Below the pieces are notes generated by a model. The model searched no databases. It saw only the letters and a list, made by a program, of their open reading frames with translations, and was not told where the DNA came from. A program made the position numbers and the translations under genes. 64,000 nt of DNA, taken from the NCBI GenBank assembly GCA_030248295.1, contig JASANH010001708.1, positions 248,001 to 312,000 of the forward strand. The letters run 5' to 3'. The stretch is from Mesodorylaimus sp. YZB2_4 (taxonomy: Eukaryota > Nematoda > Enoplea > Dorylaimida > Dorylaimidae). Each line of letters begins with the position of its first letter. Position 1 is the stretch's first letter. Shown here piece by piece: positions 1 to 64,000 of the stretch.

Positions 1-1867
1 CTTCGATCAAATGGCCTTGGATCGTAGCCGTAAAATTGAGATTCAGTTGGAGAAAGCGAGAGTTAAAGAGACGAAGACAGTCAAGCCACTGCTGCTTGGT
101 GAGGCACCTTGCATGCTCGCGGTCAGTTGAGGTTGAAGGCATCTGCAATGCCTGTTAGTGTTTATACACTTTTTGGCTCCTGTGTCTGGCGCAGTGTTTT
201 TATATGTGACAACTCCATGGCACATGGGGTTTGATTGCATTCTGTTCCTATTCAAAGCCGAGGAGCGGCGGGGGTGTAGGGGCAGGATTTGGAAAACATC
301 ATGTGGTGCACTGCTGGTATTTCTGTTAAGGTGGTGCTGAATCGGGGAAGAGCACATTCGTGAAACAGATGAAGTAAGTTGAGCATTTTTGTCGTTTATG
401 CCATCTGTGATGTGGTGTGTCTAGCCGTTCTCGAAGTCATTTTGCCTCTATCACATTCTAGCTAGTGTCATTTCCCAGCTTGGCACCTTTTGGCCTGCGA
501 AAGAAAGTGCACATACGATCTGTCCTTGACTCCTCCCCTTTTTCAGTTTGACACAGGCTATGCAATAAAACAGATCACCCAATCGGCGCATTCTCTACCT
601 GCATTTGCTGTACAAACGTGTCACGAATGTGTTTCACGCCTCAAACAGCTTCCCTCCCCACCTCGAGAGTTTTTAAGGCATGTGCATTAGAGCGCCAAGT
701 CAGAGGGCGAACTCCCATTCAGACTTACGGGGGGGGGGGGGGGTTCGACTGTCGCCTCGGTGCAAAATGATTGTCAAATATGTGTTCTTTTGCCCTCGAG
801 TGCCCTGTACAGTGCTTGGCTATGGATAAAGTATGAGATGACATGAACATGAAATGGCATGACATGGTATGACTTGCAGCATTGGGTGTGCCATAAAGAA
901 TAATACTTTCATACTCTTGCTGTCTACTGTAACTCGCTTGATCTTTAAGTTCGCGAGAAAAACCACATATCATTTTATCCAGGATTTAATTCTGCATGAT
1001 TCGTTGTATTTGCAATGTACTCGTCTTTTAAAACGCGATATAAACGAGAGTACCAACTTTCACAACTTTTCCTCGCATCGCCTAAGCGAATACGATTCAC
1101 TTGCTTCGTTCAACGCCGTTTTCAAAGGAGAATGTTAAATTCAGTGATGGCAGTGTTAGTGACATAGACTGCGCCCTTCAGAGAGTATCATTCTTTATGG
1201 CACATCTAATATATTTTTAGCATAAATTTCCTGTGAGAAATGGGCGCTGTTAAACAAACAATTCTCTATCCAGCCATATCATACTCATTCCTCTCTGTTG
1301 CACGAATAAGCAAAAAATTCACAGATAAGGCGCCGATGCCCAACTTTTTGCAGGTGCCCGATTATTTTTGTCCCCCACTGTATTAGACCGAAATGTGGAC
1401 TCGGGCTGGACAATTAATCCGTTGTAGAATCGCATGCACGACAGTCTCGCTTTATTTCAAGCCACCGCGACCAATCCTATCTATTACAAAACGTCAGCAA
1501 TCCTCTTTTTGAATCAAAATGGTGTTCTGATGGAGAAAATCACAACAGTGCCGCTCAGCAAATGCTTTCCCGAGTATGCAGGTAAGGTGTACACCATCAT
1601 GTCTACCCCCAGCAAGATCTGGAACACCACGCATGACAACTGTATTTGAATAACTCTTTGGTAGTGTATCGCCCTGCTGCCTCAGGATCAAATACATTCG
1701 AAGAAGCCAGTGATTTTATCCTCAGAGAATTCCTGAAAAGGAAACCGACCGAAAAATCGATTTACAATCATTTTGCAGCGGCCACGGATACCAGAAATGT
1801 GCAAGTGGTTTTCGCTGCGTCGATGGATGTCATATTGAAGAAGACACTGGCCTCGTTTGGAGTGTGA
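1..1867 (+). pseudogene. G-protein alpha subunit pseudogene, 5' end outside window
   Basis: Four exon-like blocks match a G-alpha subunit: 1-100 (helix before the P-loop, ending VKPLLLG), 331-373 (P-loop GGAESGKST and FVKQMK), 1428-1581 (NRMHDSLALF to FPEYAG) and 1686-1867 (C-terminal helix, stop at 1865). Block lengths of 43 and 154 nt and their splice phases equal the matching exons of the intact gene at 9169. The exons for the helical domain, switch I and switch II (DVGGQ) should lie between 374 and 1427 but cannot be found; a SINE sits there. The guanine-specificity motif NKxD is altered to NQNG. It is therefore read as a decayed copy of the gene at 9169. Family membership is clear; inactivity is inferred from the missing core. 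Confidence 0.8.
718..866 (+). mobile_element. tRNA-derived SINE, family S2, degraded copy
   Basis: A B-box-like GGTTCGACTG follows a run of about 18 G, then the S2 body (GCAAAATGATTGTCAAA, CTGTACAGTGCTTGGCTATG, ATAAAGTATG). The same body occurs in reverse at 2640, 28480 and 30068. It lies where the central exons of the G-alpha pseudogene should be. Confidence 0.65.
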
Positions 1868-2639
1868 TCTGACTGGTAGACGATCACTTGACCATAATTT
1901 GCAAGTTTTAAGTACAAGACATTTTTGTCTGTGTCATATCAATTGTCAGTGATGATTCAGGTGAATGAAAGGCCATGAAATCATAGTAAGACCTGCGAAT
2001 GGCTAACGGCTCGCGGAGAGCATGAATTCGCAGGCTTCAGCTAGCTAGCAGCATTTTAAAGCTGAATATACTTTGGCTATTTTAGCACATGTTCGAGCCC
2101 TATGTGCATGTGAGATGGATGAAGGCTACGATGATGTGCACATGGTGCGGTACAGTAGTGATGCCCCTGGTGATGATGTCCATTTTTAGAAAAGCGCAAG
2201 CCAAACGTGGTGGCGATTCGCAAATACTAATTTTAATTCAAAACATTTTCTAAGATCATCATGCTTGCAACATGTTTTCGGACTAACATAAGCTAAGCAG
2301 ATATTAGAACTGGGTGGGGGCAGCACGGACAATGGACAAGGGCTGGTACGGGCCGAAGTGGCTTTTGCATTTCTGGTAATAATCTAACATCTGTTGGATT
2401 CCATAAGAAGCGTACGGCAAGTATTTTATAGCATCGTATCTCACCAAGAATCCTAGCAAGAAAAAAACTGACTTCGTGTCTATATTTTAGGAAATCAGAC
2501 AAATTGTATGCGTTTGTGCAATGAAGAATGTGGGATGTTTGATTCTAATTTGAGGTTGTGGGAACTGATTCTGATACTGCAGTTTCATTCTTCAACGACG
2601 TGCTGCCGTCATAGCTGACTATTTCAGGCAAAAAATGGT
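1868..2639. other. Intergenic, no gene seen
   Basis: No coding exon, RNA gene or clear repeat recognised in this stretch. Confidence 0.5.
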
Positions 2640-2790
2640 CATGTCACTTTATCCATAGCCAAGCACCATACAGCGCACTCGAGGGCTAAAGAACACATAT
2701 TTGACACTCATTTTTTACCGAGGCGGAAGTCGACCCCTCCCCCCCCCCCCTGTAAATGCCCGCCCAGCGTGAGAGGCGTGGGGTTGCCCC
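2640..2790 (-). mobile_element. tRNA-derived SINE, family S2, degraded copy
   Basis: Reverse-orientation S2 body (CTTTATCCATAGCCAAGCAC) followed by the reverse of a tRNA-like head (AGTCGACCCCTCC, then CAGCGTGAGAGGC). A run of 12 C interrupts the head. Confidence 0.65.
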
Positions 2791-2810
2791 CATGCTGCAT
2801 CCACTTCTAG

Positions 2811-3485
2811 AAGTTTTTGTCGCATATACTGTATTTGTAAATTAGGTTATGCCGCAGCAGACACAATACATGCTTTGTGGCCAAAAAGGCGTTTGAATAT
2901 AATGAGTTGGGTTTTAAATTTTGCTGGGGTGGATTTTTAGGCCAGTACGCCTAGGGTTGCAGTAGGTCTCGGGTACAGATACGGCTAAAAAAAGTCGGTG
3001 CGGTCGAGCTGTTCCTGTTTTGCCACCACCTCCATTGCTACCATCTCCATCAAAAAGTGCCACCATCCCTCATAACTGCCCTTATGCAGTACAAGCACGT
3101 TGATACTACATAAGGAGGCGGGCCAGCACGCGACACATACTGTACAGTGCGTCGTGCTGAAGCCAGCAATGAATAAGCCTTTCCGGATTGATCCGATCCA
3201 GTGACAAGCCGGACCTATTCTTGCCGTGATCTACAAGATGCAGCATGACATTGAATGCACTATCACCGAATGTCGTCATTAACTCCGTTATCGTTCACGT
3301 GCTCTAAACTATCAAACATAAAATGAAGATAAGCTCGTTGACACTTTGCTCTAACGTAGGTTCTCTCTGGGCTGACGTAGCATGCACGTGCTTTCTAAGC
3401 AGTTATCGCACTGGGAAACAACTTAAAAAGAGTTCTTTCTGCTAGCAATTATCACAGCCATATTCCTTATCAGTACGTTCCGACA
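2811..3485. other. Intergenic, upstream of aldo-keto reductase copy 1
   Basis: No exon or RNA gene recognised. A TACTGTA word, common in this window, lies near 3139. Confidence 0.45.
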
Positions 3486-4687
3486 ATGGCAGTCTCTTCG
3501 TCAGGATCGACCTTGTCCCTCAATTCTGGCTACAACATTCCTCAGCTCGGTTTGGGCACATTTTTAAGCAAGCCCGGCGAAGTTGAAAATGCGGTCAAGA
3601 TTGCCCTAGGAATCGGGTACCGCCATTTCGATTGTGCAATGTCGTATGCGAATCAAGAGGAAATCGGTCGTGCCCTAAAGGACGTGTTTGACAGCGGAAA
3701 GGTAAAGCTGAGCGATCTCATTCTGGATAATGCATAGAAAAATTAATAAGTAGCCAGTTTCAGGTCAAGCGAGAAAATGTGTTTATCACTAGCAAGATCT
3801 GGAACACGTATCACTCCTATGACAGGGCTAAGCAAGCAATCGATATTATGCTTGAGGAATTAAAAATTCCATACCTCGACCTAGTGCTTATTCATTTCCC
3901 GATGGGGCACGGTACTACGAAAGTGAAAGCTTCTTCCCTCAGGTAACAGCTAGGGTCCCCCTCTATTACTGGTGGCACCATGAAGACACTTTAGGATGCG
4001 GATGGGAAACCATGTTTTCTGATATTGATTATTTGGATACTTGGGAGGCGATGGAAGAGGGAGTAAGAGCTGGGAAGATTCGTAGTATAGGATTATCCAA
4101 CTTCAATATCAAACAGATTGAACGTGTTCTTCAACATGCCACCATCGAGCCTGCTGTCTTGCAAGTAAGCCACCTTCGTGCTTAGCCAAGAAGTGTGCGA
4201 TGCCACAGTGCCAGTGAGCCATTTAGATTGAAGTGCATCCGTATTTCACCCAAAACAATTTATTGGAGTTTTGCAAGAAGCACGGAATAGTGGTCACTGC
4301 CTATTGCCCGCTGGCTAACAATGCGCACGTATTCCGCAGTGAGGGCCAGCCGAATCTGTTAGAAGATAAGGTCATGGCGGATTTGGCACACAAATATAAC
4401 AAGGTGAGAAAACACACACGATCGAAGCAGACATTGAAAGAAGGAGCAAAGAAACCCTCTTTTAGACCCCAGCCCAAATCGCTATCCGTTGGGCCATTCA
4501 ACGTGGCATATGACTCATTCCAAAATCGACTAGACGTTTTCGTTTAGAAGAAAACTTTCAAGTCTGGGATTTTCACTTGACTCCCGATGACATGGCGGCC
4601 ATTAGCGGTCTCAACCGAAGCTGGCGAATCACGCATATGAACCAGGATTCAGCACACCCTTACTATCCGTTCAAAGAAGAGATATAG
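3486..4687 (+). pseudogene. Aldo-keto reductase, copy 1, disrupted
   Basis: Exons 3486-3701, 3764-3942, 3995-4164, 4227-4403 and 4466-4687 with GT-AG borders spell an aldo-keto reductase, a (beta/alpha)8 NADPH-dependent carbonyl reductase. Visible are the N-terminal LNSGYNIPQLGLGTF, the catalytic region DCAMSYANQEEIG (Asp and Tyr of the tetrad), IGLSNFN, and the C-terminal NADP-binding IPKSTRRFRLEENF. Three lesions are seen: about 1 nt is missing near the end of exon 2 (before the SFFPQ-like end), 1 nt is missing in exon 3 near AAACCATGTTTT relative to copy 2, and an in-frame TGA in exon 5 sits between QRGI and IPKS. HFPMG replaces the usual HWP. Splice sites remain good, so decay looks recent. 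Assembly error is possible but unlikely, because long genes nearby are intact. Confidence 0.8.
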
Positions 4688-5044
4688 CGAGAAGACGCGG
4701 CAATGGCTGTTATGCGATGTCCTTGTTTGGGATAATGATTGCTGCCAGTGCTGAAGTTTGCCCAAGAAAGATTGACAACATTTTGCGTTCATAAGTTTGA
4801 GCATTCATACAGTGGCTTGTCGGCAAAGGGATCCCTACCAATGGGGATTTCGGGGGCTGGGCGGGCGCTCAGTAATGGAATGATGGCTTTACAAAAATGG
4901 GAGTCAATTCCGTTCTGGTGATGAGCAAAGGAGCAATCAAAATTTTACTGGTGGCCCAAAGTTTTAACTGAATGATAACTGGCTGAAAACTGAGCCTTCG
5001 TATTCGTACCACGCTACCATTGTACGTCACTGTGTTAGCACACT
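4688..5044. other. Intergenic
   Basis: No feature recognised between aldo-keto reductase copy 1 and the SINE. Confidence 0.45.
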
Positions 5045-5482
5045 ATCGACCACTTTTGTTTTGTCTATAGCCGGCCAGCAGTCAGACCCTGTAAGCTAGG
5101 CTGCGCCCCCGCACAGCCTAGCTTACAACAGGGCGGCCACTACACACATCAGCGTCCCACTGTGCGTCTCCAGTGGGACCACCGCTCACGAGGTCATCCT
5201 GACCGGACATTGGCTTCCTCTGACGACGGCGAGTGGTTTCTGACCCCTGTCTGTTTGGGACAGCCGATACTTTCAACTCGTTTAGCTTCTTTCTCTACAC
5301 TCGGACCACCTCTTGGGTACCGGGTGAGTCACCCATGGCCTGGCATGCAAGGTCAGCGAGGGTTTATGGTTTGCAAACCAGCCTTCTTCACTGGGAATTT
5401 AACCCGGGATGAGCCGAGCCTTCATTGAAATACCTACCAGTAGACGAACCACTGCACCACCCCGTCTGCAGCATTGCAGAAC
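5045..5482 (-). mobile_element. Long tRNA-headed SINE, family S1, near-complete copy
   Basis: Read on the minus strand it starts with a tRNA-like A box (GGGGTGGTGCAGTGG) and B box (GGGTTAAATTCCC), continues with the family core (CTGACCTTGCATGCCAGGCC, TGACTCACCCGGTACC), then GGAGACGCACAGTGGGACGC, and ends with GGCTATAGACAAAACAAAAG. The same blocks occur at 15446, 21487, 23105, 24077 and 48537. The 11-bp satellite begins within about 20 bp of its 5' end. Confidence 0.75.
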
Positions 5483-5484
5483 TT

Positions 5485-5934
5485 GCCGGATAGTCGGCCA
5501 CCCGTCGGCTATCCGTCGGCTGTCCGTCGGCTGCCCGTCGGCTATCCGTCGGCCACCCGTCGGCCACCTGTCGGCCACCCGTCGGCTATCCGTCGGATAT
5601 CCGTCGGCTGCCCGTCGGCTATCCGTCGGCTGTCCGTCGGCTGCCCGTCGGCTATCCGTCGGCCACCCGTCGGCCACCTGTCGGCCACCCGTCGGCTATC
5701 CGTCGGATATCCGTCGGCTGCCCGTCGGCTATCCGTCGGCTGCCCGTCGGCTATCCGTCGGCTGTCCGTCGGCTGCCCGTCGGCTATCCGTCGGCCACCC
5801 GTCGGCCACCTGTCGGCCACCCGTCGGCTATCCGTCGGATATCCGTCGGCTGCCCGTCGGCTATCCGTCGGCTATCCGTCGGCCACCCGTCGGCCACCCG
5901 TCGGCTATCCGTCGGCTGTCCGTCGGCTGTCCGC
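5485..5934. repeat. 11-bp satellite array, about 40 monomers
   Basis: Tandem monomers of CGTCGGCTATC, CGTCGGCTGTC, CGTCGGCTGCC and CGTCGGCCACC. There is a higher-order pattern: the block starting GGCCACCCGTCGGCCACCTG occurs near 5551, 5661 and 5793, which is 10 and then 12 monomers apart. Apparent reading frames here are repeat artefacts. Confidence 0.95.
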
Positions 5935-6499
5935 AAATTAACCTTTCATGAGTAGCAAGGTAAGTCTGTAGCACTTCTGAGTCCAGTGATGCCACATTTG
6001 CTAAGCAATGCGCCCTTGCGCGCCATACCTTCAGGTGCAGCTTCAGTTATTAGTGAACGTTGCTCGTCATTCAACAAAAATAAATCACGTCTTTTGTTTT
6101 CTATCAGCAAGTTCAGTTAGCCTTTTATTTACACCGCAGAAATGGTCCTTTCAATGAGTATGCCGAAAGTGCATTCTGTACGTAAATCCTGGCACTCTAG
6201 TTTCTTGGGAAGCATTACTGCATTTGGGCCAGAGGCCCCTATTTGCATTGTCTTGACCTGCAAAAGGCAGTTTGAAAGAAGAAGCAATTTTTGTACGTGA
6301 CCCTCAATTAAGCGCGCGTTGTGCTACGTGTACTCGCGCTTGCTGACCTGAACTTGGCAAGCAGTTCACAAAATCCTTAGGGCAAACACTTACAAACTAG
6401 ATAAATGCCTTCAATGCTTCGATCCTTCATTCAGCTGTTGCGGTCTGCTTACGTACTCTGCTCTCTTTTGAAATATTATTCCAGGCCACATTTCGCAAC
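5935..6499. other. Intergenic, upstream of aldo-keto reductase copy 2
   Basis: No exon, RNA gene or repeat recognised. Confidence 0.45.
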
Positions 6500-8339
6500 A
6501 TGGCTGATCCCTCGTTGAGCCTTAATTCTGGCCATAAGATGCCCCAACTAGGATTGGGTACTTGGTCGTGCAAGCTTGGTGAAGAGGGCGAGGCTGTCCG
6601 TATAGCGTTGGAGATTGGCTACCGTCTTATCGACTGCGCTACCCTGTATCAAAATCAGGACGAGATCGGCCGAGTCTTCAAAGAAGTGTTTGACAATGGA
6701 AAGGTAGATCCTCAGTCGGGTTTGAGTCCCTTGGAAGATTATTATATTTTTTACAATATACGTGCTTTTCAGTTAAAGAGTGTTCGTAACGAGCAATGTC
6801 TGGTGCAACGCGCATTCGTACGCAAGAGCCACAGCTTCTATTGATCAATCTTTGAATGAATTGCAACTGTCCTATTTGAATTTAGTTTTGATACATTTCC
6901 CAATGGGTTTCGACGAAACGGTGCTTTGATTCCTGAAGTAAGCCGTGTTTGGGGAAGCAGATGCAAACTCTTCTGAACTCCGCGCCAGAAGCAGTTTTAA
7001 TATGCGGCCCTACTGATTTTCGCTGATTAGATGCGGTGTTTTTGAATAGGCTACTAGATGAGAGCTGCCTGAGAGATGGCTAAGATCTAGAGAGCCTACT
7101 GTGGCACATACGGTCGTCTGATCAGCTATACTTTCTATCAGGTGTGTCCCGGGCGTGAAATGGGTTCATTTAGAAGAGTGGACAGCAAAGGGGTGGCACA
7201 GTGCACTAGATTATTAGAGTTGAGGTGTATCAGGTGAGTGAAGTGCGGTCCAAGAGACAGCAGAATAAGACCATCGACACCAAGGCTCTCGGTTGCAAGT
7301 GAGAGGGGCAGATACAGTCGCAGGCCAGCCTCACGTAGAACATACTGTACCAGTGCAGGCCCGCTTATGCCACTGGGAGAGGATGGGGGTCATTCGCAAA
7401 TCTCTTCACAGATGCTGGATGGCTACATGCTGGTGACGCCATACGGGTTCAATGTGTCAGGAGTAGGGAAACATCCGTCAATCGTGAGCCATAGCTACCA
7501 ACAATATCCACTATCAATCCATTGTTTCAGGATTCCGATGGTAAAACCTTGTTTTCTGACATTGACTATTTGGAAACTTGGCGTGCCCTGGAGGACGCGG
7601 TCAAAGCAGGAAAGGTGCGCATTATCGGCTTGTCCAATTTTAATATCCAACGGATTGAACGGGTCATTAAAAACAGCACCATCAAACCAGCGGTGTTACA
7701 GGTACGAGGTACTGCTCGGTTTTCATTTGGGGGGAGTGACTGGTGGAGCTTTTGCACCACGCCAGAAACCCACCACCAAACAAATCCTTTGACCTATCCC
7801 TGGATGAAACATCACCTTGACGGGTGACTCTCTTGACTGCTGAATAGAGCTTCGACTGTACATTATCATACGAACGCAGCATTGCTATGATTCTAGATCG
7901 AATCGCACCCATACCTGGCGCAGAAAGATCTGTTGGAGTGGTGCGGAAAGCAAGGGATTATTGTCACGGCCCACGGTCCATTGGCAAATAACACTCACAT
8001 CAATCGAAAGGAGGGTGAACCCAAGTTGCTGGAGGACAGGGTCGTTTTGGACATTGCTAACAAGCACAAGAAGGTAATTTTCTCTATCACACTGATGCAT
8101 TCACCTATGACCTTGTCTTCATTACGTAGACGCCCGCCCAAGTGGTCATTCTATGGGCCATACAAAGAAAAACTGTCGTCATTCCGAAGTCCATCAGGCG
8201 TGTTCGATTGGAAGAGAACTTCAATGTATTGGACTTCCAGTTGAGCAAGGACGAGATGGCTGCTATCGGACGTCTCGATCGCAATTGGCGTTTGCTTCCT
8301 CTGGAACGCGCAGAAAAACATCCATATTATTCGTTTTGA
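6500..8339 (+). pseudogene. Aldo-keto reductase, copy 2, disrupted
   Basis: Exons 6500-6703, 6773-6937, 7531-7701, 7897-8073 and 8130-8339 match copy 1 in order and splice phase. The N-terminus (LNSGHKMPQLGLGTW), DCATLYQNQDEIG with the catalytic Asp and Tyr, GLSNFN and the NADP-binding IPKSIRRVRLEENF are kept. Exon 5 is undamaged, unlike copy 1. Exon 2 is broken twice: its start lacks about seven bases after TTAAAGAG, so the VFVTSNVW frame is not joined to exon 1, and one base is missing near GAAACGGTGCTTTGA, giving a stop before the exon end. Intron 3 is long (6938-7530) and carries no recognisable gene. The lesions differ from those in copy 1, so the two decayed independently after duplication. 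Confidence 0.78.
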
Positions 8340-9168
8340 GTAACCAGTAATTGGCGGGAAATTTAAAAATTTAAGAAATCTGTTGATGACAGTGACTCGA
8401 AGTTTCTAGAAGGCATCTTTGCGTGGCTAGCAATAACGTCAGAAAAATGCACCTTCATAAATCGTCCATTAAATTTTACATGAGAAACAAAAGAGAAGAA
8501 ATTAATAGAAACAAGAGGCTAATAATGCTTTGTCGGTACAATGAAACAAAGGCTTCGTTGAACGAACTGACAAGGATAGATTAGCAGCGCTTCGAAGTGC
8601 TGCCCCCACTAAATAAGCCATCTAAAGTTTCATTCATCAACCTTATCAGTCTGCATTAAATGCTAATTACTCACCTATGCGCCAGACTACCCACGGATAT
8701 TTCTGTTTTACACTCAAAATGATCAAGAGCTGCTAAAGTCGTGTACCGTTTCTATGGAAACCTTCTTTTTCTAAAGATTGTAATAGACAGGCGACCAGTC
8801 CGTCCGGTTGGCTTCGATGTCGTGAAACCTACGATTCATTTCAATATTGATTTACAGTATAGTCGCAGCATTCGCCTTTGGCTTTGTCCAATGAAAGGTT
8901 TTATAGCCATGTAGAGCTTGTTCAGGACTATGGAAACATGCGATCGAGCGACTACTTTTCTTAAATTGAGCAGCTTTGAACCAGTTCTTATAAGCATCAC
9001 CTGCTCGGTAGATATCGAGTGTGCTGCCTGGTTTCTAATCAGACACTGCCACATTTCTTGCGTGATCATGTCTTATCATTGATGCTGGCTTGGAGGAGTG
9101 TAGACAGGCGAAGACCCACCCTTCACCCACTTTGCAGCAATAACCCGTGACCATATTTGTGCATATAG
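8340..9168. other. Intergenic between aldo-keto reductase copy 2 and G-alpha
   Basis: No exon or repeat recognised. It would hold the promoter of the G-alpha gene; no clear TATA box seen. Confidence 0.45.
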
Positions 9169-10986
9169 ATGGGTACTTCGGCCAGTACGGGTCGTGAATC
9201 TCGACTAAAGATCGCCAATGGCGGAACCGCTAATGGCGAGCCTGGAATGATCGTCAGTGCTTCAAGAAGGAATCAAGACATTGATAGAATCCTGGCCAAG
9301 GATGCCATGGAAGATGCTCAGAGAGTTAAACTCCTTCTTCTAGGTGAGGCAATCAGTCGCCATGTTAGTGTTACACTGTGTGAGAGAAATCTTATCACGC
9401 TTATCACAAATTGTTTTCTGTGATTTGTGTTTCCATCATCTTATCAGACACTGTGATACCAACATAGTTTAATTGTAGGAGGTGGAGAGTCCGGGAAGAG
9501 TACATTTGCGAAACAAATGAGGTGATATCTCGCTTTATTGAGCTTGAGAGACCGACAATGGATTTTAATCAAGCATACTTTCAGGATTCTTCATCTGAAT
9601 GGATTCACCAACGAAGAATTGCTATCTTATCGCCACCTCGTCCATATAAATAGTGTCACAGCCTTACATCAAATTCTGCAAGGCATGCACGAATTAAAGA
9701 TAACACCAGATGGCATATCCGAAGTATGCATTGGCTTTTTTCGTGTCAGATATTTAATGAACTCTAGATTTCTGTTTCTAGCACGATATCGAAAATTTCC
9801 AATTATTATCAAACAGCGCACGCAATTCCGATTGTGAAATGACACCTGCCCTCGGTGTTATCATGAAACGTATGTGGTCTACTCCCGTTGCACACCAAGC
9901 ATACTCAAGAAGAAACGAGTTTGAATTATTGGATTCGGCAAAATAGTACGATTGTTATATAATATGCAGAAATCAATTTTCCTTGCAATCTTGCTTTTAT
10001 GACAGTTTTTTGGATCATATCGATCGGATGGCGGCATCAGATTACATTCCTACACCTGATGATATTGTACGAACGCGAGCGGCTACCGTAGGCATCTATG
10101 AGATTTCTTTCCAGTTTCGAGGCAAGCAATTCAGGTCAGTATTATCCTCTCTCTCAAGTCTGGGTCTGTGGACGTAGTAGGCACAGCTACAGTATAGGAG
10201 AGTGAATAGGCAGTGGGATCTGCACTTACAGTAAACGCACCATACAAAGAGATAAAGTGCGTGCATGAAACAGTGTAAAGCCGAAGCTTTCTATTTCAAC
10301 TTGTTTTTCAGATTAGTTGATGTCGGAGGGCAAAGAACAGAAAGGCGCAAATGGATTCACTGTTTCGATAATGTCACGGCAATACTATTCATAACCTCGC
10401 TGGCAGGTATGCTCATCGCTAATGTGTTTATGCACGAGCAAGGGTTCCATGGTAACTAATGGGAATCTTCATTTCTTAGAATACGATATGTTTCTGGCGG
10501 AGGATTCCAACGTGGTAAAAAAAGAGTGTACTCGTTCATTAGTGGATTAGTCAGTTGAAGTTTTTTGATTGCAGAATCGATTAGATGACAGCTTAGCTTT
10601 GTTTGGATTCATTACAAAAAACCCATATTTCGCGAAAACAGCAGTGCTATTATTTTTGAACAAAAAAGATATTTTGAAAGAGAAAGTAGAAAAATCCCCT
10701 TTTACGGTTTGGCACCCGGGATATAAAGGTAAGAAATTTATGCAAGTGGCCTGACCTGACTGCGATCACTAGAATGATACAGACACAAAAAATATTTTTA
10801 GGTGAACAGACTTATACTGCTATAAGAGAATATATTCTGAAAGAATTCACGAAAAGAAAACCACCAGACAAGCCTTTGTACAGCTACTTTACAGAAGCTA
10901 CGGACACGAGGAACGTGGAAATGGTATTCTCAGCTTCCATGGACATTATATTAACTAAAGCACTAACTAGTGTCGGTTTTACATGA
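9169..10986 (+). CDS. Heterotrimeric G-protein alpha subunit
   Basis: Nine exons: 9169-9343, 9479-9521, 9585-9723, 9782-9945, 10006-10134, 10312-10406, 10480-10514, 10575-10728, 10802-10986; all phases agree, giving 372 residues. G-alpha binds GTP and relays signals from seven-helix receptors at the plasma membrane. Seen: N-terminal MGTSAS (Gly2 suits myristoylation), P-loop GGGESGKST (usual GAGESGKST), switch [10 protein letters not shown] with the conserved Arg and Mg-binding Thr, switch [18 protein letters not shown] for guanine specificity, and TEATDT in place of TCATDT. The N-terminal extension is long (about 45 residues before the usual start), and the C-terminus SVGFT lacks the Cys of Gi-type subunits. 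It is probably a divergent nematode-specific class; the coupling class cannot be told. A decayed copy lies at 1-1867. Confidence 0.92.
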
Positions 10987-11641
10987 TGGCCATAAGAGTC
11001 ACACTGTATTGCACGAATTACGTATTTTACTTTACTAAACTTTACTATGTTTTATAATATTTTTCTGCACACCGACTTTCAAGTACAAAAGAGAATACCT
11101 CGAAGCGAGTACGTTATTATGCTGCTACTATTCAAGCCTAGAACGCTATTTTCCGGTCCGAAAAATAAAAACCCTGATTGACACAAAAATACCAAAAATT
11201 TTTATTAGAATGCATGATCATTAGCATACAGTATTCGTTTCAAAAATGAATGCCGAACCTCTCCCAATTCTCTGAAACGCTGCGCACACTATGGAGACGA
11301 CGGCAACAAGCTGTCCACCGTATTCGAAAACAATGGCTTGATTATCAATTTGAATTGCTGCTCTAATTGTTCCATAGCTTCATCGCGAGTGCTAGCAGTC
11401 TGAACGGAACTTTCGTGGACGTTCATTATTAGTTTCAAAAAATGACGAGATTGCGCATTGGGACGATTTGACTCCGGTCCGTTGAATCGCGGTTTTAAAT
11501 TCTTTAATGCGTCCTTTTAACATTTAGCAATTGCCTGAGCGTACAACGGGCCGATCTTGTTGAAAATTTGGAAATACGCACTTTCTAAAAAATAGATCGC
11601 TAATGCAAAAGAGCATGGGTACTGTAAAGCTGAATAATGAA
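10987..11641. other. Intergenic, 3' of G-alpha
   Basis: Contains AATAAA-like sequence near 11165 that may serve 3' end formation. No gene seen. Confidence 0.35.
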
Positions 11642-11762
11642 GGCAGGCTCACATTGGCAGGCCCAGCTGAGCCAGCCGAGCTGGCTGAGCCGACCACAGC
11701 CGCAACACGCAGCCAATGTGAGCCCGCCCGCAACTATGGACAGGCAGCCGACGGATAGCCGC
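11642..11762. repeat. Inverted repeat next to a solitary satellite monomer
   Basis: Arms GGCAGGCTCACATTGGC (11642-11658) and GCCAATGTGAGCCCGCC (11712-11728) pair with one mismatch. The spacer has a smaller CTGAGCCAGC/GCTGGCTGAG near-palindrome. At 11744-11762 the sequence GGCAGCCGACGGATAGCCG is about 1.7 monomers of the 11-bp satellite in reverse orientation. Confidence 0.75.
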
Positions 11763-12249
11763 ATACGACCAGTAGGAGAGGAAGGCTGCATTCGGCCCCA
11801 CTTTAGCCAAGTAAAAGTCACTCACCTTGCTGTGCTGGCGCTGGACGTGGAGGCTTCGGTGATGGCATGGACGGAGTGAATGGAGTTGGACTGAGCGGGC
11901 TGGAGTTCGCATTTGGCGAGTCGGTCACGCGGCGATTCGTAGCAGAGAGCTTGACTCATCAGGAGCTATTCCAACCGTCACGTGAAACCCAGATTCTGGG
12001 TCGCAGGTTACTTCGATTCCATCAGGTTCAAATTGAAATTCCATCCTGAAAAATTAGTTTTGGTGATGTCGTACGGATCAAGGCTCAACGCAAACATACA
12101 CTCCAATGGATCGATGTATTTTTCACTTGATGGCGAACACGACGGGAATGGCGAATGAGCGACTGAATCGGGGGGGGGGGGGGGGGGGCGGCGAATTGGA
12201 TTATAAAATCAATGTTAAACTGGCGCTTCGTGCCCCACCCAGGTCTGGG
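11763..12249. other. Intergenic with long G run
   Basis: A run of about 18 G near 12171-12188 may form a quadruplex or be length-variable. No gene seen. Confidence 0.5.
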
Positions 12250-13165
12250 ACTGAATCACGGGCAATTGTTCGCCGGGCAATCCGTGGGCAATTGTTCGCG
12301 GGGCAATTGTTCTCCAGGGCAATGGTTTCCGGGCGATTGTTCGCTGAGTAATTTTGTAAGGATTCTATTTTTTATGCGAAGATAAGGCAACACCCTAGGA
12401 TTTAAAATTGTCGACAGAAAACCCTGATCCTTTTACTGAAAACACAAATCATGTCGGCAATACATTTAGAAAAACTAGTACCATCATCCGGGGTGACTTT
12501 GCCTGATTTTTAGGGGCAAGCTCATGATTTCCTAATCCCATTTCTGATTGGCTGATAGGTGCTCCGTGTCTTTAACTTAAAATAGCGATAATTCCAGCCA
12601 GCCATCCGGCCATTTATTTTGCTTTAATGAATTGCTGACCAGGGCCACCGATTGCTGATCTAGTCATCCTCTTCCTCTTCGATGCGCAACAAACGCCGAA
12701 CCCAGCCACTTCTTTTCTCTGATTTGCCTGACCCGATTTTTAAAAACCAAAGACGTCAGTAAAATTTAGCGAATACTTTGTATCTTGGCCTTAGGAGTGA
12801 CCTTAGGAGTAGCTCAAGAAGAAGTAAAATGCCTGGAACAGTACCCTTCTGTCGCAGTGAAAGAGACTAGTGGATGTGATAGCAGGTGCTCCGCTATGCT
12901 TTGACTAGCCCATAATCCCAAGCTCCGAGTACATGTGGGGACAAGCACCTATGAAAGGAACGATAGCAGCGTCTTGCAAAAGGCAGTGTACTGCATATAC
13001 GATAAAGGTCACGAAATAACTTCCTCCCATTGACCAAAAATGCCCTGCCATGACGAACCATTGCCCGGCGAACAATAAGCCCAGGCGAACAATTGCCCAG
13101 CGAACAACTGGCCGCGAACGATTGCCCGGCGAACAATTGCTGGCGAACAATTGCCCGGATACCCT
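12250..13165. mobile_element. Foldback-type inverted-repeat element with 15-bp subrepeats
   Basis: The left arm (12250-12353) is built of degenerate copies of GGGCAATTGTTCGCC; the right arm (13048-13165) has the reverse complement, GGCGAACAATTGCCC, about seven times. Just outside are CTGGGACTGAA on the left and CCTGGGACTAGAG on the right. The middle (about 690 bp) encodes nothing recognisable. This is the layout of a non-autonomous foldback transposon. Confidence 0.75.
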
Positions 13166-14516
13166 GGGACTAGAGCTAGAGACTATGTAGACTTTAGGTG
13201 ACCAGAAATTCTAGTCTCTACCTATCATCTGGGCCTGACGATAAAAACAATCGAGGTTTGGTCCAATATGTGTGGGGCTCTTGACCCTGCTTTGTAAACA
13301 GCACTAACAATAGACAAACGGAATCATGTTTATTTTTGCACAATCAATAAGGTGTTCGAGTGGGTATTTACTGTATATCAAACCATGAGCAAACCAGCCT
13401 GACGCGCTATTAGAAATAGAGTAAATTATGTCAGACTCACGACATTGCTGGACCGAGGAGGGGGAACAGCATTCTATGCATGCCAATCGTGGGGGCATTA
13501 GAATTTTTATGCTGGACGTGGAAAAATCCTTCTGGCAAATTTTGGAAATGGAGGGAAAAAGGAACAATTTTAACGAAAGTTTGCTGCGGCTTATCGTTAG
13601 TGTCTTTTGGACAGTCGAGTGCAACAGGAAAGCTTTTCTGAGGAAAAGAGTCCATCCAAAATGGGTAATGCAAGTTAACTGAATAAACTATTGAACTTGT
13701 ATTTGAGTGAACAGTCAGGTATGGTAAATATCGCGGGCGTGCTGATGTTCCGGATATGTCGAATTGCTTGATTGTACTGCGTCAAGCGCATCGTTACAGC
13801 ATCTTGACCATCGGTGACAGGGTTGAATCAAGCGAGTGCAGATACACCCACCTCAAGGGTATCATTCGTACAGGCGTACAAAGTCGTATCATGCTAGAGG
13901 AAATCCAACGTTGGAAGAGCAACATCTACGGCGGATGCACTCAGGAGCGCGGCACATCTGACCAGAATTGAGGAACAAGCTCTTGGATTCCTGCTGATAG
14001 ACGGCGTACTCATTCTGTGGTCAGACACTGTAGTGCTTTTAGATGGGGGAAGGTGCCCTCTTTATAACCTCATTACAAAACTTGGCGCTTTATCCTTCCC
14101 TATCGATTTGTCCGATGTACTCCACCCACCTGCAATACATATCTTTAGACAACTATGATATCTATTCAGTCCATCACTTATCTATGCAAGTTGCCCGTTG
14201 CAACGAATGCGACTGGTTCAAAGCGACATAGGCCTCACAGTTGAGCGGCTGGAGCGGAAAGCCTCACAGTTGAGCGGAAATACCACTTACTGGCAGCACA
14301 CCATAAAACACTTTCGACCCAGCCTGCACAGCACTAAAAACAATATAGGCTTGGGAGCTCACTTTCAGTGCACTGATTATACATTCCAGTGCGCTTACTT
14401 CTTATCAGCAATTGGCGTTAACACATTTTGCCTCATGCCAGGACCCCGTAGTGCAGACACACATACGTATAAGCAGCCAGCGATGTTTTACGATCTTTAT
14501 TGCTAGCCGATAAGAG
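13166..14516. other. Intergenic, upstream of the deaminase gene
   Basis: Several open frames here lack family motifs and splice logic. A TATA-like ACGTATAAGC at 14465 lies about 100 bp before the deaminase start. Confidence 0.4.
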
Positions 14517-14567
14517 TTGCAGAAAAGTGCCTGCTCCGCTTTTAACTCGAAGGTAGGCACTAAAATT

Positions 14568-15056
14568 ATGTTGAAAAGACTCACTTCGTCCAAAAATGTG
14601 GTCCATGAGAAATATATCCAAGCGGCTACGAATGATGCGAAAGAGGCAGTGACATCTGGAGATGGCCAAGCTTACGGCGCCGTGATGGTAAGAAATGGAG
14701 AAATAATTGGCCGAGGTCACAGTGAAGTACATAAACGACGTGATCCGACCGCGCACGCCGAAATAGTTCTTATTCAAAGTGTGTGCAAATATTACAATCA
14801 GCCCGTATTACCAGAAGGATGCAAGTTATATCTGACAGCCGAACCTTGTCCCATGTGTTTGACGGCCTGCATGTGGGCCAATGTGGAAAGCATCTACTAT
14901 TCAGCTAGCGCAAAGCAGTGCTTGGAAGCTGAAGATGGACTAGGCGAGCAGTACAAGCTTCAGAAAGATTTCATCACCAAAATAAATGACAAAGAATGGA
15001 AAGAAAGCTATTTGAAACAGATTTTAGTTGAAGAGGCGAATGAAGTATTTCGATGA
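14568..15056 (+). CDS. Guanine deaminase-like nucleobase deaminase, intronless
   Basis: A single exon of 162 residues in the cytidine/deoxycytidylate deaminase fold. The zinc site is complete: PTAHAEI (His ligand and catalytic Glu) and TAEPCPMCLTACMWA (two Cys ligands). The N-terminal block YGAVMVRNGEIIGRGH and the HAE-to-PCxxC spacing resemble bacterial guanine deaminases (GuaD), which turn guanine into xanthine, rather than the animal amidohydrolase-type enzyme. An in-frame ATG at 14517 would add 17 residues; 14568 is preferred because it gives the usual family length. There are no introns, whereas most neighbours have several, so acquisition from bacteria or a retrocopy is possible. Substrate is inferred from family; tRNA or cytosine deaminase activity is less likely. 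Confidence 0.85.
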   Translation: MLKRLTSSKNVVHEKYIQAATNDAKEAVTSGDGQAYGAVMVRNGEIIGRGHSEVHKRRDPTAHAEIVLIQSVCKYYNQPVLPEGCKLYLTAEPCPMCLTACMWANVESIYYSASAKQCLEAEDGLGEQYKLQKDFITKINDKEWKESYLKQILVEEANEVFR

Positions 15057-15445
15057 CGACATGCGAAGGCAGTCCACACTGATTGAATCCCGCATTAGAC
15101 AGGCGGGCAGATACTTCCTTTTGTGCATGAATTCACTTCTCGATATCGAGTGAGTGCTGCCGAGAGTTTCTGGCCTACTGCATCAGTGGCCACCCAGAAG
15201 TAAAGAAGCAGTTTATTCCTGTGTTTGGTTGCTAGTCCCTTAGGATATTTCCTAAAAACTCTGCCCTGTCAAATACTGTCTACCTCATTATCAGGTCTGA
15301 CTGGTTCAATGTAGTTCTACCACCCCCACGAGATAAGAGATGAAAAACCCGCATCTGGTGTACAAACTCGCAATCAGCGTGTTGCTGCTACAGTCTCTGT
15401 CCTTTAGGAGCCGCGCAGTGAGAGAGTTGAATCTACATAGAGCGA
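15057..15445. other. Intergenic
   Basis: No feature recognised between the deaminase and the SINE. Confidence 0.4.
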
Positions 15446-15788
15446 GTGCAGGCGGCCGCGGTGGTGCAGCTTTTCGGCATTCGTGTCTCCGTATTGCTTG
15501 GGAGCGAGTGGCTGGACTCGTCCCGGGCTCGATTCCCGATGATTGAGGTCGGTTTGTAAACTATAAAGCTGACCTTGCACTCCAGGCCATGGGCGCCTCA
15601 CCCGGTACCGCCGAGGTGCTCCGAGTGGAGAGACGCAAGCCAAACGAGGAGACAGTCTCGACTGTCGAACGCCGGCAGGGCTCGAAGCCCCCCGCTATCG
15701 TCCGAGGAAGTCGATGTCGAGTCCAGGGTGCCCCCCCCACGCGTGGTGGAGGTGCTCCTAGCGGAGACACGCAGAGGGACGCTGCTGT
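15446..15788 (+). mobile_element. SINE family S1, 5' part, split by a later insertion
   Basis: tRNA-like A box (GCGGTGGTGCAGC) and B box (GGGCTCGATTCCC), then the family core CTGACCTTGCACTCCAGGCC and TCACCCGGTACCGCCGAGG, and GCGGAGACACGCAGAGGGAC. The 21487 copy reads on from CTACTGT into GTCCCCGCACTGTC; here that 3' continuation (GTCCCCGCACAG) appears only at about 16487, past an inserted element. Confidence 0.75.
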
Positions 15789-16483
15789 AATGACCGGCGT
15801 CATGACATAATGCGTCCGGCCGGACTCATTACGACGTCATAATGAGTCCAAGGGTGTCATAATGCGTCCAGGTCGCTCAAAAGCAACTAAGTCGATCCAA
15901 ATGTAGACTGTAACATCATATACCCGTATCATACCATATAACATCAGAACAAAGCAAAAGTCAACAAAAACGAAGCAAAGAAAAGCAAAGACTTGAAGGC
16001 GATATCTACCCAAGGCGATATAAAAGCGAGGCCATAGAGAGAATATAAAGGAATTAACATTAATACAAGGGCACGAAACGATGCGAACGATTGACAATAA
16101 AAATCGCTTCATCAGACGAACGAATCTCTGGCTTGAACTAGACCCAAGCAAACCCATTGACCTGTGGACAGTAACACCGAATTTCGGTCTCCAATAGATC
16201 TGCAGCAACTTGCAAATCGACATCTGAGCCCCACAAGTGATATTTTCGCATATTTGTCTTTTGGAAGTAGTCCTCGGAGGCTGTTGCAGGTATCGGCTTT
16301 CGTTCTTGATGATTGCATCGCAGATCAATTTGCGAAGAGCAAAATGGCATTGGTACTGACGGCTCAAGGTTCGGAACAGACCGGCCAACTCAACACTGAC
16401 CCGGACGCAATATGATTGCCCTGGACGCATTATGATGACCGCTGATCAATGACCAAAGATGATGAGGACGCATTATGACGCGA
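15789..16483. mobile_element. Inverted-repeat transposable element nested in SINE
   Basis: The ends carry the repeated motif TCATAATGCGTCC: on the left near 15795, 15832 and 15853, and inverted (GGACGCATTATGA) on the right near 16422 and 16465, with a variant near 16403. The element is about 695 bp and interrupts an S1 SINE between GCTGCTGT and GGTCCCCGCAC. It carries a degraded OTU domain on the minus strand. Confidence 0.72.
16138..16400 (-). pseudogene. Degraded OTU-type cysteine protease domain
   Basis: On the minus strand one frame reads GLFRTLS and HFALRKLICDAIIKNE, and after a frameshift near CTGCAACAG the next frame reads EDYFQKTNM, KYHLWGSDVDLQVAADLL and IRCYC. In order these match the OTU deubiquitinase fold: the catalytic D-G-x-C-x-F-R region, the helix after it, and the WG-x-x-x-E-L region. 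The Cys nucleophile position is Gly. OTU domains often occur in proteins of nematode and flatworm transposons, so this is probably a fragment of the autonomous parent element. Recognition is by motif only. Confidence 0.55.
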
Positions 16484-16510
16484 CACTGGTCCCCGCACAG
16501 TCCTGCAAGG

Positions 16511-18116
16511 GACTCATATCATAAAGTCGTATAAAGTCATGCCATGGCGAAGGAAGTCCAAAGTTCGAAGAGTAACATTATTCATGTTGTGCCCGAGTTA
16601 TTAGGTCGACAAGCAGGATCGGGTAGGAGACTGTAATATCTATTTTTAAGCCATCTTTTAAAGTACTCCCACGCCAGCAGATTTTTCGGTTACTAATCGC
16701 CTGGATTTTGAGGAAAGAATACTCTCTGTGTCTTTTAGACGATCTTTTCTAAATCTTTTCCGATCTTTTCTTTCCAAAACCTGCGTGGGATAATCAAAAA
16801 TGATTTTACAGCCAAATAATCGTGTATTTTTTTCTGGAGTTACGGTGTTTCATATACAAAAAGGGAGGCCGTCCACATTTTGCACTGATATACAATAAGG
16901 CTTATGTCGTCAACAAAGCATCACTATGTATAGAACCAGCATAAAAGGGCGGGAATGCATGAATCAACGACGCAACAAAGCGCACAAATGCAAAACTTAA
17001 TACCGTGTGTTGTTTGGCTGGGAGAGAGTCCGGTTCGAGGATTAAAACCTTGTTGTAGTGGGCGCGTTCGCTGAATGTACTGATTGAGGATACTGGTCAT
17101 ATAAAAGGAGGCTCTGGTCCTGCCGATGGTGAGCTACTGATTCGTTCGACATTTATTGCGGATGGACCCCTCTCGTACTGTAAGTAACCCCTTCGGACTT
17201 CGTTGTGTTTGTGTGGTTATAGAAATATGATTTAAAATGCAGGAAGTCTATTTTGACTGCTGGCCATGTAATGACCATGAGCCTGATTGTGAGTGGTTGG
17301 GTGGGAGAAGATAGTTTTTCTAAAGAGCTCAATGACTACCTTTGCGTTGCTATGAGCATGGAATGGGAAGTCAGAAGACACCAATATTGATGAAATCTCC
17401 ATGTAGATAGCTTCAATTAGACCTATGGTGACGGATACAGTCACGAAAACACACATAACTGTGTCAACAAAAGGGATCATGTTATATAAAAAAGCACTCT
17501 TTCTGTCACAATAATCTGGCATTTTTACACATAGGTTGTAAAAATTTGCAACAGATGAATCTTGGAAACACGCCATCAGAGAATTTACAAAATCAGTTTC
17601 ATCAAATCAAATCGCCTCCGATTTTTCTAGAATGTGTCCTCTCTCTGCGCAAGTGTGGCTGTGTTGTCACCCTTGCGCACCGAAGTCTGAAGGGACTATC
17701 GATTCTGTAATTTGACTGTGACTCTATGTTTTATATACCCCCTTGCGTACAGGATTGGTGTCCATCGATAGGCACAGATGCGGCTTTACCTGTAGGGTTG
17801 ATGTTTCACAAGTCTTTGATTACTAGAAATGAGAGACGGCTGCTCTGATTGCGAGTTTCCGCCCTGATAATCTGATGCGTGCTTGATGGTCGGCAAGAAA
17901 CGGTCACCATATCCCGAGCAATAGTGAAGGTGAAGGCCGTGTAGACTACAATTCAGCTCGGGTAACATGACACCATCGACAGATATGCATGTTGGCTTGG
18001 ATGTGCATATCATATTACACAACATGTTGCGTCAAGACCGTCTGATGTCTATAATTTGTCATAGTTATGTTCCAGTAGCATGGCTCCTGTAGACGTCTCC
18101 TCCGTTTTAGGCTAAA
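16511..18116. other. Intergenic, with a TATA box and orphan first exon
   Basis: At 17101 ATATAAAAGG precedes a short ATG frame (MDPSRT, near 17161) ending at a good donor, GTAAGT; this could be a 5' exon of an unseen + strand transcript. A minus-strand frame at 17232-17606 is listed separately. Nothing else is recognised. Confidence 0.35.
17232..17606 (-). CDS. Possible exon of a membrane protein, unrecognised
   Basis: An open minus-strand frame of about 115-124 residues contains one hydrophobic segment (VDTVMCVFVTVSVTIGLI). The composition looks protein-like, and an AG acceptor (ATTCTAG near 17630) lies upstream. No family was recognised and no partner exons were found, so it may be a chance frame. 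Confidence 0.22.
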   Translation of the reverse strand, partial: FDETDFVNSLMACFQDSSVANFYNLCVKMPDYCDRKSAFLYNMIPFVDTVMCVFVTVSVTIGLIEAIYMEISSILVSSDFPFHAHSNAKVVIELFRKTIFSHPTTHNQAHGHYMASSQNRLPAF

Positions 18117-19415
18117 ATGCAAACTGCTCTGATTCTGTTTTTCTTCGTTCACGTTTCTTTCACGACGTCCGATTTTACTACCAAGCTCCGTCTCAACTCG
18201 GACGCCTTGGACCGACTGATCTGTCCGCTAGTGTCTCGTTCATTGAATACACGTCTTCGGTCCCTGTCTGTGTTGGCTTGGAACGCTCAACTGGACGAAG
18301 CCATATCCACAATCCAGCTTGGAGTGCCGCCTGCAGACACCAAATGTCAATATGCGCTGTTGCCAACCGACAATGCTGTCCGCCTGTACTTGACCTGGTC
18401 ACCCCTCGGGTCATCAGAATTGCAACTGGAAGCTGACATCGACTTGGCTTGGGTGCATGGCGGTGTGCGGGCTGACTGCAATGCATCTGCTAAGATCGAT
18501 CAGAAGGCAAAAACCATGATGAATGAGACAGCGATCAAGGAAGTCGTTTGTAAGGGATTGATGGACTATTTTATTCAAAGTCCTACAATTGTAGTCTATC
18601 CCATTTGGGCAGACCTGAACCTCATCTATTCACTGAGATCAATTTCGGTATCTGACAAAGCCTTAGCATTGGATTTGTCAACTATTTTGGAGCCACCAGG
18701 AAGCAAGTTTGAGCCGAAACCAGTCTCACTAACACCCAACTTTGAAAAATCGATTCAGTTAGCTTTTGATCAGGACGTGATCAATGTTATTTTTGACATC
18801 CTGCATGAAAAATACCAAGACTTTAGTCTTACCTCTAACGATAAGACTATTCCTGGCCTCAGACCTGACTGCGGAGGCCTAAATCCCTCACCTTGTCTTG
18901 GATCATTTCTGAAATCGATATTCCAAATCGATGATCAATCTGATACAATAAACTGCGACATAAAAATCGACTCAGTACCTCAGATCAAGATTGCTATAAA
19001 AAATGATCCAGTGATTATGAAAGCAAGCGGTTCTATGAAATTTATTTTGCACCAAAATGGCACGTCATCTGCTGGCTCGAACACCACACTCGCCAGTTTC
19101 AGCTTTCGCTTACTTTCCAGAATAAAAGCGAGTGTTTCGCCAGAGAAGAAAATAGTCGGCACGACTTCCCTCAAAGACATCGCCCTGATGACGTCTGATT
19201 TTGTGGTACACGAAATGGAAGCACAGAGTGAAAAGTTCAATGGAACTACAGGCCAGATGGTCGTATCTTTGGCGCCGATATTGATCAATCAAATAAATTA
19301 TTGGCTGGGCGTGGGGCTGCCGCTTCCCTTGCCGCAAAGTATGGACTTGGTGGGCACTAAAGTGTTCTTCGGTGACGCTGCGTTCGAAATGGCTGGCGAT
19401 ATGCGCGGTGTGTGA
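18117..19415 (+). CDS. BPI/LBP-like lipid-binding secreted protein
   Basis: One exon, 432 residues. It begins with a signal peptide (MQTALILFFFVHVSFTTS). The rest has the pattern of the bactericidal permeability-increasing/lipopolysaccharide-binding family: paired Cys (SAKIDQ region to EVVCKG), long beta-rich stretches, and near the end LAPILINQINYWLGVGLPLP, which matches the typical last-domain ending where the protein forms its second lipid-binding barrel. Several N-glycosylation sites (NAS, NGT, NTT). The family binds lipids and bacterial surface molecules outside the cell. A second, divergent member lies convergent at 21946-22935. Both are intronless, unlike the PLD or ITIH-like genes nearby. 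Family assignment is by fold pattern, so moderate. Confidence 0.68.
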   Translation: MQTALILFFFVHVSFTTSDFTTKLRLNSDALDRLICPLVSRSLNTRLRSLSVLAWNAQLDEAISTIQLGVPPADTKCQYALLPTDNAVRLYLTWSPLGSSELQLEADIDLAWVHGGVRADCNASAKIDQKAKTMMNETAIKEVVCKGLMDYFIQSPTIVVYPIWADLNLIYSLRSISVSDKALALDLSTILEPPGSKFEPKPVSLTPNFEKSIQLAFDQDVINVIFDILHEKYQDFSLTSNDKTIPGLRPDCGGLNPSPCLGSFLKSIFQIDDQSDTINCDIKIDSVPQIKIAIKNDPVIMKASGSMKFILHQNGTSSAGSNTTLASFSFRLLSRIKASVSPEKKIVGTTSLKDIALMTSDFVVHEMEAQSEKFNGTTGQMVVSLAPILINQINYWLGVGLPLPLPQSMDLVGTKVFFGDAAFEMAGDMRGV

Positions 19416-19639
19416 GGAAGATAACAAGAGGTGGGTTGCAGTGAAGTTACTTGAAGTATGCATTATTTGCAAGATTGGTATTGCGGCCTTATTATGTCTG
19501 ACTTGGTGAGGTTGTCGCAATATGCAGTGCCCCAAAATATGTATGAGACCATATCGTTTAACAACAGCATCAAACTATACAAAATATCAAAGCTCATGCC
19601 TCACCCTCTTTCCTGCAATGAGATTTCGTCCTGTCCTCC

Positions 19640-20165
19640 CTAGGAGGGCGGGCACACTCCTGTCCGATTCCCATACACAACATACAAAGGCTTAGCCACA
19701 TTCTTCACTCTGTCACCAGCAATGTAGTTCTCACGCAATATGCACTGGGTTCCATAACGTGCAGACGGCTCGAATCTGTACGAATGACAAGGGCGGTTGA
19801 GAAAGGTGTCAGCATTGACGCACTTTTTGGCGCATTCCTCTTGATCTTGTACCAGAGGGTAGGCGATGATGGCCAGATTTGCTTCATCGTAATCCAATGG
19901 CCAGTTGTCAACCACGGATCGCTCAAAACAATAGACTGTAACCAGAAATATTGGGTTAAAAATTGTGTGAAAGGAGAAGCAGAACAACCTCACTTTGTCG
20001 TTTTGAACGCAAACTGTTATCCAGACTTGGAATTACGGCTTTAGAATCATTATGCGTGACCAATGTTAGCAAAACCAAAATATACAGGACGAGGTGCCTG
20101 AAAAATCCAGGTCGCGTGAACTTCACGAATAATCTGAAGGAAGTTACTTACGAGTACGGCTTCAT
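19640..20165 (-). CDS. Small secreted PAN/apple-domain protein
   Basis: Three exons on the minus strand, 20165-20152, 20097-20015 and 19935-19640, give 130 residues with consistent phases and GT-AG borders; the first intron is 54 nt. The first two exons encode a signal peptide (LVLYILVLLTLVTHNDSKA). The last exon is one PAN/apple domain with six Cys: YCFE, EECAKKC, RPCHSYRF, TQCILR, GVCPPS. PAN domains bind protein or sugar ligands outside the cell, and nematodes have many small ones. The first ATG exon codes only MKPY plus two bases; its choice rests on the splice sites and signal peptide. A possible alternative 5' exon with its own hydrophobic stretch lies near 20570-20690. Confidence 0.72.
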
Positions 20166-21486
20166 TGTAATGAATTTTTGATCAAAAACAATACAGGTTG
20201 TATCCTCAGATGATTTTGACGAATGTTTTGATGTTCTTTCCGACCTTATATAGCGACGAGTAAACCCACGTACAGCAGCCTGCCAAATTTAGAATAAACA
20301 TAAAACAGGCCACACTTGGAAAGGAGGATTCCAGTGGGAGGAATTTTTCTCAAAGTTAATTCGGTTAGTTGGGCATTTGTCAAGTAGAAATTTCTCTGTG
20401 CTGAAAGGACTTATTGATAGAGAGCGGCGTGATATTTACGTCGAAAAGGTGAGAGTCTAAATATAGAGTGAACGTGATGATTGGCGTTCGCTGTGTTGGC
20501 CACGCTGATGTTTTTTTCTGGTCATAACTATGTGTCTTGCACTATATCCAAAGCTACTCTCAACTCACCCTCGAACCGCAATCATGTTCGCAATATTCGG
20601 ATATGCATATCAGCTCTTCTGCGCTAACAGTTGCAAATCCCATATTTAGTCCAGTTACTAAAAGGAAATAAACCAGGCTTCTAAAACGGGACGGGAAAGA
20701 CTCTGCAAGCTCCCCGCGGCAACCTACGCGCCCCAACGATTCGTCCAACGTCTAGACTCACGATCAGGAGGTGATACTAGGCAGGACGTACATATGAAGG
20801 TGGTGGGTGCGTGTAACAACATACAGTAAATAGGTTTAGTAAATAGATAGTACGAATACTGCACCATTCCAAAAAGCGACCCTTCTGCGCGGCTGAGCAG
20901 TAGTTCGGCGTTCGTCAGCCCTTATTGCGTTTTTTTGGTATTTTTTTCCCACATCATGTTCCAGCTTTATCCAGTTTATCACAGACAACTTCACTTGCCA
21001 CCTCAAGCTTCTAAGTCCACTTTTTCAGTTCGACCGATCCCTGACCACTGCACAACTTCACAGAAACAGCGCCAATGCATCATCGAGCCGCGACTTCACC
21101 GCACCGTCATCTTCATCGTCCGCTTTCAGCTTTTGTCCATCATTGCTGCTTGCCTTTCGATACATCGCCTTCAAGCTTCGTTTTTTTTCGCTGATAATTT
21201 AGCGTGCACACTGTTTATTTGAACTGCCATTGACCCATCGTCGAGTCGATGAAGATGAACCATTTAGTCGTTGGATTGATATCGCCATCGACACTGACCT
21301 TGGCTATTGATCTCGCCATCGACATTGACCTGGTTTGACGTTGTCATTGACTTCGGGTCCATTGTATCGCGTCTTTGATTCGGATGTGTCAGTGGGTTTC
21401 TTCGTTTACCTACCTCGGAGGGGTCAAAGGTGAAGCACCCTCCAGGATTTTTCCGGCCCGCAAGTCTCTGCATTACAAGCACCCGC
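20166..21486. other. Intergenic
   Basis: A short minus-strand frame near 20570-20750 has a hydrophobic segment and a Cys-bearing end (ISEYCEHDCGSR) before a GTGAGT donor; it could be an orphan signal-peptide exon. Low-complexity TCGCCATCGACA-type repeats lie around 21270-21350. No gene can be supported. Confidence 0.35.
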
Positions 21487-21760
21487 CACAGTGCTCAGTG
21501 TGGTAGCAAACGGCTGGACTAGCTCCAGGTTCAATCCCCGGTGACGGAGCCCCCGCGGATAAACCCTCTCTGACCTTGCACACCAGGCCGTGGGTGACTC
21601 ACCCGGTACAGCCGAGGTGGTCTGAGTGAATCCAAACGAGCAGACAGTCACGGCTGTCGGACAGACAGGGTTCACGTGTGTCCAGGGACGCTACTGTGTC
21701 CCCGCACTGTCAATTGCTTAGAAGGTTTGACTGCTGGCCAGCTATATACTGTAGTCAAGA
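21487..21760 (+). mobile_element. SINE family S1, partial copy
   Basis: B box (AGGTTCAATCCCC), core CTGACCTTGCACACCAGGCC and TGACTCACCCGGTACAGCC, then the 3' block GGGACGCTACTGTGTCCCCG and CTGCTGGCCAGCTATA. The central block seen in other copies is shortened. Confidence 0.7.
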
Positions 21761-21945
21761 AACGGGCTTTGCTCAAGTAGACGGAGTCCAAAAAATCAAA
21801 AATTCTAACAAAAAAGCGTCCATATTTGCTACAGTATATTTTTTAATCCAAGCAGCAACGACGTTGAAGTCCCTACGTCAACCGTATCATTTGCATACCC
21901 TTATCATTTGGCTATCACTCACTGCTTCCTTTCTTCTAACTCGTT

Positions 21946-22935
21946 TCAGTCTCGAATCCGATCGAACCCAATATTCACTTGCAAGGTGTGCGGTGAAAAT
22001 TTGATGACTGGTTCATCGACTATGATTCCAAATGGCAAACTTAAAGGGAGGCCATCGAAGAAGGACTGGCCATTGATAAACTCTTCAATCGTTTGCTTGA
22101 TCGCGCCTGAAATCTTATCTTCCCACTTTTTGTTACGTTCCTCGTGAATTCGTATGATCACTTGTTCGATATCGACCTTCGCATACAAAATATTTTGTTT
22201 GATCTTGATCTTCAATATGCCGCTAACATCGATCGAAGCCGTAGCTTCGTGATAAAATACCTTTGTATCGTTGGCTGGACTAATTATCAATTCGGATGTG
22301 AAAGCGGCAGTAAAAGTTGCATTGTCATGAATAAATTCAATTTCGGGCGCTTTCAAAGCTTTGAAAGACATTTGAACCAAAGAGGTAGATCCGAACTTTT
22401 GAGCCAGTTCGGGCGCCACATTGCCCAAACACAATTCATCCTGAGGCTTGCACTCCAACTGGACTAACAATAAGCGAGGCTGGCTGTCATTGTTGATCGT
22501 GAATTCAAATGTCTTGTTTACGTAAGCCTGATAGACGAGATCGTTGAAGGTGGCATCACTAATCAATAAGACGATCGCAGCATCGTCGTTGGACGTCTCG
22601 ACAAATTTGGCAGGCTCGAATGGACTGATATCAGAAAGTGTTTTCCCATGCACGGCCACTTGCACATACTCTGACTCATTGTCAGTGGAATTCGCTTGGA
22701 CTTTGGAAACCAGTAGATCTCTGGCTTTGCTGCGCATCCCACTCACTGTGGCTGGCATCTCGGGTACAAGCAAATTGCTGGCGGTGCGGAGTGCCAGCTT
22801 GCTACGATTGCTGATGAATGACTTCAAGGCGTTTCGACGAATTTTTATAATAACGATTGGGTTCGTGCCCAAACTTACACATTCACAGAGAAGGATGGAG
22901 AAGAATGTGAGAACGAAACGGAAAGAGGGCCGCAT
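21946..22935 (-). CDS. BPI/LBP-like lipid-binding secreted protein, divergent
   Basis: One exon, 329 residues from the ATG at 22935, chosen because a signal peptide follows directly (FRFVLTFFSILLCECVSL); an upstream in-frame ATG at 23037 would bury it. The protein has two Cys close together (LECKPQDELCLGN), several N-glycosylation sites, and a C-terminus (FFDGLPLSLPFGIIVDEP, then LQVNIGFDRI) like the end of the BPI/LBP family. Its position convergent to the BPI-like gene at 18117 supports an old duplication, but sequence similarity between them is low. It is shorter than that gene by about 100 residues, mainly at the N-terminus. Confidence 0.58.
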   Translation of the reverse strand: MRPSFRFVLTFFSILLCECVSLGTNPIVIIKIRRNALKSFISNRSKLALRTASNLLVPEMPATVSGMRSKARDLLVSKVQANSTDNESEYVQVAVHGKTLSDISPFEPAKFVETSNDDAAIVLLISDATFNDLVYQAYVNKTFEFTINNDSQPRLLLVQLECKPQDELCLGNVAPELAQKFGSTSLVQMSFKALKAPEIEFIHDNATFTAAFTSELIISPANDTKVFYHEATASIDVSGILKIKIKQNILYAKVDIEQVIIRIHEERNKKWEDKISGAIKQTIEEFINGQSFFDGLPLSLPFGIIVDEPVIKFSPHTLQVNIGFDRIRD

Positions 22936-23104
22936 ATTGCTTAATGATCTTTGAAATAATATACGGTTACAAAACGAATTTCGTCCTTTGGAATCAACAA
23001 ATTGGGACCCGCTCCAAAAGCATTTACAGTAGCTCACATCTGAAACATATGGTTTCTAAAGCAATCTTAGGCGCTATGGTATTTTGCACCAAGAAAAGTC
23101 TCTT

Positions 23105-23330
23105 GGGCCCTGTCCCCTATCATACAGTCTAGCTGCCATCCTGGGACGCTGGTGCTGGCACAGGATGCCCTCATCAGGAGGCGCTCCTAGCGGAGACATA
23201 CAGAGGGAAGCTGCCATGAGCTGGTCACCTCACGGCTTCGTTTATCATAACATGACTGCTAGCAAAACGGGTTGGAAGGCCTGTAAGGAACTGGGGAGGC
23301 GCGGGAACTGGGGTCATGGCGATTAACCAG
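23105..23330 (+). mobile_element. SINE family S1, 3' half
   Basis: Holds the 3' blocks only: ATCCTGGGACGCTGG, GCGGAGACATACAGAGGGAA, GCTGGTCACCTCACGGC and GGGTTGGAAGGCCTG, matching the end of the 48537 copy. Confidence 0.68.
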
Positions 23331-23464
23331 CCTATCTCGAACGGCTAATAGACCCACTCCCTGTCATGCTCCTATTTCACCACATCACCACGCTTCTGAG
23401 CACTCCAGGGTGAAGGGCACATTACACACGAAATGATTTACCAGGCCTTAACTCAAACACTCGC

Positions 23465-23515
23465 CTGCACCTGGGCACCTGGCGTGAGAGGCAGACCACT
23501 AACCCTCCAGGTCAC
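23465..23515 (-). repeat. tRNA-Glu-like SINE head fragment
   Basis: On the minus strand, GGGTTAGTGGTCTGCCTCTC followed by ACGCCAGG resembles the D arm and anticodon arm of tRNA-Glu with anticodon CTC. No proper T arm follows, so it is a SINE fragment and not a working tRNA. Confidence 0.5.
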
Positions 23516-23905
23516 GAATCCCATAAACTCCCTTTTCAGTGCATTCCTCCATCTCTGGTTCTGTCTTAAACAATCGACTATGATCAATCAAGACCACAAC
23601 TCGAAAATGAACTTGGGAACTAGTTATAGAAAACCCCTTCAAATAAAAAGCGTATCATAAAATACAGTAGGCACCTACTTTCTAGCAGGCGCGCGCAGGC
23701 GAATTATATGACCGTCGTCGTATAACGTTAGGTAGACTTTATTCGACCCTACCCTAATACTAATAGGTGTTGGATTGACTGATCAGTGCATCTGACAAGG
23801 GAACAAGGAAACAAGTCCACATAACCAAAGATGCTGATAAAACAAACAAAACTAACAAACAACAAAGGCGAGGCAGTCATGTGTTCTACCTTCTCCGCAT
23901 GTCTC
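23516..23905. other. Intergenic
   Basis: No feature recognised. Confidence 0.4.
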
Positions 23906-24062
23906 CCAGGTGTTCATATACCTCCATTTTCACCAAGAGTTTTTAGTTTTTCGCTCCATTCTCCTCTAATCCGGTCATCGCCCACCCGACGGATAGCCAA
24001 ATTAGAGGAGAAAAGAGCGAAAAACTAAATAACGGTGAAAATACAGGCACATGAACACCCGG
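23906..24062. repeat. Long hairpin with a satellite monomer in its loop
   Basis: Left arm 23906-23970 and right arm 23999-24062 are inverted copies of about 62 nt with roughly 85% pairing; for example TTAGTTTTTCGCTC pairs with GAGCGAAAAACTAA, and AGGTGTTCAT near the outer left end with ATGAACACCC on the right. The 28-nt loop contains CCACCCGACGGATAGCC, which is the 11-bp satellite sequence in reverse orientation. The S1 SINE piece and the main satellite array follow directly. Confidence 0.85.
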
Positions 24063-24076
24063 ATATCTGCATGTCA

Positions 24077-24234
24077 GTGTCCGGTCGGTATGCCCTCGTG
24101 AGAGGTGGTCTTATTGGAGACGCGCAGAGGGACGCTGCTGTGTGTAAAGGTCGCCCTATAAGCTACGCTGTGCGGGGGTGCACCCTAGCTCACAGGGTGT
24201 GACTGCTGGCCGGCTATAGACAAAACAAAAGTTG
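24077..24234 (+). mobile_element. SINE family S1, 3' end, abutting the satellite
   Basis: GTCCGGTCGG, TGGAGACGCGCAGAGGGACG, CTGCTGGCCGGCTATAGACA and AAACAAAAGTTGTCGATGGT match the 3' end of the 5045 copy. The satellite starts right after the shared GTGTG end. Confidence 0.8.
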
Positions 24235-27200
24235 TCGATGGTGTGGTGGTCGGCTGTCCATCGGCTATCCGTCGGCTGTCCGTCGGCTATCCATCGGCTG
24301 TCTGTTACCTATCCGTCGGCTGTCTGTTGGCTGTCCATCGGCTGTCCGTCAGCTATCCGTCGGCCACCCGTCGACTATCCGTCGGCCACCCGTCGGCCAC
24401 CTGTCGGCCACCTGTCCGCCACCCGTCCGCCACCCATCGGCTATCCGTCGGCTATCCATCGGCTGTCCATCGGCTATCCGTCAGCTATCCGTCGGCTATC
24501 CGCCGGCTATCCATCGGCTGTCCATCGGCTGTCCGTCGGCTGTCCTTCAGCTATCCGCCGGCTATCCGTTGGCTGTCCATCAGCTGTCCGTCGGCTGTCC
24601 GTCGGCTGTCCGTCGGCTGTCCATCGGCTATCCGTCGGCTGTCCGTCGGCTATCCGTCGGCTATATGTCTCGGCCACCCGTCGGCCACCTGTCGGCCACC
24701 CATCGGCCACCTGTCGGCCACCCGTCGGCCACCCGTCAGCTATCCATTGGCTATCCGTCGGCTGTCCGTTGGCTGTCTGTCGGCTATCCGTCAGCTATCC
24801 GTCGGCTATCTGTCGGCTATCCGTCGGCTGTCCGTCGGCTATCCATCAGCTATCCATCGGCTATCCATCGGCTGTCCATCGGCTGTCCGTCGGCCATCCG
24901 TTGGCTGTCTGTCGGCTATCCGTCAGCTGTCTGTCGGCTGTCTGTCGGCTGTCCATCAGCTATCCGTCAGCTGTCTGTTGGCTATCCGTCGGCTATCCGT
25001 TGGCTATCCGTCGGCTGTCCGTCGGCTATCCGTCGGCTATCCGTTGGCTATCCGTCGGCTGTCCGCCGGCTATCCGTCGGCTATCCGGCGGCTATCCGTC
25101 GGCTATCCGTCGGCTATCCATCGGCTTTCTGTCGGCTGTCCATCGGCTGTCCATCAGCTGTCTGTCGGCAATCCGCCGGCTATCCATCGGCTGTCCGTCG
25201 GCTGTCCGTCGGCTATCCGTCGGCTGTCCGTCGGCTGTCCGTCGGCCATCCGTCGGCTGTCCTTCGGCTATCCGTCGGCTATCCGTCGGCTATCCGTCGG
25301 CTGTCTGTCGGCTGTCCATCGGCTGTCCGTCGGCTGTCCGTTGGCTGTCCGTCAGCTGTCCATCAGCGGTCCTTCGGCTATCCGCCGTCTATCCATCGGC
25401 TGTCCGTCGGCTATCCATCGGCTATCTGTCGGCTGTCTGTTGGCTGTCCGTCGGCTATCCGTTGGCTGTCTGTCGGCTATCCGTCGGCTGTCCGTCGGCT
25501 GTCTGTCGGCTGTCCGTCGGCTGTCCGTCGGCTGTCTGTCGGCTGTCCGTCGGCTGTCCGTCGGCTGTCCGTCGGCTGTCAGTCTGCTATCCGTCGGCTG
25601 TCCGTCGGCAATCCGCCGGCTATCCGTCGGCTGTCCTTCGGCTATCCGTCGGCTATCCGTCGGCTATCCGTCGGCTGTCTGTCGGCTGTCCGTCGGCTGT
25701 CCGTCGGCTGTCCGTTGGCTGTCCGTCGGCTGTCCATCTGCTGTCCTTCGGCTGTCCTTCGGCTGTCCTTCGGCTATCCGTCGGCTATCCATCGGCTGTC
25801 CGTCGGCTATCCGTCGGCTATCCGTCGGCTGTCTGTTGGCTGTCCGTCGGCTATCCGTTGGCTGTCTGTCGGCTATCCGTCGGCTATCCGTCGGCTGTCC
25901 GTCGGCTGTCCGTCGGCTGTCCGTCGGCTGTCCGTCGGCTGTCCGTCGGCTGTCCGTCGGCTGTCCGTCGGCTGTCCGTCGGCTGTCCGTCGGCTGTCCG
26001 TCGGCTGTCCGTCGGCTGTCCATCGGCAGTCCGTCGGCCATCCTCCGCCAATCCCTCGGCTGTCCGTCGGCTGTCCGTCGGCTGTCCTTCGGCTATCCGC
26101 TGGCTATCCATCGGCTGTCCATCAGCTATCCATCGGCTATCCATCGGCTGTCCGTCGGCTATCCGTCGGCTATCCGTCGGCTGTCTGTTGGCTGTCCGTC
26201 GGCTATCCGTTGGCTGTCTGTCGGCTATCCGTCGGCTATCCATCGGCTGTCCATCGGCTATCCGTCGGCTATCCGTCGGCTGTCTGGTGGCTGTCCGTCG
26301 GCTATCCGTTGGCTGTCTGTCGGCTATCCGTCGGCTATCCGTCGGCTGTCCATCGGCTGTCCGTCGGCTGTCTGTCGGCTGTCCTTCGGCTATCCGCTGG
26401 CTATCCATTGGCTGTCCATCAGCTATCCATCGGCTATCCATCGGCTGTCCGTCGGCTATCCGTCGGCTATCCGTCGGCTGTCTGTTGGCTGTCCGTCGGC
26501 TATCCGTTGGCTGTCTGTCGGCTATCCGTTGGCTATCCGTCGGCTGTCCGTCGGCTGTCCGTTGGCTGTCCGTCGGCTGTCCGTCGGCTGTCCGTAGGCT
26601 GTCCGTCGGCTGTCCGTCGGCTGTCCGTCGGCTGTCCGTCGGCTGTCCGTCGGCTGTCCGTCGGCTGTCCGTTGGCTGTCCGTCGGCTGTCCATCGGCTG
26701 TCCGTCGGCTATCCGTCGGCTGTCCTTCGGCTATCCGTCGGCTATCCATCGGCTGTCCGTCGGCTATCCGTCGGCTATCCGTCGGCTGTCTGGTGGCTGT
26801 CCGTCGGCTATCCGTTGGCTGTCTGTCGGGTATCCGTCGGCTATCCGTCGGCTGTCCATCGGCTGTCCGTCGGCTGTCTGTCGGCTATCCGCCGGCTATC
26901 CGTCGGCTGTCCGTCGGCTGTCCGTCGGCTGTCCGTCGGCTGTCCGTCGGCTGTCCTTCGGCTATCCGCTGGCTATCCGTCGGCTGTCTGTCGGCTGTCC
27001 GTCGGCTGTCTGTCGGCTGTCCATCGGCTGTCCTTCGGCCATCCGCCGCCTATCCATCGGCTGTCCGTCGGCTGTCCGTAGGCTGTCCGTCGGCTATCCG
27101 TCGGCTGTCCATCGGCTGTCCGTCGGCTGTCAGTCGGCTATCCGTCGGCTATCCGTCGGCTGTCCGTCGGCTGTCCGTCGGCTGTCCGTCGGCTGTCCGT

Positions 27201-27812
27201 CGGCTGTCCGTCGGCTGTCCGTCGGCTGTCCGTCGGCTGTCCGTCGGCTGTCCGTCGGCTGTCCGTCGGCTGTCCGTCGGCTGTCCTTCGGCCATCTGCC
27301 GGCTATCCATCGGCTGTCCGTCGGCTGTCCGTCGGCTGTCCTTCGGCTATCCGCCGGCTATCCATCGGCTGTCCATCAGCTATCCATCGGCTATCCATCG
27401 GCTGTCCGTCGGCTATCCGTCGGCTATCCGTCGGCTGTCTGTTGGCTGTCCGTCGGCTATCCGTAGGCAGTCTGTCGGCTATCCGTCGGCTATCCGTCGG
27501 CTGTCCGTCGGCTGTCCGTCGGCTATCCATCGGCTGTCCGTCGGCTATCCGTCGGCTATCCGTCGGCTGTCCGTCGGCTGTCCGTCGGCTATCCATCGGC
27601 TGTCCGTCGGCTATCCATCGGCTATCCGTCGGCTGTCCATCGGCTGTCCGTCGGCTGTCCGTCGGCTGTCCGTTGGCTATCCATCGGCTGTCCGTCGGCT
27701 ATCCGTCGGCTATCCGTCGGCTGTCTGTTGGCTGTCCATCGGCTGTCCGTCGGCTATCCGTCGGCTGTCCTTCGGCTATCCGTCGGCAATCCGCCGGCCG
27801 CCTGTCGGCCAT
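24235..27812. repeat. Main 11-bp satellite array, about 325 monomers
   Basis: About 3.6 kb of CGTCGGCTRTC monomers; the variable base is mostly G or A, and a few blocks carry CGTCGGCCACC. Because 11 is not a multiple of 3 and the monomer has no stop in any register, all three forward frames stay open for 784 to 965 codons, and reverse frames are open for up to 185. They read as 11-residue repeats (RRLSVGCPSAV). No start context, splice pattern or domain supports a protein. Confidence 0.97.
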
Positions 27813-28927
27813 TTGTCAGCTATCCTCCAGCCGACTTTGGCGGGGAAAATTTCATGTATACTGAACAAGGAAATACTACTTTACTGAAAATGTGGAGTGC
27901 GTTAAACATATTTCTTGTGCAAAAAGCAAGTTAATCCGTTAGACTGATGGAATCAAGTTATTTTAAAAGAATGTAAGGCTTGCTGCGAAATCGGTTGTAG
28001 GAGATGTGTCGAGGGTGTCAGAATCGGCTAACCGAAAAGGTCGGCAAGCCGGTAAAGTCCTATCCTGACGCTGGCGCAATGGAAGTGTAACCAGTCCACT
28101 GGAAGGCGTAGGAGGGAGGTTGCCGACAGAAGTCGGCGGGACATTGCGCTTTTGCTGGCATTGCTCGACACCCAAGAACTTTGGCACCCAAAGAAGGCAA
28201 GGTGTTGCAGTATTGAGTAAGTCACGGAATGTCTCTTGACTTTGTTCACGTCAGAAGCAAACGTAATAGGTACTCAAACAGATGGCCAATCATCTTAACA
28301 GTATATACAATATGTACAGTCTGCGGCTCTGTGGCTGCCTGGTATATCCCCATCAATTAACGGTTCATATTCCAACCTCAATTCTGCAGATTTCAGTCCA
28401 GTATGTCCTCTTGCGAATATGCTTTATGCAGAAACAGACCTAAGTAGCCTATGCCAAGCACTGCCAAGACCGTTGATCATGCGCTTTAGTAGGCAAAAAG
28501 GGGTCATGCCATACTTTACCCATAGCCAAGCACTGTACAGCGCTTGAGGGCTCAGGAACACGTTTGACAATCATTTTGTACCAGGGCGGGAGTCGAACCC
28601 TCCCGTGTAAGTGCGCAGCCAGCGTGAGAGGCAGACGCTAGGCCACGACCCCGGCCAGGGAGTGATCAAGCGGGTCGAGTGTGACAAAATACTTTTTTTT
28701 TTGCTGCTTCTCCGACATCTGATCGGCCTGCACGAAATGAAGATAATTCAGCTTTCAGAAAATTTTTTTGAAGTCTAGTTTCCCAGTGTCTTCCAATTGT
28801 TCTTTTGTTCCTGTTTCTTATTGACGGCTAATGTGTGTGCTCATATTTAGTTTATGTGACTACAAGTACGGAACAGCTGTTTACCGAATCATTCTCCAAA
28901 CCATTTGAGCGCGCCAACTCAAGTAGG
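27795..28927. repeat. 1.13-kb duplicated unit, copy 1
   Basis: Nearly identical to 29383-30515 at a constant offset of 1588 bp with no indels seen; two mismatches noticed (near 27800 and 28296). It includes the last satellite variants (GGCAATCCGCCGGC), unique sequence and a reverse S2 SINE. Confidence 0.95.
28480..28656 (-). mobile_element. tRNA-Glu-derived SINE, family S2
   Basis: The minus-strand head (28656-28580) has a tRNA A box (TGGCCTAGCGT), an anticodon-arm region with CTCTCAC as in tRNA-Glu(CTC), and a B box (GGGTTCGACTCCC). The body runs to about 28480 with ATTGTCAAACGTGTTCC and GTACAGTGCTTGGCTATGGG. The D and anticodon stems pair poorly, so it is a SINE and not a tRNA gene. Confidence 0.75.
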
Positions 28928-28928
28928 T

Positions 28929-29400
28929 CGGTCGCCAACTGTCGGCTGTCCGTCGGCTGTCCGTCGGCTGTCCGTCGGCTGTCCGTCGGCTATCCGTCGG
29001 CTGTCCGTCGGCTGTCCGTCGGCTATCCGTCGGCTGTCCTTCGGCTATCCGTCGGCTATCCGTCGGCTATCCGTCAGCTGTCTGTCGGCTGTCCATCGGC
29101 TGTCCGTCGGCTGTCCGTTGGCTGTCCGTCGGCTGTCCATCAGCTGTCCTTCGGCTGTCCTTCGGCTGTCCTTCGGCTATCCGTCGGCTATCCATCGGCT
29201 GTCCGTCGGCTGTCCGTCGGCTGTCCATCGGCTGTCCTTCGGCCATCCGCCGCCTATCCATCGGCTGTCCGTCGGCTGTCCTTCGGCTATCCGCCGGCTA
29301 TCCATCGGCTGTCCGTCGGCTATCCATCGGCTTTCTGTCGGCTGTCCATCGGCTGTCCGTCGGCTGTCCATCGGCAATCCGCCGGCTGCCTGTCGGCCAT
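28929..29400. repeat. Second 11-bp satellite array, about 43 monomers
   Basis: Same monomers as the main array. The left junction follows AACTCAAGTAGGT of duplicated unit 1; in unit 2 that sequence runs into unique DNA instead, so this array sits between the two units. Confidence 0.95.
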
Positions 29401-30515
29401 TTGTCAGCTATCCTCCAGCCGACTTTGGCGGGGAAAATTTCATGTATACTGAACAAGGAAATACTACTTTACTGAAAATGTGGAGTGCGTTAAACATATT
29501 TCTTGTGCAAAAAGCAAGTTAATCCGTTAGACTGATGGAATCAAGTTATTTTAAAAGAATGTAAGGCTTGCTGCGAAATCGGTTGTAGGAGATGTGTCGA
29601 GGGTGTCAGAATCGGCTAACCGAAAAGGTCGGCAAGCCGGTAAAGTCCTATCCTGACGCTGGCGCAATGGAAGTGTAACCAGTCCACTGGAAGGCGTAGG
29701 AGGGAGGTTGCCGACAGAAGTCGGCGGGACATTGCGCTTTTGCTGGCATTGCTCGACACCCAAGAACTTTGGCACCCAAAGAAGGCAAGGTGTTGCAGTA
29801 TTGAGTAAGTCACGGAATGTCTCTTGACTTTGTTCACGTCAGAAGCAAACGTAATAGGTACTCAAACAGATGGCCAATCATCTTTACAGTATATACAATA
29901 TGTACAGTCTGCGGCTCTGTGGCTGCCTGGTATATCCCCATCAATTAACGGTTCATATTCCAACCTCAATTCTGCAGATTTCAGTCCAGTATGTCCTCTT
30001 GCGAATATGCTTTATGCAGAAACAGACCTAAGTAGCCTATGCCAAGCACTGCCAAGACCGTTGATCATGCGCTTTAGTAGGCAAAAAGGGGTCATGCCAT
30101 ACTTTACCCATAGCCAAGCACTGTACAGCGCTTGAGGGCTCAGGAACACGTTTGACAATCATTTTGTACCAGGGCGGGAGTCGAACCCTCCCGTGTAAGT
30201 GCGCAGCCAGCGTGAGAGGCAGACGCTAGGCCACGACCCCGGCCAGGGAGTGATCAAGCGGGTCGAGTGTGACAAAATACTTTTTTTTTTGCTGCTTCTC
30301 CGACATCTGATCGGCCTGCACGAAATGAAGATAATTCAGCTTTCAGAAAATTTTTTTGAAGTCTAGTTTCCCAGTGTCTTCCAATTGTTCTTTTGTTCCT
30401 GTTTCTTATTGACGGCTAATGTGTGTGCTCATATTTAGTTTATGTGACTACAAGTACGGAACAGCTGTTTACCGAATCATTCTCCAAACCATTTGAGCGC
30501 GCCAACTCAAGTAGG
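29383..30515. repeat. 1.13-kb duplicated unit, copy 2, with S2 SINE
   Basis: Second copy of the unit at 27795. It contains the matching S2 SINE at 30068-30244 on the minus strand. Near-identity points to a recent unequal exchange. Confidence 0.95.
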
Positions 30516-31927
30516 TGTACTCCGACTCGACGAAAAAGGGGGCGTTCAATGAAAAATCGTATCGAAAGCCGGCTTCTGTCGCAGCTGATCCAACTATGCT
30601 TCAGCCTTCAGTACCTGATTAAATGCAAATACTGTTATCGATCACGGCTTATTAGTCGGCTGTGCTATAAAATTTGCTCTAATATTCCCAAAATCTAGCG
30701 AGCCTGGCAAGGAATTTGGTTGCGGACTAAAATAAAAGAAGCGACTCGTAATGATAAAGTGGTATCCTCAGCAAAGAGTGCAGCGATGTTCCTCCCCTGT
30801 AAGAATTGTCGATCGCGCAGCGCTAAGTAAAGCAGCTCTCCACATCCTGTTTATAGTGAATTACCGACTCCTGCCCTCAGTTCGTTGCTGTTCGACCTAG
30901 TCCAGTCCGCCCAATAGTTATTCTACACCCTCCACCTGTAAGTACCCATTTCATAAACATGTCCTGCCATTTCGTCATTACTCCACCTAGTCCAGTATGG
31001 TACTCAACTCGACAGTGTTGAGGGCATATTTCATGTCCCGGATCAATACTTACCTGCGCCTGATGCGTACGAGAAGAGAGCTATGAGGTGGGCTCTTGAA
31101 AAGAGGGCTGGAACAACTGTTTGCAGTGAGCGCGTTGGCGACCTAAAAACTTGAGCAACCCAAGTATGGAGTGGGGTTTTTATGGAGAAAGGACTGGCTT
31201 CCGTATTCAGCAGGCGTCGATTTCTGGTATATGCCACTAGAAGTGATTATATCTCGTTTTTTAGGGCACAATATCACGTCACTGTTTAATGATCGAGTGG
31301 TTAATTTATCGTATCTTATCGACGGTGCATGAATTCGAGTTCAGGCTTGTGCAACACACAATGTAATGCGTTGCCCTAAAAAAGGGTAGGACGTCCCTGC
31401 AATTCCTCAGGGTCATCACTTTGCCCAACTACGTTATTTTTGCAGATATTTTGGCTAATCCAAGTTGCTAAATCTTCCGAAGCTACTAGAGTAGATATTG
31501 TACTTATGATCTCTATTTCTCACGGCACAGCAAACACCTATCATTTATCTGTCATAGAATAGACGACAGCTTTCCCAACCAGCTACCACACATTTTCGTT
31601 CTAGCCTCTCAAACAATTACGCCCAGTTGTGTACAGTACAGTCAGTTAGGCCCACAAGAGGGTGCGCGTGTTTAGACTGATCGGCATGCGCGCACATAAC
31701 TTCAACGGGAACTGGTTTTGGTGAACGACACACGAAGAATAAAACAGCATCTTCCCAATTCGTTCTTTGCTCCCGACATTCCTTTTCAAGTAAAAGCAGG
31801 TAGGCAGAAGAGTAAACTTGGGGTCACGCCTCAAATCGAACTTGTACTGTGTACAGAAATTGTGTCGCCTGGTGAATTCAGTCGAGTGAGAATATCTCAA
31901 TAGACATAATTTCCTGTCACTAGAACA
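30516..31927. other. Intergenic, upstream of PLD copy 1
   Basis: No gene or repeat recognised. It would contain the promoter of the PLD gene on the + strand. Confidence 0.4.
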
Positions 31928-34900
31928 ATGGAAAACGGTGCCACGAGTCAAAGGAATGGCAGAACGGCACATTATCATGGTGGAGCTAATGGAATCAGAG
32001 AACCGACTGATTTTGCAGAAATTGAGCTTGACTACGATGGCAGCACTGACTCGGAACCGGAAGGGTTTGACGAATGCGATTGCGTAGGAGAGGGATATTA
32101 TAAATTCGGTAAGCACCACTAACCTTCTGTCTGTCCTGTTTGCATGTTGTACTTTTCAGATAGAGTTCCATATATGAATATTTATGAAAGCCAACAAACA
32201 ATTAGCGATCAGGGATATTTGATACCTGGTGTCCCTGTCACGGCCAACATCGTGAGTGTCGAACGAGATTCAGATGGACTAGTGCATTTGATCAATCCTT
32301 ACATGTAAGCACGCCACAATGACACCTGTGTGCTTGTGTCCACTCCAGTCACGTACTGTATGCAGATACACTATTCTCCTAAAACATGGACCTTTCGAAT
32401 GGACCGTAAAAAAGCGATACGTCGATTTTCAACGCCTTCACAATGGATTGAGCCGATTTCGGACGGCTTCGAAATGGGCAAGCCTGTTTGGAATGTAATA
32501 TCTATGCACTTTTGCCTCACCCCCTACCCGAACTACTCGTACATTTTTAGGGGGTAAGGATCCTCCAAGACAGTTTTTAAAGTCGTACAGGTAAATAATA
32601 CATTGTAACAGGGGTCCGAGAGAAATCGCACTGCACTACATTGGCGGAGGCGATTTAATCGAAGCTGGGAAGCATGAGACTTTAGAAGAAACCATGAGAA
32701 AACGTATGGGTGATTCAGCTGCTCGTGGTTCCGCGGCCCGTTATGAGAAAACGGTTCATGGTGAAGACGGCCAGGTGGTGCTCCGAAGAATGTCAACGAC
32801 AGAATGGGAAAAAAGTGATCAGCATGGATCGATTGTGGAACAAAAGCGTTCGCAGGCAAGACATTCCAAATTACCTCATTTCCCACTTTTGCCTGATTCG
32901 GTAATTTCAGAAGATTCGATTGACGAGAGAAAGGTATGTAAGCCCTGGAACAATAAAATAGTTTCATCTTTAGCCGGCATTCTTGGCGGTCGAGAGATCG
33001 ATAGGCCGCCAGGAACGTTACATACCGCTGTGGCTAGAGCTTATTCGCCAAAATCTACATCCTCTACGTACCGCGCCAGGGCATACTGTAGGCTATTGGG
33101 AGATGGTGCTCAAAATTTCCATCAGATTTTTCTGCTGGACTGACGGAGGCTTTCAGTTTCCATCTGCTGTTTTAGGCCGAGCTTTATCGGTACCTCTCCT
33201 CCGTTCTACACATACACGTCTACCGAAATCATGAAGACACGGTAAGAAATCCAATTTTCCCCATCACTTGTGTGCACGACGTGGCTCCGTCTTATAGGCA
33301 AAGTTTATAGAAATTAGCCGCCTTTCATTCGTCGATAAGCTGGGGCCCAAATTCAAAGAAGACATAGTCAGAAGGCGCCCTGGTGGTGCTTATTCAAAGG
33401 GTGCTGTTCGAAACTTTTGTATCACTCGGTGTTACAAATGGCGGGAATCGTAAGTCGTCAGTTTTTGCAAAGCAAAATCCTGTGAGCTCTGAGCGAACAA
33501 GATGAAATCTTGCTTTTGCAGATGGCTGGTCCTAAAAGACAGTTTCCTGACTTATGTAAATGTAAAAGACGAAAAAATTGGTGATGTCCTACTTTTTGAT
33601 CGATTATTTAAAGTACATACACGCGAGGATCGAACAGAATTAACCCAAGGAGTGCGGAAAGCCTTCCACATAAGTAATAATCAAAGAGAGCTTTTGCTCA
33701 AAGGCTACTCTTCTGACGATGGAAAACATTGGAAAATCGAAATTGAAAAAGTCTTAAATGGACCTGGTAAAATATGGACGTTGCCTCACCCGCACGATAG
33801 TACATACCCAGTACGACAAAATGTATATGGGCATTGGTTCGTGGATGGTCGAGAGTTCATGGAACAAGCGGCGAATATGATGGAAATTGCCAAGGTTTGC
33901 GCTGGAGCAGAGTGTGTGCAGAAGGCGAGCGAGCTAAGAATATATCTCCGTTTTAGGAAGAAATTTTCATAACGGATTGGTGGCTAAATCCGCAGATCTA
34001 TCTTAAACGACCGTGCCATGATGATCGATGGAGGCTGGATGAGATTTTGCAGCGGAAGGCGGCAGAAGGAGTTCGGATATTCATTCTAGTGTATCGAGAA
34101 ATTGCTCAGGTCCTGGCATTGGGAAGCCAATATATGGAAGCATATTTGACATCATTGCATTCTAATATAAAGGTACTCGTAGTTCACTGATTGCATACTT
34201 GTAAAGATATATACAATACCTGCGTATCATGCAAAAGCACGTATACACAAAATTCGTACACAAGATGTACTACAGTAGGTACTCTGCCACGAAGTTGTCG
34301 CAGACATGTGTCTTCCAAGACACACATTTGATAGTCCAATAATGATTCCAGGTCCTTCGGCATCCTGATCACGTGCTGGCTGGCGTAGTCTCATTTTCCC
34401 ACCACGAGAAACTTATCATAATCGATCAGAACATTGCTTTTGTTGGCGGTATTGATTTGTGCTACGGCAGATGGGATGACCACAACCACAAGTATGGTCT
34501 ATTTGTCTGTTTTGCCTCTAAAACATTATTACTGTATCAAAAACCTGATTTAGACTAACAGATCTGGGCGGCCTTGAAAGATGTACAGTCGAAGAATTGG
34601 GCATCGATCTTGAGAAACTGAAGCGAGAATATCAAGGAGAGACATCGTCTGATCCCGGCACGCCAGACGCAAACGGTCACAAGGGTGCTACTAATTTGGC
34701 ATTCAATGATCAAACAGATTCTGAGACCACCGAGCAAAAGAAATCGATAGATATTTTTGAAGTCTTAAAAATGGTATGAGGCATACATAATTGTATGAGT
34801 CAATAATGTCAAAAAACTCTTTTTCAGAAACAACAAAGACTGGCAGGAATCGCTGGTGATCCAGTCTGGAGGGCGAAGTAAGAGAATGGCTACTTCATGA

Positions 34901-37050
34901 TGCTTGCATATAATAAGTCCGTTGTCCACCAAGGATGAGATCACTGCGCGACAAGATCAAAAGTGAGGCAAAGGAACTGTGGTTAGGGAAGGATTACGGT
35001 AACGCCCTGTACAAGGATTTGCCAGAACCCGAGAAAGCATTTGATGGTACGAAATGGGTGGCCCTCATAGACCCGCTGCTACTGCTGCATTATCGATTTT
35101 AGACTTCGTCGATCGAAGTCTCGTACCGCGAATGCCTTGGCACGACATAGCGTCGGTTGTGTACGGAAGTGTCGCAATGGACGTCGCGAGACATTTTATT
35201 CAGAGGTGGAATCAAGCGAAGGTATCCAATTCACGATTTACAGGGGCTTGGATGTTGATAAAACTTTTTTTAAGTCTGATCTTTCCACCCGTGAGGAACG
35301 ATATGATAGTTATCCAACACTGCTACCAAAGTCGTACGAAAACGTTGCAGTTCCTCCAGTGTTTCGCCGTATGGCCATGCCTTGCAGTATGCAGGTACTG
35401 TCGAAGGGCTATTCCTCTTCAGGAAGCATCATTTTCCTCGCGCTTTTAGGTCGTCCGAAGCAGTTCGACCTGGTCAGCTGGATTGAAAGAGACAGAGTAT
35501 AGCATACACAACGCCTATGTGAAGATGATCACTGAAGCAGAACACTATGTGTACATCGAGGTACAATAAGACCAGCTGGGGCAGTAAACAGAGTAGGAAA
35601 GCGGGTGATTCCTTTTCAGAATCAGTTCTTCGTGAGTCAAGTCGGCGCAACAGACTTGCGGAACTTGATCGCTCAAGCCTTGTTCAACCGTATCGTGCGT
35701 GCTCACAAGTACTTCGAGCACTTCTCTAGTTTTATGATACAAAATTCTCGAAATTTCAGGAATCGCGAAACGTTCCGTGTTTTTGTCTTAATGCCAGTAT
35801 GTTTTTCTTGAATCTGTCCTTCACTTATAGCGCACTGTTAAGTCCAAATTTTAGCTGCTGCCCGGTTTCACGAAAGCTAGCGGATCAATGCAAATGGTAC
35901 TACATTGGACTTGTACATCAGTTTCAAAAGGACCTAAAAGTTTGCTTGAGAACTTGGAGAAGACAAGTAAGAAATATAAAATTTAAAATTTAAAATTTCT
36001 TGCCCATAAAGCGTAAAAGTTCCTTTCAGTCGGCGACTACAGTCAGTACATAACGTTTTGCGGATTGAGAACGCATGCTGAGCTTTTGGGCAAATTAGTA
36101 AGCCATTTCTGTTCGAACTTGTCCATTACAGCTCTGTGATCTATAAATTTAGGTGACTGAACTTATCTATATCCACAGCAAATTGATGATAGTGGACGAT
36201 CGAAAATGTCTGATCGGCTCGGCGAACATCAATGATCGATCGCAATTAGGTGATCGAGATTCGGAAGTGGCCGTAATCTTCGAGGATACTCAGTTCACCC
36301 CGTCTAGCATGAATGGGCAGCAATATCAGGCTGGAGTATTCGCTGGCTCTCTTAGACGTCGACTGTTCCAAGAACATCTCGGGCTGTTGCGCGACGACAA
36401 AGATGACGTAGCCAAAGTGCATCGTCTGGAAATCATTGATGTGACTGATCCCATTTCTCCAGAATTCTTCAACTTGTGGAATAACATAGCGAAACGGAAT
36501 ACTGATATTTTTGACAAGGTATCTTGATGCAGCTCTCTTGCAGTCCGTCGATGCACTGTGCATGTATGTATGTGACAGGAGCATTTGGGTGGTGGGAGTT
36601 GCGAGGCCCAGATACCACGATGTGCACACGTGGAGAAAGCATCCCACGGTGCCGTGCACCGACTATTGCGGGCGACTGGATGAGTGCAGGCGACTGGATG
36701 AGTGGATACGTTGCAGGCGACTGGATGAGTGAAAGGCATGCGCCGAAAACCGTCCTAGCTGGGAGAAGAATCACTCTAACAAGTAGCCAAGGACCTTTTC
36801 ATGACGATCCTTTTACTCACAGGTTTTCAAATGCGCCCCTTCGGACGAGCTGACCACATTGGAGCAATGGGCTAAACGAGAGGCTGAGACTAGTTCAATG
36901 GCCACTACGGAAAAGGAAGGGTCGCTAAAGATTTTAGAAGGTCTGCAAGGCCACCTGGTTGAATTTCCGCTCAAGTTTTTATCAAAAAGTGACCTTATGA
37001 AAGATCGATTTGTGCCAGAATCATTGATGCCTGCTTACACGTTCAATTAG
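31928..37050 (+). CDS. Phospholipase D (PX-PH-HKD type), copy 1
   Basis: Twenty-one exons, 1118 residues: 31928-32108, 32160-32304, 32366-32494, 32612-32933, 33177-33242, 33298-33449, 33522-33894, 33957-34172, 34352-34491, 34554-34773, 34828-34877, 34934-35046, 35103-35221, 35275-35394, 35450-35560, 35620-35708, 35760-35796, 35855-35966, 36030-36097, 36153-36518, 36823-37050. PLD cleaves phosphatidylcholine to phosphatidic acid at membranes. Seen: PX domain ([20 protein letters not shown]), PH domain starting [15 protein letters not shown] motif 1 HHEKLIIID (His about 546), [17 protein letters not shown] motif 2 [10 protein letters not shown] (His about 929) with [10 protein letters not shown]. 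The order matches animal PLD1/PLD2. Exon 14 uses an AAG acceptor, which is less certain. The N-terminus shares EGFDECDC with copy 2. Confidence 0.93.
36669..36735. repeat. Short tandem repeat in PLD intron 20
   Basis: GGCGACTGGATGAGT occurs three times with short spacers inside the last intron of PLD copy 1. Confidence 0.8.
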
Positions 37051-37356
37051 ATGCAGTATGGGATGGGTTATCATAGTTCAGATAGAGTGCTTCCCATGAG
37101 ATGCCTAGATCACAATTGGCAAACTATACAGTGTAGTTCGCGTACACTTAGGCCGAGGGATTAGTTCAGTACCGTATCGTCATTATGCAAGGTACAGTAG
37201 ACCCGCAAGGAGAGCCATTATATATTATGTATTTTTTAAAGAAATATCGTAGTTTTACTAAGTGCCAATAAAAATCGTTCAATCGAAGCTCCAAACTAAA
37301 TGCGGATTGAGCAAAATACAAAATCGCCAATCACGAATGATCACATCGATGAATCC
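37051..37356. other. Shared 3' intergenic region of the two PLD genes
   Basis: Only 306 bp separates the two convergent stop codons, so the two 3' ends must share it. AATAAA (37266) serves the + gene; no equally clear signal for the - gene was noted. Confidence 0.6.
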
Positions 37357-40300
37357 TTATACGAACACATAGTTTGGCATGAGACCTTCTGCCGTGACGA
37401 TGGAAGGTGTCAAATCGCTGTCGTAAAGGAAATAGAAAGGAAATTCAACTAAATGGCCCTGGACCTTGGTCAGTAGCTTGGCAGCAGTTTCTGGATCACG
37501 ATCGGCTAAAGTAATTTTTTGTTCATTTAGAGCAAAGTCGGCTAATGTTCGAAGTCGATCAGACGGGGCGCATTCAAACACCTGAAAACAACCAATAATA
37601 TGTGTTGGTCAGCAGTGACCACTCATCAATAAGACGCATACCCTGTCGTACAGTTGAGTATTTTTCTTCGCGATGCTATTCCAAAGATTCCAAAACTTAT
37701 CCGATACTGGATCACTGATATCGATGTCATGAGTCGGGCTATCGGCGCTCATCAAACCCAAATGTTCTGCGAATAAATGTTTCCTGAGAGAACTGGCAAA
37801 CGAGCCTGACCAGCGGTCGCTCATTTCAAGTTTTGCGAATTCAGTGTCTTCTACAAAAAGTGCAACTTCCGAATCACGCATGCCCAACTGCGATCGATCA
37901 TTTATATTGGCTGAACCGATCAGAACAAATCGATCGTCGACAATGATCAGCTTGCTGTGAATATAGACCAATTCCGTGACCTAGAGATGGTCAGAAGTCA
38001 AGATTGGGGGTAAACATTTCAAAATGACATCATACCAGTTTATTGAGAAGTCTAGAATGGGTTCGAAGTGCGCAAAACGTGATATACGGGCTGGGGTCGC
38101 CGACTAAAACAGCAAAAGGTTCCTGATAAAGGATCAAAATTTGCATAGCTTACTTTCTTGTTTCAATCGCGTAATCAGACTTCGCGGGCCTTTTGAAACT
38201 GACATGTAGGTCCAATGCAGCACAACTTGCAAAGAGCCACTTTGCTTTTCGAACGCGGGCAAGAGCTAGAAGCAACAGAAATAAAGACCTGAGAGACAAG
38301 AACAAAGAACCAAACTTACTGGCATGACAATGTAGACGCGGAATGTCTCGCGTTTCCTGAAGAAAAAGCAAGGAAATCGACAGCTAAGCAAAAGTTGCTT
38401 CGCATTTATCCGAGCCCATAGAAGACCGTGGCAGATTGGACTGTCCAAACGACCTTCTGACCCTTTGCTTTCCCATCCAAGCGACGACTATTCTTCAAGC
38501 CTAATTTTGCCCACCTGGTTGCACCTCTCAGAAACTCCCGGTAGTCGGTCTCACTTTACCGCTGGAGGGGCGTGAACTCAAGGTGGGGGCCGAGCCTCGA
38601 CAACTGATTGTGAGTTTCGTCCCTTGACTTGAATTTGGGCTTTCACCCTTCTAAATCTCAACTACTACACTGCATGGGTGGTGCTGGTTTCATGGGAGGT
38701 CACAGAGGTAGAACAATGACTTACTTGTGAGCTCGTACAATCCGATCAAACAGTGCCGCAGAAATTTGATTTTGCACATCGGTGCCTCCCATTTGACTAA
38801 TGAAAAATTGGTTCTGAAAAGTCGTAATTATTGTACACGCTTACTTACAAAGTCATTGATTCCATGCAAAGTACACACGTATTCGCACACAGTATTGTAA
38901 CAAATCTACAGTACTGCACTTGCCTCGATATAAATATAGTGTTCCGCTTCACCGATCATATCCAAATAGGCATTCTGGATACTACATTCAGTGGCATCGA
39001 TGGCGGCGGACCACATGGATGCACTTCGGAGTATCTGCGAGAAAGAGACAACGAATGATCATACGCAGAACCCCTGCCTTCGTCGTCCTCGAGACAGAAG
39101 CAGAATACCTTCCCACTTTCGATCTCAAAATCCTACGCGCATCAGATGCTGTAGGCCACATATTCAGGGAGAGCGACAGAGCGATATGTGAGCGACAGTG
39201 CCATAGTGGCAGCCAGTGGAAACAGGAAATTAGAAGAAGCCTCCACATTGTAGGTAAGAGAAAAAGTAATAGGTGGTGTAAAAGCAAGGGCAGGTACAGT
39301 GCGAGTCCGAGTCTGAGAAGTATGCGAGAAGGGTACACTTAAAAACAAGGAAGATATATATGCTCCCACAAACATGCAATCATACCTGAGCACGACATGG
39401 GTGAGAAATCCGTCGGAAGATGTCTGGAACGTGGATGCTGTCGTATGATTTGGGAATCAATAGTGGGTACTTGACGTCGACATGAAGTGCATCCAACTGA
39501 AATATCAGCAGTCAGTAGTTTATTCAAATACCAAGGTTTCGCAGAGATAACAGTATTTCTCAGAGATTATATAACCAGCATTCGCAGCGGTTTGAAGATC
39601 GATACTCTCCCCTGGCTAGGATACGTCAACCCCTGCGGTTGACGTTTATAGGGCAGGTATAGCCGCAAGACCTGCCTTCCTCCAGTTGAAGTTGTGGCCC
39701 AAGAGACTGCGGCCTCAACTATCTCCCGCCGCCTGGGTGCGCTGGTTACAATTTGCTCCCGAGGCTCTATAGTATTTCGAACAATCAGGGGTCGCCAGAC
39801 AGGTCTGTCCGGGGTCCGTTCTATCATTTCGATCCAAATATGGGACATATCAGCAGACACTGAACCGTAAAAGCATTTTCTGGGTAAGAAGACCCGTATT
39901 TTATATTTGTCATGATTTTTTACACCAGCACACTGACTATGAGTCATGAAACATTACATGCATGAGCCGCTAGTCACCCGGAGCAGGCCTGTCATGTTCT
40001 AGCTTGAACAGCGTCTGAACCTCCTAGGCTTTATTCGAGGGGTATCTTATTTCAAAAGGACCCTGAGGGATTTAAGGTAAGCTTACTTTGGTAGAATTCC
40101 AACGCTGGATGAAATGCCGAGCGACATCCCTGGCCGCACTGCCATAAACTACTGACGATATGTCATGCCAGGGCAATCGAGGGATAGCAGTGCGGTCAAC
40201 AAAATCTGAAATAAGCGCTGGTCAACGTGCGCAAGGAAGGTTGCCGGCACCACCTTATCGCTGTGATAGGCGTGTTTGGCTTGTGGAGAAGGCTGTGTAC

Positions 40301-43300
40301 TGTATACTTGGCTGCCTTAAATGCCGCGAAGCAATTGCCTTCGCTGCCTGCTCGATACGCGCCTCAAACGAGGCAAAAACCCGTCAGGTTGATGTATCGG
40401 GCTGCTTAGAGGCCTGCCGGGAGGGTTTTTGATACTATCCTCCTCCCGCGGTATTTTCTCCAGTGCAGGGGCATTCAGCATACACTGCTTACCCTCGAAT
40501 GGCTTCTCTGGTTCCGGAATGTCCTTGTGTATGAAATTGACGTAGTCCTTGCCAGGCCACAGTTTCTTGTTTCCGATCACTGAACGTCGACCTTTGAGTC
40601 CGCTGAGCCTAAAAGCAACATTGGATTGATGCCATGATTCTGGAGAGCAAGGGTAATTGACTTACACCGACGCCCATCGCTTGTCTTTTTCGAAATTTTC
40701 CAATCGACGGTACCTCTGAAATCAAGTTAGCGATAAAATTTGGGCGATAGAACCCTAAATTAATATTACTGTTCGAAAAATTTCTGCTAGACTCGAGGTC
40801 GGATGAGGTTGAGCGGCAGTGCCATCAGTTGCCTCGGCATTACGAGACGTTTCACTCCCATCTGGTCCATCGAAATGCACTTTCTTAGACCTCTCTGGTG
40901 AAGAGGATGCCAGGAGGGGATCGTCCGCATTGGGCAACGATTGTGGGGGAGTGTAATACATTTCTTCCGTTCGTGAGTCCTGACTGTGATAACGATCGCG
41001 CAACTGCTCTACCACATCGGGTTGGTCAGCAGGATATTCCAAGTCCTCACTGTAACCGAGATCGGTAAGCCTGCAAGAAATAAGATGCTTAGCTGCTTGG
41101 TAGGACCTGCCCCAATTAGAATAGTCAGACACACCCCAGCCAATCGTACCATGACCACCTGATCCAAGTCACACCCACCTGTGCTTGTGGTCATCCCATC
41201 TTCCATAGCATAAATCGATTCCTCCCACAAACGCGATCTGTTGATCAACAACAACAACTTTCTCGTGATGCGCCCAGTAAACCACTCCGCTGTAGATGTG
41301 GTCTGGGTGACGCATAACCTGCAAAGGGGGAACTATCGAAACCGGATCATATCACACTTGAGCACTACTCACTCGGATATTCGGGTGAAGTCCAATCAAA
41401 TATTTCTCAGTGAACAGGCTGTTCAGCCCCAATGCCAAAGTGACTTCCTTGTAGACCAAAACAAATATGCGAACGCCCGCTTCAGCCTTCCTCTTCAGGA
41501 CATTATCCAACCGCCAGTGCTCATCTTTCATTGGTCTTTTCAAATAGATGTGCGGGTTCAACCACCAATCGGTGATAAATATTTCTTCCCTGCGATGAAG
41601 ATAATCTGATTATGAGGACTACCACATAAAGCGGATTGGGCGTACTACTGTGGAAGGTTTTGGTGGATACCAAACTGAGCCAGCCCTCTCACTAAAGTCA
41701 TATGGGACGGCACTGAATGCTGGTAGGCCCATCAGTCGAACAATCAGGCCCCTCCATAGTCTTTCTCTGGTGAACCCTCAGAGCGCAGCGCCTAAAATCA
41801 TACTTTGCAATTTCGATCATATTTGCCACGTGATCCATGAAAGATCGGCCATCGACGAACCACTGAGCATAGCTGGCCTCACGTTCAGGAAATGAGCTAC
41901 CAAATCGATGCCATTGAAGCCAAATATCACCTCTAGCTCGGCTGACGCCCGTTATCTCCTCTCGCCACGCCTCAGCCTCCTCTGCATTTCGACACTTGAT
42001 GACCAAATCGCGTTGCAGGTTCCTGATGGTCAGCCCGTGGGGATCATTGTTCGGAATTCGTCTAGGATCAGTCACGGCTTTGAAGTAGGCGTCGTATAGA
42101 ACCACGTCGTATACTGTTTCCTCGTCGTCGTGTAACGAAGCGACAAAACTGTCTTTGACTACTAGCCACCTGAAAAAGGCACCGATGCAATTGTGCCAGC
42201 ATTTTTTGGCGCTAGATTGACACCTTTTTTTCCATTTGCAACAGTTGGTCAAACAAAAGTTTCGAATTCTATGCAAGGCGTACTCTCCGCCCGGCCTTTG
42301 TTTGATGTATCCCTCGCAATGTTTGCAGCCGAGATTGTGGACGAATGAAAGACGACTGACGCCAAGAAATTCGACCTGAAAGATGTTTGCTTAGACTGAC
42401 AGTCAATAAATCGTGCAAAAGATACAAGGAAGACCACTTACAGTTTCGTGATGGTTTCGATAGGCGTGAATGTGTAAGACAGCGGACAGGTATTCCTGAA
42501 GTCGGGCCTAAAACGCATAGTACAAGGTAACAAGACAGAAGACATTTCGCACTCTTATCTTACCTTTCTTTCTTCCAAATGTTCTTCATCGATGAAGGAG
42601 TCCGGCAAAGATGGGAAATCAGGTAATTTATGTCGACGACTTTTCTTACATTCGACTGGTTCGTCCTTGGCGGGCTTCTCAGGTGCAGCATCGATATAGT
42701 CGATACCTTGCGCCCCATTGGCAGTGAATGGAGATACTGGAGTGTGGGTCGGATGAAAACTGAGTTGAATTTCGTCCGTATCATTTCGCCTTGATGGAAT
42801 TAGAACCGCTTCATCATTGGTCCATCCTTCGATAATGTCACCACCACCGGTATAGTGCAAAGTATGAATCCCGAAAGTCCTAAAATAGGCCTGGAATGTA
42901 CATATACATCTGGCAACTCCACAAAGATCACACGATAAGATAACAGGCTCTTCTGTGCACGATGCATAGTCAGCAGTGAAATGTCAAGTGCAATTTCTGC
43001 ATGTACGAGCATATCCATACTTGCAATAATTTGCGGTTACTGTTGCATATTTTCAATTCTTACCTTCATCCTCGACCTTCTGGATTATGGAAACTTTGCA
43101 CCCTTCGCTATTGCTCACCTAACATATGCATCCTGCACTTCACCGCACGTTTACTCACCCTTCGTCTTTGTGATGTTTCGGACGGTGAATTCTGAAAAGC
43201 ACACTTTGTTGTTGCTCTCGAATGTTACGAGTGTCGTAAAAAAACCGCAAACTTTTTAAAGGGCGCCTTTAACTTGGTTCCAGCGTGAAAAAGTTTCAAA

Positions 43301-43773
43301 CGATTATTCAATTGAAAAAAGTCCCCGTAGCGACGGTGCACAGTCCACTCGTACTTGCCGTGTTTCAAATTGATAGTGTATCTGCAAAAGGGAAAAGAAT
43401 AAAAATTATTGCTAAGAATTACGAAACTGACTCACATATATCGATTTATTGGATGAGCAATGCCTCTGGTATCGCGTTCCACATGTTCAATGTTCGCAGT
43501 GACAGGTAATGCAGGAATGAAATAACCACGTTCACGAAAGTGCTTTTTATCATCATACACACTTATATATGGAATTCTGTCTGAAAATAAATTTGAATCT
43601 TGTCGCTGTTGCAATTACCAAAGCCAAAGCCCGATCTTACCAGATCTTTTCTCTTGTTCATCAGGACAATCGCATTCGTCAAATTCATCACCTTCTGACT
43701 CACTGCTACTTGAATCACTTTCATCAGGAGCGGTCAAACGATTATGGAGTTCAATAGCCTCAGGCGAAGCCAT
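37357..43773 (-). CDS. Phospholipase D (PX-PH-HKD type), copy 2
   Basis: Twenty-one exons on the minus strand, 1121 residues: 43773-43641, 43580-43436, 43381-43229, 42879-42564, 42507-42442, 42375-42224, 42169-41804, 41589-41373, 41318-41179, 41070-40770, 40715-40666, 40608-40493, 40205-40087, 39496-39386, 39034-38924, 38813-38725, 38356-38320, 38265-38154, 38103-38036, 37980-37642, 37581-37357. Domains follow copy 1: PX ([20 protein letters not shown]), PH, HKD1 HHEKVVVVD (His about 534), [17 protein letters not shown]2 [10 protein letters not shown] (His about 942). Every intron is at the matching position and phase. Exon 15 ends at a GC donor (GCAAGT). The 54-nt intron 42223-42170 is in frame and stop-free, so retaining it would add 18 residues before the PH domain. 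The end of exon 3 (43229) is the least certain splice. Confidence 0.93.
39596..39745. repeat. Dispersed repeat R3, copy in PLD copy 2 intron
   Basis: Contains ACGTCAACCCCT, GGTATAGCCGCAAGACCTGC and CTCCAGT in an order also found at 46606-46770. GGCAGGT and ACCTGCC can pair as a small hairpin. On the minus strand GGTTGACGTATCC is B-box-like, so it may be another SINE type. Confidence 0.55.
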
Positions 43774-44320
43774 AATTCTTAGCTAACCGTATAACCTTTC
43801 TGTAAATGCCAGTTTTATTGTGCAAGTAACAATAGTACTTCGACTGGGCTGATAAAGGCGAGGTGATAAGACTAGAAGGCAAAGAGTTATCCGAGTTCTT
43901 ATCTCTTTGACGCATGCCGGTACCCGTCGTGCCAAGCTAAAGGCCATGTCGTAGCTGCAACGCGGACTGACATTCGTAGGGACGAAGATATATAAAAAGT
44001 CCGCGCTACACATAAGACTAAAGCCAGTACGTGCAAGGGAGGGAAGCTCGAATCTATATAACGATTTGCAGAGACTGGTTCGTTCTCGACCCTCGATCAA
44101 TAGTTGTTAGCCGACGAGGAGGAGGAGTAAGCAGTACGAGCATGCTTTGTAAACATGGGAACATGTATGCTACTGGAGGCAGCTCATGCCCAGAATGGAA
44201 AAACCTGTTTTCAATGAAAATGATTGTGGACAGTGCGACAAGAGCTATTTGAGTAGAGTGGAATAACCTTATTCTCTACATCGTTAGAGAGCCTGTCTGA
44301 TACCGAAATAGTGTTCACTT
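43774..44320. other. Intergenic, upstream of PLD copy 2 and peptide gene A
   Basis: No gene recognised. It is the likely promoter side for PLD copy 2 on the minus strand. Confidence 0.4.
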
Positions 44321-44806
44321 ATGTTCACTTATGGACGTCTAACCTGCACCTACTCTTTTGTTGCCACAATCCGCTTTGATCGAAATTTCAGTATCCTCTT
44401 TGTAGGAGACGCAAAAAGGGGTGGCTCTAAAATTTTTCAGTGCGCCAGGGAACATTACGGTGATGAGCATAAAAAATTTCCGATAGCTGTTTGCTATTTT
44501 ACAGCCATCTTTTAGCCAGAAAATCTGTTTTTGAATCACCTGCTCAACTTGCGCCCTTTTACCTTGACCAGAGCGATCACGTAAAATAGCATGTGAGCCT
44601 GTCATCTATGTGAGCTATGAGTATGACAGATATACGCAATTGCCACATTTTAAGCTGCATTCTGGGATCAAGGTCGGAAAAAGGCAAATGGCAGCACGCT
44701 ATTGATTTATAAGATAAGTTATTATAATGAGGGTGTTTGATATTTTGACATGCTGATAAAATTTTTCACCCACATTCCAGACTGAATACGTATTTTATAA
44801 AGCCTG

Positions 44807-44814
44807 TATAAAAG
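44807..44814 (+). promoter_or_regulatory. TATA box of peptide gene A
   Basis: TATAAAAG, 95 bp before the ATG. It is conserved in the duplicate at 47725. Confidence 0.65.
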
Positions 44815-44909
44815 AAAGCAGACACTGTGACAGCATATATCCCGTTGCTGGATACAAACAGCTGTAGCAAGTCTCGGAGATCACCTTTCTCGATTTGAAA
44901 GTGGATAAT

Positions 44910-45269
44910 ATGATCACCTTGGCCTGCGTCTGCATTTCCATACTGGTATGCACAGCTTCGTGCAAACCGATTATTGTAGAAGATGTCGATGGGTCTGACA
45001 ACGAGGAAACGGTTTGGACCAAATTCGCTGATGCAGACAAAAGCTTTTCGTATGAAGTTTCCCGTGAGGTTATCGAGTCCCAGCCATCGAACATCGAAGA
45101 AACAGATCTGCTGAGAGAAAGTTCATATCGCGGAAAAAGATTTATCTTGCCGCATTTGCAACACGCCTGGCTGTCAAGAAAAGTAAGTGGTCACTTGACC
45201 CGTTTGGAACAAAATGCATTTTGCTTTCTCTAACAGGAAAAGATAAACAAGGGCATCGCGACGTTGTGA
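44910..45269 (+). CDS. Small secreted peptide precursor A, frameshifted paralogue
   Basis: Exons 44910-45182 and 45237-45269 give 101 residues as they stand. A signal peptide (MITLACVCISILVCTASC) and an acidic propeptide lead to the dibasic RGKR, as in the intact paralogue B at 47810. Just after KR, two bases are missing compared with B, so the frame changes: the open frame gives RFILPHLQHAWLSRK and loses both Cys. In the shifted frame the sibling sequence is still visible (CRICNTPGCQEK), but it meets TAA three codons into exon 2. Either it is a recent pseudogene or it now makes a linear peptide. The promoter with TATA box is kept. Confidence 0.6.
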
Positions 45270-45480
45270 AAAGCAATAGCTCATCGTAAGCCATCGCATC
45301 GCAATGTGGTGAACAGAAGCTTATGAAAATAAGACCGCACTTTATGATATCTGATCGAGGGCGATTCATGTTATTCGGTTTAAACTTTTGTGGCATGTTA
45401 CATTGTGTACATGTAGTACAGAAAAATGCCACAGCTACCAGTGATTTGATACAGTAGGGTGTGACTTAGAGACGAAAGAT

Positions 45481-46605
45481 AAACATAAACATAGAAATAG
45501 GCTCATCCTTGGGCGAACTATAGGACAAGTCAGTGGGCGGTCTTACTTGTTAGCGACAGCAGCGAGCCCACGAACCCACGTACCCTACGACGCATCGTGA
45601 ACATCGTTTATTTCGCCAACCACTCACGAGGGACGATTTAGGTTCACGACTCGGAGGGCGGACCCGCTGTAAGAGAGGCAGACCAGTTCCCTGAACCAGC
45701 GCACTGATAGGAGCAGATAAGGCATCTGCGATACTCCTCCCAACTACGGATGGATGTATGTACACCTGTACGTGGAACAAAATCACCCTTACGTGCTCCG
45801 TTCTGAAACGGACGCCAGTAACGGTAGTTCTTTACTGGGCCGACAGGCACACACCTCCACAAGGATAGGGCAGCCAAGCGACGCGCACGTAATGAGGGAG
45901 AAGCAGTTAGGATAGACCCACCCGCTCGTGACAAGATACGCAGACGGACTGAAGGCAGTCCAGTAGGCCATGAAGGCCTAAAGGGCACCTACTGTAGTCC
46001 TAGAGCGAGTCAGGATTAGATCTAGGCTCGCTCTTCCTAACTCCAAATCGAGAGAGGTCGAGCGTAGAAAGTGTTCACGAGTTGCAGCAAAGCGACCCAA
46101 ATCAGTAGAGGCGAGTCCTTATCAAGAGATGCGGGTTACATATCCGCGCCTATTACAACATTTGCTGAACGATTCCAGTAAAATATTGACAAGTGAATCA
46201 AATAAACTCTCATAAGAAGCGGTGCTCGGTCTAGGATGGGAATCTCACTTTTCATGCAGTGGTTTCTTCAGCTAAACATCGCTGATGTGGTCAGGATTCA
46301 TGCCATAGCCATTGAAGGCATGATTTTATGAGTCAGAGCTACTTTTTTGAGCAAAATGCCATAGTCGTAAGTGTGATGTGCAAATGATAAAAAGTCTGCT
46401 GCGCTTGAGAATTAGACTGTGCTGCATGCATTTCAGTTGGGCTAACGGATATGGCTGCTGTACGCACACGCTTAATCACATGTGAGGATGATAAAGGACA
46501 GAGAGAGCAGAATTTATTGTCCGATTACATTGTACTGCTGATCCAGCTGAGTTCCATGTGTGATACTCGCGCCTGGCAGGCCATGGCGAGTGGGAGAGAG
46601 TAATC
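45481..46605. other. Intergenic, no gene supported
   Basis: Open frames on the minus strand (45550-45990) lack motifs or splice logic. AATAAA at about 46200. Nothing else recognised. Confidence 0.4.
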
Positions 46606-46770
46606 CACTGGCTGGGAGACGTCAACCCCTCGAATTGGTGTTTCAGCCGTAGGTATAGTCGCAAGACTTGCCAGCTCCAGTAGGAGTTTTTGTGCCGCCG
46701 ATTTCGGTCGGCCACCTCCCTCCAACGCCTGCCAGGCTTGCTTACACTTGCAAGCGTTTCCTAACTCCCT
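46606..46770. repeat. Dispersed repeat R3, second copy
   Basis: GACGTCAACCCCT, GTTTCAGCCG, GGTATAGTCGCAAGACTTGC and GCTCCAGT match the copy at 39596. Confidence 0.55.
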
Positions 46771-47254
46771 TCATATGCTGAACCTCCAAATCGTATAAGA
46801 CAATTGTCTTGGCACTTGCACGTTACAAATCTTGATAAAAAGCAAAGTCTTCTCTTTTGAACCCTCAGAGCATCTTCCACAAAGCTGGCTGCACCCCCAA
46901 TACCTGCAGATCACTTTGCTCAACGGCCAGACCTGATCACGCTTATAAAATGCCAAAAATCGATTGTTGAACAGTATACACGAGACACGTCTCCACCACT
47001 CTCATAGTTCCTATACAGTATCCGCCAAGTCGTCATTCCTGATGCCATGAAACGACTAACTCCAATGTCCGTTGGTTCCCATGTACTTGTACTGTCCCCC
47101 CAATACCCGGCACTGCCCCTCAATGAGCACACAGTCTTCATGATTGTACTTCAATTTCTCAACTTGATTATTTCTGTGATGTCCATCACAGATTTTTGTT
47201 GGCAATTCCTTTTGTGCAGAGCATCAGTTGGAAGATTAATGCTACGGTCGTCAT
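46771..47254. other. Intergenic
   Basis: No feature recognised before the second duplication block. Confidence 0.4.
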
Positions 47255-47724
47255 CTAATCTGCACCCCCTGCTCTTTCTTGCCTTATCCGCTTTGGTCGA
47301 TACTGAAAGTCCGCTTTGGTCGAGCTTTCAGTATCCTCTTTGTGGTGTACGCAGGAGACGCAAAAAGCGAGCATTGAAATTTTCAACGCGGTAGAGAAGG
47401 TTATGGTGATGAGCATAAAAATTTCGGATGGCTGTTTGCCATTTCGCGTTGCCATCTTTTAGAAAGAAAATCTGTTTTTACATCTCCTGCTCCAATTGTG
47501 GGCTTTTACTTGATCAGTGCAGTCAAACTATGTAGCATGCGAGCCTGCAAAGCGCCCATCATCAAAGCTACGGATGTGATTTAAATACAATTGGCGCATC
47601 CGAGCTGCATTCTAGGATTAAGGTCGAAAGAAGGTAAATGGCAGACGGCTCTTATTTGACAGTATGATAAGCTATAATGCTGGTTTTTGACATTTTTATA
47701 TTCTAGAATATTTTATCAAACCTC

Positions 47725-47732
47725 TATAAAAG
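47725..47732 (+). promoter_or_regulatory. TATA box of peptide gene B
   Basis: TATAAAAG, 77 bp before the ATG, in the same context (CCTCTATAAAAGAGAGCAG) as in gene A. Confidence 0.65.
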
Positions 47733-47809
47733 AGAGCAGAAATTCTGGCAGGATAGCCCATAGCTGGATACATATAGCGTCTTGAAAAATAGCCTCCTTA
47801 GCGGTCAAC

Positions 47810-48214
47810 ATGGTCAATATGACCTACGTCTGCATTTCCATCCTGGTATGCACAGTTTCGTGCAAACCAGTTATTGTAGAAGACGATTGGTCCAAAACTG
47901 ACGAAATGGTTTTGACCGAATTGGATGGCACAGACGAGAGGTATCTCTATGAAGAGATCAGTGAAGTTTGCAGTGAGGGACTCGAGATCCAGCCATCAAG
48001 CATCGAAGCAACAGATCTGCTGGAAGAAAGTTCATTTCGTGTAAAAAGATCCATTCTCTGCCGCATTTTCAACACGTCTGGTTGTGAAGAAAAGTAAGTG
48101 GTCACTTGGCCCTTTTAGGGCAGAATGCATTCTTTTTTCGCTTACAGGAAAAGTAGAACAAGGGCATCCCGACGTGGCGGAAAGCATGAGCTCAGCCATC
48201 GTAAATTGTGGTGA
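47810..48214 (+). CDS. Small secreted cyclic-peptide precursor B
   Basis: Exons 47810-48093 and 48148-48214, phase 2, 116 residues. Layout: signal peptide (MTYVCISILVCTVSC), acidic propeptide of about 60 residues, dibasic VKR, then mature peptide starting SILCRIFNTSGCEEK. Two Cys are seven residues apart. The second exon gives a strongly basic tail (KSRTRASRRGGK) ending HRKLW-stop. The same layout is found in C (52983) and D (51265). It should be secreted, cut after KR and closed by one disulfide. It could be a neuropeptide or a cationic antimicrobial peptide; the ring is reminiscent of small cyclic neuropeptides, but no known family is assigned. The intron is 54 nt. Confidence 0.8.
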
Positions 48215-48536
48215 ACAGAAGAGGCGTGAAAAATGATACGATATAATGCAAAAAATGATATTTTGATACTTTGATATTTGTGATATTGTTTATTGATCTA
48301 GCGAAAGCGAACGACTACATCTCAGTTATTTGTTTGTTATTTGATAGTTTTCTACGAGCGATCATTGTTCTTTGGCTCGGAGCTTTTGTTGAATATTATC
48401 CTGTGTCTACAGAAAAATGCCACAGCTGCCGGTGACTTAGAGACGAATGATGGACATTTGGTTTTATAGCATTTAATTGAAGATTCGTGATCCTCTGCCG
48501 TGGCTCCCGAATGACACAGCACCCAGTTATGCTTTA

Positions 48537-48965
48537 AAAAAGCCGCCGTGGCTCATTTTGTTAGGCATTGGTCCCGCTTTGCTGGGGCTAGCAACCCTGA
48601 CTGGGAGGCCGCAGTTGTATTCCGGCTGAGGACTGCGATTTACAGTAGTAGGCATTGCTGGCCTTGTACTCCTTGCTCTGGCGACTCACCAGCGGGTACC
48701 GTCGAATGGCGAACGCCGAACGAGTAGAGAATCAGGAGACTGGTTCTCGAACACCAGTCGGGAAGGACCCTCCACAATTGCTCAGTATCATCCTGGGACG
48801 CAGGATGCCTTCGTTTGGAGGTATTTCTAGCCAAGACACGCAGAGGGAAGCTGTTGTGAGAGCAGGTCACCTCTCGGCCTCGCTTATTATATCGCGAGTG
48901 CTGGCCTGCTATAGGCAAAAGGGGTTGGAAGTCCCGTTGGGAACTAGGGCGGCACAGGGCCCAAC
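48537..48965 (+). mobile_element. SINE family S1, near full-length copy
   Basis: Starts GCCGCCGTGGCTCATTTTGT (A-box-like) and continues with TTGCTGGCCTTGTACTCC, GACTCACCAGCGGGTACCG, ATCCTGGGACGCAGGATGCC, AAGACACGCAGAGGGAAGC and AGGGGTTGGAAGTCCC. It defines the 3' half of the family together with the 23105 copy. The B box is degraded. Confidence 0.68.
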
Positions 48966-49384
48966 CCACAAAAATTTTAAGGAAACCCTAATTATGCTTC
49001 GGCTCCTTTCATAAGGTCTGCTGAATGCGCAGTCAGATGGGCTTGCCTGGAAAGAGTGGAACGCTTGATGATTCTACTGTATATTCAAGTAGATTTTGCC
49101 CGAGTAGATTTCCAGGAGGTTTTAAATTTTGTTTGGTTTCAACGTTTCTGCTTCGTTCAAAATAGTTATATGTACTAGGGTGGCTAATAAGATGAAGTTC
49201 GAGTTCGAGTTCAATCATGATGGAGAATTTAGTTTTATATAAACAGAACGCATGGATATCGTTGCATACGGGTTCAGAGAAGGGCTAGGCACGATATCAA
49301 CAGGCAGATAGAAGTCGAGTGACGGTTTGGTTGCAAGTAACTAATGTTTGATGACTGATCTGGACTGCTATAGGCTATTCTGCC
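48966..49384. other. Intergenic
   Basis: No feature recognised. Confidence 0.4.
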
Positions 49385-49790
49385 TTCAGACTTGGGTGAG
49401 ACCAGACCAACCATTGTTCATTTCAGGACCGCATGCAAGCAGATCAGCCATCTCGGAGTCAAGCTTCTGGTTTGTTACCTTTGCGTGCTTGTCTACATAG
49501 TCGCACACTATTTGTTGTAGGGCACGACTCGACTTTTCACTTTGCAACTCGGCCATGTTGCCAAAAACGGAGAGTATAAAGAGATGCATTGTTATCATAG
49601 TAATTATTGACTATAAAAGAAAAAAAATGGCGCCCTGGAGAAGCTACTCTGATACTGGTTGGAATTTGATGTCTTTCGTCACACGATGCTATCATGGCCT
49701 CTCGTTTTTATGAGTTTAGTGCAAAGGGCGACGTCACCTTTGAGATATTTGGTCAGGGAATAACAAGCAAAAGGGGTGCAACTTCTTACG
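49385..49790 (-). pseudogene. Inverted, truncated copy of peptide gene D (copy E)
   Basis: On the minus strand this segment parallels the promoter and 5' end of gene D (50925-51335): CTTTGCACTAAACTC, GTGACGAAAGACATC, CCAGTATCAGAGTA, ATAACAATGCATCT and TTTGGCAACAT occur in order. The start MDKLLAYG of D corresponds to MADLLACG here, but the reading frame ends after about 20 residues (SGLTQV-stop), before any KR site or Cys ring. The 70-residue open frame through it (start 49598) is made mostly of promoter sequence. The copy is truncated and inactive. Confidence 0.75.
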
Positions 49791-50924
49791 TCCATTTTCA
49801 GTGGCTCCTCCTCTCCTGTGCTCACACTTACTTGTTCATCATTCTTACTGTCACGAATAGTGCCAAGCAGAAATGCTATCAGCAAAGTTGGTGCAGCGAA
49901 GAATTGACTGCATAGTATTTGAAGAACTTTTTCTGATAAGCTTACTTCAGCACCCGTCTGGTAAACTCGTATTGGAGCCGCGTCAATGACACAAACGTTA
50001 GCTTGGCAGCCGCGAAATGTGGAGCGCCAAAGTCTGACGAGGACGCGTAGGCATACTGCGAAGTCACCTTCTGATTCCCTTAACGTTTTGTCAAGCGCAG
50101 ACTCATTTTCTACGCAGAAAAAGGCGCTGAAACTGAAGGAATTTGAGTAAAATTTGGGGCAAATAATCCCGCAGTGAGAGAGGGACAAAAAGAAGGGACG
50201 TTCCAGACTTAAAAAAAACACTGCACCCGTAAATCGAATTGCATCGTGTCACCTTAGAAGCGCCAGAATACAGTACGCGCTAAAAGAATGCTTGCATCCT
50301 CTCTCACGATCAGGTCCAGACACGAGGATACTTTGAGGTTTTTCTTCAAGAACACGCTTTCAAAATGGCAGAAACATGCCATTTATCAATACTAATAACC
50401 AATACCAAAATTATATAAGGCGGACCCTGCCTGTAACAAAACAGGACACACTGTGATAGGTCGCCCTGTTTGCCAGTATGAGGTGGATGAGGAACGGGGC
50501 GCGAAAGCAACCTGCTAGCTTTAAACAGAAGACCGATTCCGCATCCAAGAAGATTTCAAGGGGTATAAAATGAGTTTTAGAAGGCATGCAGTTTCGCGCC
50601 GTGATTTCACTAAAGATTTGAACAGATTCTAAATTTTTTTCACAGCTATTTTAAAAAAGCTAGTTACCGAAAATCACTACAGCGCCGAATATATCATTTC
50701 GTGCATAATATATGCCCCTACATCCTCGAGTAACTACGCGTACCTGCTCTTGGTAATGTGGTAACGCATGAAAATCAACTGAAGCGCGGAAGACATTTCC
50801 CTTTCTTTTATGTGCTTCTTTGGTGTACTAGTAGATGAACCGCAGCCAGTCGGCGTCTGCTTACTGTAAAAGTACTGTCCTAGACAATCACAACAAAACT
50901 TATCACCGTTGAGCTAGCTCAGCC
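49791..50924. other. Spacer between the inverted copies E and D
   Basis: No gene supported. The minus-strand open frame at 49679-50221 overlaps the duplicated promoter arm and has no coherent exon structure. Confidence 0.45.
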
Positions 50925-51335
50925 ATCCAAAAAACCTGACTTACGCGCGCCACTAAAATATCTCGACTTGACACCGCCCTTTGCACTAAACTCTCAAAAA
51001 ACGAAAAAGTTCGTGATAAGATCGAGTGACGAAAGACATCCAATGCCAGCCAGTATCAGAGTAACATGCGAGCTAGCTTCTCCTTAGCGCCAACTTTTTG
51101 CTTCTATAGCCAATAATCATAACGATAACAATGCATCTTTTTATATGTACTGTTTGGCAACATATTGCCGAGCTGCGTCACTATTGAACAGTCGAGGTGC
51201 CGCAAAACGAATACGGCCAGACAAGCGCACAAAGGTGAAAAAAGAACAGAAGCTAGCCTCCGTGATGGATAAACTACTTGCATATGGTCTTGGAATAATT
51301 ATAATTGTTGGCCTGGTCTCGCCCAGGTCACTGAC
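50925..51335. repeat. Right arm of inverted duplication (promoter and 5' end of gene D)
   Basis: Inverted partner of 49385-49790, about 400 bp with moderate divergence. The segment covers the upstream region and the first 24 or so codons of gene D. Confidence 0.75.
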
Positions 51336-51682
51336 TAAGGACAACTTTAGTCAATCGCCCGCCATGTTTGAAAATGATGCGATTGGAAACCCATTGTTTT
51401 CGAAAATCGACAAAACGACGGAGCTGCGAAGTAAAAGGTCCGTATTTTGGATCAAACCCCATCTTTGCTCAATTGTCAAGATGCCTGCTTGCGATAAGAG
51501 GTAAGCATTTTGCATCTTACGGCAAATCGCAGACGCACTTCGCTTACAGTATGCAGAGTGCATTTGCCATCGACTGTGGATGCAGTATCGATTGGATCAC
51601 CAAGTCATTCCAGCTTTTCAAGATACTCGCTTCTAGGAAAAAGAAAAGATTGCATTCACTCGATCGTGTCAAGCTTTGGTGA
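51265..51682 (+). CDS. Small secreted cyclic-peptide precursor D
   Basis: Exons 51265-51500 and 51637-51682, phase 2, 93 residues. The start at 51265 is chosen because a hydrophobic signal follows (LLAYGLGIIIIVGLVS); an upstream ATG gives a basic, non-signal leader. After the propeptide, RSKR precedes SVFWIKPHLCSIVKMPACDK: Cys-x7-Cys with PAC as in gene C. Exon 2 begins at the TTCTAG acceptor and encodes KKKRLHSLDRVKLW-stop, so the ending KLW equals that of gene B. An alternative acceptor at 51549 (TTACAG) would insert 29 residues in the same frame (SMQSAFAIDCGCS...). The mature N-terminus is longer than in B and C by about six residues. Confidence 0.78.
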
Positions 51683-52760
51683 AGAAGAATTGTAAAGAGA
51701 AATTCTTAGAATGAGGGGCATTTGTTAGAACAAGGGAATAGTTAGTTAGGGGTTAAACAAGGGGAGGAGGTAAAAGGTTGGTTTCATTTATAGGGTGTCA
51801 AAAGACAGTTCTAGCAGCAGAATTTTGTGTAACAGCCTTTGTGATCCGCCTAGCTTGGCAGTTTTCTAGCAGTGTCTGAACATGGTAATATGCGTGCGTT
51901 GACGTGATCTTGTACTAATCCTGGATACGGGTGGATTAAAATACAATAGTTGATGTGTAGTAGCTTATGGGCAGATGTCTGTGACAGTGCTGTAGTAGTC
52001 TGTGCCGCAGTGGTAAAAAATGGATATACAGTAGATTGTGACCGAATTCTGAGCCTACTGTACCCAAGCAAACATTTTAAAGCCTGTATTTTTGATCACC
52101 CATGGAGAACTGATAATGAGTACTGTAGATTGTCCTGAGGCTTCCAATATCTTCCACACTTTAACTATCTCTCATGCGATTAAAAGAATCTGGCTGTTCT
52201 TCCCTCCTTAAGTGTACACAGCTTCAAAACCCATTTTATAGAATAATGTCATTGTTTTAAAAACAGGGAGGGCATGAGCAGACCAATCAATCAAAGGAGG
52301 CAGTCGAATGGGGCCGCGCCCCCCCCACCCCAACAGATCCAGCAGGCAGTCGGTTGGGTTGACCAATGGCTATGGCTCCCTGCCCTCCACATCCTCTTTT
52401 ACATGCACCAGCGCACCCTCAGCGCGGTGACCTCTGCGTTTTAGTCCAACGATCCAACATAATTTCTCACCAACAGCAGGAAGCTTACTTTGAACCTGTA
52501 CATGTAGTAAAGGAGTCTAGTGTACGCATGGTAAATGGAGAATCTGACATATGGAAAATTCCATCTAATCTTTGCTAGTCGTCCCAAAACCTGTAATACC
52601 TGTTGCAATATGATCGTAACCTTCCTGTCTGATGCTTAATTTTTTTCCAAGCTGCCATTTACCACCGAACTGGCAAAGCCTCATCCTGAAAACCAGTCAT
52701 GCATTAAAAAAATGACATGGCTTGTGATAAAAGCGAAAGAAAGGTCTCGTAGCATCTTAC
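51683..52760. other. Intergenic, no gene supported
   Basis: Several TACTGTA/TACAGTA words (52028, 52055, 52119). No exon or RNA gene recognised. Confidence 0.4.
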
Positions 52761-52935
52761 CAAGTACCGGTACATCCAAAGCAGCGTCATTACGTTCAAG
52801 TTTCAGCCAGCATAAAAGATAAGGCATAAGCAATTCAGGGTTTTTGCGCGTCTTCTCGTCTGGTATGAAATGTAGAGATTCGAGCAGATTCACATAAAAG
52901 GGTGCGGCAAGCTTACTGAACACCCATCTTTTCTT
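52761..52935 (-). CDS. Possible exon, unrecognised protein
   Basis: A minus-strand block with a good acceptor (TCTCTGTTTCAG) and donor (GTAAGATG) reads KKRWVFSKLAAPFYVNLLES and ends DVPVLG. Its composition looks like a real helical protein, but joining to the next acceptor (TGGTTTTCAG near 52697) gives an immediate stop, and upstream exons would underlie gene C on the other strand. It may be a relic. No family recognised. Confidence 0.25.
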
Positions 52936-52982
52936 CTGAAACAGAGACGTGTGCTTGAACGATTTTACAATCGCTTTTCAAA

Positions 52983-53316
52983 ATGATCAATTTGACATCG
53001 ACCTACGTGTTTGGTTTTTGTATGGCACTGACTCTTTGCGTGGCTTTGTGCAGGCCAACGATTAAGGAAGAGGTTGCGATAATTACGATCCAAGATGAGG
53101 AAAATCAGTCAGAGCCAGTTGAATCGAATGAAGATATGGCCACCTTGCAGCAACGCGTGAGAATGAAACGATCAGATTTGTGTTTGATTTTCAAAATCCC
53201 AGCCTGCGTTAACAAGTAAGCCATCAGCCGACATATTTCACTTGCCTACTGTTATCCCATTTTCCTATTATAGGCAAAAGACGCATGCATCACGTCATCA
53301 TCATACGCGATGGTGA
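52983..53316 (+). CDS. Small secreted cyclic-peptide precursor C
   Basis: Exons 52983-53215 and 53274-53316, phase 2, 91 residues. Signal peptide (STYVFGFCMALTLCVALC), acidic propeptide, then MKR before SDLCLIFKIPACVNK: Cys-x7-Cys with the PAC end shared with D. Exon 2 encodes QKTHASRHHHTRW-stop, so the tail is basic, His-rich and ends in Trp like B and D. The intron is 58 nt. The gene is 340 bp from the stop of the ITIH-like gene, which runs toward it. No TATA box was seen at the spacing found in A and B. Same family as B and D; function unknown. Confidence 0.78.
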
Positions 53317-53654
53317 GAACATCTTTGCTTTCGACCACACAATCTGTTGATCGTATTTGATGGTTATATTTTGATCTTATGGAGTACGAAAGATGGATAC
53401 CTCTCTTATTTGTTAGGGTGTGTAAACAGTTTGGCGAACGAAAGTATATTATTTGTACAGAATTTGTGTCGGTACCCGTATGTGTCTGATGTGTTCAGTA
53501 ACTGGTACGATTTGGATGCTGATAAACTCGAAGGTAGCACAGTAACCTCTGTGAACTTGTACCACGTAAAGGGCAAGATAATTTTCAACACATCAAATAA
53601 GAGCACTGCACGCAAATTGAAAAAAAAGGCGGTCATGTGTATGGAAACAGCAAA

Positions 53655-56600
53655 TTAGCATTTCACCAAGGCATCTTCAGCGAACTGGTCTCCAGTTGTT
53701 GGTGGTGTCTTGTACACTCTGTTTGAATCTTGGGAAATACTAGAGAGGATATTATCAAAATCACTCGAATTATCATTGACGAAAGAGACCACATAGATGT
53801 TCCGATGACTGGCAAAGTGCATGGATGCGTTCACGGCGAACTGCACCGACTTGGTGGTGAATAGGAAGATTACGTATCGTTTAATAGTAGGTGAAAAAGT
53901 AGACTGCATATCGATGGCTTGCAACAGAGTCGAGTTGACAGTGACGTTCGAGTTTTGTGAAGTTTTGTGATCAAGAATATCTGGAATAGAGCTCATATCT
54001 TGAATGACGGTGGCTTGGCCATCAGTAAACGAGTTCAAGAGAGCAGCGCGTGCATTGATATGGGTTTGGTTTAGGATCCTTCTCAAAGCAGCAGCGGTAA
54101 AGTCACCACGGCGTCGATCAATTTCTGGCGTCACATCAGAATCTTGTTCGACGAAGATGATTTCTTTCCTGCAGTCTGAAAAACAAAATAGCCGTGACAG
54201 AGAACTAGCATGAGCAGCCCGCTTGGCTGGGTGGATAAGAGGGAGTCTGCTTCCCACGCCTGGTTCGACTGACTCAAAAACATCTCGGTTTTTCTTCGGT
54301 TTGAGTGCGCAAACCGTTTAAAAAACCATTTTTACATGAAATGGGTTTTAGAAACCTAATAATAATCTGCGTACACTGCAAGAGGAGGACAGACATCCTT
54401 TGTCAATCGTAGAAGACGAGGTAGGAGATTGACGCAGGGGCGGATGAAATGTCAAAAAGAGGTTCTTATGATCAAGCTCGACCACACCGCACATACCTGG
54501 CTCTCTTGGTAATCCAGTTGTTGGGGGTGGTCGCTGCTGCTCACCAGCACCAGCGTTTATTGGTTCAGATTCTTCCGTTTTGTCGGCAGTAGACTGAGGA
54601 GCTGGAGCGGGTGCAGGTGCGGGTGCACGTGGTGCAGGAGGTGGCGGAGGTGGTGGTGGTCCAGATGCAGCACCCCCTAATGACCCGATAGGTCCTGGAA
54701 CGCCTCCTGGTTTTCGGGCAAAAAGTAAAACGCGCTATCAGTTTGTGAATAGGTTTAGAAGACAAGCATTCTTACCAAAACTTGCTGCTGCCGGACCACC
54801 AAATCCCCGACCGCCAAAGGCTGCGAAAGAAGCTGCGCCAGGCGCACCTCCAGCACCAGATGACGATTGAGGAGACTTCTCTTCTTTCAGGGTAGTTGCC
54901 TCTGTTTCGTTAGGCTTGACCACCACCATGGACGTGAGTTCAGTGACGAAGTGATACTGAAACAGTATTCTGATCAGACCCGGTATCTTGGCTCACCTTA
55001 TCTTGGCTTACTTTCAAGCTGAGTCCCAATGCTTTCTTCTTGGCCGCGTCCTTTTCGGAAGTGCTGTCCTTCAACTCGCTGTCTTTTAACAATTCCTTGA
55101 TGGTCTGATAAGCCCACACGCGTTCGACGAAGCCACCTACTGAAGTAGCAGGCAATGGTTCCTTGGGAGCGGGGGTAGGTGGTAGTGGGCAATTACGCCA
55201 CCAGCAGCAGTGTGGTGGGGGACAGCACCAAATTGGAGGACGATAGAATGGAACACCAGCGGCTGGAGAAAATCTGGGATCTGCTGCTGGCGCAACATCG
55301 TAGTACACGATTGGCCAGGGTTCGCGACACATAATTGGAGGCAATGAGTGGGCAACAATGTCCACGCTTCCTTTAGGTCCCTGACCACTAACTTTGGCGC
55401 TGACAGTCTCGCCGCCATTGACTTTGTCATCTCGCAATTTTCCGACCACGACCAGCTCGCTGCCGTCATAGTAATTGTTACTGGAGTCCTGAATCACGCT
55501 CGATGCGTCCACCGTCTCATTCAGGTAATCGATTTTGACATTGGTCAACAATGGAGATGAGATTTCTTCGTAGAAACCAGCCAATTGTATGGATGAGTCA
55601 CTATCCTCGTAGACCCTCCTGGCTAGACCCTTATTACGCCCAGAGATTTTCTGAAGGATCTGGTAATCGCTGTCCTCGCCAAATCCAACACTGTGAACAA
55701 TAATCTTCCGTTCTTGATCATTAGATTTGGTGGTATCGTTCACGATCTCATCCCGATTCGTGATGCCTGAGGTCGGTTGACCATCGGTCAAGAACAGAAT
55801 CATGGGCACGTTGGCCGATGATGATTTCTTGAGTATCTTGATGGCTTCTTGTAGAGAGTCGTAGATGTTAGTGCCTGAAATACAGAAATCGGTGTTAGTA
55901 ACACTGGGGTTGCACGAGCATGAGCATGAGTCAAGCCAGTCTGATAGGCACTGATAAAGTCAACCAGACCACAACTTACCCCCATCAGCCTCGGTGTCCT
56001 GCACGTAGGAGATAGCAGCCTTCACATTGTCTGCATTGGCCTTAGAGAATTCTTTCCTCCATGTTTCCAACTTGTCGGAGAAAAAGATGATTTGGAAGCT
56101 GTCTTCAGCATTCAGGTCGTTAAGGATCACTTTCATGGCGTCCTAAAACCAGTTTACCTCCTAATATTGTCGAGGCTGCCTCCGACTTTTTGTAACCAGC
56201 ATACCTTCAATTGTTCCATCTTCCGTCCTTGCATGGAACCAGATTTGTCCAAGACGAAGACGATGTCCTTGGGTCGCTTTTGAAGGCCTTCTGGTGCAAA
56301 GAAATGAACAAAGTAACCGTTGACAACTTCGATATCACCTCCATTGCTGTCACGTTTAACGTCGTACAACACGACCAGTTGCCCGCTGTAGACTTCCTCT
56401 TTTGTCTTAGCCTTGGGCTGATAATGGATTTGAACACTATTTGTATCATTTTCTTTCAGAATAGGTTTGATTTCGACGTTAGGTTCGTCTGAAACATGAG
56501 AAGAGGAAGAAGATCTGTAAGAAACAGTTTGGCTTTTATTAGAGCGGCATTTCGGGCTAATTGTAAGTCACACCATCTCTAGCCAGGAACCACCCATCGC

Positions 56601-57832
56601 ATACTTCGGGTCGCATCAGGGAGCGAGGTTATCGAGGTATATAAAAAATCTGGGTCAAGAAAGATTAGATGGGTGAGAAGTTAGAGCACGCCACAAAACT
56701 TTTGCCCCCGTCTTCACAACCCTCAAAAAATGCCTATCAGGCCCACACTGATATACTCTGCGCAAACGACTCACCTGCAGCAGCAAGTAATTCCTTATTC
56801 GTTTTCTCGCCAGCCTTTTCCCCAAACTTAGGCACTTTGATGTTGGTTATTTCACCACGTTCAGTAATGAAAACATCAACTTTCAGTTCAGAGACGGGCT
56901 GAAACAAAAAAGTTGAACCTTCAGAGGCCATACTTTTCTTACCGGTCGGACTTAGAAAATATTCAGCTGCTCCCTAAGCTACATAGTGCCGGGAGTTTTT
57001 GAGTCTGAGAATCGATTTGCACTAACCTGATCAGGTTGCAGGTTGATAATTTGCTTGTACACACCGTGCACTCGCTTGAGCAGCTCTTGATAGGTCAGGT
57101 TGAACTTGACTTTGCTTTGGGCAGCCACATTGACAGAAATTGTAAATGAGTTGGTTTCACGAGGTCTGAAAGAGAAAGAGAAGTCCGGAGGGTTAAATGC
57201 CAGGCCTTACAGATATTGGATGACGAGGAAGTTCTCAGGCAGGACTATGTACCTCAAAGATTGTGAACTCTGGGGGATAGTCTGGGGGTTACAACATGCA
57301 CTGCTGTTGCATATCACAGAAAGTAAAAGTTGGCGAAAAGTATGATCTGACTCACTTCTTAGCAACCAACCCCGTCGACTCTCCTCTCGCTTTCGCCGCT
57401 TCGAAATCTGCTTTTGCTTTCTCTTTTTCTTTCACATTTCCATAGATGGTCTCCTCTCCGATTTGCCTAAATCAGCTCCAATGTCGATTGATCGCCGATT
57501 CAACAACCAAGCAAACTTACATAGAAAAGTTTGATATGAACGCAGCATCAGGCAACTGAGCTGTGAATGTAATCTCTTTCGCACTTTCAGCCCTGTTTGC
57601 CACTTGGCTGGTGATCAAAGTGGTGGCAAATCTTGCTTGCACTGTCGAGATCACATGCAAATAAATGATTTCCACATCCGATTTTGAAGTGGGTTTGGGA
57701 TCCGACTCCTAAAAATCACTAAACTCAGAAAAACCCAAACGAAAAAATGCAAATGCTTACTTTTGGCCTGCCTTGACATAAAGCAATCACAGTCGCGAAG
57801 ACAGCGACAATAAAAAGACTTCTCGCAACCAT
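53655..57832 (-). CDS. Inter-alpha-trypsin inhibitor heavy-chain-like protein with extra vWA domain
   Basis: Eleven exons, 956 residues: 57832-57761, 57708-57521, 57466-57356, 57165-57027, 56898-56775, 56488-56205, 56142-55980, 55874-54997, 54956-54776, 54706-54497, 54175-53655. Heavy chains are secreted and bind hyaluronan-matrix partners. Seen: signal peptide ([16 protein letters not shown]); VIT domain, residues about 30-170 ([24 protein letters not shown]); vWA domain from about 285 with MIDAS DKSGSM and LTDGQPTSG; a Cys/Trp-rich insert ([14 protein letters not shown]); the family C-terminal block ([15 protein letters not shown]); a Gly/Ala then Pro-rich linker; and a last exon of about 172 residues resembling a second vWA domain without an intact MIDAS. 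The last domain and the insert are unlike vertebrate heavy chains. The DPHFII cleavage motif used for hyaluronan linkage was not seen. Confidence 0.9.
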
Positions 57833-60244
57833 TTTCCAAACGACTTTGCACACAGAACTGGGAGTATTCCGCTTTCTTCGGAGTTAAATACCTAAAGGCA
57901 ACCCGGGCCGTAGGCAGCAACAAACTAGTTTCTCGTGCGCAATATTGACGTAAAAATAGCAAACAAGTTCGTCTAACATTCCTAAATTCCCCCCTTTCAA
58001 AGTCAGATGTCGTAAACATGTGAGGAATAGTTTAACTTAGTCCACACAAGTCGGACCGACACCATTTCTGGTTTCCTATATGCAGCAGTTAGTCTGAAGG
58101 ATAAGGACAGGTTAACACGATTCGGCATTTGCGTCATTCACCGATGTTCAATTAAATTAAACAGCAGAACTGCATTTGTGTTGAACTCTAAGGAATATAA
58201 GACGAATATGTGGCCACCCTGGAAAGTTCCAGTGTGACTATTTCGGATCAGTCCATCGACTTTGGTCAACATACTGTTCCGCGTCTATGGCCTCGACTGT
58301 ATGCTGTACGACCCCTTCGCGCAAACTCCACTCCACCTCTACTGTATGCTGTACGTACGCTACTCTACTGTATTTTTTTGCGTTTGGAAATCATGCAAGG
58401 GTCAAGCAAGAGGATTCTGGTAAAATGGGGGCCTGGGGCGCGTAACCCTTTCGAATTTGTGTACGCAGTTTTAGTAGCCACATAAAGTGACAGAGTGCCT
58501 ACAAAAATTATAGCATTCGAAAAAAATGCATCTCGTATGATTTTTAGAGAAAGCCTTAAACAAAACTGTCCAAGCGATTTTATAAATCCGTGACTAATCA
58601 ATTCTTTCTTCACACTTACTTTTTCTGGTGGTAACTAACAATAAGCTCATATGCGCAGTTCGAAACATATTGTGCGTTGGTTGCCTTTTCCTTCGACCCA
58701 CCCGTTGCTTGCCGATTTTGATGCCCATCCAAATTCGGCCAGTCCCACTTCAGCCAGAATACCGATTCAGCCAGTCCCCGTTTCAGCCAGCTGTAGTTGC
58801 GAAAGAAACTATGTATGAGCTACGAACACAATGTCTTATTATTTCATGAGGACAGCAAGCACAAAACAACAGCATTCTTCATGCTCAGCGTCCGATTCAC
58901 AAAAATTACTTGGTGTCCGAGCAAATGAATTAAGTGCCCCAAGTAAGCTTGAATTTCCTGCACCAGTAAATGGAGAGGGGCATTGATAACGAGCAGATGA
59001 GCACACGTTTGAGTGAAATTAATTTTTGCGTTGTAAATGTTTCCATCAACATTGGACTTTCTTTGGTCACGTGGATGGGAAGCAGCACTGATTTCGAGTT
59101 GCAAAATTCGGACCTACACAGTACATCCTTGCGTGGAGTATCCCAAGCTGACCAATAGAAACGACCCGGGGCTTACTTGATTGGCGTGATTGCTTCTTCG
59201 AAACCATTTCAAAAACGTATTTAATGCTGGTTGCGCCAGCCCAATTTGTGGTCCAGTTTCGAGTGCCAGCCTTCAGCATGATTCGTCGTCCTAGGTCCAG
59301 GTAGACCGACCAAGCCAGCGATGAAATGTTCGCCAAACATTATCAGAATAATTCCAGGCTGGCGCATTCAAGCTAGCAAAAAGCCAAGTCTTCTATAGAA
59401 AAGGAAGCTTTAGCATTTGCAAAACTGCAAATAAAAATAGGTTTTCCCTTACTTCAAAGCGTTGAACGAATTCAAGTAGTCAGTTTCGTAAGTGTGGCTT
59501 ATTCAAGAGCGGCATCGATTGCACCAAATGTTTTTAAAGCGAAATGTACCGAATCAGGCGGAAGACAAGTCATACAGTAGCTTGTGCAGTAGCTTTGGCT
59601 TTTGATCGAAATAAAATAAGCGGCCTACATGTTGCGTACTGTGCAAATTTTTAAACGTTTTTTGGCATACCGTGGAATTTGGTGAAACGGAAGCACTCGT
59701 TTACGGGCGGATGGGTACTCGTCCTGGAAAAATCCGTTTTTCCTCTCCGTCCGTTTCTGGTGAGCCGCTCCTCCCTCCGTTCTTCCCAGAACGGAACGGA
59801 TCCGTTAACGGAGGACTGGTGGCTGGTGAAACAGCGCCCTGATGGGATGCTAATGCAAAATCAAGTTTGAAAAATTGTTCTGGCGGCGACTCTCATCTGC
59901 TGATGGCACTATCAGCTTGCTCCGCGCTGAGCTTGATATGACGCCTAGGGCTGCATTCCTTCGTCGCGACATCGTTTCCCTGCAGTTCTGCTAGAGTGTG
60001 CCTGTTAGCTTTCCGAGCGGATGTGACGAGCCCGGATGGCGTGTTGTCAAAGGCCTGAGCCATCCGAACTTATTCCTGCCGGATAATGCAAGGACCGGAA
60101 TGAAACGACATACTGTACTGCAGCTATGGCGACAGCTATGGCTTTTTCTTTTCAAAGGTGCGCTATACTGTATACTGCACACCTTGGAATTTACACGCAC
60201 TTGAGACATCTGGCACAAAACCATCCAACTATTAGAAGCTACTT
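57833..60244. other. Intergenic, no gene supported
   Basis: Contains a repeated CTGTATGCTGTACG (58298, 58339) and CAGCCAGTCCC-type repeats near 58730-58795. A minus-strand frame at 59067-59336 has no recognised motif. Confidence 0.4.
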
Positions 60245-61225
60245 CAATTTTCATGAGATTCGCAAAAGTACATAGAGTGTTGCAGAGAGACGAGCAGGTG
60301 CAATACATAATCTAAAAACGTCCGACTGCGCCAATCGTTGAGGATACTGGCGGCGCTGCAGAAATTGTTGCTTTTTTGAACATTCCTTGCACTGTTGCCC
60401 CAATTTCTCTGCTTTTCGCGAGCAAGATAAAAAAGTCTGTGCAAGTGCTGGTAACTTTTAGCATGGATGCGTACAAAATAACTTTTGGCTGATAGTTTCC
60501 ATTTTGAATAACAGCGACGACTGCTGCTATTATTTTAGGGCAGACTACGCAAATTACATAAGCCATTAAGATCATCCGCATCATGGGCAATATGGACAGC
60601 TGGGTTTGAAGGAGCCGGTCAAACGTTAAGTCGTTATTAGTCAGCTGGCGGCGTCTCACAAGGCAGACAATTGATGGGTATATATACGCGGATAGCATGC
60701 AGAATGCCAGATTATGATTTGAGTAGTCAGGTGCGTTGGGTTGAAGCTGAAGTAGTATGTCGCAGCGTAGCGCGGCTGTTTCAGCTGCCAGATTAAGCCA
60801 CAATGCCGATGCAACTTTACTCGTGAGACATCTGTGACTTGCTTTCGAAAATCCGCATGACCAATGATGCAAGAGAGAATAGCACTGGGCGGGGTGCTTA
60901 TAGTTTTAGGAATGAACATGAATATAGCAGGATAGCCTGCTATATTCCACTCTCAGTACATGCATGAAAATACCCAGTCGCTGAACCGTATTGATGATCT
61001 TACTCACCACGCTCCGACCGAATGAGCTGCAAAATATTTGAAACAAGGTGTATGCAGCTTCTTATTCTCCCAAATAGCTGCTATGGTCAGAGTGTTCGAC
61101 CCAACTCCCAAGACACAACTCCCAACCAAGCAATAAAGACCAGCAAAGATTATCTCTGCTGAGTACAGTTGTCGAAGCTATTAGAACAGTTGTATTATTC
61201 GAGGACGACAGCTGCAATCTTGAGT
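60245..61225 (-). pseudogene. Serpentine receptor pseudogene
   Basis: Degraded copy of the receptor at 62024-62998, same strand, with 3' flank included. Kept parts: C-terminus (CTDFFILLAKSREIGATVQ), the NNDLTFDRLLQTQLSILPM region, and MFIPKTISTPPSAILSCIIG. The segment from the DRF motif to the start of the fourth helix is lost; in its place is about 45 bp reading CTCGTGAGACATCTGTGACT and TGCTTTCGAAAATCCGCA, which also occurs at 61266-61306. The N-terminal part has duplicated AACTCCCAA and frameshifts. Not functional. Confidence 0.85.
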
Positions 61226-61960
61226 TCGTACAACTGAACAAAGGTTGGCGATAAATGCAAGTTTACTCGTGAGACATCTGTGACTTGCTTTCGAAAATCC
61301 GCATTACGATATTAATAATCATCTGCTCTTTCTAGCTTTAAAGTTGCACCTGTTCTACGCTCATTAGTGAAGACGACTTACCTCCGCCTCGATGAGAGAA
61401 GAATTAATCAAAGAGGCAGCTCTCGTAGCTAAAATAAGTTACGTGTGTTGAGTGAGCGTGCGACAGATATTCCACGCCCACGTGACGGCGGGTTCAGGCT
61501 GATCATACAAGCGAGCGGTCCAAGGTTTTGTAAAGCCTGGTAAAAAGGCTTATTCCTTCGGAGTGTCGATCACTGAGACCCCGATTCCTACAACAACAAC
61601 AACCCCTCAGGAGTGCTCTGGGTGCCTGAAACAGCTGAGCTATTTAATCAGCAAGAGGATTCTGAAACTGGATTATTGAATCATTTTGGCGTTTTACTGT
61701 GATCACAGCATTTGTTTGACTGATTGACCATGGTACACAAAAGTTTATGTACACCATACGTAGACACATTTGGCGGACATGGATGGCACTCTCCATCCAA
61801 ACTCACTCATGAAAGATGATGACTGTGAGGATCGAAATTACTCGACATTTTGTAGCTATGGCTTCCCCTTCCTCAAAGGTGCGCCCGCTTTTAATTTTCG
61901 GATTCACGCACTTCAGAGAAGTCTATGCAGCAAGAAGCACTGCAACAATCAGAAGCTACT
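61226..61960. other. Intergenic between receptor pseudogene and gene
   Basis: Contains the second copy of the 37-bp block found inside the pseudogene (61266-61306). No gene seen. Confidence 0.5.
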
Positions 61961-62023
61961 ACAATTTTCATGAAATTCGTAAAAGCAGAGTCTCAGAGAC
62001 TGACGAGCAGGTGCAATTTAAAT

Positions 62024-62998
62024 CTAAAAGCGTCTGACTACGCCAATTGTTGGGGATACTGGCGGCGCTGCAGAAATTGTTGCTTTTTTGAACATTCGTT
62101 GCACTGTTGCCCTAAATTCTCTGCTTTTCGCGAGCAAGATAAAAAAGTCTGTGCAAGTGCTGGTAACTTTTAGCATGGATGCGTACAAAATAACTTTTGG
62201 CTGATAGGTTCCATTTTGAATAACAGCGACGACTGCTGCCATTATTTCAGGGCAGACTCCGCAAATTACATAAGCCATTATAATCATCCGTATCATGGGC
62301 AATATGGACAGCTGCGTTTGAAGGAACTGGTCAAACGTTAAGTCGTTGTTAGTCAGCTGGCGGCGTCTCACAAGGCAGACGATTGATGCGTATATACACA
62401 CGGATAGCATGCAGAATGCCAGATTATGATTTGAGTAGTACTTGGTGAACGTTGGGTTGAAAGCTGAAAAGTAGTTGTAGCACATGATAACGCCAGTGAT
62501 AGGTGCCGGGGCTGATATTCCAGCTGCCAGAACATTGGACACAGCCACAATGCCGACGCACGCCAGGGTCATAGTGACAAATCGTTTTGAGTATTTCTTG
62601 TACTGAGTGGGAAATGCGATGCCATAAAATCGATCCAGACCAATTATGCATGAGAGAATAGCACTTGGCGGGATGCTTATAGTTTTTGGAATAAACATGA
62701 CATAGCAGGATAGCCTGCTATATTCTACTCCCAGTACATGCATGAAGATACCCAGTCGCTGCACACCGTCATTGATGAATCCTGTAGCCATCAACCACGC
62801 TCCGACCGAATAAGCTGCCAAAAATGTGAAACAAGGTGTATGCAGCTTCTTATTCTTCCAAATAGCTGCTATGGTCAGAGTGTTTGTCCCAACGCCCAAG
62901 ACACCAGCAACCAAGCAATAAAGACCAGCAAAGATTATCTCTGCTGAGTGTACGGTCGTCGAAGCTAATAGCACAGTTGTATCATTCGAGGGCGACAT
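62024..62998 (-). CDS. Seven-helix receptor, nematode Srsx-like
   Basis: Single exon, 324 residues. The start at 62998 (MSPSNDTT) places an N-glycosylation site at the outer N-terminus; an upstream ATG at 63037 adds 13 residues. Seven hydrophobic helices are visible. Helix 1 has GTNTLTIAAI (conserved Asn), helix 3 ends GLDRFYGIAFP (the DRY-type motif in the form seen in nematode Srsx receptors), and YKKYSKR follows in loop 2. The third inner loop carries VRRRQLTNND, and the tail is basic. Such receptors are usually chemosensory or peptide receptors coupled to G proteins. The ligand is unknown. A decayed tandem copy lies just downstream at 60245. Lack of introns is unusual beside the other genes. 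Confidence 0.82.
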   Translation of the reverse strand: MSPSNDTTVLLASTTVHSAEIIFAGLYCLVAGVLGVGTNTLTIAAIWKNKKLHTPCFTFLAAYSVGAWLMATGFINDGVQRLGIFMHVLGVEYSRLSCYVMFIPKTISIPPSAILSCIIGLDRFYGIAFPTQYKKYSKRFVTMTLACVGIVAVSNVLAAGISAPAPITGVIMCYNYFSAFNPTFTKYYSNHNLAFCMLSVCIYASIVCLVRRRQLTNNDLTFDQFLQTQLSILPMIRMIIMAYVICGVCPEIMAAVVAVIQNGTYQPKVILYASMLKVTSTCTDFFILLAKSREFRATVQRMFKKATISAAPPVSPTIGVVRRF

Positions 62999-64000
62999 AG
63001 CTGCAATCCTGGCTTCCCGCAAGCACAGGAGCGACAAATGCTACTTGGGGGGAAATACACTGGGACTTCCTTTCGCGAATCAATGAGCTTATAGTGTTCC
63101 CGCCGTTTGACTAAGAAATTTATCTGCTTTTACCAGCTTTTAAAGCACCTGTCAAACATTTATTTGAAATGAATAATGCCCTTCTCACGATCAGCCGGAG
63201 AAGACTTTAGTCAAAGTCAGAGCTTTTGTTCTGAAGAATGAACACGTACCTAATCCGAGTTACCCAAAGTAGATGTCTTTTCCGCAAAGATTTGAACAAT
63301 GCCACAATAATTTCGTTGCGAGAAACAAGTGATGTTCGCGCCATGCGGGTTATTGCCATCTAAACCATAAGGTACTTTTGGATCAATTATCTGTCCTAGG
63401 AGTCGATTCGATGTTCGCAAATAAGTTCAACCACACAAAATCTGACGTGAGCATTGTAAAAATAACCTCCTGCCAAAATTCCTTTCTCTTTGGTCCAGTT
63501 AGGCATTAGAATGATTATGCAAAATATTTCACAGTGCAGTAGCTGGCCTGCAAATGGCGACGTTGATCGATGCCGGTGAAAAAACACAGAGTACTCAGCG
63601 CAATAAACCGATGTGCAGTCAATTTCCACTTTGTGAATATACTGTATCTATGTGCAGCAGTAGGAGCACCGGTTCAAAAGTAGCAGTTACACAATATTGT
63701 CATCGCAGCGTTGGGTCGCCAATGATACATTTCCAAATAAAACAGTTGGATGATACGATCACACAATCTTTGTTGCACAGGTGCAGAGCGAAAAAGTTTC
63801 ACCTTACGCACAGTAATATTCTTGGCGACACAACGATTTTTGTACTGTATCGGTAGCTAAGAGCATCCTTCTCGTAGCAACTGGAATTCTCGCTTGTGTT
63901 GCTGATGCCGGTACTGCACTCTCCAGGGGTACGCCTTTGACTGTCTCCTTGAACTCCTTATAAAAGAAATAAGATATGTGAAATGATCAACAAAATGAAG
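62999..64000. other. Intergenic to window end
   Basis: Upstream side of the receptor gene. Short open frames (63396-63629, 63554-63856) have no motifs. No repeat recognised. Confidence 0.4.

Follow-up and report, generated by a model that had tools for sequence, protein, structure and literature searches.

A window of 64,000 nucleotides of nematode genomic DNA was analyzed, in which three intact genes (B, C, and D) and a broken fourth copy (A) lie within 8.4 kb, all in one orientation (Table 1). B, C, and D were read from the sequence as two-exon genes (47810-48214, 51265-51682, and 52983-53316) with a common architecture, consisting of a hydrophobic leader, a spacer, a KR-S site, a ring bounded by two cysteines with seven residues in between (C-x7-C), a phase-2 intron, and a second exon. 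The stretch from leader through ring forms one open exon in 3/3 models, the GTAAG donor is located two codons and two bases past the ring, and exon 2 closes with TGG directly before the stop codon. The residue preceding the ring is Leu, while E, D, or V follows it. The KR site, the C-x7-C ring, and the phase-2 intron just past the ring, all described in the initial annotation, were thereby found again in the three genes. The signal peptide it had assigned is present as a hydrophobic leader, a call made by eye without a signal-peptide program. Its two-exon models could likewise be read as proposed, except that the acceptor of gene C is ambiguous. Here, introns of 49 and 136 nt are both plausible and lead to the same KLW end; the shorter one gives a longer tail and four cysteines after KR instead of two. 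TATA-like boxes precede genes A, B, and D, and none is clear upstream of gene C. A tRNA scan of positions 40000-56000 of the window detected none.

Table 1 Features of the gene cluster (positions refer to the window)
Feature	Positions	Strand	Remarks
TATA-like box, gene A	44807-44814		-103
Gene A exon 1: leader, acidic spacer, KR	44910..45182	+	Ring in another frame
Gene A intron, 54 nt	45183..45236	+	43/54 bases same as in the gene B intron
Gene A exon 2 remnant, to first stop in leader frame	45237..45269	+	
TATA-like box, gene B: TATAAAAG	47725..47732	+	85 nt upstream of ATG
Gene B exon 1: leader, acidic spacer, KR, ring	47810..48093	+	
Gene B ring CRIFNTSGC	48059..48085	+	
Gene B intron, phase 2, 54 nt	48094..48147	+	
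Gene B exon 2: basic tail, end HRKLW	48148..48214	+	
Gene C exon 1: leader, non-acidic spacer, KR, ring	51265..51500	+	
Gene C ring CSIVKMPAC	51466..51492	+	
Gene C intron, phase 2, 136 nt	51501..51636	+	Alternative acceptor: 49 nt (51501-51549)
Gene C exon 2: tail, end VKLW	51637..51682	+	
TATA-like box, gene D: CATAAAAG	52893-52900		-90
Gene D exon 1: leader, mildly acidic spacer, KR, ring	52983..53215	+	
Gene D ring CLIFKIPAC	53181..53207	+	
Gene D intron, phase 2, 58 nt	53216..53273	+	
Gene D exon 2: tail, end HTRW	53274..53316	+	

The cluster had been taken to begin at 44910, i.e. with copy A. B, C, and D are intact, while the frame of A is shifted between KR and the ring (CRICNTPGC), and reading on in the ring frame meets a stop shortly past the splice site. 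For A and B, an omega of 0.80 was obtained with a bootstrap range of 0.44-1.78, so that constraint is not clearly below neutral. Judged by its reading frames, copy A is decaying.

Homology between B and D is strong (0/2000 shuffles, z 11.6). It is weaker for B-C and C-D (z 5.7 and 6.1), where the full-length comparison was matched by 0/2000 shuffles and the comparison minus the first 25 residues by 2/2000 and 1/2000, respectively. The spacers vary in length and sequence across the three genes, and the ring is kept. An acidic propeptide, stated earlier for all of them, is evident in B (net charge -13 from residue 21, KR counted) and weakly in D (-3), while C carries +2. Conservation of the tail had been over-read. 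All three tails are basic and end in Trp, and there is little else that they have in common: with the terminal W included, 52 (B-D), 59 (B-C), and 997 (C-D) of 2000 shuffles reached at least the observed score, and without it 196, 988, and 458, respectively. The tail as a second conserved peptide is unsupported by these scores past Trp and charge. Dibasic sites in the tail are KK and RR in B and KR and KKKR in C, while D has none after the ring. A Gly for amidation is absent at the peptide ends of B, C, and D.

Codon usage was compared for KRS, Leu, and the ring, which amounts to only 13 codons per pair. C and D share 10/13 residues, 7/10 of them via different codons (pS 1.04, pN 0.13); B and D share 8/13, five via different codons (pS 0.94, pN 0.25); B and C share 7/13, three via different codons (pS 0.45, pN 0.23). 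These data point to purifying selection on the ring codons and, as far as the ring is concerned, support the selection suggested earlier.

The rarity of the layout was determined in 264 kb of the contig (positions 138001-402000, both strands) with a filter for [KR]R, 1-12 residues, C-x7-C, a phase-2 GTAA, GTGA, or GTAT donor within at most 6 codons, and at least 40 open codons upstream. Exactly three matches were obtained, namely B, C, and D; the filters were derived from these genes themselves and measure rarity rather than independent discovery. A regular expression for the ring, applied to six-frame open frames of at least 25 residues in the same 264 kb, gave four strings, the three genes and one other in a 31-residue frame (contig 380430-380522, minus strand) with no dibasic site in view. 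W precedes 390 of 21417 six-frame stops (1.8%). Among 28 phase-2 GTAAG donors with at least 60 open codons and an acceptor, those of B, C, and D reach a W-stop (3/3), compared with 0/25 of the others. Searches of the 145-Mb genome with B, C, and D and with ring fragments returned the window copies only; they were insensitive, as the D query missed B. The precursor family is perhaps lineage-restricted.

No Pfam match at E<=10 was found for any of the three proteins (0/3), and no PDB match for D. Comparison of the B, C, and D rings with six published rings (18 comparisons, 2000 shuffles each) yielded none that stands out once the number of comparisons is taken into account; the best scores were D against Aplysia AstC (64 of 2000 shuffles), C against elevenin (71), and B against Aplysia AstC (89), while NLP-99 and two nematode-motif rings did no better than shuffles. 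Within Pfam, PDB (D only), and these six rings, the earlier statement holds that no named family appears to fit the ring and tail. For the exon-1 product of D, AlphaFold with a three-row alignment predicted a helix for the leader (residues 4-22, pLDDT about 80) and no confident fold for the rest (mean pLDDT 56.5, pTM 0.27), which would be weakly in line with a precursor; a hairpin was not predicted in the ring.

Peptide-hormone precursors typically change their spacers and keep the peptide, and the kept ring with changing spacers follows this pattern. We consider it somewhat better than an even bet that B, C, and D form a tandem family of secreted precursors of a signalling peptide closed by a disulfide, either a neuropeptide or a peptide hormone, since the layout suggests a secreted, processed cyclic peptide and the codon data suggest selection on the ring. 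If the genes are transcribed and spliced as modelled, the precursor would enter the secretory pathway by means of its leader and be cut after KR by a PC2-type convertase, and the two cysteines would join to close a nine-residue ring. The tails of B and C could be trimmed at their dibasic sites to give the short ring peptides SILCRIFNTSGCEE and SVFWIKPHLCSIVKMPACD, and D may retain its Trp-ended tail. A G-protein-coupled receptor might be the target of the released peptide, which is how somatostatin/allatostatin-C (SS/AstC) and elevenin work. Against this reading stand the missing amidation Gly, the lack of a predicted hairpin in the ring, ring interiors without clear likeness to the six published ones, the near-neutral A-B divergence (with A being broken), the small number of codons behind the ring test, and the cationic charge of the products from KR to the end, which would equally suit an antimicrobial peptide.

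In layout, AstC, which the initial annotation did not mention, is a closer match than elevenin. As far as the available text of PMC7536072 describes them, SS/AstC precursors have their one ring peptide toward the C-terminus, and a phase-2 intron lies in the C-terminal part of the AstC genes of Drosophila and C. elegans. Likewise, each of B, C, and D (3/3) carries, past a dibasic site, just one ring peptide close to the C-terminus, and the late intron agrees with these genes in its phase and its general C-terminal placement; an aromatic residue is found inside the ring of B and D. In contrast to the six residues between the cysteines of protostome AstC given in that text, the ring holds seven in 3/3. 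The FxP usual in AstC is missing in 3/3 (FNTS, VKMP, and FKIP, i.e. [FV]-x-x-[PS]), the N-terminal phase-0 intron described as a conserved hallmark of SS/AstC genes does not interrupt the leader-to-ring exon in any of the models, and the basic Trp-ended tail is a further difference. Based on ring size, FxP, and introns, membership in AstC was rejected, and an AstC-motif query, run without a working control, found nothing in the genome. A strongly diverged nematode AstC-like branch, with the ring enlarged by one residue and FxP lost, is an unlikely origin of the genes, although it retains some appeal: nematode AstC-like nlp genes are many in the accessible part of PMC8764417 (nlp-55, -62, -64, -66, -67, -71, -79, and -88 to -96), SS/AstC rings range from 6 to 15 residues between phyla in PMC7536072, and Aplysia AstC, to which the B and D rings scored best, is without FxP as printed in PMC10175484. 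The shuffle-like scores of NLP-99 and the two nematode-motif rings argue against it.

The echo of elevenin (nematode SNET-1/NLP-83) in the initial annotation was correct regarding the P-A-C end of the ring, seen in C and D, and the eight residues of the elevenin ring, but the likeness goes no further than P-A-C. Pro two residues before the second Cys is present in C and D, while B has Ser. The ring has seven residues instead of eight, with Leu before it instead of the conserved Asp and E, D, or V after it instead of Arg-Gly, as far as elevenin is presented in the available part of PMC10175484. Elevenin membership was rejected for ring size and flanks, and an elevenin query of the genome, likewise without a working control, returned nothing.

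A role as antimicrobial or defence peptides (AMPs), cationic, disulfide-braced, and retaining the basic Trp-ended tail, appears still less likely. The small, putatively secreted products are cationic from KR to the end (+4 to +8, pI 9.85-10.92), D would keep its tail for want of a dibasic site, and tandem duplication together with the lost copy A would suit defence gene turnover. However, taken with their immediate flanks, the rings have almost no net charge ( B -1 and C +1 from KR to the first dibasic site, D 0), and many defence families show the reverse of a kept ring and changing spacers. By eye, the products are not Gly-rich. Single-disulfide AMPs are known from other worms, e.g. the annelid arenicins (PMC6780910, in the part available), but among the five nematode groups tabulated in the accessible part of PMC10506718 (cecropin, diapausin, CSab, nemapore, and GRSP) there is no two-Cys ring type, and the cysteine-braced groups have at least six Cys or three disulfides compared with two Cys after KR here.

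It is very improbable that the genes encode secreted effectors that a parasitic nematode directs at its host. Tandem arrays of small secreted precursors with fast-diverging spacers, as seen here, are common among effectors, but no sign of parasitism was seen, with a pectate-lyase family search, run without a working control, being empty, and KR processing and ring constraint would better suit an endogenous receptor. Chance open frames or decaying functionless copies are the most remote explanation, as the broken copy A and the near-neutral A-B divergence would suit them but the three intact copies hold ring, splice phase, and Trp despite many silent changes.

A more specific form of the signalling-peptide reading, namely a nematode-lineage family of cyclic peptide hormones, marked by the nine-residue ring and the basic tail ending in Trp, that arose independently of elevenin and AstC and has its own receptor, possibly one of the expanded Srsx type, is conceivable, and we hold it tentatively at about one chance among several. 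An array of Srsx-type receptors starts about 7 kb downstream of the cluster; its nearness is weak evidence for a partner receptor because at least 150 Srsx matches exist in the genome. Srh receptors gave one weak match below the cut-off, which speaks against a typical Srh-rich rhabditid, and 133 matches to the cuticle-collagen N-domain mark the source as a nematode. An SL1 RNA search without a working control found nothing.

The nematode peptide catalogue in PMC8764417, in the part available, covers C. elegans and nine parasites, and Srh-poor lineages such as that of the source nematode are probably thinly covered by such catalogues. If the signalling-peptide reading of B, C, and D is true, a ring size between those of AstC (6) and elevenin (8), combined with a late phase-2 intron, would provide a test case for ring-size change in cyclic peptide hormones, and the cluster would supply short, defined peptides for synthesis and receptor screening.

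The four neighbouring genes A, B, C, and D, predicted precursors of small secreted cyclic peptides, lie in the same orientation within 44910-53316, and B, C, and D have a predicted phase-2 intron starting two codons and two bases past the nine-residue C-x7-C ring, in agreement with the initial annotation. The acidic propeptide also proposed there fails in C, whose spacer between leader and dibasic KR site carries a net charge of +2 (KR counted). From the shared tail (exon 2 product), the Trp-stop ending was found in B, C, and D, while the tails without Trp were not significantly alike in shuffles; with Trp, the score was reached by 52 (B-D), 59 (B-C), and 997 (C-D) of 2000 shuffles. C has two candidate acceptors: a 49-nt intron ends TCGCTTACAG, as that of B does, and lengthens the tail, which gains two cysteines, a 136-nt intron gives a tail resembling that of B, and with either the tail ends KLW. 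Homology of B and D is clear (z 11.6; 0/2000 shuffles as good), and C gave z 5.7 and 6.1 against B and D.

Features of the window
Feature	Position	Strand	Product	Remark
Gene A	44910-45182, 45237-45269			copy of B
Gene B	47810-48093, 48148-48214		116 aa	sequence intact
Gene C	51265-51500, 51637-51682		93 aa	sequence intact
Gene D	52983-53215, 53274-53316		91 aa	sequence intact
Inverted arms	49544-49750, 50956-51176			~75% alike; together span 1.63 kb
Dispersed repeats	46540-46760, 48500-48990			16 and 7 blastn pieces in 264 kb, self counted
Repeat stretches	5400-5955, 24189-29520			long, open in several frames, SVGCPSAVRR-like
Open frame	18111-19415	+		long; no Pfam match at 0.001
Open frame	21946-23055	-		long; LBP/BPI/CETP C-terminal domain match, 9.3e-15
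Srsx-type GPCR	62024-63040	-
Srsx-like place	60315-61211			two-frame match, looks interrupted

For the ring, 13 codons (KRS, Leu, and the ring) were compared. C and D share 10/13 residues, 7 of these 10 by different codons (pS 1.04, pN 0.13); for B and D the count is 8 (5 by different codons; pS 0.94, pN 0.25), and for B and C it is 7 (3 by different codons; pS 0.45, pN 0.23). Two of the three pairs approach saturation at silent sites while the ring is retained. Gene A, 2.9 kb from B, matches it at 348 of the 485 bases aligned upstream and, within the intron, at 43 of 54. It retains leader, spacer, and KR; the reading frame shifts before the ring is reached, downstream of KR, and the ring frame (CRICNTPGC) meets a stop soon after the splice. 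From its sequence, A is best read as a decayed copy. Leader and spacer of A and B evolve near neutrally (omega 0.80, bootstrap 0.44-1.78). This is compatible with A having lost its function and with freely changing spacers, and by itself lends no support to selection.

Rarity was scanned in 264 kb of the contig (the window and 20 further stretches), to which the copy count refers because the whole-genome search is insensitive. A ring pattern applied to open frames of >=25 residues matched B, C, D, and a further string, which sits in a frame of 31 residues. A layout filter ([KR]R, 1-12 residues, C-x7-C, phase-2 donor GTAA/GTGA/GTAT within six codons, >=40 open codons upstream) gave three occurrences over both strands together, namely B, C, and D. 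Among 28 phase-2 GTAAG donors with >=60 upstream open codons and an acceptor, only B, C, and D have tails ending in Trp, against a background of Trp before 390 of 21417 stops. All these filters were derived from the genes themselves and therefore gauge rarity.

The inverted arms finish ~90 nt ahead of gene C, have no further copy within the 264 kb, and look like an old terminal-inverted-repeat element; the dispersed repeats lie between the peptide genes. ARAGORN found no tRNA in 40000-56000. The SVGCPSAVRR-like stretches are probably tandem satellite rather than genes; at 24-28 kb, GC is 0.63 and AT skew strong.

In the 145 Mb assembly, whose contig C95 holds the window at 248001-312000, the cuticle-collagen N-domain matches 133 places, identifying the host as a nematode. 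Srsx-type receptors are abundant in it (at least 150 matches, many as single open frames >300 aa); the Srh type, with a single weak, sub-cut-off match, is nearly absent, unlike in a typical rhabditid. Four places resembling the Srsx-type GPCR of the window, itself included, lie from 60315 to ~69950, past the window's end at 64000 and into the adjoining part of contig C95, starting ~7 kb downstream of D; the family search lists only the 62 kb copy for this contig.

With leader, spacer, convertase site, and a single constrained two-Cys ring, B, C, and D have the components of a peptide-hormone precursor. Like the somatostatin/allatostatin-C (AstC) precursors described in PMC7536072, they have one ring peptide placed C-terminally. 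They also share a late phase-2 intron with the C. elegans and Drosophila AstC genes described there, whereas the N-terminal phase-0 intron that those genes have as well is absent from their models. Rings have six residues in protostome AstC (PMC7536072), synthesised NLP-99 (PMC13082328), and the nematode AstC motif (PMC8764417), and eight in elevenin (PMC10175484), both unlike the pattern of B, C, and D, C-x-I-[FV]-x-x-[PS]-[AG]-C. Ring interiors showed no clear likeness to six published rings (18 comparisons), Pfam gave no match with B, C, and D, nor PDB with D alone, and a structure model of the D exon-1 product consisted of a leader helix and a remainder without confident structure. On this evidence, B, C, and D would probably work like a cyclic neuropeptide, and we place them in neither AstC nor elevenin. 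From the empty family searches, our guess is that the ring genes may form a lineage-restricted family.
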